A program made the position numbers and the translations under genes. A stretch of DNA of 64,000 nucleotides from Hygrocybe punicea (taxonomy: Eukaryota > Basidiomycota > Agaricomycetes > Agaricales > Hygrophoraceae): positions 5,022,001 through 5,086,000 of the forward strand of contig OY744470.1 of NCBI GenBank assembly GCA_963556145.1, given 5' to 3'. Numbering within the stretch: position 1 is the stretch's first letter; the number at the start of each line of letters is the position of its first letter. Below the pieces are notes generated by a model. The model was given only the letters and a program-made list of their open reading frames with translations. It was not told the DNA's origin and did no database searches. Positions 1 through 64,000 of the stretch are shown one piece after another.

Positions 1-953
1 CTCTTGATGAACCAGCAGCTTGACAAAGTTGTGGCCGCTCATACTGATTTCACAAGTTGGGGAATGTTAAATGGTACATGTCTTTCTGCAGCAATCCTTG
101 CAGTTGGTAAGTATACTGTTTTGTTCATGCAATCATTATACCAAACAACCCATCCAGAACAGGATAATGGTCTCGACTATGGCAATGGTCACCCTGCCAA
201 CATTGGCCCCAACCACCATAGCAATGACATCGATGATGATGATGATGATGATTGGGCTATTGCTGGGCTGACTGATTTTGCACAGGTAGACCTTGCTAGA
301 ACTGTGTACAAACAGTACCATGTGGAAGAACTCATGACTGAACTCAATCTACCATACCTCCACAAACTTATCCGAAAGTTTCTTTACAACCAACTCCATC
401 TCAATGGCCCCCTCACCTTGTTGGATGTTCCACTCTCAGCCTGCCCCTCATTTGAGGGGAAGGTTTCTGTTTACCTCTCAGCTGTCACAACCTATTACGC
501 ACCCAGTGATCCTAGTGGGATTGGCGGTATGCATCGTAAACACATTCGTGCAGCCCCTTCCTGGCAGCTGTGTGCACCCCGATATGATTGCTTGTCAATT
601 CAAACCCAGAATGTCCTGGAATGTGCAGTCTTGATGTCGCCCGTGTCTTGCAATTTCTTTCTTTCAACTTCCATGGTACTACCTATCCCTGCACCCTAGT
701 CCATTGGTTCTCACACATCAGTGATGAACCTGATGTAGACACTGGCATGTGGATGGTGCAACCCATACCAAATGCTGATGGACCCCTTGCTGTGATTCAC
801 CTTGATTGCGTGGTCCATGCTGCACATCTCATTGGAATATATGGTGATCATTTTTTACCACCTGGTTTTCACTTCTCTCACTCTCTGGACAGTTTTCACA
901 CATTCTACATCAACAAGTATGCTGATCACCACATGTTTGAAGCTGTCTTTTAG
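1..953 (+). pseudogene. Plavaka-type transposase, 3' fragment with frameshift
   Basis: The C-terminal part of a Plavaka-family transposase, cut off on the left by the window edge. It matches, block by block, the C-terminus of the longer transposase at 47,221-50,511. Shared blocks include LIRKFLYNQLH, YAPSDPSGIGGMHR, LVHWFSHISDEP, DTGMW and FYINKYADHH. A GAT/GAC microsatellite near 230-252 encodes an Asp run where the other copy has an acidic Glu/Asp stretch. The frame changes by one base between about 600 and 620: RYDCLSI is read in the first frame, PECPGMCSLDVARVLQF in another. The original stop follows KYADHHMFEAVF at 953. The catalytic part lies outside the window, so nothing can be said of it. 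Confidence 0.82.
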
Positions 954-1152
954 TTTAGTGGTCAATGACTAGACCATTGGTAGTTACCTATTGTGCTGTA
1001 GCACTCGAACAATTGATGCAGACACCCCCAATTAATATTTCAGTATTGCAAGCCACTGTCCATCATTCAGTTCCCTCCTCCATCCATCAAAAGATACATA
1101 TATTCCATTCAATATACTAATACATCTCGATGTGTTCACCAGCGCCTATAAA
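954..1152. other. Short spacer after the Plavaka relic
   Basis: AT-rich DNA between the end of the transposase relic and a decayed gene on the other strand. No gene or repeat was recognised. It may include the element's terminus, but no inverted repeat partner could be found in the window. Confidence 0.4.
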
Positions 1153-2122
1153 TTATCCCCTTCTTTTGTTTCCGTCACGGTATTGCCCTTTCTTTGACCC
1201 CCAGATTTGCGATGCATCAAAATCCCCACTGTCATCACCATCAAATGCTGAATCTTGCTGTTGCTTTTGCTTCCACCTCATGTTGTGAGCTTGGATGCCT
1301 TTCAATGTGTAATGGGGAAATTCTGAGAAATCCAATGTCCACGAGACATCATGAAGATCATGCATTTCTACCTTATCCTTGGGTTTCATAGAGCCAGTGA
1401 CGAGCATCGAGATCAAGTTCAGCTTTGGTCTCGGAGAGCCTGATCTCAAAGACAATCAGGGGAAATGCCTGCTCATCATCTGGATCGAGTTGGATCTTGA
1501 AGGATGCATCAGCCCCTTTTTCACGGGTGCGACGGCCGCTTGCATTCTCAAGATGAGATCCTAGGCAATTTGTTTGGACCTGGGGGACATAGGCTTTGAT
1601 GTCATTAACCAATTGTGTGTGAATGGAGGTGATGGGGTAAACCAAAGCTTCATGTGCAGATGATAGCAGCAGATACATAACCAGCTTCTCATCAATCCAG
1701 CTATAGGCATGTCACATGTTGCCATTCGCGGATTCAAGTGCATCGCATACTTGATCAAAGTCATTCTTTTAAACCTTGACATCTAGTCTGTTCTCCCGAC
1801 TCCTGGTGATAAATTCATAAACTTTGTCAATGCCATCAGATTGAAACTGCTGGTTGAGTGACGGAGGCCTGATATGTGATGATGTGGATTTGTCATATAA
1901 ATGAGAATCGTGGCTTTGCGCCATGACTGACGATTGGTCGAGTGACAGACAATTGCTTTGTGGCAGTGTCGGTAAATCATGCCAACTTGAATGCTGTTCA
2001 GAATTATGTGCTTTGGCGTGAGCCGAAGGCATTGTTTGAGGATTGTGGTAAGTGGCAGCAGCATGATCATAGGAAACCAGATTATGGGCTGAACCACCAA
2101 CTTGAAAACTGATGCTGGCCAT
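1153..2122 (-). pseudogene. Decayed gene of unknown function
   Basis: Two long open stretches on the minus strand (2122-1769 and 1678-1373) share one frame. They are separated only by a TAA and a TGA, and between these the reading stays protein-like (DFDQVCDALESANGNM, then HAYSWIDEKLVMYLLLSSAHE). The second part runs through IQLDPDDEQAFPLIVFEIRL and AELDLDARHWLYETQG. After that a frame change leads into a tail rich in Lys, Gln and Asp ending at 1153. The family could not be named. The N-terminal third is low complexity (Ser, His, Gln). The TGA fits a former CGA arginine codon. A real but dead gene is the simplest reading. Confidence 0.5.
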
Positions 2123-3943
2123 GAATCCTCACTCAGGCTGTGACTGGCAGGCTGCATCATGATAACACTGGGAGTTAGCCATCTCTCAAATGTCACACTG
2201 ACTCCCAGCCAAATGTAGCAAAAAACTCAAATCGTGCTTTATAACATGAGCTTACTCACTAAAGCTATAAGGTAGCTTGAAAACAGTTTCAAGTTGATTG
2301 ATAAAAAATTGGTGATACGGCAGCTGCAGCGCCAGTATGCCAGTGAGTTACTACTAGTAGTACTAGTAATAAACTATTACATAATTACATAATATGCTCA
2401 GTTGAACCCGTGAACCATTCCCAATGTCAGCAACCCTTGCCTCATTGGCTTGCCCTGTCACCACTTGCACCCCATTCTAACACTGGCTCCCAGGCTGCCA
2501 ACTTGAAAGGTCTAAGCATAGGTGCTAAGGACAGACAGGAACCGCCATGCCCACTGACCTGCCAGGATCTCTCAAACACCTTCCGGCTGTGTGGCTTTGG
2601 GATTTTTGTCGACTCCACATACAACCCAGACATTTGGCGATATGGTCACGGTGAAGTCACATGCAGGCCTAGATGGAATACTGGGGCTTGGGGAGGTCAT
2701 GAATATACCATTGACAGCTTCCCAGAAGCAGCCAGTACTTCTGCTCAAGGTCCAGGAGAAGGAGAAGGACAGGGATAAGTAGTGGAGTATGGGCCGCAGG
2801 AGGAAGGACTCCAAGGAAAAGGAAAGGAAAATGAGAAACAAGAAGAGGAGCCACAAAATGTAGGTTATTATTCTCTTCTGCCCTTCATCCACTGACAACC
2901 TACCTTTTCTCCCACAGCCCCCAAGCCAAATAAGAGTTCTGTGGAAGCCCACACGTGTTTCAACTCACTTGGAGATCTTTCTCACATCTCACATCTTCAC
3001 CAGCTAATTCCACCTTCCATAATGTCTCACATGATGGCGTTCAGCCTTCCCCACCTCTGGTGTACTCCTGATCAGGGACACCCACTACTGGTGGGCTTCT
3101 TGCTGTTCCAGATCACAAGCACCCCAAAGGTAACGTGAAGAGGTTGAAGGTGTGAAGAGGTCGAAGGCAAGAAGGGGAAGGGTGTGGAAAAGGTGCAAAT
3201 GGCATGCATATTGATGAGCAGTTTCAAAGCTGGTGCCCTACGAAAGAAGCAAAGCATTCTCGGTCTGGGGCTTCCTGTGTCAATCTCCATGCCCACCCTG
3301 CAGGGCGGCTCCACCGTGTCCAGTAATTGGCTGTCAGTTGAGTCTGTTCCTGCCCACAGCGACGCGTACAGACACGTAGATGTCGAGCGGATCATCTCTG
3401 TGCCCATTGTCATCCATTCATCATCAGGGTGTTCTGTCTGGTGGGTGTGAAGGCTTCTCCACCGACACCTGGGTTTTTGCCACTCCTGATACCAGCATCA
3501 TTGAATATAGCTTCCGCTCCAGCTCCTGCCGCTTTACTTGTGTTCCATGCTCAGTTGATTGACGATGAGCAGAACCTTGGTGAAGTTGATGAGGGATGTC
3601 ATTCATCTTCTGAGGACGATACCAAGAAGTCATTTGATTTCACCGGGGCTCGTTGAACGAATTGGGTTGTTGTCCATACAGCCACGAAGATTGACCTGCG
3701 GTATGGATTCAAGGATGGTGTTGAGATCCCTCCCTGTACCAACTGTGCCTACACCTGCCATGTGTGTGCTTGCAGCTGAGTTAATGAAGGAGGAGAGCTC
3801 CTAGGGTGTGTTCAGGCTTTGATGAGTTTTCATGACCTGGATCTGACAGTTTGGGTGTCATGGCTCTTAATACTGATATTGGTTGTCTTAATTTGCTTCT
3901 GGTTGATTTGCTTCTTATTTCTGTCTTACTTCTGCATTTTTTC
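2123..3943. other. Region with no assignable gene
   Basis: Reading frames of 60-120 codons occur on both strands, for example a Pro/Gly-rich frame at 2410-2778 and an acidic Ser-rich frame at 3429-3656. None shows a recognised motif, splice pattern or repeat partner. From about 3820 to 3970 the plus strand is T-rich with tracts of TTGCTTCTGGTTGATTTGC type. Decayed transposon sequence is likely, but this is only inferred. Confidence 0.35.
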
Positions 3944-4285
3944 TTATTTTGTCTGGTTTGTGCTTGGGCAAGAAACTACTAAGAACAATTCAAGACCTGA
4001 CTTGTGTCTTGGCTGTCTTAGTGATCTTAATTTCAAAATCAAGACAGCTAAGTAATATTGGGTTTTCCTGATGAGATTGAGGGCCCATTGGAATACAGGT
4101 TGCCGCAAGGTGGAGTGCTTGGAAAGAGTAGACAGTAGCTTGGTGGGGTGGTTGAGGACGTCAAGAACAATGGTGTTGTGTGATACGGCAGGCTCTTGTA
4201 TGATAAATTCCACAAAGTCACTGAGGGTGGTGTGATTCTCAGAGAAGCAATGGAGAATGGCCTGTGTAGACTGAGTATTGAGCAT
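3944..4285 (-). pseudogene. Possible exon of a transposon-associated gene
   Basis: An open frame of 113 codons. Its first two thirds look like real protein: LHCFSENHTTLSDFVEFIIQ, then EPAVSHNTIVLDVLNHPTKLL and LSKHSTLRQPVFQWALNLI. The pattern (short helical segments, QEP motif) resembles the N-terminal part of large multi-copy genes of unknown function in Agaricomycetes that accompany transposons. No neighbouring exon was found, so this is probably a detached piece. Family assignment is from memory of such proteins and is weak. Confidence 0.35.
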
Positions 4286-4706
4286 TCTCGAATAACTGCT
4301 GGCTATGTCTCAATTGGGACGGATAAGACAGTGCCGCTTTGTTTACTAACATTTTCTTCAAGCAGGGTAGGAATAAGAGTCCTGACTTTCAATTTACACA
4401 GGGCGGAGACTCAATATCCCGGTATACTGTAGTCTTCCTCTCACCCTCTCGAAAGCGGCTTGGCAGGAGCCTGGATATCTGCACATTATTTGATCGCAAA
4501 GAATCCTCATCGGTCTCCTGTGATAGTTACAGGGATCCTGAACACAATTTTTCAATAAGAGTGACAACAGGAATGTTTCGTTTGACAGACGTGATACAAA
4601 AACGACCGATCATATAGGTACAAAGGACTAAAATGGAAAATAACAGACCGAATACGGAATACGGTATCTCTCCGTGAGAGATCTTTCTTGGCTGCGATCT
4701 TAGATC

Positions 4707-5234
4707 TCAGACCTTGCGCTCATAAGCCTCTTCCATGGTGAGGTATCCTTTACCCTCGGTATCATAAAGAGCCCACTTAGCGGCCAACTCCCTGCGTGTA
4801 TCGGCAGTCGAGAATGTGTACCACTCATGGAACGTAAGCATGCCGTCGCCGTCATTATCAGCAACAATGAACTTGCCCCTAACCAAGTAACATGAGCGAC
4901 CTAGCACTACACGTAATCGGACAACAGCTTACTGGCAATCGTTGCTCTGATCGACCTCGCGATAGTTTTGGGCCTCCAAGTGCAGATTCGATTTGCGCCT
5001 GCACCCACCGTCACAGTTGCAGCAGAAGATGTTGCTACGTCGTTTTCGTTGTGTTGTCAGATAATGGCCGCAACAAGCTCGCACGGCGATGTACGCTTAC
5101 CATCGTCCATATCCACAGCAAGGAGTGGGGTTCGTGCCATCCCTGCACAGATCGGCGGATTTGCAGCAATCAGCAGCAACAGGCAGCAGGGAATAGCTCA
5201 GGAGCATGAGCATGGCAAAGATTCTGTTCTTCAT
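4707..5234 (-). CDS. Secreted Cys-rich EF-hand protein, 3 exons
   Basis: Splicing three exons (5234-5101, 5034-4933, 4878-4707) gives 135 residues. Both introns (66 and 54 bases) have GT..AG borders and keep phase. Residues 1 to about 21 form a signal peptide (MKNRIFAMLMLLSYSLLPVA). Next comes a dense Cys module: CCKSADLCRDGT, then CCGYGRCNIFCCNCDGGC, with the exon 1-2 junction inside a Cys codon. Then a canonical EF-hand calcium loop, DNDGDGMLTFHEW, and a second, degenerate one, YDTEGKGYLTMEEA. The mature protein is likely exported, disulfide-bonded and calcium-binding. Small secreted proteins with this layout are common in Agaricomycetes; their role is unknown. The gene looks intact, unlike its neighbours. 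Confidence 0.83.
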
Positions 5235-6016
5235 GACGATATTAACAGTGGGGGGTGTGGGGGGTTTTGTAGAAGCAGCTGAGTCGGAACCTGAACATCA
5301 TGGCGGATTAAATACTCTCATAACGAGGGTGGTAGGGACAAGACCCCCCCTAAACACGGTGTCTGATAACAATCGGTTTGAATTGTTTTGCCGATGTGAC
5401 AGCAAGCGATGGTACCGAATAGAAGGTTTGACGCCGCCTTGGATTCTTCTACCCGTTGACCCATGACCATCATTATGTGAAGTGTATGGGGCATAGTGAG
5501 GCACGATAGCCTCCGAAGCAGTCGCGTCCCGCTCGGCAAACGTAATTGATGTTGACATGCGAAAGGTTCCGAAATACTGTTGGAAAATTCGCCGACTCCA
5601 ACCCTTGACGCTTGAACGTGGTGGTACTGCTAGTGGCTGGAGCCGGCCAACAGTCAGTAAGGACATGGCTGCAAGGTCAACGATGAACCTATTCTTGATG
5701 GTACAGATAATAACAATCCACACTAGCTTCTATAGTCTGATTCGCTTCCCCGTCGTTGACCCGAGTAGAATACGGAACAAAGTTAGTAGAATACGGAACT
5801 TTAGTAGAGTTAATTAAATAACAAATATAGATACATACAGCATCGGGAGAGAAAATGGCACGGCAGCCTTTCAACGGTTTGATAGATATCTCCGGTGCAT
5901 AGCCCAGAATGCACGATACGAGCGGATACAGGCCTGCAAAGTCATCGACCACGACACCCCATTACAGGCAACCAGAGTCATCGAAACAAGTGCAAACAAC
6001 GTGATCGCCGATCGCA
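5235..6016. other. Intergenic region with unassigned coding-like stretches
   Basis: On the minus strand, frames at 5298-5723 and 5689-5952 contain plausible protein segments such as GLYPLVSCILGYAPEISIKP and MGQRVEESKAASNLLFGTIA, with intron-like borders between them. No domain was recognised and no consistent spliced model could be built. The region also serves as the upstream region of the PEX1 relic (+) and of the EF-hand gene (-). The AATACGGAAC motif occurs twice near 5770-5802. Confidence 0.3.
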
Positions 6017-7638
6017 ATGCCGCGACGAGGTCTCTGCGGTCGTGGTCAATCTCCCGATATCGTTGTACGGTCCTCTGCTCGAACGAAATGTCGTGCGTAC
6101 AACCCGTTTATTTGTCGCGCACGGTGTCCTCACCGACTCGAACAGTGACAGCAATCACTCGCCGTCCACCTGTCGAATCCAACGGTGACCGCGTTCCTCG
6201 GCTGGACGGGAATGCCGTCTGCTTCATCCCTCGCTCACTTCAACTCGGATTCGTCCATTGACACCGTCGAGATCGATCCCTAGTATGCTCGCGCTCTCGG
6301 TCTTGCTCAAGGTGACACAGTCAGTGTACATCCCGTTGCCTGTCTTCTGCCACTCACTGTCAGCCAGGTCGACATTGGTCTCCTTCACGACCTCCCTTTC
6401 GCAACTTCCGTCGCGACAGAACCCCTCACATTCGATGACTGGGAGATCATCGTCCGTAATTCTGGTTTCCAACTCGTCCTAACTAATACCTCCTTTTCCA
6501 CAGGAATTACATGCTTCTCGTGTCGAATCAACACTGCTCTCCCAAGTTCGTGTCGCCAATATTGGTCAGGAAATCGACGTTTGGGTCCTCGGCCGCACCC
6601 GTGTCCGTCTTCTTGTCGGTACGTCTGCTTCATCTCGCCCTTGGCCCCACACCGATACATGCCCTCTGCACAGTATCCGTCGACCCCAACTCCCAAAGTA
6701 ACGCCCTTCTTCTCACCACCAACACTCAAGTCTCCATTGCCCCAAAAATACACACCTCCACCAAACGAGCTACCACGCTGTCACCACAGACCACAACCAA
6801 AGCACCTTCCAAACCTATACCTTTCCCAAAAATGCTCAGAGTACTTCCACCTCGCCTCCTTCCCCATGCCGCACATACCTTTCACACCGGCCCCGAGACC
6901 CTTGCAATGGTTTCACCACAAATCTATACCGAACTCACCCAATCTCAGAAAAATCCACTTCTCACTCCTCCCAGTACGAGTTCGGAAGCCGCCTCGGTTG
7001 TCAACACCCCTTCGATGATCACATACCACAGGTGCACCATCCGTCGCCTCCCTCCTCCTTCTCCGCCCGACCAGACATCAGCCCAAGCACCGCCGCCTCC
7101 CGCCCCACGCGTCCTACACCCCACTTCCTCGGATACTGCCAAGGGTGGAGAGGTGGGCCCAGCGAAGGACAAGGACGATGACAAGGACAAGGAGAAAGAG
7201 AAGGTGATTTATGTCGGCTGGAGCACCGAAATTCCCGAGCGCCACATCGCGCCCACATTTCTCTGGCAAGGCCTGGGCGAGTGGGACCTCGTTGTGTGCG
7301 TGTCCGTCCTCAGATTACGCCAGACGTGCTGGCATCGAGACCGTTGCTTAATGTTATTTGCCCAGGATAACTTTGGCGCCGGCGGAGAATCCCACCGTTA
7401 CCATAGCCCACAAAGACCTGGACCATACCTCAGTCGCGTACGTACTCAACCCAACTCCCCCACTTCTCCACCTGCTCAACTCAACGCAAAATAAAAACAC
7501 AGAAACCCCACCCCCTCACCTACGTCCACCTCCTGTCTCGCAGGCGTTGACGACATTCTCTCTCACTGCGCCAGCTTCTGTCTGTATACCCTTGCGCTTC
7601 ATGCCTCAAAGCGCGTCGTTCACGGCGGGCGGGCGTGA
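6017..7638 (+). pseudogene. PEX1: PEX1 (peroxisomal AAA ATPase), 5' part only
   Basis: PEX1 is one of two AAA ATPases that pull the receptor PEX5 out of the peroxisome membrane. The reading starts at ATG 6017 (MPRR). It continues through VVVNLPISLYGPLLERNV, FLGWTGMPSASSLAHFNSD, YARALGLAQGDTVSVHPVA and EPLTFDDWEII, an N-terminal double-psi-barrel pattern. Across an intron (6452-6503, with CTAAC branch site) it reaches SRVESTLLSQVRVANIGQE and VWVLGRTRVRLLV. A second intron (6619-6673) leads to ALLLTTNTQVSIAPK and VIYVGWSTEIPERHI. Later exons give ITLAPAENPTVTIAHKDLDH and GVDDILSHCASFCLYTLALH. Damage: a one-base shift after MPRR, another near 6190, and TAG at 6281-6283 where CAG fits. The copy stops before the AAA modules and abuts a hydrolase fragment at about 7638. 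Confidence 0.85.
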
Positions 7639-9277
7639 TAACGGTGTTTTAGACCATGTCACTACCGATGTGGTTGCTCGGGACATGCTCAAGATTGTCC
7701 AAGCACACGGTCGCGACAAAGTCAATTATTGGGGCTTCTCGTATGTTGTTGTGCTGCACATGTTTATCCTTCTGACTCATCACGTCGATCAAGCTACGGG
7801 TCAATATTGGGCGCCACATTTGCTACAATGTTTCCTGTAAGACTCTAAATGATCGTCCGATTTATTTCTGCTATATTCTGTTCCTCTAGAATAACGTTGA
7901 ACGTCTTATCATCGACGGTCAGCAACTCTAGCTGAACTTGAAGAACTGTTCATCCTGTTCCTCCCTACAGGCGTTGTTGATCCTGAGGACTTTTTCAAGT
8001 GTAAGATCATCAATCTTGACTCCCTCTTCTACTGAAATTTTGCGATAGCACGATGGACCGGTAACCTTCGCGATACAGACAAAGTGTTGGAAGTTTTCTT
8101 CAAGGACTGCAACTCTGCTGGTCCCAGTGGATGCCCTTTCTATGCTCCAACACCTGGTGACATATCACAGAAGCTGACAAATATCCTCGAGTCCCTGCGC
8201 GAGAAACCGGTTCCTGTTCAGACCGGAAGCTCCTACGGAATGGTCGATTATTCGATGCTTCAAACTTTGCTTTTCAGTAGTCTCTATCACCCTTACGGAC
8301 TGTTCCCTGCGCTTGCCAAAGCATTGTCTGACCTTGAACACGGAGACGCAGCTGGAATATTCGGGCTTGCTTCTTTGTTACAACTTCCTGGAACGAGGCA
8401 ATTCCAGTGCTCTTGCGATGTCTCGTCCGACCCATTTTATGAAAACATTTTTGAGGCTCAAATGGCTATAGTTTGCTCAGATGGCGAGGAAGTTCGAGAT
8501 ACGATTGAAGGTTTGCAGCGCTACTACGAGAAACCGGCCAGACAATCGAGATGGGCAGACCAATATTAGGATTGGATGCTCGTGTGTTTCTCCAGTGTCT
8601 CCTCTATGAAACACATCTGACTTTCTTTCAACCTTCAGAGGGTGGCGCTCTCGCGCGAAGGATCACTTCTCAGGTATAGTTGACTTTTTTTTCTTTCATT
8701 TTCACTAGAAGGAGAAGCTGTATATGATCGACAGGACCACTCGGTGGTAACACTAGCTTTCCATTACTACTTATCGGCAACACGGCAGGTAGGGACTTTT
8801 TTATTACCTGTTCGATGGTCTCTATACTGACCTCATACCGTTGAAAGACCCTGTCACACCGCTCTGGGCGTACGTGGCTGAACTTGCAGTGTCATCTCAT
8901 GTTTTTAATTGTATCGTGCCTATAGAGCTCACAAGGTTTCGAAAAGCTTTCCTGGCTCGGTGGTCTTGACTCAGGATTGGCTCAGCTTCTTCTCGGTTTA
9001 CTCACATAGCTACTGTCAGCACTGCACCCTTTCTGGACCTTCGCTCTGCACCTCAAAGCACGTCCGTCAATATCTCGAGTTTGGGGTCCTACCAAAGGCT
9101 GGGACTGTTTGCCCTGTGAATAAGCGGATATTCCCTTCTGTAACAACAGCTCAAGCGGAGGGGGAGGAGGAGGAGGCACTTGATGAGACCTTGGATGAAA
9201 ATGACCGTGACCTCCTCAAGGCTGCTGATGTTTTAAGCAGTTCTTACAGGCTCCCCTTTCCTCTATTAAATTTCTGA
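7639..9277 (+). pseudogene. Secreted-type alpha/beta-hydrolase (TAP-like), 3' part
   Basis: Belongs to the alpha/beta-hydrolases with a C-terminal TAP-like domain, related to tripeptidyl aminopeptidases. The copy begins in mid-protein at VLDHVTTDVVARDMLKIVQA, directly after PEX1 sequence; the N-terminus is missing. The nucleophile elbow GFSYGS is split by an intron (7741-7793). Further small introns separate ATFATMFP, NNVERLIIDG and VVDPEDFFK. A long exon follows (8050-8569), with ESLREKPVPVQTGSSYGMVD. A frame slip near 8560 precedes GWRSRAKDHFSGPLGGNTSF and PLLLIGNTADPVTPLW, which holds the catalytic Asp. In the last exon, ending CTSKHVRQYLEFG and GTVCPVNKRIF, the place of the catalytic His appears to read Tyr (TAC). 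An acidic tail ends at 9277. It cannot be functional as it stands. Confidence 0.8.
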
Positions 9278-9387
9278 AATTATAACTGTGTTGTTTCTGA
9301 TTTATCACCGTCTGGGGTTCGGGGGTATTGCATTGGGGATCGGTCATGGTAATGAAGACGAGTCATACCCGCTCAGTCCTTCCCACA

Positions 9388-10506
9388 CTACATCAAGTCT
9401 ACGTTCTCCCGACCACACTGCGTAATAACCCACAGTTCCTTTAGCCCTGGAAATATTTTCGGCTTATTACCAAATAACATCTCCAAAACGAGACCCTTCA
9501 GATTCTCGTGCACTTCCAATACTTCCACCGTTGGAAACGTTCTTGCCAAATTCTCTAGCAGTCGTCTATTCTGTAGTTGTGATTCGACGTTTGGGGGTTC
9601 GAATGGTAATGGATAGATGAAACAAAACAAGTCGGCCTGGTGAAGTACCAAACGTCGAAGTCCTGGAGCTGACATGTAAGAAACGCCGTCTGGCACTCGT
9701 TCGGTGAACTCCAGCATCGACAGGGCAGGGAATGTGCCCGTAAGGCGTCTGTTGACGTCAACTTCGCCTCCAATGATCAACGTCTCGAGGGTATGCAGGG
9801 AAAAGTTGTTAAGCTCGACAGAACTGAGTGGATATTTGGAAGGATATGTGATATGTAGCATTTTCAGATTCGGAAAGCTATTATTTTGTCCGATAAATGG
9901 AGATCGGCAATATAGGACATTGAGCTCCTCGAGATTAGGGGCACTTGGAAAAGCGTGGAAGTCGATTTTGTTTCGCTCCAGCGTGAGGCACTTGAGACGA
10001 GGCATGGGCTGTGAGATGAGGTTCGCAATGCTTGGCCAGTAGTCACTATCGTGGGTGTCGTTTAACTGAAGCGTCTCCCATCGAGGTAGGTGGACGTAAT
10101 CTGGCGCTCCACCGGAAATCACTTCGATGACTGGTAGCATGACCGCGCGTAATTGGAGAATAAAAATCTGGAGAGGGGATGGGCCTGCTCGTTCCAGTCT
10201 TCGTTTAAAAATATTGACCCAATCACGAGTCAACGTAGCATCTTCCCAGATAAATTCGCCCGCTTTCACCATCGCTGCTGAGACCACGAATTTCGTCCAT
10301 AAAGTAGGTTCACTATTCGCGACTGCGCTCCACCAGCGACATACTTGCAGCAGTGTTTCGGGAAACGTGTCTGGTAGCGAGACATATGTCTTGAAGATCG
10401 TTGCAAGGAGTTCGTACGGTAATTGTAGTGAGTCCTTTCATTGATGTTTGGTACGAAGGGTACGTTAGCAAAGAGGGGATGAAAATTCGCTATAGAGGCT
10501 CACCAT
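9388..10506 (-). CDS. F-box/leucine-rich-repeat protein
   Basis: The main exon, 10434-9388, starts with DSLQLPYELLATIFKTYVSL and VCRWWSAVANSEPTLWTKFV. This is an F-box, which would bind Skp1 in an SCF ubiquitin ligase. Irregular leucine-rich repeats follow (PRLKCLTLERNKIDFHAF, NLEELNVLYCRS, NLKMLHITYP, ALSMLEFTERVPDG, GLRRLVLHQADLF, TVEVLEVHENL), the usual substrate-recognition part. A start codon at 10506-10504 is in phase if a 68-base intron (10503-10436/5, GTGAGC donor, GCTAAC branch, AAAG acceptor) is removed. The total is then about 349 residues. Fungal F-box/LRR genes of this kind are large families with unknown targets. The start lies only about 52 bases from the divergent cyclodeaminase-like start, suggesting a shared promoter. 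Confidence 0.72.
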
Positions 10507-10558
10507 TCGTGGTGCCGTAGTGGGCGTCGGTGATCAAATCGCACCTAAGGTCACTGCT

Positions 10559-11284
10559 ATGTCTTTACTAGTTCTAGAAGTCGACCATTTAGCGTCAACC
10601 CTCTCGACAGAGGAGCTTTTACCGCTGGTGGGCCTCGTTTTTACTCGACTCTCCTTGTTCCGCACGACACAGGACTATGATTCCTACCGAAACCTACATT
10701 TCCATTTTCTTGCCCGGGCGTATCTACACAGACTACACCGCAATCAAAGTCGTATCCTACCCAATCAATCCCCAGCCAACTGTCCAGGCTTACCTGCATC
10801 GACTCTCTTGATCGATGAAGCCACTGGGGGGTGTGAAAGCTATTGTTCAATGCCCGGAGTCTGACTGCAGTCAAAACTGCTGCTGGTTTGCTTTCTTTTT
10901 CTTGATTCCTTATTTATATCCAACATTTTATTACTCAAAGGTTCACTGCTTGCAAACACCGTCTGCTTGGACCTACGCAGCCGCACACGCTGGTCGCATT
11001 TGGCGCAGGGAAGCCCACATTAATCTCCATCTCGGTGCGTATGAATCGATTGCTACGTGCACGGTCGTCAACAGGTCAATAAATCCCCGTGTTCAGAGCC
11101 TAATCGCTCGCCTCCGGTCTCGACATTTCTTCAAAGGTTTCATTTCTCGGCCATCACGCCCGATGGAGCGACGTTTGGCCACGCAGTAGGAAGCCCAATC
11201 ACCGTTATGGAATGGGTCAACTCTGCGGACATCATCTGCACCGCTACACCTTCTGTTTACATTTCAATAATGCGGGATCATTAG
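10559..11284 (+). pseudogene. Ornithine cyclodeaminase/mu-crystallin-like gene, 5' part
   Basis: The family consists of NAD(P)-binding enzymes that act on amino or imino acids. Pieces in the expected order but in changing frames are: MSLLVLEVDHL and LSTEELLPLVGLVFTRLS; RHRTMIPTETYISIFLPGRI and TAIKVVSYPIN; GLPASTLLIDEATGG with VKAIV; NARSLTAVKTAAGLLS; then REAHINLHLGAYESIATCTV, VNRSINPRVQSLIARL and EWVNSADIICTATPS. The last piece is the nucleotide-binding part. At least three frame changes are needed, so the copy is dead. It stops at about 11,275-11,284, where a permease begins in the opposite direction. The rest of the enzyme is absent. Confidence 0.78.
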
Positions 11285-12895
11285 AAGGGACCAGCAAGCC
11301 AATCATGAGTATGCCCAACATCTGTGAGATGTAATGAGAAGATCAAGTAGTTGGGGAGAGACATGGACATGATTAGCTTACGTAGAATATGAGAATGCGG
11401 TAGAAGACTCGACGGATGGCTTTGACGATGTTTCTGCGAGGACTCTCAGTCTCGGATGCCGCACTAAAAAAAAATGGTTCAGAAACGTTAGTGACGACAA
11501 AGTATATTACTATCTTACACGGAAACCAGTTCCATTCCCTGGAAAGAGAAGGAAGCTTGGACGAGAACACTCAAGATGCCCAGAAAACGATCAGTGTGGA
11601 CGTTTTTCACAAGGCCGGCTCCCTTGACCGCACCAGGATCCTTCCAGTACTAAAAACAACCATAGGTGAAATGTCTATCTCACAAGGAGTGGGCAACACA
11701 AACATGGAAGCCAAGGCGAGGGGTAGCAGTTCCTCCGAGGTCAATTATTAAACCGACCAAAATGAGTCCAGTAATCATCGAAACTATATCATTTGCTCGA
11801 TCAGACTGGATTACATACTTTGTGTAATAAAAATTGGCTTACGTTTGATAAGCGAGAAGACGAATTCGGCTGGTAAATAGCCATCAGGGCAAGGTCAACA
11901 TTTTCATGGTATTTCCTAGCTAACATTCCCCAAAGTACCTGTATGTGGAAATTCAGTATAGGACCACGGGCGAATTGAGGAGTTGTCAATCTCACCGAAC
12001 GCCGAAGATGTTAATGAGGCAGACGAGGAGAGTTATGACAACAGTGTAAATAACTTGATGGTTTTTCTGGTTTGCGTATCAGGCCCACATTTGGGAATAC
12101 GCCGCAGGAGGATCCTCACTTTTTGATCCCAGAACCCAAGTAGGATGCCAGCCGCCGTAATCTCTACGGGAGTCGAGATGCTGTTGGAATCATCAAAACT
12201 TGTACCAGTCCACGCAAAATTGAGCACTGACGCATGGGCCTGTCCGATGATGGATTAGAAGCATTCTTCCCCAACACAAGTAACAACGTACATAGAAATA
12301 ATTCTGTTAATACACAGAAACAATCTATATGTCAAAAAAATGCTTCTACTTCGAGACAACGCGACATACCCATCCAACCTGCGAACGAAAGGATGGTCAA
12401 TCGAGAACTGATGCCTAATGCAAAAACTAAGACTTGCAGCAAATCCAAACGCAGGGTCGACCCATCGAGCAGCTAGGTGGTAGTGTTCACAGAATGAAAA
12501 AGACATGAATGGCAGAAAACTAACCATAATGGGGGAAAGTGCCAGAGATGGGGGCATGAACTGTCATTTCACCAATGGAGCAAAGCGAGCTATCGATATT
12601 TATTGTTTTGGTCATAGTGTAACCACCGCTATTAAAGGAGACTCACGCATATGTCACGGTCCCCACTAATCCATAAGCAATGAGTGCGCCCAAGGGACCG
12701 GCACCACTCAAGGCACGACCAGATCCGAGAAACAAACCAGTCCCAATGGTTCCAGCAATCTGAAGTACAAAGATGAGAGCGGAGTTGTGATATATAGAAA
12801 CTTGACGCTCACAGCAATCCTGGGAGAGAGAGCGTGGTTTCAGTAGCAGAAAAGCAGAGAAAATGAGGGAGATGTATACTACATTTGAACATCAT
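11285..12895 (-). pseudogene. Amino-acid permease (APC family), internal fragment
   Basis: A plasma-membrane amino-acid transporter of the fungal YAT/AAP type. Reading the minus strand from 12,895, small exons spell DDVQMIA, then IAGTIGTGLFLGSGRALSGA and GPLGALIAYGLVGTVTYA, EMTVHAPISGTF-like residues, ARWVDPAFGFA and STPVEITAAGILLGFWDQ. Next come IYTVVITLLVCLINIFGVR and YFGE, spliced across an intron to SEFVFSLIK. Then MITGLILVGLIIDLGG, KGAGLVKNVHTDRFLGILSV, SFSFQGMELVSV, ESPRRNIVKAIRRVFYRILI and GILMIGLLVPSNDPALLK. These are roughly transmembrane segments 1-7. Both ends are missing: the N-terminus stops at an AT-rich block, the C-terminus at the cyclodeaminase relic. Introns are well preserved, so the truncation may be fairly recent. 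Confidence 0.85.
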
Positions 12896-13504
12896 CAGTA
12901 AATTCACAAGACCTTTTTTTACACCTTGAAGCCCTTGGACTTTTTTTCAATGTTTTTTTCATCTTTTTTATTCACTTAAACCAGGTTTTCATCTTTATCA
13001 ACTTGAAACTTTTGACTTGAGAAGAAAATTTTAAATTTTTTTGGTTTGATTTTTTTCTTTCTTTCTTAATATGAAGCAATCTATTAACAGAGCTAGTGTA
13101 TATTATTATTAATACTCAATCATGTGTTTTCAACACCGGTATTTCTGCTTGTGAAGCTCTTGCAGTACTTTAACCTGTTGCTCTACTTGACATCTTACAC
13201 ATCTTTTACAACTTTTAATGCACATGTCAACTTACACTTGTCAATTACCTTTTTTTAACACTTTTATATCTGCTTGTAAGATCTTAAAGCACTTTGTTGT
13301 ACTTGACATCTTACACATCTTTTATTGGTTTTGCTCTCTATATCAACTTGTACACGTTAACACTTTTTTCAGCAATTTTATATTTGCTTGTAAAGCTCTT
13401 GAACAACTTTGACCCATTATTCTACTTTATATCTTTCACATGTTTTATAGCTTTTATTCTCAATGTAATTTCACAATTGTTGAACTCTTTTTTAGAGAGC
13501 TAAT
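12896..13504. repeat. AT-rich block with degenerate tandem repeat
   Basis: T-rich DNA. From about 13,140 to 13,500 a unit of about 115-125 bases is repeated three times with drift. The phrase GCTTGTAAAGCTCTTG recurs near 13,147, 13,272 and 13,387, and CTTGACATCTTACACATCTT recurs between them. No coding potential is supported. Confidence 0.55.
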
Positions 13505-14031
13505 TTTGATTTATTGCCGTTTTCAGAAAGGTAGTCACATCACACGTAACACGCGAATTTTGTCACTCTGGCACACGAAACATCAGTGAGCCGTTTCTCA
13601 TCCAATTCTCAACATTTCCGTCTAATTCTTTCTGTTCTGTCATCCCCTCATCCCTCTCCAGGTGCACAACCAACTTTCAGGCCCCATTTCTCAAGTATGG
13701 GCACGATCAAAATTTGGGCCATGTCACCCTCTCGGAGAACATTTCTGGTGCATCGCGGGGAGATACCAAGCTGGAATTGGGCCGAAATAACCCAGGTATG
13801 TCCTGCCCAGATGCCCATGTAGTTTTTGTGCTGAATCACTTGAATTTTCACCGTAGGAAAACCCAGATGTCACCCAACGCCGCCCTAACGCTGTGAGCGT
13901 ATCTGCATTACCTAGTGGAGAGATGTTGTCCAGGAACTATATGGAACCTTTCATGGTATGTCTACCCCAGGTGCATGCATTGCCATAAGCTGACCATACT
14001 CAGTACTTGGCTTTACAGGCGGCTTGGAACC
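13505..14031 (+). repeat. Dispersed repeat copy A, left part (split by gypsy element)
   Basis: Nearly identical, in inverted orientation, to 46,912-46,290. Shared phrases include CATCACACGTAACA, GTGAGCCGTTTCTCATCC, GTCATCCCCTCATCCC, AGGTGCACAACCAACTTTCA and GAGAGATGTTGTCCAGGAAC. It contains exon-like stretches (GTIKIWAMSPSRRTFLV, EIPSWNWAEITQ, then ENPDVTQRRPNAVSVSALPS) separated by an intron-like gap. It may therefore be part of a multi-copy gene of unknown function. The copy continues at 20,396 on the far side of the gypsy insertion. Confidence 0.8.
14027..14031. other. Target site duplication (left), gypsy element
   Basis: GAACC directly precedes the TGTTAC start of the left LTR and recurs at 20,396-20,400 after the right LTR. 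The empty-site version at 46.4 kb (minus strand) has a single GAACC at this place. Confidence 0.93.
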
Positions 14032-14599
14032 TGTTACTTTTTACCCCGATTTAACCCCCGCTTCCGACCCCGTCTCTGACTCAGCGTCCCAAGACAATGT
14101 CATAACCTGGGTCCGGAACATCATTGAAGACAATCAACGACGGTATCCCAATCCCCATGATTACCCCCATCAGCCGATCACCGCCGATACATCATACACG
14201 CTCATACAGGCACTCAACAATACCGCGCAGCATAATCATCGGATCAGTTGTCTGCTGACACCAGACCCGCAACACAGCCGTTGGCCGCCTCGTTGGCACC
14301 CCAAAAACGCGCAGACCACAAAGTCAAGCAAGACGCCGTTCATCTCGGAGCTTGTCCTCCACGCAGCCACGCATGACGAAGAAGCCGACCCTGAAGTTGT
14401 TCACCAGTATATAATCAAGGACATTTGTAGTCAGTACCCTTAAGTTTAGTCTAGCTACTCTTCCCCCGACCGCTACCAGACACCCAGACTTCCCTCCCCT
14501 TTTCCCCCTTATCATTGTTCGTACTCGCTATTATCTAAAAAACATCCTCGTTTGGTTTGTTGTTGCCGGAGTCCGCTATAAGAACAGCGATCCGTAACA
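14032..14599 (+). repeat. 5' LTR of gypsy element
   Basis: Begins TGTTAC and ends GTAACA, a 6-bp inverted terminal pair with TG..CA ends. A TATA-type sequence (TATATAATC) lies near 14,409-14,417, so transcription probably starts shortly after it. Compared with the right LTR it differs only at 14,071 (C/T), 14,269 (G/A) and 14,320 (A/G), all within CpG or former CpG. An open frame runs from the left edge to the TAA at 14,443. Confidence 0.95.
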
Positions 14600-14852
14600 T
14601 AAGACTAAACTTCCTCTACTCTCTCGACTTCAAACCAAAAACAACCTGGAACCCCGATGATATCGAACCCCAGATTCCGACCGTGACGAAGAATATCATC
14701 TCGCACCTGAAACGTCAGATTCCTCTGACGATGACTTCGACCAATATGTCGCAACACAGACTAGTGTCCGAACCGCGCCTTTCCCCTCGTCATCATTTTC
14801 TTCTCCAACAACTACTTCTCACCATCAAACTCAACCCCGAACCCAAACCAGA

Positions 14853-15863
14853 ATGTCAGACACCGAAGAGACCCATGAAATCCAAGACACCACCACTACA
14901 GCACCCGCAGCCCAGTCACCTCCGAAATCTCATATTGCTCCGCCGGCTAAGTACGACGAGAACAAAGAAGGCTTCAAAACGTTCTTCCGAGGGGCCTTCA
15001 TCTACATCCGGGCCAACAGGGCCGTATTTGACACAGAGGAAAAACAGATCCTTTTTATCCTCTCGTATCTGCAAGGAGGACTCGCTGGATGATGGGCAGA
15101 CGAGTACGTTGACATCGCCCTGCAGCACTCCCCCATCAACTTCAGAACCCTGGACGACTTCACCAAGAAATTCCGTCGACACTTCGAGAAACCCGATCAG
15201 AAGAAAGACGCATTGATGAAGTTGAATGACTTACGCCAGGGAAAGATGACAGCAGATGAGTTCTGGATCGAGTTCGATACTCTCCGACGCATTGCTGGAC
15301 TCGGCGAGGTTTTGAATGACAGTTATCTCATTCAACTCGTTGAACTGCACATGAACAAGCCATTGATTGACCAAATCTACACTGGCATGACAATCCCGAC
15401 TACCGTACAGGAATGGCGGGAACAGACGGTCAAACTTGATCAACAATGGCGACGTTGTCAGGACCAGATACGGTCCATGAACTTACCAGCGAAAACACGC
15501 TACAATCCCAGCACAACGACCATGACAACAACCCCTCATACACAATCAGCGACACCTCGTCCCCAATCGGAATCAGTACAAATGGACGTCGATAATCGAC
15601 GAACGCAGCCAAGACAACAAACGTTTACACGTTTGACAGACGAACAACGACAGGAGTATATGAGAAAAGGGATTTGCTTCAAATGTCGGCAACCTGGACA
15701 TGTTTCGCGTAATTGCCCAGATCAACAAGGACGACAACAAATTCGATCAATGCAAACGGTGTCGCAAACAGCGAAACAACAAGAAGACGATGGCAAGGAT
15801 GCCCGGATTGCGGCATTGATGGATGAGTTGACGACATTGAAGTTGAAGCAGGAGGGTTTTTAA
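14853..15863 (+). pseudogene. gag: Gypsy Gag with premature TGA
   Basis: Structural capsid/nucleocapsid protein. One frame runs from ATG 14,853 to TAA 15,861 with a single TGA at 15,090-15,092 (GGLAG, stop, WADEYVDIAL). The retrotransposon-gag core contains FRRHFEKPDQKKDALMKLND, LRQGKMTADEFWIEFDTL and PLIDQIYTGM. A CCHC zinc knuckle, CFKCRQPGHVSRNC, follows at about 15,673-15,714. The frame ends in GGGTTTT directly before TAA, a candidate -1 slippery site leading into the pol frame. Without the TGA the protein would be about 336 residues. Confidence 0.85.
15854..15860 (+). promoter_or_regulatory. Candidate -1 ribosomal frameshift site
   Basis: GGGTTTT fits the X XXY YYZ slippery pattern in the gag frame (G GGT TTT) and is followed at once by TAA. 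After a one-base backward slip, reading goes TTA AGG AAG CGA, which is open into pol. A downstream pseudoknot was not worked out. Confidence 0.6.
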
Positions 15864-18800
15864 GGAAGCGACGTGAAGTGCAAGAGGCCATGATTGCACG
15901 ACTCGAGAATGATGTACACGTATGTAAACAATTCGACAACGTTTTCACCAAACTCAAAGTCCTCCGCAACGAACTGAAACAAACAACGAAACCAGAGCCG
16001 AAAGAGGAAAGCAACACGTGGCAAGATACCCATGTTGCAGACGAAGAAGAGAAAACAATTCCCCAGAAAAGAAAGACAACAATCGAATCAGAATTCAATG
16101 CGATGGAGACAATTGTTGCCATTCGCTCGACCACAATGGGGTATGCCCTAGATCTCTTGAACGATTTTGACATCTACGATCAATGGACGGAAAAGATTTC
16201 ACCGGGACTTGTCTTATCACTCAATCGATGACCCATCGCAGAAGCAGCGCAATGGCTGGTACAAAACATGCCACAGGATGTACCACAAGAACCACGAACA
16301 TTGGAACCAATACGTGCAATAACGCAAAAAGATTCCGAACTCTGTATGGCGCTATTGGTTCATGGTTTTGTTTCTATCCCCCAAGATGGACGACAATATC
16401 CTATGACAAGCCTGATTGATTGTGGTTGTACCATTTGTGCCATTGATGTCGGATACGTCAAAGCACACAACATTCCAACGAAACCATATGTAAACCCATT
16501 CAATTCCTACATGAGCGACGGAACACAACCAAAGACTGGACAAATCACGGAATATTGTGAATTGCAGATGCGTCTCGGTGATCATCAAGAACTACTGCGT
16601 TTTGCAGTAACGACGTTGGCAAAAATGGACATTTTCCTTGGATATGATTGGCTCAAAAAGCATAACCCAGAAATTGATTGGCGCGAAAATGAAGTCAAGT
16701 TCTCATGATGTCTTTCTGGTTGTGGTAAGCCATCAACAATACGTTCGACCGAATTCAGTACAGTCGTTTGGGAATGACCTCTCTGGTTTGATCAAGTAAT
16801 GGAAGAAACAATGGACCTGGCACATTTTCGTTCGTTCATGACAAAGTCAACGGAACTCGCAATAAAGGCACAGGAACAACAAAAGGAAAAGACATTTGAC
16901 GAATTGGTTCCAGAGACATATCATGAATATCGCGATGTCTTCGAACCATCTGGTTTCGATGAATTACCAGCACGAAAACCATGGGACCACGCCATCACCC
17001 TGAAACCAGATGTGCCGGATCATCATGATTGCAAGTTGTATCCATTATCACCGGTTGAAAAACAAGACCTCGATAAGTTCCTTGACGAAAATCTGAAAAC
17101 AGGACGAATACGACCATCAAAATCACCTTATGCTTCACCTTTTTTCTTCGTATCAAAGAAAGATGCAGCCGAACGACGACCAATACAAGATTATCGGTGG
17201 TTAAACTCATGGACGGTTGATGACAAATACCCGTTGCCACTGATCAACGACATTATCAACCAATTAGCCGAAGCCAAATATTTCACGAAACTCGATGTTA
17301 GATGGGGATTCAACAACGTCCATATTAAGGAAGGCGACGAACATAAAGCCGCTTTCTTGACACCAAAAGGCTTGTTTGAACCAACAGTCATGTTCTTCGG
17401 TCTAAAGAACTCACCACCGACATTTCAACGATTGATGAACCATGTTTTCCGGTATGAAATACGTGAAGGATGGTTATTGGTTTATATGGATGACATCCTC
17501 ATCTTCTCCAAATCCCTCGAAGAAAATCAGAAACGAACAAAACAAGTATTGAAGATCTTCCGCGAAAACAACTTATTCCTAAAACCGAAGAAATGTACAT
17601 TCGATAAAGAAAAAGTCGATTATCTCGGACTCATCGTTGGACATGGCCAAGTTCAAATGGACCCAATCAAGACCAACACCATCACTGATTGGCCCATCCC
17701 AACCAATCAAACGGAATTACAACGATTCATTGGTTTCTTGAATTTTTACCGTCATTTTGTTGAAATTTTCTCACAGATCGCAAGTCCATTACACAAACTG
17801 ACGGGGAAAGCGAAATGGGACTGGACAGAAGAACAACAAAATGCATTTGATCGGTTAAAGACCATCATAACAACCGATCCAATTCTCGTTTTACCCGTCC
17901 CCGATAAGAAGTTTACCATCGAATGCGACACATCTGATTATGCAATTGGTGCGATCTTATCCCAAGAACAACCCGATGGTCTTTTCCGCCCTGTAGTGTA
18001 CATGTCGACAATAATGACACCAGCGGAATGGAATTATCAAGTCTTCGATCAAGAATTACTCGCAATCATATGGAGTTTTGAAGAGTGGCGACAATTCCTC
18101 CTTGGTGCAAAAGAACAAATCGACGTTTTCACCGATCATCGTAATTTGGAATATTACCGAAAACCACAAGATCTTACCCGACGACAGGCTCGTTGGATTG
18201 CATTCTTACAGGATTACAATTTCCGTTTGTTATATCAAAAAGGTTCACAAAACAAAAAGGCCGATCTCCTCTCACGATGTGTTGATCATAAACCAAGAGA
18301 AATGGACAACAAAGGTATGATTGGTCTTCCTGATTCACTTTTCATCCCACCAGAACAATCGATTCGACAAATACTTCATACGTCTCCCACGAACGATAAC
18401 ATTATTTCCTTACACCATGAAAATCCCATCGCAGGCCATCCCAGCCATGACAAGACAATCGAATTGATTTCACGGACAACGACATGGCCAACCATTCGAG
18501 AAGATGTTGAACGATATATCAATGGTTGTACCGAATGCCAACAGAATAAACCACGACGTGGGAAACAACTTGGACAACTTTTCCCCCACAACGTACCACC
18601 ATACAACTGGCATACCATTTCTGTTGACATGATCGGTCCCTTACCGGAATCACATGGCTTTGACGCCAGTCTGGTTGTGGTTGATAAACGATCAAAACAT
18701 CCCATTTTCATCGCTACAAATACGACCTTGACATCAGAAGGATGGGCACGTTTATTCCGCGACCACGTCTTCAAACGTTTTGGCATGCCGCGTTTTGTCA

Positions 18801-20239
18801 TCTCCGACCGTGGCTCTGTTTTTGTCTCGCGATTTATCACTGAATTGTATTCCTTGATCGGCATCAAAGGACGACCGACAACAGCATATCATCCACGCGC
18901 TGATGGACAAACAGAACGGATGAACCAAGAACTTGAAATCTTTCTTCGTTTCTTCACCAATTATCGACAAGATGACTGGCACGAATGGCTCGCCCTTGCG
19001 GAATTTGCATTAGCCAATCGTGAATCATCTGTGATCAAGACTTCTCCTTTCTTTGCAACACAAGGACAGCACCCATGGACAGGCCTTGACCTCGACGCAC
19101 ATACACCCATCGCGAATGAAGCCGTCCATGACTTCATCACGTGAATGAAGGCCATACAACAAAAAATTGGCGAAATCGCAGACGTCACGAAACAGACGAT
19201 GAAGGATAAGTATGACAGTCATGTCAAGAAAATCATCTTTTCTCCTGGCGATAAAGTCTGGCTAAATGGAAAGAATTTGACCACAGATCGTCCTAGCAAG
19301 AAACTCGACAATCAGAAATTTGGTCTGTTTACCATTCTCGATAAAATCGGTTCATCATCGTACAAATTGAAATTGCCGAAAACCTGGAAAATCTTCCCCA
19401 TATTTAATGTCGCTCTTCTATCGCCATTCCAACCTCCTTCTTTCCCCATGTCTGCCTCTGCTGTCTATCTTCCTTCTTCTCCGTATTATCATCTTCTTCC
19501 TCCTCGTTTTCGCATCCCTCGTTCGAAATGCCGCCTCTGCAATCGTAGTGTTCGCTTCGCTGTCGACCTCATGCGCCCTTCTTCCTTTGGCTCCGTCCAC
19601 CCCACGACATCTATTGCCCATCTTGGCGTTGACCCTTTCTTCGCCCCGTGAACCTTCTACTCCACGCGTCCCATTGGGCCTCCCCCTCCTGCTGTTCCTC
19701 CCACTGTTCCTGTCTGGTTCACCGATGATCCTGTCGATCCCTACTGCGAGTTCATCGATTGTGCTGCCGTGTATGATGCCGTTTTTCCTCCGGTTAATCG
19801 GGACGATTCCCCTTGTTCCGGGGGTATTGTTACTTTTTACCCCGATTTAACCCCCGCTTCCGACCCTGTCTCTGACTCAGCGTCCCAAGACAATGTCATA
19901 ACCTGGGTCCGGAACATCATTGAAGACAATCAACGACGGTATCCCAATCCCCATGATTACCCCCATCAGCCGATCACCGCCGATACATCATACACGCTCA
20001 TACAGGCACTCAACAATACCGCGCAGCATAATCATCGGATCAGTTGTCTGCTGACACCAGACCCACAACACAGCCGTTGGCCGCCTCGTTGGCACCCCAA
20101 AAACGCGCAGACCACGAAGTCAAGCAAGACGCCGTTCATCTCGGAGCTTGTCCTCCACGCAGCCACGCATGACGAAGAAGCCGACCCTGAAGTTGTTCAC
20201 CAGTATATAATCAAGGACATTTGTAGTCAGTACCCTTAA
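15861..20239 (+). pseudogene. pol: Gypsy Pol polyprotein (PR-RT-RH-IN), five TGA stops
   Basis: A single frame (-1 relative to gag) stays open from 15,861 to 20,239 except for five TGA codons. Order: linker (RKRREVQEAMIARLEND); aspartic protease with MTSLIDCGCTICAIDVGYV, where D-C-G replaces the usual D-S/T-G; reverse transcriptase with KSPYASPFFFVSKKD, RPIQDYRWLNSWTV, FFGLKNSPPTFQ and catalytic YMDDIL; RNase H with IECDTSDYAIGAILSQ and VFTDHRNLEYY; integrase with the H-H-C-C zinc domain (GCTECQQNKPRRGK) and DDE residues in SVDMIGPLPE, VISDRGSVF and QTERMNQELE; then a GPF-type module (PGDKVWLNGKNL). After 19,651 the frame continues through the polypurine tract and about 137 codons of the 3' LTR. 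The catalytic RT and integrase residues remain. Confidence 0.9.
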
Positions 20240-20395
20240 GTTTAGTCTAGCTACTCTTCCCCCGACCGCTACCAGACACCCAGACTTCCCTCCCCTTTTC
20301 CCCCTTATCATTGTTCGTACTCGCTATTATCTAAAAAACATCCTCGTTTGGTTTGTTGTTGCCGGAGTCCGCTATAAGAACAGCGATCCGTAACA
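19828..20395 (+). repeat. 3' LTR of gypsy element
   Basis: Same length and ends as the left LTR, preceded by the purine-rich GGGGGTA tract. Carries T at 19,867, A at 20,065 and G at 20,116 where the left LTR has C, G and A. Confidence 0.95.
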
Positions 20396-20500
20396 GAACC
20401 TCTGTACTATACTATCTACCTCCAGCCATTTTTCTCGACATTTATCTGTTTGGTTTGTGCACGGCTAGTCTATTATTTGTATACGACACCTGTATGATGT
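20396..20500 (+). repeat. Dispersed repeat copy A, right part, with target duplication
   Basis: Starts with the second GAACC. It continues TCTGTACTATACTATCTACC and CAGCCATTTTTCTCGACAT, matching the minus strand at 46,400-46,290. Similarity fades near 20,495. Confidence 0.8.
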
Positions 20501-20600
20501 AGTTTTTACCTGAATAATGATCCCTTCGCCGTTGAACTCGACACTGCCATATTAGGTATCCAAAGCCAACGTTGATCTTCTGAAACGACTCCGAATCACG

Positions 20601-21791
20601 ATGCCGCGAGGCAAACGAATCTCTGAAGACCTATGCTGGGCAATTGTTCGGATGGCACCATGTGAAGATCTCGACAAAATCGCCGCTTACACTGGCATAA
20701 GCCGATGACAAGTCCTCAGGATTCTGGCTCAACATCGCTCAACTGGCCGAGTTTCTAAGCCATTGGTGGACCAGCGGCTGATCGGAAGGCGTCGTCATTT
20801 GACCTCTGAGGAGGTTTCAGTATGTCATCGCTTGAGATTGTTGATGCATTGACCAAAATTCCCATCAGTTCCTCCAAGGTTGTATTGATGATAACTGTGA
20901 CACGTACCTCAAAGAACTTCGCGACCAGCTCCAGCTGAGCACCCAGAAATCAGTATCCTTATCCATGATATGGAGAGCCTTGCACCGTAGTGGGCATACT
21001 ATGAAAAAGGTCGGTTTCCTTTGTTTTTAGCTATTCTAACTGACAATTTTGATAATTCTACACAGCTGACAAAGGTAGCTATTGAGAGGAGCACTCTGCT
21101 GCGTGCCGAATATATACAAAGGGTTGGCCTTCAGTATCAAGCCGAGCAGCTAGTATTTGTAGACGAGAGTGCCTGTGATCGGCGCACAACGTACCGGGGC
21201 CGCGCTTGGGCGATTCGGGGCCAGCGTGCTGTCAGAAAAGCCTTTTTCATTCGGGGCAAACGGTATTTTGTTTCTTTATCTGTTCAAGATCAGTAACTGA
21301 TACCAGTGATTCAAGATATTCCATACTTCCTGCCATTTCCCTTGATGTGATATTGACCGTGAAGATTGTCGAAGGGTCATTCAACACGTCTCGCTTCGCT
21401 GAATTCATCGAAGAGCTGCTTGAGCAGATGAATCCTTTTCCCGAAGTCAACTCTGTCATTGTAATGGATAACTGCCGCATCCACAAGTCCAATCTAATTG
21501 CCAAAATGATCGAGGAAAGGTATGTCATTGATCCTGCTTCCTTGCAGGTACTCATTGGATTATAGAGGTATGCGAATTGAATTTCTCCCCCCATACTCAC
21601 CGGATTTCAACCCGATTGAATTGGTGTTCTTGGCAATCAAGTCCAACATCAGGCAGAAGGGCAACATAGTGCGTGCAGTGATGGAAACACCTGACCAGCA
21701 GGCTGAGGTCTTTTGCCAACTGTGGGAATCGGTGCACACAGTGACAGCAGACGACGCGGAGGCTTTCTATCATCACTGTGGATATTTGTAG
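20601..21791 (+). pseudogene. Tc1/mariner-like (DDE_3) transposase relic
   Basis: Starts MPRGKRISEDLCWAIVRMAP, then a helix-turn-helix (IAAYTGIS, LRILAQHRSTG). TGA at 20,707-20,709 interrupts SR-QVLRILA where Arg fits. Two or three short introns separate HLTSEEVS, DTYLKELRDQLQLSTQKSVS and RALHRSGHTMKK, LTKVAIERSTLLRAEYIQ. The DDE core is readable: LVFVDESACDRRT (first Asp), NSVIVMDNCRIHKS (second Asp) and FLPPYSPDFNPIELVF (Glu). The end is FYHHCGYL at 21,791. One intron boundary near 21,290 needs a shift. Cut-and-paste transposase of a family common in Agaricomycetes; inactive because of the TGA. Terminal inverted repeats were not identified. Confidence 0.85.
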
Positions 21792-22039
21792 CTACATCTG
21801 GCAAGGCTGATGTAGGAATATTTTGTTGTACTCTGTAATTGTGCAATTATCAATGTCTTTGCTTTGACATCTGTTGAGGGACTTCATTGCTTTGTAACCT
21901 TTGTGGAGGGGTTGAGACTTTCATCAACAAATCCTTGCTTTGTTTGCGTAAAATTGTACATTGATAAGGATTATTCAATATGGCTGCCTGTGGAGCTGGA
22001 CCCTAGTTTGCTTGTTGAGGGGAGGAGCCAGGCACAAGT
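21792..22039. other. Spacer after the Tc1-like relic
   Basis: About 250 bases of unique-looking AT-rich DNA leading into the satellite. The word ACTTCATTGCTTTG and related phrases occur, but no gene was seen. Confidence 0.4.
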
Positions 22040-23255
22040 ATCAAAGGGCATCACTGCCGTTCATTTTCAGGGAAGATGAGTTGGCACCAAGGCCTACCAG
22101 CAATACAACAACCGGCTCATCAATGGGAGTTAGTATTGCCTGCTTTCAGTGAAGTAATGGTCTACGATCACCATACAGGATTGTCAAAGGGCATCACCGC
22201 CGTTGAGATAAAAGGAGTTGGCACCAAGGCTTACCAACAATACAACAACCGGCTCATGAATGGGAGTTAGTATTGCCTGCTTTGAGTGAAGTAAGGGTCT
22301 ACGATCGCCATACAGGATCGTCAAAGGGCATCACTGCCCGTCATAGGAAAGGAGTTGGCACCAAGGCTTACCAACAATACAACACCCGGCTCATCAATGG
22401 GAGTTAGTATTGCCTGCTTTGAGTGAAGTAATGGTCTACGATCGCAATACAGGATCATCAAAGGGCATCACTGCCCATCATAGGAAAGGAGTTGGCACCA
22501 AGGCTTACCAACAATACAACAACCGGCTCATCAATGGGAGTTAGTATTGCCTGCTTTGAGTGACGTAATGGTCTACGATCGCAATACAGGATCGTCAAAG
22601 GGCATCACTGCCCATCATAGGAAAGGAGTTGGCACCAAGGCTTACCAACAATACAACAACCGGCTCATCAATGGGAGTTAGTATTGCCTGCTTTGAGTGA
22701 CGTAATGGTCTACGATCGCAATACAGGATCATCAAAGGGCATCACTGCCCATCATAGGAAAGGAGTTGGCACCAAGGCTTACCAACAATACAACACCCGG
22801 CTCATCAATGGGAGTTAGTATTGCCTGCTTTGAATGAAGTAATGGTCTACAATCGCAATACAGGATCGTCAAAGGGCATCACTGCTCATCATAGGAAAGG
22901 AGTTGGCACCAAGGCTTACCAACAATACAACACCTGGCTCATCAATGGGAGTTAGTGTTGCCTGCTTTGAGTGACGTAATGGTCTACGATTGCAATACAG
23001 GATCGTCAAAGGGTATCACTGCCAGTCATAGGAAAGGAGTTGGCACCAAGGCTTACCAACAATACAACACCCGGCTCATCAATGGGAGTTAGTATTGCCT
23101 GCTTTGAATGAAGTAATGGTCTACAATCGCAATACAGGATCGTCAAAGGGCATCACTGCTCATCATAGGAAAGGAGTTGGCACCAAGGCTTACCAACAAT
23201 ACAACAACCGGCTCATCAATGGGAGTTAGTATTGCCTGCTTTGAGTCAAGCAATG
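22040..23255. repeat. 137-bp tandem satellite, about 9 copies
   Basis: The phrase TCAAAGGGCATCACTGCC recurs at about 22,183, 22,321, 22,458, 22,595 and 22,732, a spacing of 137-138 bases. Other fixed words in each unit are AAGGAGTTGGCACCAAGGC, ACCGGCTCATCAATGGGAG and GTATTGCCTGCTTTGAGTGA. Copies differ by a few percent. It starts about 250 bases after the Tc1-like relic. Confidence 0.93.
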
Positions 23256-24068
23256 GACCACGATGATATCTTTGGTCTCTTCCATTGGCCTGGCTACTTT
23301 TCCACCTTGCATTATTTTATGTTTTGCATGGTCTTCCTCTCTTCACTTCACAGTCAGCTAATTGCCTCTGCTTATGACTTGTGGCCCTTACCAATTTTCA
23401 TATTCAACCAATGCACACTGTCCCATCTACATTGACATTTTATCCACCCTGCTCATCTCAGTGCAACACAGTCTCTCATCATTCATGTTGCACCACCCCC
23501 TGCTGCTGTAGACACCAATCATGAAACCCCAGCCCCTTGGTCCATTTCTATGTGTCCTTCATTCATATCCTATTTTAATCCTGCTCTTAAATAAAGGAAT
23601 TGAGATGAGGTGCTAGGCACAAAAATGACAGAGGAACACCCAATCCTGCTGCTGACCTTGATCGAGATGGTGGTTCACCCCTCCAAACCTGTTTACTTCC
23701 TGTATCACTCATTGCCAGGATGGCAAGATCTACACCACTAGCAATGCACCTGCAGTGGTGTGAATGTTCCTCAATTGGTTTTTGTTGTAATACCTGCTTT
23801 CCCTCTACTCAGTCAGCCAGACTTGACTAAGATCACCATTCAGTTACAGCGAGGTCGTGGGTGATCATGGCCCATCATCTCACACACGGACCCCTCATCA
23901 TGTCACAAACACAAATGGCCAACAGCTAATAACTTGAGGTAGCTGTGGCTGGTAGCTGGTCATCAGCCTTAGCTTAGCCAGACCTGGGCTAAGCTAAAAC
24001 AGGCTAGGCTACTGGCTACTTGCCTTAGCTGTGGTAATACTAGAGCTGGATGTATGATTCCAGGTACT
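23256..24068. other. Spacer with an AGCT-rich patch
   Basis: No gene was recognised. At about 23,930-24,030 the words TAGCTGTGGCTGGTAGCTGG, TTAGCTTAGCCAGACC and TGGGCTAAGCTAAA form short, partly self-complementary repeats. This may be a mobile-element end, but no partner was found. Confidence 0.35.
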
Positions 24069-24245
24069 TTGTAATTCAAGGGACCCATCATTGATGCCAA
24101 CTTGTAAGGCTCCAGGTAAGAATTCCCCACCCAGGTCAGTGACATCAACACGGTAGTTGTATTCAAATTGTTTGTCCAATAATCCATAGGTCTTAACATA
24201 TTGATGCTCTATGAACACTCCATCCATTCCATCCTCACCATACAT
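24069..24245 (-). pseudogene. RPB1: Fragment of RNA polymerase II largest subunit gene
   Basis: Reads MYGEDGMDGVFIEHQYVKTY, GLLDKQFEYNYRVDVTDLG and GEFLPGALQVGINDGSLELQ. The YGEDGMDG..IE....T.G....F...YRVDVTD pattern is highly conserved in the RPB1 subunit just after the trigger-loop/bridge-helix region. Only about 59 codons are present; the sequence on both sides is unrelated. It is a detached, non-functional scrap. Confidence 0.8.
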
Positions 24246-24414
24246 AAGGCAAGCTGCCCCATGATTAGATATATTTAATTTTCAATGATCCCAACTTTCT
24301 GCATTCTGAGAAACCAAACAGCAACACTATATTGATAACTACAAGTCTGTTGAAGACATTGTAGGACTATCTACACACATACTAGAAAGAAAATGTTTCA
24401 CTACTGCCCATTAT
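24246..24414. other. Short spacer
   Basis: AT-rich, no feature recognised. Confidence 0.3.
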
Positions 24415-25226
24415 TTCTTGTTGGCCCTCTCAGCCTTCTTGATATGATCCATGTCCTTCTGCACAAACTTGAGAATTCATTTCGCGATTCCAATTGGGAT
24501 ATTGCAAACGGTCGAGAAATGGGTGATAGTCTCATTAGCAAGGCCTTCACTGGCAAGCTCATGGATGCGCCTGAACCCATTCACCCGGATGGCATCAGTA
24601 TACTAGGAACATCGACACCCCGAGCACTGGAGTTGAGTGCAGCAAGCCAAGTGGGGATGGCTGGGAAGACATTGGAGATGTCATCAAAATCTACACTGTC
24701 TGAGCTGGGGATGTGCAGCCCATCATGTCGGACCAAGATGATTTTTTGGGTACGGCCGATGGAGGGGTGTACGGGGAATAGTGGTGCCTCAATCCACCAT
24801 ATGGAGGTGGCATCTGAATGATGATCGGTTGAGCCGCACCACTTGTAGCAGCAACTTGAGCAGGTTTTGCATTTACGTGCCGGCGAGAGGAAGCATCGCC
24901 AAGCTTCAACTGGACAGGTGGTGAGATGGTCGAATCATATGAGCCGTTTTCCTGACGTGGACTACAATGAGTCTCGTTAAGCAATAAATAAATGAGAGAC
25001 TCACGAGAAGCATGCCCCAGAGACTTAGATCAGTTATTTGTAAGGTGTAGTGATGGCCCTCTGGATATTTGACACAGGGTTTGCCATTGTGAAGAGGACA
25101 TTTGAGGTTCTCCGTAATCTTGGCAATGTAATTGGCAGATGTCTTCAACATTTTCTTCCCCGATTCGGTGTTGTTCCCACTCTCCTCATCTGTGTCCGCT
25201 CATTTCTTCCTCTTGGCCTTCACCTT
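24415..25226 (-). pseudogene. 3' half of a gene split by the KDZ transposon
   Basis: The minus strand reads KVKAKRKK, a TGA where CGA fits, ADTDEESGNNTESGKKMLKT and KITENLKCPLHNGKPCVKYP. The last piece begins a Cys/His motif. It is followed by EGHHYTLQITDLSLWGMLL, then after a short intron NGSYDSTISPPVQLKLGD, AAQPIIIQMPPPYGGLRHH, YTPPSAVPKKSSWSDMM, DDISNVFPAIPTWLAAL, RIHELASEGLANETITHF and ILKFVQKDMDHIKKAERANK. The C-H..C motif with the later Pro-rich and WAxx-type region matches large multi-copy, unnamed families associated with mobile DNA in Agaricomycetes. It continues in frame from the 5' half at 45,473-46,197 if the 20.2-kb insert and one copy of the 9-bp repeat are removed. Function unknown. 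Confidence 0.65.
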
Positions 25227-25235
25227 GTCCAAGCA
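25227..25235. other. Target site duplication (left), KDZ element
   Basis: GTCCAAGCA, repeated at 45,464-45,472. Nine bases is plausible for this transposon superclass. Joining the flanks across a single copy restores a continuous reading of the interrupted gene. Confidence 0.85.
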
Positions 25236-25385
25236 CACCTTACAGCATATCTTTTCCACAAGACATGGCTCAGCCGAGAGGGACAATTCCCACTCCGAGT
25301 GGGCCAGCCAATCTCGGCCGACCAATATCTTTCTCCAGGGGAGATGGCTTGGCCGAGGGGTCTATGTTCTGAGGGACATGAGTTG
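25236..25385 (+). repeat. Left terminal inverted repeat of KDZ element
   Basis: About 150 bases that match the reverse complement of 45,463-45,310 at roughly 80-85% by eye. The outermost 7-9 bases are not matched: CACCTTA on the left, GAGCCCTTT on the inverted right. Confidence 0.8.
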
Positions 25386-26440
25386 GCCGAAGCAGGGGGA
25401 TATATTGGCCAACGGGTCTGGATATTTTGGCTGGCCATGGGAGATGGATTGGCCCACCGGTCTGGGTATCTTGGCAGGCCATGGAACATGGATTGGCCGA
25501 CAGCCCAGGGTAATTTGGCTGGCCATGAAAGGTGGATTGGCCGACGTGTCTGGGTATTTCGGTTGGCCATGGAACATGGATTGGCCGATGGGTCTTGGTA
25601 TGTCGGCTGGCCATGGAACATGGATTGGCCGACGGGTCTCGGTATGTCGGCTGGCCATGAAAGGTGGATTGGCCAACAGGTCTGGGTATTTCAGCTGGCC
25701 ATGGAACGTGGGTTGGCCGACGGGTCTGGGTATGTCGGCTGGCCATGAAAGGTGGATTGGCCGACAGGTCTGGGTATTTCGGTTGGCCATGGAACATGGA
25801 TTGGCCGATGGGTCTGGGTATTTCAGCTGGCCATGGAACATGGATTGGCCGATGGGTCTGGGTATTTCAGCTGGCCATGGAACATGGATTGGCCGATGGG
25901 TCTGGGTATTTCAGCTGGCCATGGAACATGGATTGGCCGATGGGTCTGGGTATTTCAGCTGGCCATGGAACATGGATTGGCCGACGGGTCTCGGTATGTC
26001 GGCTGGCCATGAAAGGTGGATTGGCCGACCACACTGGGTATTTGGGTTGGCCATGGAACATGGATTGGCCGACGGGTCTGGGTATGTCGGCTGGCCATGA
26101 AAGGTGGATTGGCCAACAGGTCTGGGTATTTCAGCTGGCCATGGAACGTGGGTTGGCCGACGGGTCTGGGTATGTCGGCTGGCCATGAAAGGTGGATTGG
26201 CCGACAGGTCTGGGTATTTCAGCTGGCCATGGAACATGGATTGGCCGACGGGTCTCGGTATGTCGGCTGGCCATGAAAGGTGGATTGGCCAACAGGTCTG
26301 GGTATTTCAGCTGGCCATGGAACGTGGGTTGGCCGACGGGTCTGGGTATGTCGGCTGGCCATGGAACGTGGGTTGGCCGACCACACTGGGTATTTCGGTT
26401 GGCCATGGATTGGCCAATCCTGTTTAGTATACCGTCAGCC
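25386..26440 (+). repeat. 44-bp subterminal array, left, about 24 units
   Basis: The unit reads GGCCATGGAACATGGATTGG then CCGATGGGTCTGGGTATTTC then AGCT, 44 bases. Variants alternate GGAACATGG with GAAAGGTGG. Since 44 is not a multiple of three and the unit has no stop in several frames, open frames run through the array on both strands (for example 25,132-26,100). These are not taken as genes. Confidence 0.95.
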
Positions 26441-26566
26441 ATTGGACATGGGTTGGCAAATACCATATATTGGCTTGCTGGTCATTCTTGGCAGATGGTT
26501 ATGGTCCAGTTGGTTAAAAATATATTACTTTCTTCTGTTCAACTATATCTTCTCTAATAATATGTA

Positions 26567-29500
26567 TTACTCCATCTTGTTGGAAAAGGCAGTTTCTGCT
26601 TGTGCTATCATATTCCTCCACATTACCATTTGTTTTTCCGCATAACAGATGTGCCCCCTCAGTCCCAGACCAACTTTGTCACGACGTGCTTCCCATTGCA
26701 CCTTCTGGTGTTGCAGCCAACGAATCACGTTACCCATTTCTGACTTGACGCTTTGCAATTCTTCAGACCACCGATCATATCTGGCCTTGCCACGGAGCCA
26801 GTTTACACGATACACTGTATAGCAGTAAGATCTTCCATGAATTGCTGTAGCAGAACCATTCACCTTCTTGCATCCAATCGTTGTCACCAGTATTATTCCT
26901 TTCTTTCCTCCGCCAGATCCAGGGCAGCTTGTGACTCCTCTGGCCCACTCTATTCTCCTCAAGCATATCACCACTCATCTTGATATCCTTCTGCCTCAGC
27001 ACTTTGAAACGATCCAAAATGTCTGCATTCCCCCCTAGATTGACCAATGCTCGACGAGCCTGCCTGTAGCTGGTGGCATATTTACCAACTTTTTGCTGGA
27101 TGGCATGTATGTCGTCCCATGCTTGAGTCTTCTTCTTCTGGCTGTTTGCTCCATGAACAGAGGTTCGAAAGATTACCATTTTCTCACCCAGTGTCATCCT
27201 CAAGTTTTCCAAACAATCGTTTGCTTGGCCCACCCTGAGTTCCACCTCCTGAGCCACCAAATTTTCCAAACCCAGCCGAGCACATTCCTCCACTCCTAAG
27301 GTCGATGGCATTGTGAGTTGGCAATTTTCTGGCCATTCTGCAACATGGTCATCATCTTCTTCGTCTACCCCACCCTCCTCATCCACATCCACAATCCAGT
27401 CATCAGCAGTGGGATCATAATTGACCAGATTACACTCATCCACGTCTTCACCAAGTATTCCTTGTATTTTTCTGTGGAATGAGTCGATCCGAGACTGCAG
27501 TCTATTTCGCCAATCCTCCAGATTTGCCTTGTCTGTGAAACTGCCTGTTTTTTGAACAGCACGAGCTGTTGTTTTCAGAGTATTCCTGTAGGGTAAACAA
27601 ATGTCAAAGAGACGATCGATGAGAATGAGGATACATCCTACTGTGCTTGTTCTATGTTTATTCCTTCATTTAAGATGGTCACCCGACCAGCCATTACATC
27701 TTTGGGATTCCCTGTCATCAGTCTCAACCTGATCTCAGCCTGCGATGGTGCTGGTGAAACATCATTACCGTGTCCAAAACACCAACACTTTACAAGACAA
27801 ACCTTTCTCCATTCTGACGTCGAATACCCTCAAGTAGTCACCACAGAAATCCATTGCCCTTCTTTCTTCTTCCTTCCACTCCGCCAGCACTTGCTTATCC
27901 ACAGTTTCGGAAAGCTCCTCAAAGGCTGCCTTCATTTCCTGCATTCCATCTACTGCTTTATCATATCGTTTCAACAAAGACCGAACTGTGTGACAGCTAT
28001 GGTGATGATATGTATTGATGACATGCCTATGAATCACCTACCCATTCCTACCAACTTCTTCCAATTCGAATCCCTCATAAGGTCATCCAAGATCTCACGT
28101 CGTTGGGATTTTGACATGAAACGAATAAAACTGGAAATCTTGTTGATGATAGCCCACAGTGTCTCCAAAATTTCACCATCCTGCTGACCAGCACCACGAA
28201 CGAAGTTGAGACTGAATAGGGCAAAACACTTGGCAACATGTGCACCAAGATGAAACTTGCCCACAGCCCCAATGATCTCAAGCGCCTCAGGGAGAGTGAG
28301 GTGGTCGGAATCGGAAACCCTTTTAGCAAAATTGATCAGCCAACTGCAGGCAATATCATATTCCACCAGTGCTTGGGTGATACCACTGTGGCACAGCCTA
28401 TTGAGAGCGTTGCATATCGAATAATCAACGTTCATGTGTCTGGTGCAGACTCTTTAATAAATTTGTCACAATTCATAGCTCAAAATACATGACTAACCGT
28501 TCACCCTTCTGGAAGTCGACGACACTGTGGGGTACAAAGCAACCATGCTTGGCACATGCACATGCACCGATGCCAGTAGCGTATAAGTTATGACGATTGG
28601 CATTTGCTTGGTTGATGGCCTTGTGATTGGAGCACTGTGACCTCTGATACATGATCATTGATTTAGCATTCATGAAATTCACAATTCGATAAATACCTCT
28701 TTGGACTCCAGGGAAGCTGCCAGATGAGCACAATAAGGTGCATCCTCAACCATATAGCCTTGTCCATTGATAAGCCCAACGTCGTCATCAGGCTTCCGCA
28801 TGTTAATCTGCTCAGCTTTGAAATTGCCATCGACGACGATGCTGGGCCTGTAAAGCCACCTGTTTCCCTGTTTGGTGTGGAACTACATGAAAGCTGATCA
28901 GAATGACCCACTGATGCGGTCTATCCATCCAGTTCTGCGGAAGATTTATCCCTGGCTGGGGACATGCAGGGCAAAACAATGCCAGATCGCCATTACCAGG
29001 CTCCCTCTCAGTGTCATGCCCAAAGCCGAATCATTTCTTGAGGTGCAAGTATCGCCACTGTCTTGACACCCTCATTAGCTCACGATAACGATCCTGAACA
29101 CCATAACTCAGTACTCCGTTCTGTATGCACAATGTAACAAAACAACTAGTATATCACGAACCGGCAATGTATCTGGAAATGCATTGGAAGACAGTCTCCT
29201 TAACTTGTTATAAAAGTTGTTTGCAGACATTTTGCACTCCATCGAATCAATGTAGAAATGATCCAGGAGCTGGAAAGTGAATGCTGACGACGGCCGTTTT
29301 GCTGTTGCAGGATACAAATGCATTCGAAGTAGTTGAATATCTCGAGTGGGGGCATCTGGGCAGGAGCACCATCGGATTCGACGTCGGTAAATTCCATTCG
29401 TATGAGTGACAGTTATGATATCTTCCTCGGCGTGAACTGCCAAAGCCGGATCCAAATCGTCCTCCTCACCACCACCTGACATAAGAACATCATGCAGATA

Positions 29501-30130
29501 TGTATCTTCGACAGATGGCTGGGGGCCATCTTTTCTGTATGACGGACAATCGCCTCCACCATGGCCAAGACGCATGACCAGGCCAATCGTATTAAGGTCA
29601 TGTTTCAGGAAACATCTGCCGTTCCATATCTCAATTCTGTGGAATGGATTATGAATGTGTGTCTGCAAACAACAACGCTGGCAGAACGAAGGGCAACCAT
29701 AGCAATCAGGGCAACGAATGGTGATATCGGCCATCAGACATGACTGGCATGTAACATCGGAAGGGGGGGCCTCAGATGATAAGAGTTTGGAGAGGTATTG
29801 CTTGTGAATCGCTTTCCAGGCTTCCATTTCATCATTCTGTGTCTAATTGACATGCAATCAAAATCAAGTCGTACAGATAATAGTTGTGTCAACCTTTGCA
29901 CGCTTATTGCGATGTCTCCTTGTCTGAGGGTCCTCCTCTTCCACAAACGACGTTGAGGGCAAGGGAAGATCTTCACTCCTGTGTGATTGTTTTACAGGAC
30001 TTGGCGGACGAATAACTGGACGAGCCTTGACTGTCTTTCCACCTCGTTTCTTTTCCACCACCATAAATTCAACCTCTCTGGCAAATTCCTTTTTTTTTCC
30101 CGACCGGGAAGTGACTTTTGATTTCGGCAT
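26567..30130 (-). CDS. KDZ transposase with CxC2-type zinc cluster
   Basis: Catalyses transposition of the element. The start at 30,130 gives a basic N-terminus (MPKSKVTSRSGKKKEFA). An intron then leads to MEAWKAIHKQYLSKLL and a CxC2-like Cys cluster: TCQSCLMADITIRCPDCYGC, PSFCQRCCLQTHIHNPFHRI, later RIRWCSCPD. Next are GDLALFCPACPQPGINLP and the KDZ core: PSIVVDGNFKAEQINMRKP (first Asp), VEYDIACSWLINFAKRV (second Asp) and DGEILETLWAIINKI (Glu). Helical C-terminal exons include ADDWIVDVDEEGGVDEED, LVAQEVELRVGQANDCLENL and QWEARRDKVGLGLRGHI. The 3' end at 26,567 lies about 125 bases from the array. There are at least seven introns, and exon borders are approximate. All three catalytic acids are present and no internal stop was found in the exons. 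Confidence 0.85.
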
Positions 30131-30273
30131 GGATGAACAATAGTTAGATGAGTGTGGGAAAAGTGAGAAAATGACACGCCTTATAAAGACCAATACACGA
30201 GGCAAAACACATGGATAATAATAAAGATTATTACGTCGCTTGATATACAAATATATTTGAGGACAGGAAAATG
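30131..30273. other. Spacer between transposase start and protease end
   Basis: About 140 bases holding the transposase promoter. The protease gene ends upstream on the same strand, so the two may be read in tandem. No clear TATA element was assigned. Confidence 0.4.
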
Positions 30274-32097
30274 TTACAAATCCGATGAACTGTCAGAATC
30301 TGATACCATAGTTGGGGCCTCAAACCAACCGGGGACCAATTTAACATCACCGGATGAACCCTCCTTTCCTTCCAATACAACCCTTTCCAGCGCATCACCC
30401 TGAATGCAATTACGAACAGCTTGCCTGCGCAACGCCCCCTGGAGTTCCTGACGGAGCGTGGGTATCCGCCAGTCTTGCCATGGATCTTTGGCAGCTCTGA
30501 TAGCAATCTCGTCACCCAGCATGATGTTCATCATTTCTATTGGGTTTTCTAAGAAGATTCGGAGGAAGTGCAGCATGTAGATGCCGCAATCATCAAAATT
30601 CGGCTGGACAGGTACCTGAAAACAAACATTCAATTCATTCGCAACACGGAGGTTAGACGTGGTTCACCTTGGGGGTGATTCTCTTGATAGGTGCCAGCTT
30701 TTTCACCTGTCTGGTGTTCTTCGCAATGCAGGCTAGCCACGCATGAACCAGGGATATATCTTTTTGATGGTGTGCTGGGGGCAGTGAATCGAGAACAAAT
30801 GTTACGCTAACCGACGATGAGTAAGTTCAATGCAAAGCTGAAATGGATAACTACGTGTGTAGTCCATCAGGAGGATTTTCTAACAAACATGCAGCAGGAT
30901 TTGCCACGATAATCAAATACCAGTGGTCACTGATGGTGAAGTGAGATGTTGCCTTCACAAAAACTGACTACACTCACCCAGTGGGCACAGGAAAGACCAA
31001 GTATGGGAGCGAAAATATGTCGATTGCCTTCGTCCACCTCTTCAAACTCTTCACCCCGTTCTTCCTATGACCAGATTTAGAGGAAATGAAGTTATATGAA
31101 CAACCAAGCAACGTGCACCTCAGTTTCTCCATGAAAAAAGTAATGAATATGTGTATGTTTGCCGGCAACTCCGGCTGATGGATTGCTGCTTGCTGCAGAG
31201 CGTAACTGAAACGGGGAATAAGCTACTGCACTGGAGGGTTGAAATGTACCTACTGGGTACCGAAATTAATCAGTTCGTCATCTAGCCAATCCTTTTCCAA
31301 ACGTTGATATGACATCCACGGAACAGCACCCCGCTCTGAGTATTTTGCAACAGTACACGTGTTTTCAAACCTAGAACACCTGAGGTGAGTGACGGGCCTG
31401 GCCATGGCAATGTGATGTACATGACCGCATCTGGCCTTTCATTCAACTGCAAAAATCGGCCATTGGTTTCGATGTCATTTCTGTTGAAGTAGAGATTAGT
31501 TGTGGTATGATGAATGTGTGATACTCACTGTAGATACTTGATGCTACTTTCGCCCAGTGTACTGGTGAGCAAACTGAGCAAATCCGCATACATATCTGAT
31601 GTCCAGGATGCATGCTCATTGTCGAAATAAATGCCAATTTGATGTTTTGAAACAATCTCTGAGTATCAATTGCAGTCACATGTAAGCTTATTGAAATGGT
31701 GGCGTACCATTGTTCTCTCTGCCTAAAAACACACATGTGGCTTTATCCACATGCCGAGAAATAAGCACATACAATACCAAGCCGCGTATCTGCTCTTCAT
31801 TTGGTTTGGTGGCCTACAAAATTACTTGAATATCAAGGGTGGGCTGTTGAAGACTGACAATCACCTGGCAACTGACAACATCGCGTTCCACCAATAGTTG
31901 CATGGTCACAGAGCTGTCCTCTGTCAAAATACAACAAACACTTGTATACGACAGTGAGTGATGATTAGGATGCTGAACATGATGATGTACCATGATCCTT
32001 TGCATTCAAACTCGACAGATGTGGTCCCTTCCGGAGATTTGTGGTAGGTGTTTCCACCAGAGACGGTGAAAAGGACGGGGAGTAGGAGAGATGGCAT
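30274..32097 (-). CDS. Ulp1/SENP-type cysteine protease (C48)
   Basis: Probable SUMO-processing protease. Exons on the minus strand: start MPSLLLPVLFTVSGGNTYHK; VTMQLLVERDVVSCQ; QIRGLVLYVLISRHVDKATC; EIVSKHQIGIYFDNEHASW; NGRFLQLNERPDAVMYITLP; then CTVAKYSERGAVPWMSYQRL and EKDWLDDELINFG, the substrate-entry motif of Ulp1 enzymes. The core follows as WTKAIDIFSLPYLVFPVPTG, DHWYLIIVANPAACLLENPP (catalytic His near 30,930), VLDSLPPAHHQKDISLVHAW (Asp) and VPVQPNFDDCGIYMLHF (oxyanion Gln and catalytic Cys near 30,590). The tail ends at 30,274 with an acidic SDSDSSSDL. His, Asp, Gln and Cys are all present. Exon borders are estimates. Such proteases accompany some eukaryotic transposons, perhaps acting on SUMO-dependent silencing. 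Confidence 0.78.
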
Positions 32098-32187
32098 ATT
32101 CGATTGATGTGAGGTTATGCACGTGATGGTTGAGAACAAAGAGAGCTGTTCAATCATGTGATGCCGGGTCACATGTAATGTGGTCCC

Positions 32188-32211
32188 GTGACATCACATG
32201 TGTGATGTCAC
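32188..32211. repeat. 10-bp stem inverted repeat
   Basis: GTGACATCAC, four bases ATGT, GTGATGTCAC: perfect arms. It lies about 90 bases upstream of the protease start and shares the TGATGTCAC word with the longer palindrome at 33,177. Confidence 0.8.
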
Positions 32212-32429
32212 GCCGCTGTTGGACACATTTAACGCAGTAGGGAAATTGGATAGCAAAGAATAGGTCATAGCAGCGCTGCAGAAATTGCACATCCTCTATG
32301 AGATTGTCCATTCCCCACGTAGCCATTATTCTATGTTTTCTAGTAGATATGATACCCTAAAATGGGCATTTGTTTTTATTTGGTCAGAAATCACCTTATT
32401 CCATCACATCCTGAGTCGCACCATCAACG

Positions 32430-32935
32430 TTGGCCAAGGTAATTTCTCTTGATTCCAACACACTACCATCTTGCTGCATGGCAATAATCACTAGTACGGC
32501 AGCAAATGACAGCGCCGTTGTTTCCTTGGTAGGGTGCTGTACCAGGGAAATGTGGAACGCCGCATTTACGGCGGTTCTTGTTGACGTGCGGCCTGGTAAA
32601 GCTGCTGCTTTTCACGACATTGAATGCCTCCCCCAGTGTGTTTACAACATTACACTGACCCCACTTTTGATTGTTTAGGATGTGCCTGAAATCTATTCGT
32701 GTCTTTTCATGCGGCCGTCACCGAACAAGAACAATATTCTGTCCGATGGCTCGGCATGATGCGATCGGAAGACGCAGGCCATGCACGAACGCCGTTCCTG
32801 AAAGGAGGCTGGCCACACATGTTTGGTGTGGACGAAAATGTTCGTATGCGTATGGGATATTTCGTTCACCTAGCCACTAGGTTTGTTGCAGGTGTGCTAC
32901 ATCCCTTGATGGTCGGTGAAACCTGTGAACATTAA
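32430..32935 (+). CDS. Unrecognised coding-like region
   Basis: Two adjacent open stretches, 32,430-32,678 and 32,699-32,935, have protein-like composition: SLVGCCTREMWNAAFTAVLV, DVRPGKAAAFHDIE, then EQEQYSVRWLGMMRSEDAGH and FLKGGWPHMFGVDENVRMRM. They could be exons of one small gene or the remains of a gene between the protease and dioxygenase. No family was recognised and no intron model was confirmed. Confidence 0.3.
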
Positions 32936-33176
32936 TTTTCACCAACTGCCCACATATACAGTTGAAATCAAGGCAAAGGTGTTCATTATTCGGCAGCGAC
33001 ACTGTAATTAAATGTCTGTGCAACAAAGTGCCATTCACAAGCTTCCTGCCCAGAGCATGAATTTCAAATGTAACAATATACAGTACTGACGTTTCCGTAA
33101 CTACGGGCCTTTGCAACACTGCCATTTACGACTTTCCTAGCCAGTATATGAATGCACACAACAACGAGTCACGCCT

Positions 33177-33212
33177 GTGATGTCACGTTTGGACGTCCAA
33201 ACGTGACATCAC
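33177..33212. repeat. 36-bp perfect palindrome
   Basis: The left half GTGATGTCACGTTTGGAC is exactly complemented by the right half; the centre is GACGTC. An imperfect 40-bp relative sits at 42,015-42,054. The two bracket the dioxygenase and JmjC genes. Confidence 0.95.
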
Positions 33213-33375
33213 GGACGTGACTTGTCACCATCCAAACTTGGCCACATCATGTGAGTCAAGTCATTTCACGTGATGAAAACCAACCACGTTTGTCACGTGA
33301 ACAAATACAACCAATCACAAGCGCTGATTGAATTCATTTTCCCATCCTTCGTTGTTTTCCCCCTCATCATTGTAC

Positions 33376-33426
33376 ATCCCACACTGCGAGATTGTTGTAC
33401 CGGGCAACAATCTCGCATTATGGGAT
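33376..33426. repeat. Stem-loop with 12-bp perfect stem
   Basis: GCGAGATTGTTG (33,386-33,397), loop TACCGGG, CAACAATCTCGC (33,405-33,416). ATCCCA and TGGGAT (33,376-33,381, 33,421-33,426) add an outer 6-bp stem. An ATG at 33,425 opens a short exon-like stretch with a GTGAGT donor, so this may lie at the 5' end of a transcript. Confidence 0.8.
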
Positions 33427-33589
33427 GCCACGCACTTTAGGTTACATATCATTCTTCTACCCGAATGGTGAGTGGTTTGTTATGTCTCCGCTGAATGCCA
33501 TTCACTTAGAATATTCATAAGTGACTGATTGTTTGTCACTGCGATTGATCTTCTACAGCTTCCTGCCAAGGTTTCCACATGCATTAATT

Positions 33590-34395
33590 GTGGAATCAGT
33601 ACATGCCAAACCGATGGTGGCCGGTCCTCGGACATGGGTGCTTGCTGCTGCCAGTCAACCTGGAATGAAAAGGTGGGTGAATCTCACTGATTTGCTTGCC
33701 AGGCAACCTCCTTGCAACAGGCCTGGCGGTATACCTGTTTGCATCCAAGGTGTGTGTCTTCTCATTTTAATATTGCGCTTTTAGTAGTGATTCACTTTCA
33801 TTACAGCTGCTCTTTCCATCATGTTTTGTGGCGGTGAATAGGCTTACTGACAATTTTACTGCTTTCAGATAAGTTATCCATGAGCACGAGTTGTGGCATC
33901 AGTGCGTGCCAAACCGGTGGTGGCAGGTCCTCAGACATGGGCGCTTGCTGCTGCCGGTCAACCTGGAATGAAAGGGCGGGTGAATCCCCCTGATTTCCTT
34001 GCCGGGCAACCTCCATGCAGCGGGCCTGGCGGTATTCCTGGCTACAACCGAGGTGTGTGTCTGCTCATTTTAATATTACCCATGTTGACAGGTTGACTCA
34101 CAGGTGATATACGTCGTCTTATAGTAGTGATTCCCTTTCATTACAGCTGCTCTGTCCATCATGTTTTGTCGCGGCGAATAGGCTTGCTGACAATTTTACT
34201 TATTTCAGACCACTCCTTCATAGCGCAAGTTGTGGCATCAGTGCGTGCCAAACCGGTGGTGGCCCGTCCTCAGAAATGGGCGCTTGCCGCTGCCGGTCAA
34301 CCTGGAATGAAAGGGCGGGTGAATCCCCCTGATTTCCTTGCCAGGCAACCTCCCTGTAGTGGGCCTGGTGGCCTTGTTGACGTCAAGAAAAGTAA
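33590..34395 (+). repeat. Triplicated exon-like unit upstream of TET/JBP gene
   Basis: Three copies, starting near 33,595, 33,897 and 34,236, each encode about 50 similar residues: SVRAKPVVAGPQTWALAAAG, QPGMKGRVNPPDFLAGQPPC and SGPGGIPG, with small changes. Each copy is preceded by a TTTCAG- or CAG-like acceptor and the first two are followed by GTGTGT. The non-coding DNA between them (TGCTCATTTTAATATT, GATTCCCTTTCATTACAGCT) is repeated too. The unit therefore appears to be an exon plus its intron, duplicated twice (spacing about 303 and 339 bases). The peptide is unrecognised. It may be the N-terminal region of the dioxygenase gene or a separate transcript. Confidence 0.75.
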
Positions 34396-35135
34396 GTCTT
34401 GCTGTACTTTTGACTATTCTATCATTCACCAAACGGCACAGGTATCAATCAGCTTATAAATGTGCATGGTCTGTATATGTATATACACTGAATCTGCTCG
34501 GCATTGCCATTTTTTGTGCTATATTGTGTGTTATATCATAGTTGGTCATTCTTGTGACATGGCGAAATTGCTGTATGCAGCAAATTATTAAATGCTAAAA
34601 GTTCTAACCATAATAACACCTTATTAAATTATACCGCCTCGAGGCCACCATGTGTACTAAAACTGACCTAACCAATTCTCAACCAATCTCACTTCTCAAC
34701 CATTATGTACGCCGACAGAATCCCCTCAAAGAATGCACAATCCAAGGCAATGGAAGCCTCGCTTTCCGTCAACATGAAAACAAAGGATTGTGGTCTCGCT
34801 CCAAATCTAAAGAAACATATGTGGACGAGGCTGAGAAGAATCCTCTCAAACACTACATCGTATTATAGGAAGTCGGGCATGCGCCCTCCGAAGTCTCCTG
34901 TAGAGGAATGCAAACGGCTGAGGTCAGATCCATGCTGCTTCAATGTCATATCTTACATGTTTTGTAGATCACGTTTGATGATGCTGAGGGATCAGCTTCC
35001 AGTTAGCAAGGTCTTGGGAGATTCGGCCCCAGATTGCGAAACATTCTCCAAGTCGGACATGGTCTCAGAATCCGAACTGGAGAGGGTTCTCCTCACTGTG
35101 GCAGCCGCGATTTTGAACCCTAGTACGTTGCTGCC
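34396..35135. other. Region upstream of TET/JBP core, possible N-terminal exons
   Basis: Contains plausible exon pieces on the plus strand, such as LLNHYVRRQNPLKECTIQGN and GHAPSEVSCRGMQTAEVRSM, in changing frames with intron-like breaks. They may form the N-terminal part of the dioxygenase protein. A definite model could not be made. Confidence 0.35.
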
Positions 35136-36265
35136 ATGAAAGTCGGCATATTTAGACTGACATCTTGCCTCAAAGTAATTGTGCCCTTGGATGCGAATAG
35201 ACTGGCAAATCGAGTGAAGAATATCAAGGACACTTCGGATGCTGACAATGAAAACCTACTCAGGTTTTTTCAGGAGATTCACATCAGACATGTGAATGAA
35301 CCAGCTACAGTAATCGACACGTGTGGTTCAATTTTGGTCTGGTATCTACCTGATGTTGTAACTCCAAGACGTATTGTGAGTCACTTGCCCCCCGGAAATG
35401 TGGTTTTTGACAGTACCCACTGCGACACAGGAGGAATTGAATGTCAGTGCTGAAATAATAACCGAAATTCTGGAAGAATCCTATTCGGAGTCCCTCAAAA
35501 AACTTGAGAAAGGGAAAGATCCGCAATGGAGGAAAGATCCAAACATTTTCTTTCCACCTCCAAACCCACGATTTCACCCAGGATCAGTGGATTTCGCCGC
35601 AGCATGGTTTTCTCAGGGTAGAGAGGTAACACCTTTAGTTAGTCGTCTGTTTTACATGAGCTGACCGCCTGTTTTTTCAGCGACTTACCGATAGGTTGAT
35701 CACGTCGACAACTCTTCGAACAACTGAAGCCACCATGTGGATGGCTGCAATCGAACCCAGCGAGCTGATCTTCAACGCAATTACTGCGTTAACCCATCAG
35801 TCATTGTACACAGCTGGCCTTCTGGCTGTGACGAAAATCTGGGACGGCGAAACGATCAAGAACGTGGAAACACATGAAAATGCTAAGGAGTGGACATCTG
35901 TTTACACTGGAATCGCCGTTATCGTTAACAGGATTACAACTCGACACAGAGATGCTGGAGGGTGTCCAGAATGGTATGATTTGCTGGCGAGTTGTGGGAC
36001 ACATACGAATGTGGAACTAGCCATCCCTGAGTTGGATGCTACGTTCTCTTATTCGCCAGGAACTATCATCGAAATTTGTGGCAAGGTTCTCAGTCACAGT
36101 GTAGGCAGATGGGAGGGCGGTGAAAGAATATGCATGGTGCATTATATGCGAAACATGGTACATGACCATCTCAAGATTGACAAGCCCACCTGGAGCCGAC
36201 ACAATGTGTTTGCAAGGGAGATGAATGCAGAGTTTTTGGCATCACAGGAATGGAGATGGAATTAG
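35136..36265 (+). CDS. TET/JBP-type 2-oxoglutarate/Fe(II) dioxygenase
   Basis: Predicted to oxidise 5-methylcytosine (or thymine) in DNA, in the nucleus. Three exons (35,136-35,375, 35,431-35,625, 35,681-36,265) joined by two 55-base introns give 339 residues; more N-terminal exons are possible. The order follows fungal TET/JBP proteins: ATVIDTCGSILVWYLPDVV, DPQWRKDPNIFFPPPNPRFH, AVIVNRITTRHRDAGGCPEW with the iron ligands H and D (codons 35,945-35,947 and 35,951-35,953), YDLLASCGTHTNVELAIPEL, FSYSPGTIIEICGKVLSHSV with the distal iron His (36,095-36,097), and GGERICMVHYMRNMVHDHLK with the 2-oxoglutarate-binding Arg. All ligands are present, and no stop or shift was seen. It lies inside the KDZ element and is followed on the same strand by a JmjC-type gene. 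Confidence 0.85.
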
Positions 36266-36658
36266 CTATTGTGCCAAGGGAGATATCATCCTAACGTAAA
36301 AGTATGACGGCTACCGTTGCATGCTTTGTACGACTGTAGTCAGAAACCTCTGTGGAACTAAATCTTGTTATCCTCATTCACGGATGACGAAGGCCTATGA
36401 GTTTTAACTAACAGATAGCTAGACAGTGTTAGACAGTGTTCGGAGAATTTCCATGGCTTTACATTGATAACTCTGTCACATTGACAACTCAGTCAATTCG
36501 AAATGTGTACTTAAATGTGGCAATTCACGTGATGTGGTCACACGTGATCACAGTAAACCGTGACGCGTCATTTTTTTTTTTACCTTCTGCACCCTTATCA
36601 TCTAGCCTCAGCCTCTCTTGAATTGCTCTCAGATACACTCGAATTGAACATTTTGGCA
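36266..36658 (+). promoter_or_regulatory. Intergenic region with CACGTG elements
   Basis: About 390 bases between the two plus-strand genes. TTCACGTGATG and CACACGTGATC lie at about 36,524-36,550, roughly 110-135 bases before the next start codon. CACGTG-type boxes also occur near 33,270, 33,294 and 44,535 at other gene edges of the element. Function inferred only. Confidence 0.4.
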
Positions 36659-39600
36659 ATGTCGTCATCAGCAAGCACCTCGGCGCCGTCAATCGCTTCT
36701 CTACATGCGTCTGTAATGTCTGGCAGTAATTTCCGAAGCATGAATGTGTTCCAGGACTTCCCGTGGGTCAATGGCACGCCTCTTGCTGAAGATTCACTTG
36801 AGAAGGCTATCGTAACCTTAATTGGCAATCAGTCTGCTCTAGGAAACACACCGTCCACCTTGGCTGTGATGGTGCGTCAAATCTCCCACCTTGTAACATT
36901 GACGGTCAACTTGTCTGCTAGGCCCTGGCAAAGCAATTGGATTATGTGAATCCCACAGGTGAAATCTCACGTAAAGCCCAAACCATCCAAGAATACCTCT
37001 CTGCTGATGGCTCTGCTATGCGTGATGTGGCAAGGTGGACTACTGTGTACCGGAATGACCTCCTGGTAGCGGCTCACTCAATCCTTCGCTATACCCTGCT
37101 CGATAAGCTCATGGACGCTGTTGGGTTGCCTCGTCATCCAAGTTTCAAAGTAATTCGGAGATCAGCGAAACCAGAGATGAGCGAGAAGTTGACCAAGGTG
37201 AGTTCACCATTTACATTTGGGCAGACGTTTTAAGTTGACGTTTGCACACCGTCTTGAAGCTCTACAAATTTCTGAGAGACTGGAGTAAGCTGATCACGAA
37301 GCTTCGTATGACATGCAAAAGTCTATTAATCACACAACAAGATCAAGAAGTGGTGGGTGTTTCAGCCGTGGCAGTGCCGCAGAAAGTGGTGTCCAGTGTG
37401 GACACCATCCCTATCTTTGCAGTCGCTCTCCCAGCACACTTGACACCAGCCCAAAAAGAAGTAGAAATGAACATCCGGATCCTTTACTGTGCATCTGTCA
37501 ACCTCGAATCCTCCGACGTCAACCAGATCCTCCTCAATCTAGAGCTTCTTGCATTCTCATTCACGTGGTTTGGCCAGGTATGTGACGTATGTCCTATATG
37601 AAACGTGTGTCAGATTTTGTACAAAAACAAGGCAACTCATATGTAGACTGCGACTTCACAACATGGGTGGAGAAGCTACAGAGGTTGGGATTGCGTTACA
37701 ATCACATTACGCCTGCCGCAAATAAATAATTCACATGGTTTCAGGATGGCCAAGAGTGTTGATCTACCGTTGCAAGACTCATTTGTCAATGCCCTCACCA
37801 CCAAGTCTTTCGGAGGTTTAATGTATGATCGGATGAGAAATCTATTCCACCTAAGCCTCACACTGTCACCCATAATTACTCTTCTCCCACGACGTTTCAA
37901 TCATGAATCTCATGCACGGCCATCTCTCATGGCAGTGAGTCCATTATTTGTGCCAACTTGGACGTAGTTGACATAAGGAAAAGATCACGTTTGCCTTGGG
38001 CAATGAAAGGCCTCCATTCCTTGCCAAAACGGAGAGGGCGCTTTGGAGGGCCATTACAAGAATATGTTTAGGATCTTCGGCAATGCAGGAGCTGAATGTA
38101 TTCCTCCAAGAATATGATTTGTTGGAGGACAGCGTCCAGGGAACGGAACAGGACTTCAGTTGGTTTTGTTTTGACAGTACGCCGCCTGTCTCTACATTTA
38201 TCGCTGGGACTGACAACAGATGTTGCAAGATAAGGAAGTGGATGACCTGACCAACTCTGCTAGTCAGCTTACGGTGGCAACGAAACAAAAGGTTCCAACA
38301 GACCCCAAGGCAAAGAATGACAAGCCTGCGTCAGGCAACCCTCTGTCCAGCGATGATGAACCGCTTCAATTGAAATTAACAAGGAAGAAGAGGGGTGGAC
38401 CATCGAAGGAGCTTGCTTCAGGTGGACAGAGCTCCATGTTGACCCGAAGCCAGGCCAAAATGTTGGACAAGGTTGGGGACTCTTCGAAAGGCAAGGAGAA
38501 GCAGAAGGCAGAGAAAGTCCAGAAGGAAGAGAAAGTCGTGGTTGCGCCGGGGAGGTCCTATCGGAGGAAGAAAAGATCCACTCGCTCGTTGACAAGAAGT
38601 TATCCCAAGTCCAAGAAACGTGATGATCTTGAGGATGAAGATGACGATGATGACGAGGATGACTATAAGAAAGCGCCAGAGAAAGTGAACGTGATCATCG
38701 ACCTTACCGGAGATGTAAGTGATTCAAGAACGTGTCATTTGTCATGAATGAATATTTTGATAGGATTATGGGGAACCTGATTTGCTCAGCCGTCCAGCAC
38801 CCATTGTGTGTCTTTTGTTGTTCGATAATGTGCCACCCCACTGATGATTCATAAAGCGAGCATCAGAGGGTGTTCATCTCACGATGTATGATGGTGACGC
38901 TGTACACAAACCTGTTGAACATGTGCACTATTCACCATCCGTCGTTGTACGTTGATGTCTGATTTTTGTACCGTTTGATTGTTAACTGGTAAGCACGATA
39001 CAGGCAAAAGTGGAACATGCATTGTTGTGGGAAACATATGAAATGATCCGATCCAGTTACATTGATGGGGTTCCTCCACATCGGCTGCCCAGTGCAAGAG
39101 AACAAATGTATGATCCTCATGCATCATGTGTGTTCGTGGTGGAATGGAACATCTTCAAGTCGATGGATGCTGCAACAATTCAAGGAATCTTTCGTCATCG
39201 TCACATCCTCGTGCTCAATGCCCCTGTAGAAACAGTGGAGTTTGATAGGGAAGGTTTGGAGACATTGGGGTCTTTGTCATCCATTCGTTCAGTGCAAGGT
39301 CCGTTTCCGGAGCGATGTCTGGGCATAGTGACTAAAGTGCCTTTGTTAGTTGCTGAATTGCGATTGGTGCCTAATATCGAGAATATGAACAAACCTGGCA
39401 CATTGGAGACATTATATCAGCTTGCGCTTGACCCTGACAACGAAAGGGTTTTCAATTTCCTTGACCTTCCCATGGGTCATATGACGTTGGACCCACCTCC
39501 AAAATTTCGGTGAGCAACCTTGTTTCGAAGATCGAACACGAGATTTACCTGTCTATTCGTGAAAAGGTCCTTTTCATCATCTGAGGTTGCTTGGCACGAA

Positions 39601-41792
39601 ACCTGCGGCCGACCGGGGTTTGTCTGCGAGCAGCCTTTAAACGACGATTTGGCTTGGGGAACGGCAGCGACAGCTCGAGCCATTTCTTGGACACACGTAG
39701 ATGATGATGGCTTTGGCATGGTGGTTATTGTCAGGACTGGCGCAAAGTACTGGGTCCTCATGAGGCCTCGAAGGGATGCCGAATGGGATCGCAAGGCGGG
39801 CAATCTTGCGACTAACAAGGCCTATCCTCAGGAGTGGGAGCCGAGAAAACATGGTGGGAAAGGCTTGTGGGAAGCAGAAGGATTGCTGCTCACAAAGGGT
39901 TCAGTGCTGTAAGTGGGAATATATTTCGTGACAACTTGGATGTGTGCTGAAACACACAGTTACATGAGGCCGTGCACCCCACATTATGTCCTCGGTGTGG
40001 AGCACTCCATTGTGAACGGGCGTCATCTCTATGCGACGTCAACTATACGGGATACCTGTTATGGGATTATCCATACTTTCGTGATGAGTCATACCATCAC
40101 AAACGCGGAGCATAATGTGACACGTACATTTCTGCGCCGACTTCTCACCATGTGGATGGAGTACTTCACGGGGAACCACGAATCATCATGTGAGCTACTT
40201 TGGGCGAGGTTTACAAATTCCTGAAGATTAAAATGCTCACTGCACAGCTACTGTCTTCACCAAGTCTCATATGCCCAAGATCGAAACCGAAGATGGCTTC
40301 CTCGACCTTGTGATTGTGGGAAACCTGATCGAGCTTGCGGATATCATCAACAGGAAGTTCTACACCCATACCATATCGGCTGACATTCATGAGGAACAGA
40401 ATATTGCACGATGCAGATATAGACGTTTCCAAATCTGGTTTGCGGAACATTTTGTTGTCTTCATGGAAGACCACTGGATCAGCCCCTCTTACATTTTCCA
40501 ACAAAGTCTTTTGGAACTATCTGCTGCAATTGTTGGGTATAAATGGGACAAGGATGGGGTTGTGAAGGCACCAGCACATTGCACAGCCAAAGCTGTTGAG
40601 TCAGCGGTCCACCGACATTTTCAAAACGATTGGCCAGATTTGGTGCCAAAGCTGAATGAGCTGCTTCAGATCCCACCATTGGAATTCTTCTGGACCGGCC
40701 CCAAAATACACATTCAGACCCGTCCAGTGGAACCCATCAGTCCCATTCTTGTTGAATGCTTAGATTTTCCACCTCATCCAATTCTGCTCATCAACACAAC
40801 TACCGGTGAAGGCGAGGTACAGGATGACACAGATACACAGGAAAAGGCGAAAGACAATGAGCGCGACAAAGGGGAGGGCACCGATGGTGAGGAAGAGGCG
40901 GATGATCCATCTAGGAAGGTGGGAGATTTAGTGGATGCAGCTGGCGAAGAGGTAGCCACAGAGGAAAACCAGGATCCACCTGCAATGGTTGGATGTGCAA
41001 ACGACATGGCTGTGGACACTGAGAGGGAAGAGGATCCACCTGTAACGGTGGGAAATTCAGCCGATGTGGCTGGGGAAGATGCGGGAGAAGAAATGAACGT
41101 CGCTGGCCCGAATGAGGAGGATCCACCTGAGCAGGTGGGAAATTCAAATGACGCAGCTTCGTGGAATGAGGACGGTCTAATCATGCCCCTGGGTATGTCA
41201 AATGAGGAAGATGTAGACCGTGATGAGGGGAAGCAGCAGGAAAAGAAGGGGGGGGAGGAGGGCGCGGTGCAGGGCAAGGGGGTGCAGGCGGGGGAGGTGC
41301 AGGAGGAGGGGGAGGAGGACGAGGAGGGGGAGGAGGAGGAGGAGGGGGAGGAGGAGGAGGAGGGGGAGGAGGAGGAGGACAGGGAGCTGCAGGACGAGGA
41401 GGGGGAGCTGCAGGAGGAGGGGGAGGAGGAGGAGGAGGAGGAGGAGGAGGAGGGGGAGCTGCAGGAAGAGGAGGAGGAGACGGATGGGGATGGGGCAGAG
41501 GAGGAGGACGAAGAGGAGGAGGATCGAAATGAGATGGTGGGGAAGTTAAATGCCCAGAGTGTGGACAGTGACGAGGGAGAGGATGACGATCAAATGGACA
41601 TCTCATCTGGCAGTGATGCAGTGTATAATGATTTCGATGGATCACCCCAACCCCCGACACCCCCTGTGAAACGTCCTCGGAGGGAAGACTCGGGTACGAT
41701 AAATTGCCTCAACAGCTTGTATATACACTGATATGATCATTCACACAGATTCACCAATACGTTCCACAGACCTGAAACGCCGTCGTAAGTAG
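36659..41792 (+). CDS. JmjC-type protein with long acidic tail
   Basis: A large multi-exon gene. The N-terminal exons (MSSSASTSAPSIASLHASVM; FQDFPWVNGTPLAEDSLEKA; ARWTTVYRNDLLVAAHSILR; YDRMRNLFHLSLTLSPIITL) are of unknown fold. A basic, disordered stretch follows (SSDDEPLQLKLTRKKRGGPS, DDLEDEDDDDDEDDYKK). Next comes a JmjC-like cupin: AWHETCGRPGFVC, AISWTHVDDDGFGMVVIVRT with an H-x-D metal pair (about 39,694-39,702), YWVLMRPRRD, then MRPCTPHYVLGVEHSIVNGR with the third metal His (39,981-39,983), and HLYATSTIRDTCYGIIHTFV. After a helical region ending near 40,700 an acidic tail runs to about 41,600 and includes a long Glu-rich run. The last intron (41,694-41,748) joins to DSPIRSTDLKRRRK and the stop at 41,792. 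JmjC proteins demethylate histones or hydroxylate proteins; the substrate is unknown here. Exon borders are approximate. Confidence 0.72.
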
Positions 41793-41930
41793 CCGGGAGG
41801 ATCATATCATTCATACTGCTTCCTACTCATGTATATTCCTGACATCGCAATGCATCATCTGCCTCCTCTGCTGTTAAATGTATTCCTTGTAATAAACACC
41901 GAACCATTGAGAGGCATGGGTAGAGGAAAA

Positions 41931-42054
41931 TGTTATGTCACGTTGGGCCTTGCACAAGTGACATGTCACAAGTGTTATGTCACGTTGGGCCTTGCACAAA
42001 TGACATGTCACAAGTGTTATGTCACGTTGGGTCGTCCAAACGTGACATAACACT
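41931..42054. repeat. Three 42-bp repeats ending in a 40-bp near-palindrome
   Basis: GTTATGTCACGTTGGGCCTT followed by GCACAAGTGACATGTCACAA recurs at 41,931, 41,973 and 42,015. The third copy turns into an inverted repeat (GTGTTATGTCACGTT ... AACGTGACATAACAC, 42,013-42,052) that shares its core with the 36-bp palindrome at 33,177. It lies between the 3' ends of two convergent genes. Confidence 0.85.
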
Positions 42055-42230
42055 GGTGACATGTGACGTTGGACTGTCTTGACACAAGTATTATATATTT
42101 ATGATTTATTCCACATATCACCTTTTTAGGCACATTCAACAAAGCCTATTTCCGCCGTGTAGAACGTCGCAAGGGTTGACTGCTTGTGGTAATGCAAATT
42201 GTGAGCTGCATCCCCACAAACGGGATAGCT

Positions 42231-44417
42231 TTACCTCACATTTTTACCAGCATTTCTTGAGCTGTCCAACTTCCCTGGGCGTCTTTGTTGTGCAACATCA
42301 CTCTCCCATGCCTTGTTTGTCTCCCTCTCCCACGCCTCTTGTGCCACCCTCTCCTGGGCGTCTCGTGCCTCTTTCTTCCTGGCCTCCTCCCGGCCCTTTC
42401 GTGCGTCCCTCTCCTGTGCCTCTCGTGCCTCCCGTTCCGCCCTCTCCCACGCCTCTCGTGCCTCCCTGTCCTGTGCATCTCGTGCCTCGCGTGCCTCCCC
42501 TTCAGCCCTCTCCCACGCCTCTCCTGCCTCCCTCTCCTGGGCCTCTCGCGTCTCCCGCTCCTGTACTTCTTGTAACTGTCTTGCCATCTCTCGGTTCTGT
42601 GCTGCTACCCGTTCTGCTTGCTCCTTTTGCTTTGCTTGTCTCTCCGTCTTCTTTTTCGTCCACAGAAGCTTCAACGTCGATGTATCGTCATCCATCTCGC
42701 TGTCGCCACCACGTCCATCAAAGCTACCACTACTTGCACTCTCGTCACTCCAACTATCGTCGCCCTCTTCGCTACTGACTGCTTTCTGTTTTCCCTTGCT
42801 GTACTTGGCGGCATTTTCTGTTTTCTTCTTGGGGTGGACTGTCTTTAATGCTGGAACATTCGATTTGGATCTGCGAGGTCCGATAGCATTCGATTGTGCA
42901 GCTCCCATAGCACTCGATTGTGCAGCTCCGGCAGGAATAGATGTCGTTTCCCTACTGGAGTTTGATGGCGCCGAACGATCGGTCCTGGCCAAAGCAGCAG
43001 CAGCATGGAACTTCTTCTTTTTTTGCACGAATGCATTTGGTGCTCGCTCGTCGGTCTTCAGGACGGTTTTAAATCGGAATGGTTTTTCACCGAGTTTCTG
43101 CCGTTGCAACCAAAATTGGTGGACGGTCCGAAGTTCATCGAGTTTCATTTTCCACGGTTCCCGTAGTTCTACGTGAGAGGGAAAGTAGATGTCCTCGATG
43201 TATTGGTTTCGATTTTGTCCAATTTTTCCCCATGGAACAGCGACGACGCTGTTGTTGCACATCTGACCTTCAAATGAATATGAGTACAGTAAGCTTGGCC
43301 AACGTCGAGGTACGTACGATATGACATGGTCATCAGTGATCTAAACATGTTTCTTACATCGACCAATGACATAGTTGACACATTCGGTACCATAGGAAAA
43401 CCGTCCTCATCGATCTCAAGCTTGAACGGCAGGCTTTTGTCATATCTGGTAGTTGGACCACCATCATCGTCTTCACTGTCGGTCTTCGCTCCATCGGATT
43501 CATCTGGAACACATTACATGGGAAAGATGGAACAATGGCTAATCGTACCGTCATGATTAAAAAGGGACCCCAAATGTTCATCCCATTTGGTCCAAATGTC
43601 ATCCCCGTTATTTTTGAAGACGCCGATGAACTTCTTGTGTACCGGGGCCGGTGTCTTGAACCTCACAGGAAGGGAAGATAAGTACATGATTGACACAAAG
43701 CAGGAATCGACCCACTTTCCTTTGGTTACAGTCCCATCTTCATCTTCATATCCCACCAACATGAATATTTTTACTCCCATCTGCTCATCTATGTCCTTCA
43801 TAAACTTCATCGCCGTCTTACCGAAATCTTTTGCTGCTCGGCTGGATAAGGTAGAAGATTAGCATCATGCAGACGAAAGAAGATTATTAGTACCGTCGTT
43901 TGACTTCCAAGGGTGGACCTTGCTGGTTCCAGGCGTCGGCAAGAGCTTCAAATTCTTGTTTTTTCTCTTCGGTCAAGGAACCGTACATATCACTCCACGC
44001 TTTGCCATAGTGCTTGATGTAGCCGGGCTTTCCTCCGGTTTCTCCAGACAGCTCTACCGTCCTAGCGTCGATTTCCTTGGTCATCTTTTCTCTTGTAACC
44101 AACCTTGCATTCCACTTCTTTGTATATTTCGGAGCATCCTCAGTGTCGCTCTCCAATTTTGACCGATGATTGTGGTACCAAGTTTGAATTTTCTGTATTC
44201 ATGGTATAATGCTGTTAGGCTTATCTGAAGGGTAGTATTAGAATATACAGACCTGTTGCATATTTGGGGGCCATTGTGTGTTGGTTTGTTGTGCCGATTT
44301 TTTTAAAAGTTTCCTGATCCCTTTCAGGACACGAATACGATCTTCACCAGTGGATCTCCTAAAATCAGGATAACCGTCCTCGAGGATCTTAGTAAATTCT
44401 GGGGTGATCCACTTCAT
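42231..44417 (-). CDS. Unknown nuclear-type protein with coiled coil
   Basis: Start at 44,417: MKWITPEFTKILEDGYPDFR. An intron then leads (exon from 44,192) to KIQTWYHNHRSKLESDTEDA, a short helix pattern like a DNA-binding W-x-x-HR helix. Further: EIDARTVELSGETGGKPGYI, KAWSDMYGSLTEEKKQEFEA and DAWNQQGPPLEVKRR, spliced to RAAKDFGKTAMKFMKDI; QMGVKIFMLVGYEDEDGTV; FGEVR-like linkers; SVVAVPWGKIGQNRNQYIED; LRTVHQFWLQRQKLGEKPF; a Ser/Lys-rich region; and a long charged coiled coil (EREAGEAWERAEGEAREARD type, about 120 residues). The layout matches large multi-copy, unnamed Agaricomycete families linked to transposons. The role is unknown; chromatin or DNA binding is only a guess. At least four introns. 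Confidence 0.6.
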
Positions 44418-44790
44418 TTAGGCAAAAACTGAGGAGAATGAAGGCAAATGTCATTGTCTGGAACAAAGGCAGAACGTCGTTGTCTGGAACAATGGAAGAA
44501 TGCCTCGTGGTGAACATGAGGTGATGACAAATCACGTGATTGATGGCAACAAATAGCAATGTGGATTACAAGTAGATGACTCAGGGGATTGCAAGTCGGT
44601 GCAGGACGTGATTAGGAGAATATGATGAATTGTGAATATTGATAAATTCCAGAACACAAGGATAGAGGAGCAAGTACCAAATCTGTGGCACATGGCAAGG
44701 GGTGGGTAAGAGTCCAAAGATGTAAGGTGGGTATGTTCAGAGCAGGCTGAATGAACAGATACAACCCACCTGTTGCATTTGTGGCAACAC
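44418..44790. other. Spacer between cargo and right array
   Basis: About 370 bases. GAAGGCAAATGTCATTGTCTGGAACAA-type words are repeated twice near 44,440-44,500 (GTCTGGAACAA). ATCACGTGATT lies at about 44,533. No gene was recognised. Confidence 0.4.
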
Positions 44791-45330
44791 TGTTCCATGG
44801 CCAGCCAAAATACCCAGACCCGTCGGCCAATCCACGTTCCATGGCCAGCCGAAATACCCAGACCTCTCGGCCAATCCATGTTCCATGGCCAGCCGAAATA
44901 CCCAGACCTGTCGGCCAATCCACGTTCCATGGCCAGCCAAAATACCCAGACCCGTCAGCCAATCCACCTTTCATGGCCAGCCAAGATACGTAGTCCGGTC
45001 GGCCAATCCATGTTCCATGGCCAGCCGAAATACCCAGCCAGGTCGGCCAATCCATGTTCCATGGCCAGCCAAAATACCCAGACCCATCGGCCAATCCACG
45101 TTCCATGGCCAGCCAAAATACCCAGACCCGTCGGCCAATCCACGTTCCATGGCCAGCCGAAATACCCAGCCAGGTCGGCCAATCCACGTTCCATGGCCAG
45201 CCGATATACCCAGCCAGGTCGGCCAATCCATGTTCCATGGCCAGCCACAATACCCAGCCAGGTCGGCCAATCCACGTTCCATGGCCAGCCGATATATCCC
45301 TCTGCTTCGGCCAACCCATGCTTCTCCGAA
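44791..45330 (-). repeat. 44-bp subterminal array, right, about 12 units
   Basis: Same 44-bp unit as the left array, in inverted orientation (plus strand reads GGCCAGCCGAAATACCCAGA then CCTGTCGGCCAATCCATGTT then CCAT). It has half the copy number of the left array and adds GCCAGGTCGG variants. Confidence 0.95.
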
Positions 45331-45463
45331 CATGGAACCCTCAGCCAAGCCATCTGCCCTGGAGAAAGATATTGGTCGGCCGAGATAAGCCAGCCCACTT
45401 GGAGTGGGAATTGTCCATCTCGGCTGACCCATGTATCATGGAAAAGATATGCTGAAAGGGCTC
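45310..45463 (-). repeat. Right terminal inverted repeat of KDZ element
   Basis: Inverted counterpart of 25,236-25,385. The element ends where GTCCAAGCA begins at 45,464. Confidence 0.8.
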
Positions 45464-45472
45464 GTCCAAGCA
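45464..45472. other. Target site duplication (right), KDZ element
   Basis: GTCCAAGCA, identical to 25,227-25,235. Confidence 0.85.
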
Positions 45473-46197
45473 TGTAGTCAGTCCAGTACATAGTATTATC
45501 AATTGAAAGATTACCTTGTCCTTCTTATCATCTGCCCATCTCTTTCCACCCTTGCAAGACGTTTCACGTTGATCAATGGGAATAATCTGAAATGCCTTCT
45601 TTTTACCTTTAGCCTTAGCCATCTGATTCAACTCTGTCCATGTGGCATTGAATAACGCAGCAAGGTGAGTCACTTTGGTGAGTAGGAGAGGTTGCGCCTT
45701 GGCAGTCCATGTGCTGAACTTATAGGCCACCTTGAGTTCAGAACACTGAATATCTATCACATCGGCAACCTCACTACAAAACATACTCAAGTGATGTCAG
45801 ATGAATACTTTTGTACGTCGGATGTGGTCCCGATAGGGATATTGAATTCGAGGCAGAAGCCTTTGATGACATCAAATTCTTCATTGCATTTTGCGTCCGC
45901 TGCCCCAGCTGGCCCAAGAAGCTCCTTGACAAGGATGTTGACATTGTTGGCATCTCACTCATTGTTGGAGCCAGGAGGTGGATTGTATACCTCGTTGCGA
46001 TCTAGCACTTCGACATCTGGCTCTGAGTCGTCTAGTCTGTTGTTGTCACGCACTTTGTAGGCTGGCATTGGTTTGGGACGTGTTCGAGGACAAGGGGGCA
46101 TAGGGCTTTTGCCAGCCTCAACCGGCAGGTCCTTAGGGACAGGAGCTGCCCAGTGTGCTTTGGGACCTCGGCTTTGTTTTTGTCGAGCGTTCCCCAT
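45473..46197 (-). pseudogene. 5' half of the gene split by the KDZ transposon
   Basis: Start at 46,197: MGNARQKQSRGPKAHWAAPV, then KPMPAYKVRDNNRLDDSEPD and NEVYNPPPGSNNE. A TGA where CGA fits follows, then DANNVNILVKELLGPAGAA, EEFDVIKGFCLEFNIPIGTT and, after a break, DIQCSELKVAYKFSTWTAKA, HLAALFNATWTELNQMAKAK and KKAFQIIPIDQRETS up to ADDKKDK. The remaining 70 bases before the transposon look like the start of an intron (GTAATC) running to GACTACATGCTTGGAC. The reading resumes with VKAKRKK in the 3' half at 25,226, so the transposon probably landed inside or at the edge of this intron. The gene family is unnamed; function unknown. Confidence 0.62.
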
Positions 46198-46289
46198 GCA
46201 AGTCGCGATGAAGGATGATCAATGATCTTTGGCCGTTTCCGTGGTAACACACGATTTAATTTGACTCTCAAGCAACAAATGGATTTATG

Positions 46290-46912
46290 TATGTACAGTA
46301 CATGTCCCATATACGAAGGATAGACCAGCCGTGCACAAACAGAACAGATAGATGTCGAGAAAAATGGCTGGAGGTAGATAGTATAGTACAGAGGTTCCAA
46401 GCCGCCTGTAAAGCCGAGTACTGAGTAGGGTCAGCTTATGGCGACACATGCACCTGGGGTAGACATACCATGAAAGGTTCCATATAGTTCCTGGACAACA
46501 TCTCTCCACTAGGTAATGCAGATACGCTCACAGCGTCAGGGCGGCATTGGGTGACATCTGGGTTTTCCTAAGGTGAAAATTCAAGTGATTCAGCACAAAA
46601 ACTACATGGGCATCTGGGGAGGACATACCTGGGTTATTTCAGCCCAATTCCAGCTTGGTATCTCCCCGCAATGCACCAGAAATGTTCTCCGAGAGGGTGA
46701 CAAGGCCCAAATTTTGATCGTGCCCATACTTGGAAAATGGGGCCTGAAAGTTGGTTGTGCACCTGGAGAGGGATGAGGGGATGATAGAACAGAAAGAATT
46801 AGATGGAAATGTTGAGAATTGGATGAGAAACGGCTCACCGATGTTTCGTGTGCCAGAGTGACAAAAGTCGCATGTTACGTGTGATGTGACAACCTTTCTG
46901 AAAACAGCAATA
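46290..46912 (-). repeat. Dispersed repeat copy B (empty gypsy target)
   Basis: Inverted copy of 13,505-14,031 plus 20,396-20,495, about 95% alike by eye and uninterrupted. It shows GGCTTGGAACCTCTGTAC where copy A has the gypsy element. Exon-like content as described for copy A. Confidence 0.85.
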
Positions 46913-47220
46913 AAAAGGAGATTTGTAGAAACAACTTTTAAATGTATTTTCATTAAAACAATAGATACCAGATAGATGAAAAATCTGGTGCATCTTTTAA
47001 TTAAGACCAAATATAAAGTTAGAACCCTGGGGGGAGGACTGCACAACACCACCCAGCAAATGAAGATGGCAATAAAAGGGGACTGGTGCTTGCATGGAAT
47101 AATACTATTACACTCACTAAGCACACACAAGATGAGCCCCATCTAATCAATTGGCAGTGTATTTGAAGATATTATAGTTATAAATAAGGGAGATAATTAC
47201 ATAGAAAGAATCATTACAAA
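46913..47220. other. AT-rich 3' flank of the Plavaka transposase
   Basis: About 300 bases without a gene. Probably contains the 3' untranslated part and terminus of the Plavaka element, since the dispersed repeat ends abruptly at about 46,912. No inverted repeat partner was confirmed. Confidence 0.4.
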
Positions 47221-50200
47221 TTAAAAAGCAATCTCATGAGATTGATGATCAGCATATTTATTTACATAAAAAGCTTCAAATGCATCAAGAGAATCATGAT
47301 GTGAAAAATCCTGAGGGAGAAAGGTTTTATCAGCCTTTCCAATAAGGTGAGCATGACGAAGAATACAGTCTAAATGAATGACTGCCTTTGAATATGACCC
47401 ATCTGGAAGAAAATCAGGCTCAACAGTCCACATACCAGTATCCTCACAAGGTTCATTCCCAATAGGTGAAAACCAATGAACCAAGGCACAAGGATAAGTA
47501 ACATCATCATAAGTAAATGAAAATAAAAGGAAAACACGTGCAGCATGCAGTCCCTGAAAGCCTTCCAAGTTTGGGTCTTTTTCAACAAATATACAATCAT
47601 AGCGGCTAGGACCTTGGCGCCATGATGAAGTTGCACAAATTCGTTCACGGTGCATGCCATGAATCCCAGATAAGTCACTTGGAGCATAGAATATTGCAAT
47701 AGCAGATGGGTAGACATAGACTCCATGGCCATCAAATTGAGGACAGTCCTGCAGATTAACATCCTGTCCAGAAACCTCTGCATGTGGGTGTAGTTGATCA
47801 AAAAGGAAGCGCCGAATAAGCTCCTGAAGATCCAATTGACCAATGTGATAGCCCAGTTCATGGACATCTCTAGGATACCCCTGTGCTGCAATATTTTTAA
47901 GACAGCATCCAATTGGATGAAATTGCACTCACCTCGAGTTTTTGCAAGTTTAACCTCTCCAAGATACTTAAGCCCTTCATCAGCATCAGCATCCCCATCC
48001 TCATCCTCATCTTCAGCTTCTTCATCATCCAACTCTAATCCAAGAGCCACTGGCAACTGGTATTGTGGCCCCACAAAGCCATGGCCCTCCATCATACCAC
48101 GTGAAGTAAAGTTGACTTTAGCAGCAGCAAGCTTGTCAAGGCGTTGATTGGTGATAAGCATCTGACCAAGAGCTTCATAATGGCTGGAGCGGCGCCATGG
48201 TTTCTTGACAGCTTTGATATGTTTGGATTCTGTGATTGATGAGCAGAGACCATTAGGAGCACCATACATCTGGATAAGGTAGAGGTAGTGAAGAAGGGAG
48301 TGCTGGCAAGGCAATGAGAATCCAGTAGGTCGCACGCCAACATCATGGAATGTTTCTCGGTAATGGTGAAAAGAATTAAGGGCATTTTCCAATGAAACAA
48401 GGGAATCTTCAGTAATCACTGAACAGCGTATAATGTAGCAAAGCTCAGTGAAGGCGCTAAGAGCTCGAACCATTTCCTTTGGAACATGGCCAGTAATAGC
48501 AGGGATGAAAACCTGTGATATTATTAAAAGTGCATCTTTTTATATACAAAGTTAAAAATTACCTTCATTAGAGCTTTGGAGTCATCACCTGTCCACTGTT
48601 TGAAATCTCTACCATCATAAAAGCGACGTAAACCAGGAAATGATGGTGCAGCTGCCACTCTAGAATTTTATCAGTATTATTTATATTTTATTACCAATTA
48701 CTCACCTCCTGTCAATATCTGCAAGTATTCTTTTTGCTTCTTGTGGTGGATGAGCCAGCTGGATGTATTCTACAACCCAATCAACCAGGTGATCCTTGAA
48801 ACACCCTTTGATGACTTGATGGAGGATATCTGGTGATAAAAGCTCATGTATATCTGCTCGAGGAAATCCAGTTGTAAATGGCTACAATTTTATATTTACC
48901 ATGATGAATATCAGGTTAATGCATGATGCTTACAATGATATCTCCAACAATTCCATAGTTGTCCCACAGCTCATGCATACTCCCAGCTTGAAGTAAGAGG
49001 TCGGTGTGCTCGTGTGAGCGACGGCCTGCTGGTTCATCAAGATCTTCACGTAAAGATGTGCAGCTATAACACAATCAGTGAAGAGACCTCAAAATATTTG
49101 GCCCTTTACATACCGTGGACACCATCCTTGTACAATACCAGCAAGTATTACCTGTTCTTGGTAGTCTGCAATATACGGGCCTAATCCATAGATAGCACGA
49201 CGGAAATGCCCATCAGCACACCGTGTAACTCGAGGAACTGTCATGTGGGGGCGCAAGGGTAAAAGGATTTGGTGAAGAGATGAATGATAAAGCTGGCGAC
49301 GAAACCTCCGAAAGTCAGCATCCTCAGCATATTCCTTTGTGGCTAAATATTTTTTTAAAACAATTAAACACAAAGACAATAAAGGCAGCATACTTTTTGG
49401 AATAGCTAAAAAGCCAATAAGCGAAAGAGCATTTCGATGAGCTCGTCGAACACCATTGTGAACATTTCCAACCAAGGCATATAGAGGATGATACTCAGTA
49501 TGGCCAGTGGCAACTGAGACGGTGGTCTTGTCACTTCCTAGAACTACTGGCACAAACATCGCTCCATGGGTCTCTTCATCTTCAGCAATCCTGTCCTATA
49601 TTTTATGTCAGTCAAGAAGCAACCATAAAAATAAGTTCACTTACTGCTTGTGCCCATGCCCAATTACCTGACATAAGATCCATATATTGGCGCATTTTAT
49701 TCTTGTCAAAAACTTGCTTCAGGGAATAGTCAAACTCATCAGCAAAATCTGGATTTCCAATCTGCTGCTCCATTGTGAGAAGTGGATCCCGAAACCATAT
49801 GTCGTATTTTGCTGTCATCCAAGGTGGCACTTCACCATCCTCCGGGAGAACTCCGTTATACTCCACTGAGAAAGTCTGCCAGGGAATATCACCGACAGCA
49901 GTCAAATCGATGACAGAATACATCTCTCGATGATTTGCAAACGGAGGTGGCTGTTCGGGGTAAAGGGCAGCAAGGTTGTTGAGAAGTTTATCGATATTAC
50001 CGCCAGACATTTGTTCTTCTGCAAAAATAAAGTTTGCAAACTCAAATTCTGCCCGGGAGTTGTACGGAGAATAATCATCGAAAGCTCGTTCCTCAGGAGG
50101 GGGAGGGGGAGCACCAGGTGGGCAATCAAACCCATTCACATCACAAGGAGTACCATCGAGGATGGGATGCATATTCTCAGGCTCACTGGCAGCGTCCGGC

Positions 50201-50511
50201 AGTGCCTGTGATGATCTCGAAGCACTACCAGTAGATGTTGCAGAAGTTGGGCTGGGGGAATTACTAGATTCTGGTTCGACGTCTTGCAACTGTGAAGGTC
50301 CAGGTGTCGGGGATTGGCTTGAACTTCTCAATGGTGATAGCCCACTGGCAGGTGGTATAGGCTTATTAAGACGTTGATGACGAGCATGGTATCTGGGGTG
50401 CACGGCGTCCATATGCTGTGTAAGTCCACCAGTCGTCTTGCATGCCTTCCGACATGTCTCGATCGGGCACACAAAGATAGCCGGCTGGAAGGTTTTACGA
50501 GGCAACACCAT
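47221..50511 (-). CDS. Plavaka-type transposase with C2H2 zinc finger
   Basis: Cut-and-paste transposase of the CACTA-related Plavaka group. Start at 50,511: MVLPRKTFQPAIFVCPIETC, then KACKTTGGLTQHMDAVH, a C2H2 finger. A Ser/Pro-rich linker follows, then EFEFANFIFAEEQMSGGNID, FADEFDYSLKQVFDKNKMRQ and MSGNWAWAQA. Later exons give FVPVVLGSDKTTVSVATGH (first catalytic Asp), HPLYALVGNVHNGVRRAHRN, DILHQVIKGCFKDHLVDWV (second Asp), DFKQWTGDDSKALMKVFIPA, SSITESKHIKAVKKPWRRSS (Glu) and the C-terminal block that matches the relic at 1-953. At least seven short introns. Exon phases appear workable and no premature stop was noted, so the gene may be intact. It faces away from the partner gene at 51,021. 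Confidence 0.85.
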
Positions 50512-51020
50512 TGAAGTGGGAAATCAAAAAATTGCTTCGCGACGAGGATTATTTGATGAACGTAAATGAGTTGAAGTACAAATATGCACTACGTGAAAAG
50601 TGGGAGGAAGGGAAATCCGAGTCGTTGATTTCAGAAAAGGAACTTCGTGCACAAGGTATGTGATTTGTGGGCCACGCAGAGAGCAGCACACTCAAAGCCT
50701 GTGAGTAGCAGACAATGGTTAGCTGAGAGCAATAGGCACAGAAAAATGGCAAAGACGAACGCTACACAATCCCAGGCGGCCAGCAGATAGGAGGAGTCCG
50801 GATCCAATGGGCGTAGATAAGGCACAGACAGCGAGCGCCGCAGGTAGCACCGATAGCAGGCAGCGATGAGGAAGTTGGAAATGGAGTTGGAAAGCGCTGT
50901 TAATGAGCAGTAGTGGCGGACTTGGAACAAATGAGAATTGGGAGTGTGACGAGGATTTAAAAAACATACATTTTATTTGCGTCCCGTGTTCTTAAACCAC
51001 ATCACCACCATTCCGCACCA
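50512..51020. promoter_or_regulatory. Divergent promoter region of the Plavaka element
   Basis: About 510 bases between two outward-facing genes. GC-rich, with AGCAGTAGTGGCGG and AGGCAGCGATGAGGA words; no TATA box was assigned. Short open frames on the minus strand here lack any protein signature. Confidence 0.45.
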
Positions 51021-53255
51021 ATGGCTAAACGCACAAAATTGGTTACAGTTCCAATGACACTTCGAAAGGATCGTGCTTCCAATCCTGGAATACCTGATCA
51101 GACGAAACTGAGGCGAACGTCAGCACAGGTCCAAGAAGAAAAGGCAAAAAAGGCAGAAGAAAGTGCTCGAAAGGAAACAGCACACACCTCTGCTATGTTG
51201 GCTGTAGCAAGCAAAGAAAACGAGATGGCAGAGCAAGACGAGTTGGCCAGAAAGACGGCAGACCACCCCCCGATTGGAACGGCAAAGAAGGCCCCGTGAT
51301 CCTACACAAAAGTCCAGGCCCAGACCACGGAGTTTCCAGTCAATGCAAGAGTCCCTGTTCCCTTGAGCATTGTCAAAAATCCCCCCAAGAAAGTCACTGC
51401 AAAAGAAGCCCGCGCAATCAAGATGGCGGAGGAAAAGTCGGATGCCTACAGGATTGATGGTAAGTCTATTGCTAATGAATCTGCTCGAGTTCTTACCTAT
51501 CACAGACGGTGACTGGCGTTGGTTAGTAACGGACAACGCCCCACTAGTAAGTGCTGTGTTGAAATGGAGCGCTGAAGAAACTGACTTACATGAAGCAAGA
51601 CCTTGGCAACGATGCTACAAAGGCACCCATTAACGATGTGGACATGGACATGGACAACGGTGAACTCACCAGTGCAGCAACGATGGAGAACAGTAAGAAG
51701 AAAAAGGACAAACACGCCCTCCGGAAGGCGATCAACCTTATTGATGAATCAGATAGCGCAGAACCGAAGTCCCTAAAGAGGAAACCGAATGAACCTGAGG
51801 ACTTTGATGTGGAAAGGTATGTACTTCGTCACCATGCCCCATTCTGACTATCGCTCACATAAACGTCTCTGTGTGCGCAGGCCGGCTCCTAAGAAAACTA
51901 ATAAGACCAACACTGGTGGACTTCGTGTGGACTGGGTCCAGAACAAGAAAAAACTTACCTCAATGCTAGCATCTGAGTCCAAGTCCAAGCAATCTGTTGA
52001 ACTTGTTCAGATAGGTTTTATTGATTCCGAGGATGACAACGACAACGTTGAGCGAGCTGCCATGTCCCGAGATGCCACTCCTGTCCGCTATTATGGGGGA
52101 GGCACAGTTGCCAAGGTGGAAGCGCCAGTACATTATTTTTTTTTGAGTATTCATTCTACTGATACCCCTTGAAATAGGTACGCTCACTTGCCAAAATCAG
52201 CATAAAGGCTGAGCCTGATTCTGCAAAGATGAAGAGCCGTGTTGTGTCAGGCCAAGTCAAGAAGGAATATATCACCATGAATGACTTACCTGCCGATGAT
52301 CGCGAGGCTTTCCGTACTTGTTTCATTCCACTACTACGAGAATATACTGGGACTTTGGCATCGTGGGAGCAACCTGATGAGATGGACATCCGAAATCTGT
52401 GGTCCCTTGCCTTTTCATATCAGCTTGACAACGATTTTATTGGTGCCATTTCTAAACTTGTAAGTTCTTGTAAATTTAATTTCATATTACTACTAACAAT
52501 TCAGTCTGAGGATCGCCTATCCAAATGGCGGAATAAATTCGCAATGGTGGCAATGATTTGCGTGGACAAGTATTTCACTGAGGCCGACTTTACTCCCGAG
52601 GAACGTGTATTACATGTTCAATGGCTGCTGGGTGAGAGTGATAAATCATCCCCCTTTTATTATAAGCTTTGCGAGGAGGGGGGAAAACCTGTGGTACGTC
52701 TCATATTTCAATATAAACAAATTGGTATTCATTGGTTTCTAGGGAATATTCCAATCCGAAATTGTATCAACTATCCTCGCAACTCATATCTCTTCCATTT
52801 CCGGCATTCCCCTTGGTTGTCGATTGAAGATGAAACCTGTCGGCGCCCTCGTCTACTCTCTCCAAGCTGTGAGTCCCTCCGACACCTGAACTTCCTTGGC
52901 TGACTATACATATATACAGGCTAAACGTGCTCTTCTCTGCTGGGTGAGTGGCTCGAAGAAGGCAATCCATGGCCCACCCGGCTACTTCTCGAAGTCCAAT
53001 TGGGGCGACCGAATTGAGAGGCGGGATGGGAAGGAAGTACTCGTTAAAAGGACCTCATCTCTTATGAAGTTAGCGGGAAAGCTTACCGATGTACAATGGA
53101 AGAAGATCCTCGACAGCGCATTAGCGGAAGCTAAGTATAAGAAATTGGACAGCAGCAATTCTCTTTCTACCTTGGATGACTCCTCAGACTTCGAAATCGA
53201 GGATGGCGACAAGGACCTTATTCAGGTGGATGATGACGGCGCCCGGGCCAATTAA
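51021..53255 (+). CDS. Plavaka-associated partner protein, unknown function
   Basis: A multi-exon gene reading outward from the shared spacer. N-terminal exon: MAKRTKLVTVPMTLRKDRAS, then an Ala/Lys/Glu-rich helical stretch. Further exons give PKKVTAKEARAIKMAEEKSD, DLGNDATKAPINDVDMDMDN, SDSAEPKSLKRKPNEPEDFD, GLRVDWVQNKKKLTSMLASE and MSRDATPVRYYGGGTVAKVE. The folded C-terminal half starts KKEYITMNDLPADDREAFRT and runs through CFIPLLREYTGTLASWEQPD, LWSLAFSYQLDNDFIGAISK, RWRNKFAMVAMICVDKYFTE-like residues, ISSISGIPLGCRLKMKPVGA, AKRALLCWVSGSKKAIHGPP and YFSKSNWGDRIERRDG. The C-terminal half resembles proteins annotated as DUF6532 in Agaricomycetes; this is from memory and not certain. It ends acidic at 53,255. 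It may be an accessory factor for transposition. Confidence 0.65.
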
Positions 53256-53940
53256 TAATTGGTAAGTAATTCCTGTTTCTCTAATACTTTTTTACCAATC
53301 CCCTCCCTTGCCAGGCAAACCACATCCCCCGAAGCAATGCAAACCCAGTTGCCCCACAACTCCCCCGTTTCACCATTCTCGTTTGCTTCTCGCTGCTCGC
53401 TCCTTGCATTTGGACTTACTATGCTGTTTCTCGTGTCGTCTTATTACCTGTCCCCCTCCCCCGCATCCGTTTCTCCCATGCTCCTACTTCCCCTCCCGCC
53501 TCTTCTCTCCCTTTTCTTCTCACCTTCTGGCCACTCATTGCGGCCTTTCTTATTATACCATGGACCGTAGATAGTGAAATGAAAATCGTGGCAAAAGTGA
53601 TGCTGAAAGCGTCACTTTTTTGCCACTTTATTTTAACTTTTTGTGCTACTTGCCAGCCTTCCAAAGTATCAACAAGCTGAACAACTAATAAAAAGCAACT
53701 GCTTTTTGAATGGCTTTGAATGCTTTTTGACCTTTTTGCTCTTTTTTCCGGAGTTCTAAACTGCTAAAAGGTAAACGACACTAATCTACTTGCAGCCCTT
53801 TCATGCACTTTTTTGCAGCTTGTACAAGTGAAATCACCTTTTCCAAGTCCAGCCACCTTTTCCAAGAAAACCCACCTGGCTTTTAAAAGGTGAATCTCTT
53901 GACCCCTTTTCGAACTTTATCCTCTTGACCAAGTGTTTAA
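53256..53940. other. T-rich flank of the Plavaka element
   Basis: Pyrimidine-rich DNA (CCCCTCCCCCGCATCC type near 53,455), then T-rich DNA with many CACTTTTTTG/AAAAGGTG-like words at 53,610-53,930 (TTTTTGCCACTTTATTTTAA, CACCTTTTCCAAG twice). No gene. It may contain the right end of the element. Confidence 0.4.
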
Positions 53941-54660
53941 AGGTGCGAAAAAAGGTCTTGTGTATTTACTGATGATGGAGTTGTTTCAAGCGCCGTTGAA
54001 CCCGGTCAAGGTCAGAGGCATCGAAATGGTATTTGCTATCGGTTTGGACGACAGGTTGTATCACGGCCTTCTCCACAGAGTCCTCTTTGCTAAGGCTATT
54101 ACCTTCCTGCTTCTTGTTGAGGTCATTCATTGTTGACACTGGGTGATAAACAGAGGAAGAAAGGTATCTTCAGTGTATTTCAAGGATCGAGCGTCGGTAA
54201 TTTGGAATGCTACATCAGCACCATTGAACGGTGGCGATGGCTTATAAGGAAATGGCAGCATCGGGTTGTACTCTCATAATGGAGCTCCGTACACCGGGTT
54301 CGAAGTTACGGGAATAGGGCCTTCGGGATACACCACATTGTGTGACACTAGAGGAAGAATCAGCTGAGGTCCCCACGGCAGGGTAAACACTGTAGGACCA
54401 ATACATGGTAATTTTCACCCTGTTGGAACCCAAGGCACATGCCTAACAAGCTGGGTAAAAAATCCCAAACTGCAGGTAATTACACCAAAGGAACTGGGTT
54501 ACAGCACCTGTTGATCTTCGCCAGTTTCATGACCAGTTTCACCAGGCTGAGCCCATTCTGGGTGGTTTTCACCACTCCCAAAACAATGACCCGTTGTCCC
54601 GGATTGCTCACCATCGATAGCACCAGTTTTCTGGTCAATTGATCCTGACATAATCTGATG
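53941..54660. other. Unique spacer without recognised gene
   Basis: Only frames of 60-70 codons without motif on either strand. Confidence 0.35.
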
Positions 54661-54666
54661 CGAGAA

Positions 54667-54975
54667 AGTCAGGATTCACAGGGTGCACAGTAGCATACCA
54701 TGTCACACAGTATCTTGAAAGTACTTGACAAGTATACTAAATATCATTACCAGAACTTTCAGCATGGTATTGTAACAGTATTCAGATATAAACTACAATA
54801 CTTGTGCTCAAATTCATCTGATCACACAGGGTGCGCAGTAGCATACCATGTCACACAGTATCTTGAAAGTACTTGACAAGTATACTAAATATCATTACCA
54901 TAACATTCAACATGGTATTGTAACAGTATTCAGACATAAACTACAATACTTGTGCTCAAATTCATCTGAAGGTAT
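54667..54975. repeat. Tandem duplication, unit about 155-160 bp
   Basis: CACAGGGTGCACAGTAGCAT starts near 54,677 and again, as CACAGGGTGCGCAGTAGCAT, near 54,825. Both are followed by ACCATGTCACACAGTATCTT and, about 120 bases later, ACAATACTTGTGCTCAAATT. The two copies differ at a handful of positions. Confidence 0.9.
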
Positions 54976-55194
54976 GAAGGCAAATGAGACTTATACCTTT
55001 TCAATAACATCAAGCCTTTTGTTTCACTACTTTTACTGTATCTACAGCAAAGTACCATATAGTTCGGATAGAATACTTGCAGCCTAAGATGAATAAAAGT
55101 ATTAAACTAGTATGGAGGTTGTGCCACTTTCACTACTAGGATACCTTTTGAATCATATCAAGATACAATATGAAATAGTATAGTACTGTTGCCA

Positions 55195-55375
55195 TATTTT
55201 GGATTTAAGATACTGTGTCAATACTTTTAAGATACTGTTGCAATACTTTTAAGATACTGTGACAATACTTTTAAGATACTGTTTCAATACTTTTAAGGTA
55301 CTGTTTCAATACTTCTAGGTTACTGTTTCAATACTTCTAAGTTACTGTTTCAATACTCTTAAAGAACTTTGCAAA
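55195..55375. repeat. 22-bp tandem repeat, about 8 units
   Basis: Units of the form AAGATACTGTTTCAATACTT plus TT; later copies drift to AGTTACTGTTTCAATACTTC. No coding content. Confidence 0.9.
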
Positions 55376-55420
55376 ATAGTATAGTACTGCTTCAATACTG
55401 GTCAGATACTTCGCAAAATG

Positions 55421-57015
55421 GTATTGGACAGTTATTTAAAGCTAAAACCCAGGGAAATATAGGGCTGGGAAATAGGATTCTGAAGTTTGTGGAATTCGAA
55501 GAAATGGAATTCCAATGCTGGGAAGTCCAAAAGTGCAGGTGTTGGGATTCTGAGAATTGTAATTCCAGGAGTTTGAGAAGTTTGGGAAGTAGAATTCTGA
55601 AATTGTGGTAGATTAGTGACTTGGATTTCAACAATTATGAGAATTGAAATCCTGTAAATGTGAATATTAATGCAAATTCAAAGGATTGGGAATCTGAATT
55701 CTGGGATTTGGAATCTAAATTGTGGAAATGGGGGAGCCAAATTGCTAGAGTGAGGAATTGAAATTCTGGGAATTGGGAATCCAAAGAGCAGCAAGGCTCA
55801 GCAGTATTTATGTCGACTCCATTGAGATCAAGAGACAATTCCGTGCAAATTCCAACCAATTCCGAACAATTCCGTGCAATTCCTCGGTCCTCAAGTGGCT
55901 CAGGAGTATTTGTGTCGACACCAGCAAGGTCAAAAGACAATTCCATGCAAATTCCAACCAATTCCAAACAATTCCGTGCAATTCCTCGGTCCACAAGTGG
56001 CTCAGGAATATTTGTGATGAGTCGTATGAGCTCAAAAGACAATTCCGTGCAAATTCCAACCAATTCCAAACAATTCTGTGCAATTCCTCCGTCCACGAGT
56101 GGCTCAGCAGTATTTGTGTCGACTCCAGTAACCTTAAAAAACAATTCCGTGCAAATTCCAAACAATTCCCAACAATTCCGTGCAATTCCTCGGTCCACGA
56201 GTGGCTCAGGAGTATTTGTGTCGACTCCAGCAAGCTCAAAAGACAATTCCGTGCAAATTCAAACCAATTCCAAACAATTCCGTGCAATTCCTGGGTCCTC
56301 GAGAGGCTCAGGAGTATTTGTGATGAGTCGTATGAGCTCAAAAGACAATTCCGTGCAAATTCCAACCAATTCCAAACAATTCCATGCAATTGCTCAGTGT
56401 ACAAGTGGCTCAGGAGTATTTGTGTCAAATCCAGCAAGCTCAAAAGACAATTGCATGCAAATTCAAACCAATTCCAACCAATTCCATGCAATTCCTCGGT
56501 CTACAAGTGTCTCAGGAGTATTTTTGTCGATTGCAGTGAGCTCAGAAGACACACCAAGGAATTGCACGGAATTGTTTGGAATTGGTTGGAATTTGCATGG
56601 AATTGTTTTTTGGCCTTGCTGGAGTCGACACAAATACTCCTGAGCCACTCGTGGACCAAGGAATTGCACAGAATTGTTTGGAATTGGTTGGAATTTACAT
56701 GGAATTGTCTTTTGAGCTCATACAACTCATCACAAATACTGCTGAGCCACTCATGGACCGAGGAATTGCACGGCATTGTTTGGAATTTGTTGTAATTTGC
56801 ACGGAGTTTTCTTTTGAGCTTGCTGGAGTCGACACAAATACTCCTGAGCCACTTGAGGACCAAGGAATTGCACGGAATTGTTGGGAATTGGTTGGAATTT
56901 GCATGGAATTGTCTTTTGAGCTCATATGACTCATCACAAATACTGCTGAGCCACTGGTGGACCAAGGAATTGCATGGAATTGTTTGGAATTGGTTCGAAT
57001 TTGCATGGAATTGTC
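55421..57015 (+). repeat. Palindromic repeat element, left portion
   Basis: Starts with about 380 bases that occur inverted at 64,000-63,620 (GTATTGGACAGTTATTTAAA at the edge). Then units of about 104 bases follow, built of TGTGTCGACTCCAGCAAGCT, CAAAAGACAATTCCGTGCAA, ATTCCAACCAATTCCAAACA and ATTCCGTGCAATTCCTCGGT. The units run forward from about 55,800 to 56,555, then in reverse orientation to 57,015. Alternate units carry GTCGACTCCAG or GATGAGTCGTATGAG. Frames stay open through the array on both strands, but the composition (repeated ANSNQFQTIPCNSS-like peptide) is that of a satellite. A LINE interrupts it at 57,016; it resumes at 63,375. Confidence 0.88.
57007..57015. other. Target site duplication (left), LINE
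   Basis: GGAATTGTC, repeated at 63,375-63,383 on the other side of the LINE. Both lie within the same satellite word GGAATTGTCTTTTGAGC, so the exact length of the duplication is ambiguous. Confidence 0.7.
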
Positions 57016-57449
57016 CTTTTTTTATTTTTTATTTTATTTTTATTTTTGTCCAAGTTATAGTCACTCAGGGCGTACCCTATGTCGGACTTCACATGCGAGG
57101 CCTTAAGATAACTAAACAGGGACCCTGTCCTTTCCCTGTTCCTCTAGCTGCAAATGCCCCCCGGGCCCCTGACGGGCATATGCCCCCCAGAGGTCCATCA
57201 CTTCCTGTGATGTTTTAGATGCCAGCATGTAACTGGTGAGGTGGCAGCCTCTCGTAGCTGGCGTGTACTTTGTTTTGTGGTTGGAGGCTAGCAAGTGCTC
57301 AGCCGGGATCCGGCTTGCACAGGAGAGGCGCGAGACAAGGGAGAAAGGTAAAAGTGAAAGCGGCACCGGAGCTCCCGGTTTGGAGCGGGGGGTGGGGGAG
57401 GGGAGGAGAGGGGAGAGAGGAGGAGGAGGAGGAGGAAAAATCTATGTCG

Positions 57450-60400
57450 CTAGCGAAACCGTCCTGTGTTCTTAACGTACTCCATAAATCTTTTGACTCC
57501 TGGCATAATGGCTAGGAGGAATCGAATCGACATCGCGTCTCGTCCCAGGGCCGCCCTGAGCTTCCTGCGTTCTTCGTCGTGTGCCCTGCACTCAAAAACG
57601 AAATGGTGTACAGTCTTGATGCCTTCGCCGCACTCCATGCACACGTCAGTCTCGATCTTGCGGATCCTGTGCAGGTAGCGGTTGAGTGGGACATGTCCTG
57701 TGTGGAACTGTGTTAGTAGACAGAGCTGAGACCTGCTAATCTTATCTCGTATTTTCCAATAGTCCCCCATGCCCGGACTTGGGTCAATTTTGCTTAGCTT
57801 GGGGTATCTCGGGGATTTCTTCCATGTTTCTTCCCATTTTGTGGATAGGGTCCTGAGGTAGTGACCTTTGATTGCGGTCGCGTTGGCTGGAAGTGAATGT
57901 GTCTGCAGGTATTTGGGTAAGCTCGATCTTCTGCTGCTATTACCCTTCACGGCCTTCTTCGCCTCTCTGTCAGCCCTTTCATTGCCTTGTACTTCGCTAT
58001 GTGCCGAAATCCAGTTGATCGTAATTCTTATGCGCCGTCCCCCTGGCCTTTTCTTGAGCGACCGTATAAGCTTGTGTAGTTCTAGTATAAGGTGCTGGTT
58101 GGGTTTCTGTCTGGGGGTAGCCGCCGTCAGTAATGTTCTACGTAGATGGAGATGGAGGTGGGGGACTTCTCTCTTTCTATCAGCCTTAGCGCTAACATCG
58201 TCCCGAATATCTCAGCCTCCGGCGTCGTGTGTCTCTGGCTTGAGCCTAAGCAGTAGCGAAGGATTTTGGGTGCTGTGCGTCGTGTCCTGTAGAGTACCGC
58301 CGCTGCTCCTACTCCGCCATCTATGTTTGACCCGTCTGTATACACCTTAATGTTGGAGTGGTCGTTGTGGCAGCGCCTTATGGAGTCTTCTCTAGTAGTG
58401 TCGACATTGACCTCAAAGGGTGTGAGTTCATTCTCGCATGCCGTTTTCGCTGCAATTGGCTCTATTTCGTCAGGCTTGATCCTGTAAATATGGGTAAGCA
58501 CATGTAAAGGGGATCTGTGTTGCATCACATAATGTCTTGCGCATGTTCTAAGCAGCCTGTAAAGGGGGTGTGTGACCGGAAGTGTCGCCATTCTCACAGC
58601 TGCGCGGTGACAGATTCTGTGTAAGGTTAGCTCCATAGGTAATAGACCTGTGTGCAAGAGCACCAGGTCATTGGGCACAGTCCTCAAGGCTCCCGAGATG
58701 GGCACCGCTGCCATCCTCTGGATCCTTTCCAGACTCCTAGTCAGCCCCACCGACCCTCTCCTCTTGTTTAAGCCTTCAACTGTGTGTAACGGGGTGTACC
58801 ACACGTCAGCTGCGTAGGACATCTTGGGGATTGCTACGGCAGCATAGATCCGTTTCAGCAGCCTTGTTGAGAGTCCGCCTCGAGTTCTAGAGATCCTGCG
58901 GAGCATCAGCGTCCATTTGGTGGCATTGGCAATCACCTTTCTATGGTGCTCTTTCCATCTTAACTCTTGATTGAAGAGTACCCCTAGGAAACGATGGAAT
59001 GGCATTGGTTTTATTATGGTGCCTTGGAGTTCCATACTAGGCCGGGTTATGTTCTTTTTCTGTGAAAAATTGATCAGTGCGAATTTACTGAGCTCGAATC
59101 TGGAGTTGTGGTCCTTAGACCAGTCTTGCACCCCTCCTTCCCTTGTCATCATGTCCTTGATCAGCTTGTGAGCGTCTTCAAAGCTCCCTGCTTCCGCATA
59201 AAGAGCCGTGTCATCCACGTAGGCAAGCGCAAGTTCTGACTTGTACCTGGGCACCTCTAAAAGGTCGGCGTTATAGAAGAGATAAATTATCATAGAAACT
59301 GGATCTCCCTGTCCAATCCCGTTGATCAGCTCAAAAGGCTCTGAGAGGCAGCCATCGAATCTTAGCCGTGTCGTTCTTCCCTTTAGCACCCTCTCTGTGA
59401 GTAGTACCAGAGCCTCCGGTATCCTCCGCTTCCTCATGTTGTGCAGCAGCCTTTCCAGAACTGCGTTCGGGAAGGCTCCCTCTATGTCTAGGAAGAGCAC
59501 GGTTGCGACTCTCTTATTTCGCCATGCGTGCTTTATTCTGTTAACGAGCAGCTGCATGGAGTCCATAGTCGTTCGTCCTGGTCTTCCTCTGAAGTGATGG
59601 GCGGGCAGGAGTTGGTGTTTTTCTGTGAGCTGTGATATCTTTTCCGCCAGTATCACAGTCAGGACCTTCGGGATTGTGTTTAGAAGTGCGACTGGTCACC
59701 ACGCTTTTGGCACGTCATATCTTGGGCAGTCTGGCTTTGGGAGTACAACTGTAATAGATTCACGCCACGGAGGGTGGTATGTTTTTAGTTTGAGCACGGC
59801 GTTGAAGATCCTGTGGAGGTGGTCCAAAAGTAAGTCAGTACATTCTTTGAGGATCATATTAGGGATGCCGTTGGGCCCTGGGGCCTTGTATGGTTTGAGC
59901 TTTCCTATACATTGTCGGATTTGCTCTTTCGTAACTTCGTCATCCGAGGGCACAGGCTCGGGGTAGGTGAAGTCGTCTGGAATAAAAGTTTCTTGAGGCG
60001 GGGGGGGGAAGAATGTTTCCGATAGCATTTGGCTTTTGAGTTGGTTAGTGTCCGCAACTCGGGCTTCTCTTCCAGTTCCCTTAACGAGCGTTGGGATCCT
60101 AGCTCTGCTACCGTCTCCCCCCGGGTTTGAGATATATCTGTTGATGGTCCAGAGGTCGCTCCCACTCGCCTCCTCCGGAAAACCCCTCCAGTGATCCTCT
60201 TTGGCCTTGAGGATTTCTTGGCTTAGTCTATTTCTGGCGTCTCGCATAGCGGCATGTGAGGGATGGTGGGGTAGTGCTCAGTACATGTACGAATTTGCAC
60301 TCAGCTCTTTTTTGGTTTGACGTAGTGCGTCTAGGTCGGGATTCCACCACCTCTTAGAATGCGGGCATGGCCTGGAGAGGGGAACTACGTCTTCTATTGT

Positions 60401-61369
60401 CTTTTGTATCGCTTTTGTTAGGTTTGTTGCAGCCTGCTGAAAAGACGCTTCGTCAGTAATTTGAGGGGGAATGGGTAGAATAAGCAGGTTAGTAGCGAGT
60501 CGTTCTCTGAGGGCATCTTTGCTGGCTTCTCGAAAGTTCCTTGATGGCTCCGGTGGCGTCTTGACTGTTTCGATCTTGAAGATGGTTTTGATGGGTACAT
60601 GGTCCGTTCCTGTTGGTTGTTCGTCCGGGGCCGTGTCGCATAGTGTTAAGTAATCCCTGAGAGCCGTCGAGCAGAAAACGTTGCCTGTGCGCGTCCAATT
60701 CTTAGTGTTCATGGCTTCTAACATCAGGATGTTCTTTGGCAAGATCATTTCCATGTCGAGGTCGGCTATTGCTTCAAGGAGTCTTTCTGCCTCCTCCATG
60801 GCCCTGTTTGTAAAGAGGTGTGTATTGCGTTCTTCGTCCCACACGGGGTGGTGCCTGTTGAAGTCCCCACCCCAGATCAGTTGTCGTCTCACGCCGTCCG
60901 CCCCTGAGGTGAGCTCTTTGGAGAACCTTCCCGCAGTTTTCGTCGCGTCAGAATTATGGCAGTCATTGTAGATGCTGAAGATAGCTATCTGTCCGTATAT
61001 CCCGCTTCGTTGCATAGCGACGACGTCGTTAGAACCTGGGACACTCAGCTGTTTCCACGAGTTTTTGTCCAATCTGTTGTTAACTAAGATTACAGATCTG
61101 ATGGCGTTTTGTAGTGTGTTTTTTGAGGTCGGATAGAGCACCTGCCACTTGTGCGATGCCTTCGTGTTGCCGTAAGAGTCGATATATGGTTCTTGTAGTA
61201 GGACAACGTCCCATCCCACCATGGTGTAGTCGTTAATAAGTTCCCATTGTGCGGCAGAAGATTTGTTGAGATTTATCTGCAAAATTTTTAGTCTCGTAGT
61301 TGTGCGTGTCAGGTTACCTGTCATGAGCCCTGTCTCTGAGTTTGGGGGGCTGTCTCTTCCATTTCTCAT
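57450..61369 (-). pseudogene. LINE ORF2: AP endonuclease, reverse transcriptase, RNase H
   Basis: Start ATG 61,369, overlapping the ORF1 stop. Endonuclease: LKILQINLNKSSAAQWELIN, WDVVLLQEPYID, RQLIWGGDFNRHHPVWDEE, TGTDHVPIKTIF. Stop TGA at 60,278 (MY, stop, ALPHHPS). RT: KLKPYKAPGPNGIPNMIL; TGA at about 59,695 (KAW, stop, PVALLNTIPKVL); HHFRGRPGRTTMDSMQLLVN; FLDIEGAFPNAV; GIGQGDPVSM; catalytic LALAYVDDTALYAEAG. RNase H: IKVYTDGSNIDGGVGAAAVL and TPEAEIFGTMLALRLI, then TGA at 58,127 and a frame break. It resumes as PRQKPNQHLILELHKLIRSL, NWISAHSEVQGNERADREA and a terminal zinc motif CMECGEGIKTVHHFVFEC, to the stop at 57,450. Each TGA fits an Arg CGA codon. The RT active site is intact. Confidence 0.88.
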
Positions 61370-63201
61370 AAAAAGGGGGGTGGGAGTGGGTTATCGTCAA
61401 ACCAGCTCCTGTTGCCGTGCCGGGAGGGGCCAGCTGCTGGTTCTGGTTGGCTGGCAGGCCGTGGTGGCTGCCCTAACAGTGTTCTGTTGGAGGAGGATGC
61501 CACTTTATTTCCGTCAAGTCCCTCGAACCCTAAAGTGGTTTGCCGTAACCTCGATTGCATGCGGTTGCTTGTAGTCTTATGAGAGCCTCTCGGGTCTCTG
61601 TTGCGGGTCCTGAAATCTTGCCCCGCAAAACCCGTATAACCTGGAAGTGAAGGGAGGGGGGCGGCCTGGTTGGGAAGGACTTGCGTCGATCTGGATGTAT
61701 TATTACTGAGTTGTATGTTGTATCCCCCTCTAGTTTGCATCCATGGCTCGTTAGTTGGGAAGAACGGAAGCGTGTTATCATTTAGCCTTTCATTTAGCTC
61801 ATCACGTTTCTTGAGGAAAGTGGGGCAGGCTCTATCCCAGCTGGCATGACCGTCCTGTTGGCATGGTGTGCATGATTTTTGGGCTTCCTGCGTGCAGTCA
61901 GCTGTGCGGTGATCATTGGCGCACGTACCGCAGGTGTCTTTTTCTGCCTTACAGTTTGCCGCATGATGGTCCCAACCTTGACATTTCATGCACCACGTGG
62001 GTTCCCTTTTGCATTTGGCGATGTTAATTCATTTGTGACAGATGTGTATTCCTTTTAATATAGCCGTGTTTGTGGCCTCCGGTGTCGCGAAGGAAAGTAT
62101 GACGTGGCCGCAGATCTGATTTGGTGAGCGCCTACCCGGTGGTTTTACCCACTGCGCTTTAAAAATGGTGTTCTCCGTCAGCCCGTTTACGTCTTCTATT
62201 TCCCGGAGGTCTCTTGTTTCATCCATGCGAAACGAAAGTGGTATGAAGTGGGCTATTGTTGCGAAGGTTCTCTGTTTAATTGTTGCATTTTGGCAGAACA
62301 TGTCAAGGAATTTTTTGCCGTTCGTTTTGTCCAAGATCCAGCATGCCGTTTCGTCCGAGTTGGCCTCCAGGAGGACTCCTCCGCTCCTCAACTTGGTTGC
62401 TCCCTTGATCTTGAGTTCCGGCGTGGCATTGATCTTCCTCAATGTGTCGTTAGCCTTGTTTACAATCTCAGTGAGACTCATCTTGTTCATCTCCCCTCCT
62501 CCCTCGACATGGCTAGCCGTGTCGAGAAGTATGTGCCTTGCTTTTACAGCTTCCCTTGCTTGGGCATGAGGATCAAGGTGAGAGACGACATTCGCGTGCA
62601 GCGGCGGTTGGTGTTTGTTTAGGGCTTCTTTGTAGGTACTGGCTGCGGAGTCTAGTTTTTGTGAAGTATCCGTGATTTTACCCGCAGCTGTGGCTATTTC
62701 GAGCCTCATGTCCGCAGCCGCTTTTCCTAAGTCTTCGGTGGCCCTGCGAATCGTGTCCTACAGATTTGATTCTACTGCTTTGGTTATACATTTCGAAAGA
62801 TCTTCGAGTGTTGGTTCAAGTGCGACTTCCAGATAGGCACCGAGATTGTCTATTTGTTGCGTGAGTTTCTTGGAATGGGTCCGGAGCCCTCGCTCTAGTT
62901 CCAGCTCTCTGGCATGCCCATTGATTAACAGGGATAGGGTGCGAATGACGTTGGTCGTCGGTTTGAGCTCAATGGGTTTGATTTCCTCTGCGGCTAACCT
63001 GAGTAGCTCTGACAGAGTGGTGAGCGAGAGAATGGATTCCGATTCTATTACCTGTTTGTCCTCTAGGTAGGCCCTGGCTTGCTCTGCATTGGCCATTTCC
63101 TGGTTCCCATCTGTTGCCCTGCCTTTGGTGTTTGGCCTTCTCTTGGCGTTCGGTCGTCCTTGGCATTGTCTGTGGGCAGCGTGGATTGATGTAGGGTGCA
63201 C
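61366..63201 (-). pseudogene. LINE ORF1: nucleic-acid-binding protein with zinc knuckles
   Basis: One frame from 63,201 to 61,366 with a TAG at 62,758 and a TGA at 62,029. N-terminal half: helical, SILSLTTLSELLRLAAEEIK and a Lys/Ala/Asp-rich coiled-coil part. Middle: an RNA-binding-like fold (ANDTLRKINATPELKIKGAT, GVLLEANSDETACWILD, QICGHVILSFATPEATNTAI). After the TGA (HICHK, stop, INIAKCKREPTW) come three zinc knuckles: CMKCQGWDHHAANC, CGTCANDHRTADC, CTPCQQDGHASWDRAC. A Pro/Arg-rich tail ends at PPPFL. Expected to coat the RNA in the retrotransposition particle. Its stop TGA overlaps the ORF2 start in ATGA. Confidence 0.85.
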
Positions 63202-63374
63202 ATAGCTGTCGTTCTTATTCTTCCAGTAGCTCTGTTCTTGCTACTCTCTGTGTCCTCAAAGTTAGTTGAAAGTGGAATTATAATGGGTTTTAGGCCTGAA
63301 GCCGTCTGAGACGAGACTCTTAATTTTGGGGTCCCAGCTGGGGTGCCACCACGTATAAGGTCAAGATACGTTCC

Positions 63375-64000
63375 GGAATTGTCTTTTGAGCTTGCTGGAG
63401 TCGACACAAATACTACTGAGCCACTCGTGGACCGAGGAATTGCATGGAATTGTTTGGAATTGTTTGGGATTTGCACGGAATTGTTTTTTGACCTTGCTGG
63501 TGTCGACACAAATACTCCTGAGCCACTCGAGGACCAAGGAATTGCACGGAATTGTTGGCAATTGGTTGGAATTTGCACGGAATTGTCTCTTGATCTCAAT
63601 GGAGTCGACATAAATACTGCTGAGCCTTGCTGCTCTTTGGATTCCCAATTCCCAGAATTTCAATTCCTCACTCTAGCAATTTGGCTCCCCCATTTCCACA
63701 ATTTAGATTCCAAATCCCAGAATTCAGATTCCCAATCCTTTGAATTTGCATTAATATTCACATTTACAGGATTTCAATTCTCATAATTGTTGAAATCCAA
63801 GTCACTAATCTACCACAATTTCAGAATTCTACTTCCCAAACTTCTCAAACTCCTGGAATTACAATTCTCAGAATCCCAACACCTGCACTTTTGGACTTCC
63901 CAGCATTGGAATTCCATTTCTTCGAATTCCACAAACTTCAGAATCCTATTTCCCAGCCCTATATTTCCCTGGGTTTTAGCTTTAAATAACTGTCCAATAC
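63375..64000 (-). repeat. Palindromic repeat element, right portion
   Basis: Continues the satellite units after the LINE (GGAATTGTCTTTTGAGCTTG, CTGGAGTCGACACAAATAC). From about 63,600 it is the inverted copy of 55,830-55,421, ending at the window edge with AACTGTCCAATAC. The element's outer end may lie just beyond. Confidence 0.88.

Follow-up and report, generated by a model that had tools for sequence, protein, structure and literature searches.

TET-carrying (TET+) Kyakuja transposons have been described in Agaricomycetes, including Kyakuja-1_LB and Kyakuja-2_LB of Laccaria bicolor (Kojima, 2025; PMC12730594). According to the accessible part of that article, the two Laccaria families have 7-bp target duplications, CA..TG termini and no terminal inverted repeats (TIRs), 8-bp duplications are reported for Zisupton and for a TET+ Dileera of Puccinia graminis, and TET+ Kyakuja occurs in all five Agaricomycotina orders that have TET+ elements. 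In Cryptococcus neoformans, KDZ1, KDZ2, and KDZ3, of about 9-11 kb, were caught inserting (PMC12810828). In Pleurotus ostreatus, a CxC2 cluster precedes intact KDZ transposases (PMC7641404), and in Marasmius oreades TIR motifs have been characterised for both KDZ and Plavaka elements (PMC8290104); the full cargo and the duplications of single elements are not described in the accessible text of these two papers. The class, the 7-bp duplication, and the TET cargo are already published, and complete KDZ elements are not new in print.

The element considered here is a complete KDZ DNA transposon of 20,230 bp at positions 25,234-45,463 of the window, that is, the whole 64,000-nucleotide stretch of Hygrocybe punicea DNA that was analysed. 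It resembles TET+ Kyakuja in its KDZ transposase, its CcTET-related TET/JBP gene, and its 7-bp duplication, whereas its CA..TC ends and 170-bp imperfect TIRs differ from those of the two Laccaria families, as far as these are described (PMC12730594). Long 44-bp subterminal arrays also set it apart from TET+ Kyakuja; the words subterminal, Ulp1, and SUMO are absent from the main text of Kojima (2025). With Cryptococcus KDZ1-3 it shares the organization of a complete KDZ element with TIRs (139-241 bp in Cryptococcus) and target duplications. However, the accessible account of the Cryptococcus elements gives them CxC1 instead of CxC2 and duplications of 8 bp (KDZ1) or 4-8 bp (KDZ2 and KDZ3) instead of 7 bp, and mentions no TET gene (PMC12810828). 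The position of CxC2 ahead of the transposase is as in Pleurotus (PMC7641404).

A reading made from the sequence alone had proposed a complete KDZ transposon of about 20.2 kb with readable ends, and the ends, inverted TIRs, inverted 44-bp arrays, and target duplication were all found. The left TIR (25,234-25,403, plus strand) starts with CACACCTTACAGCATATC and the right TIR (45,294-45,463, minus strand) ends with GATATGCTGAAAGGGCTC; when the two are aligned over 170 bp, 146 positions are identical and no gap is needed. Just inside lie a left array of about 23 units of 44 bp (25,404-26,409, plus strand) and a right array of about 11 units in inverted orientation (44,792-45,290, minus strand). 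The same nine bases, GTCCAAGCA, are present at 25,227-25,235 and 45,464-45,472, and had been taken for a 9-bp duplication. The true length is 7 bp, GTCCAAG, at 25,227-25,233 on the left and 45,464-45,470 on the right, and the additional CA is the element's own terminus. Indeed, a 9-bp duplication is ruled out by independent copies, which begin at CACACC and have 7 bp in common; the element boundaries follow from this length. Among 30 left ends fetched from the genome, the common sequence begins at CACACCTTA in 29 and at CACAGCTTA in one, and this start lies outside the query, which began 9 bases inside it. For the 30 right ends the search pattern itself ended at GGGCTC, so that only the bases beyond are independent; there the flanks diverge directly, except at L051, L055, and L056, which have one flank in common, and at L033, which continues into array-like sequence.

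Two genes on the minus strand follow the left array. The transposase gene, in several exons, extends from the ATG of MPKSKV over 26,775-30,130, as estimated from open frames. One exon (29,108-29,842) encodes the CxC2 cysteine cluster (Pfam PF18803, E 8.4e-28) and another (28,034-28,453) the KDZ catalytic domain (PF18758, E 4.5e-27, profile positions 98-217); an upstream exon matches the N-terminal portion of this domain at E 0.047 only. The cluster lies N-terminal to the transposase domain, as in the KDZ superfamily, and 118 of the 120 homologues listed, from 417 found, carry PF18803 and PF18758 together. The second gene is represented by the C-terminal piece of an Ulp1-like (C48) cysteine protease (30,274-30,663, E 1.3e-6); no protease family was matched in the three open frames scanned upstream of it. 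Open frames of a charged protein (42,231-44,417, minus strand) and a plus-strand series without assigned function, the last of which has an acidic low-complexity tail (36,557-41,731), gave no family above the cut-off among those scanned, nor did the Pfam scan of the remaining scanned open frames of the element.

Between the two ends also lies the TET/JBP dioxygenase gene, on the plus strand. Its last exon (35,660-36,265) encodes the catalytic region (Pfam Tet_JBP, E 6.2e-13; CcTet 7vpn, E 7.8e-19); probable upstream exons (35,124-35,664) are open frames only, with no Pfam family above the cut-off. That this gene is a mere passenger with no role in the life cycle of the element seems unlikely to us. 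Among recent TET copies, dN/dS is 0.56, which is compatible with a passenger, whereas the value of about 0.11 between subfamilies shows purifying selection on the exon (dS is 1.28 there, near saturation). The 20 TET exons fetched for this comparison were all picked from stop-free rows, a choice that biases dN/dS downwards, and dS against the most distant copy could not be computed. The metal-binding H, D, and second H are retained in all 22 aligned sequences, and the positions equivalent to Gly331 and Asp337 of CcTET are kept in 22 and 21 of these, respectively. Moreover, 23 of 36 exon copies are still free of stops, and in the other 13 every stop is TGA (counted over copies that span nearly the full exon at 89% identity or more, the window copy included; four incomplete rows of at least 93% identity were not counted). 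In favor of a passenger, the element shows roughly the same CpG decay as a Plavaka pair that lacks TET and is of similar age: per site, CpG transitions exceed other changes 18.6-fold in the element, against 22.7- and 23.5-fold in two stretches of that pair (11.7- and 10.3-fold in older Plavaka pairs). Protection of the element by its own TET against CpG decay is thus not supported, decay being strong, as in the adjoining TET-less Plavaka.

The genome contains many full-size copies with matching ends and 7-bp duplications. Pairing the first 100 of 107 left ends with the first 100 of 154 right ends gave at least 46 end pairs. At least 18 of these, 18.5-23.5 kb apart, correspond to complete KDZ elements, 16 of the 18 having a 7-bp duplication that is exact or has one mismatch, so that the earlier statement that full-length KDZ elements can seldom be defined does not apply here. 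A second complete copy, C39, matches the window copy over its whole length, in the same order and at nearly equal length. When the arrays and two low-complexity stretches are set aside, the two copies show 210 differences at 17,570 compared sites; they are further separated by insertions of 338 and 183 bp and by a 54-bp gap, and the TET exon of C39 has a stop. Non-coding relatives of 6-8 kb carry the same ends and arrays, and the loci L087, L108, and L109 have ends, arrays, and small interior patches in common with the element. A 124-bp element running from end to end also has a 7-bp duplication; only one such copy occurs among the 40 scored of 311 candidates, which lends no support to its being a miniature family that has been amplified.

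The duplication was checked in 26 of the 46 end pairs: it is exact at 7 bp in 19, has one mismatch in four, measures 6 bp in one, and is absent from two, which may be recombinants or mispaired. Two further pairs, one of them the 124-bp element, were left out of this count for lack of a left locus. At 8 bp no exact match occurs in the same 26 pairs, the best having two mismatches. This count bears on whether the element belongs to Zisupton or Dileera rather than to Kyakuja, an assignment that we regard as improbable given the 8-bp duplications reported there and the standing of Kyakuja as the TET+ KDZ lineage in all the orders concerned (Kojima, 2025, in its accessible part). The Zisupton or Dileera assignment draws some strength from the TIRs of the element, which the two Laccaria families lack, and from the Pfam KDZ model, which does not separate Kyakuja, Dileera, and Zisupton. 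Because the element has CA..TC termini and TIRs, and because CA..TG ends without TIRs are known from two Laccaria families and may not be lineage-wide, filing it under Kyakuja remains tentative.

The target is informative about the insertion itself. Its left part (20,904-25,226) is a copy of a multicopy repeat and is contiguous, in the paralogue L086, with the right part (45,471-50,616), which contains a Plavaka transposase (49,089-50,523, minus strand). Joined together, the flanks have 42 matches in the genome; two are the window's own halves, and 30 others span the junction, three of them read directly and the rest judged by coordinates. In the closest paralogue, L083, the match is 97% through the junction, the 91 bases around it are identical to the joined flanks, and a single GTCCAAG marks the empty site. 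In L086, the minus-strand sequence '...DDKKDK...CLDKVKAKRKK' reads as one open frame of 218 amino acids. The flanks had been read as two halves of one minus-strand gene: the halves do join, but a unique host gene as target is ruled out by the 42 matches, the gene being part of a multicopy Plavaka-bearing repeat. The KDZ element is inserted within this older repeat. Chance repeats at the ends are ruled out by the empty site in paralogues, and although the two end pairs lacking a duplication indicate that recombinants may exist in the genome, it is hardly credible that the two ends here come from different insertions joined by recombination, their repeats being due to chance or microhomology, given the exact duplication, the joined flanks that match the paralogue, and the order and length found again in C39.

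The element is established as complete because its ends are precise, the 7-bp duplication is present, the paralogous target is uninterrupted, and full-size copies have duplications of their own. With high confidence, the genomic comparisons point to a complete, recently mobile, TET-carrying cut-and-paste KDZ transposon that most likely belongs to the Kyakuja lineage and lies inside an older repeat bearing Plavaka. The CxC2-KDZ transposase would bind the TIRs, and probably also the 44-bp arrays, excise the element, make target cuts staggered by 7 bp, and join the element there. The TET/JBP enzyme would oxidise 5-methylcytosine, allowing the genes of the element to be expressed, and the Ulp1-like protease may remove SUMO at the complex that carries out insertion or transcription. 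The transposase of the element probably mobilises the non-coding 6-8-kb relatives in trans. A bolder and rather doubtful proposal is that of a TIR-bearing TET+ Kyakuja branch, in which transposase and demethylase would both dock on the 44-bp arrays, and a separate, palindromic non-coding family of 6-8 kb would keep only ends and arrays and parasitise both activities.

Within one genome, the family supplies many near-identical copies with both ends defined, together with empty sites, TET genes that are decayed or still open, and relatives that are non-coding. The benefit that a TET demethylase brings to the transposon carrying it becomes measurable, by methylation in open-TET vs. broken-TET copies and by selection on TET vs. 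transposase.

The limits of the element were defined from its other copies in the same assembly (92.2 Mb, 42 contigs; the window is C36:5,022,001-5,086,000). A 120-base left-end query, taken from CAGCATATC, gave 40 scored matches among 314 first-look candidates. In 30 fetched loci, read in one orientation, the common sequence begins at CACACCTTA, with CACACC at the start in 29 of them and CACAGC in one, and the loci differ upstream of this point. For the right end, 30 fetched loci are common up to GGGCTC and their flanks diverge beyond; the search pattern itself demanded GGGCTC and only the sequence after it is independent. Exceptions among these right flanks are one flank common to three loci and one locus that continues into array-like sequence. 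Because sharing among the fetched loci stops at these points, the boundaries of the element are 25,234-45,463, that is 20,230 bp. A sequence-only reading had proposed a complete KDZ transposon at 25,227-45,472; the complete transposon stands, with its exact limits now corrected. The gapless alignment of both ends (170 bp, 146 identities) confirms the inverted termini which that reading had described, and the outermost nine bases match only in part (CACACCTTA vs. GAGCCCTTT). A genome-wide search for the 24-base ends, allowing at most two mismatches, counted 107 left and 154 right ends; the reversed patterns, used as controls, gave 0 matches in both cases.

Insertion of the element duplicated GTCCAAG. 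The CA that follows is flank at the right and corresponds to the element's own first bases at the left. Pairing the first 100 left and first 100 right ends listed, in consistent orientation and within 60 kb, yielded at least 46 end pairs. Both flanks were read for 26 pairs: the 7-bp duplication is exact in 19, carries one mismatch in four, is 6 bp long in one and is absent from two. The sequence-only reading had given the duplication as 9 bp; its length is 7 bp, the extra CA at the left being the element's own. Eighteen pairs span 18.5-23.5 kb (13 exact, three with one mismatch, two without duplication) and four span 6.3-8.2 kb. Four others span 27.6-47.9 kb, with an exact duplication in all four, and may hold nested insertions. 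Comparison of 23 duplications revealed no common target motif.

The flanks joined through a single GTCCAAG (802 bases) have 42 matches in the genome, two of which are the window's own halves; by coordinates, the junction is crossed in 30 further matches. The closest, at C2:1,201,849, is 97% identical, and around the junction the alignment shows no difference from the joined flanks over 91 bases. In the 10 kb around it (locus L086), window positions 20,904-25,235 and 45,461-50,616 are contiguous, and the minus-strand frame described as split, from KKDK to KVKAKRKK, is indeed a single open frame. This target stretch encodes a Plavaka transposase (49,089-50,523 in the window; E 1.4e-56 and 2.4e-27 for its two frames), so the KDZ element has landed in one copy of a repeat that carries Plavaka.

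This multicopy repeat also contains, at 24,009-24,281 (minus), a fragment of the RNA polymerase II largest subunit (Pfam RNA_pol_Rpb1_6, E 1.3e-6), the frame of which is present in L086 as well; it is a captured piece of a host gene. A tandem array of 137 bp x 8.7 copies (22,078-23,264), again within the target repeat, also matches L086. Elsewhere in the window, a Gypsy LTR retrotransposon (14,032-20,395; LTRs 99.5% identical, long open pol frame at 16,778-19,144) has inserted into DNA that repeats part of 46.3-46.9 kb in inverted orientation. A non-LTR retrotransposon lies in 55,421-64,000 (reverse transcriptase at 58,127-59,695, minus), flanked by inverted 102-bp arrays at 55.4-57.0 and 63.4-64.0 kb, with arms 96.8% identical over 628 bp; it is perhaps nested in another DNA element running off the window.

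According to Pfam, the minus strand of the KDZ element encodes a transposase, with its KDZ domain at 28,034-28,453 and a CxC2 exon at 29,108-29,842, and the C-terminal part of an Ulp1-like C48 protease (30,274-30,663). Among 120 of 417 matches listed, those most similar to the transposase are five proteins (40-41% identity over about 90%) of Leucogyrophana, Plicaturopsis, Suillus (two) and Pisolithus, which makes a mushroom-forming host very probable. The plus strand carries a TET/JBP dioxygenase (35,660-36,265; Pfam), which matches the solved Coprinopsis CcTet with E 7.8e-19. Its HRD and second histidine align with those of CcTet, and it has G and D at the positions named Gly331 and Asp337 in PMC12730594. 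The other open frames scanned with Pfam at 36.5-41.7 kb and 42.2-44.4 kb gave no family above cut-off.

A second complete copy, at C39:981,625-1,001,398, has its own duplication (TGTAAAT) and can be aligned with the window element over its whole length. Judging from alignment gap runs, its subterminal arrays are shorter by 748 and 219 bp (about 17 and 5 units); the copies also differ in two insertions (338 and 183 bp), in a gap of 54 bp within a low-complexity frame and in a few small gaps. Outside the arrays and two low-complexity stretches, they show 210 differences over 17,570 compared sites.

Three short, putatively non-coding elements (L087, 6.3 kb; L109, 7.5 kb; L108, 8.2 kb) have the same ends as the 20-kb element, with duplications of 7 exact bases, one mismatch and 6 bp, respectively. 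Portions of the 44-bp arrays are present in them, together with large internal palindromes and an interior of low complexity, and they match each other over long stretches. In blastn, what they share with the 20-kb interior is limited to short patches around 33.6-34.4 and 42.0 kb, with none in its transposase or TET regions. At C7:3,419,101-3,419,224, a 124-bp element consists of the left and right ends alone, with the 7-bp duplication GTCTGCA; no second full-length one was found among 40 scored of 311 candidates. The most likely explanation of these short relatives is that they are non-autonomous and mobilised in trans.

The genome search with the last TET exon gave 122 matches in all, the majority more distant. 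This exon is found in 36 copies, including that of the window, at 89% identity or more and near-complete coverage (excluding four partial rows with at least 93% identity), and 23 of them are stop-free. Stops in the remaining 13 are all TGA, as expected from CpG loss in CGA; the C39 copy has one such stop in its TET exon. Twenty fetched exons, all from stop-free rows, were aligned with those of the window and C39. The dN/dS ratio is 0.56 for the 78 pairs of the recent group, 0.43 for the 39 pairs that compare it with a near group, 0.27 for 10 pairs inside a second subfamily and 0.11 for the 65 pairs that span both subfamilies (dS 1.28, near saturation); one more distant copy gave no computable dS. 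All 22 aligned sequences retain the iron-binding H, D and H, and 21 retain the residue at the Asp337 position. For the TET exon, we read this as long-term selection, with constraint relaxed in recent copies; the sampling of stop-free rows favours low dN/dS. Four other TET copies (C20:54,086, C39:5,904,267, C36:791,584 and C8:6,297,861), 61% identical to that of the window, have a longer open frame (306 aa); by coordinates, three of them lie less than 90 kb from a contig end, C20 itself being an 82-kb contig.

CpG transitions account for 130 of the 210 differences between the window and C39 copies, the CpG context representing only 1,440 of the 17,570 sites. Per site, CpG change exceeds other change 18.6-fold in this KDZ pair (26.5-41.2 kb), 22.7- and 23.5-fold in two stretches of a TET-less Plavaka pair of similar age, 11.7- and 10.3-fold in older Plavaka pairs and 8.7-fold in pooled TET exons. 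Because of this excess, both the KDZ and the Plavaka elements have probably been methylated. In the 44-bp arrays (25,404-26,409 and 44,792-45,290), the consensus unit has three CpGs, which vary by 23% vs. 7% at other positions (34 units), part of this variation being neither C-to-T nor G-to-A. Over evolutionary time, its TET gene gave the KDZ element no visible protection from CpG decay (18.6-fold vs. 22.7- and 23.5-fold at similar age); brief, local demethylation would be compatible with the decay seen.

None of the titles listed for KDZ and TET/JBP elements names the 20-kb element, although it may already be described. TET-bearing Kyakuja, the lineage to which it is tentatively assigned, are reported from five orders of Agaricomycotina, and two Laccaria Kyakuja families have duplications of 7 bp and termini of the CA..TG type, with no TIRs (PMC12730594). 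Cryptococcus KDZ1-3, of about 9-11 kb with TIRs of 139-241 bp, are reported to insert into a reporter gene and to duplicate 8 bp or 4-8 bp there (PMC12810828). TIR motifs of KDZ and Plavaka are reported in Marasmius (PMC8290104), and CxC2 precedes intact KDZ transposases in Pleurotus (PMC7641404). The Hygrocybe punicea element is a well-bounded family of an already known kind.
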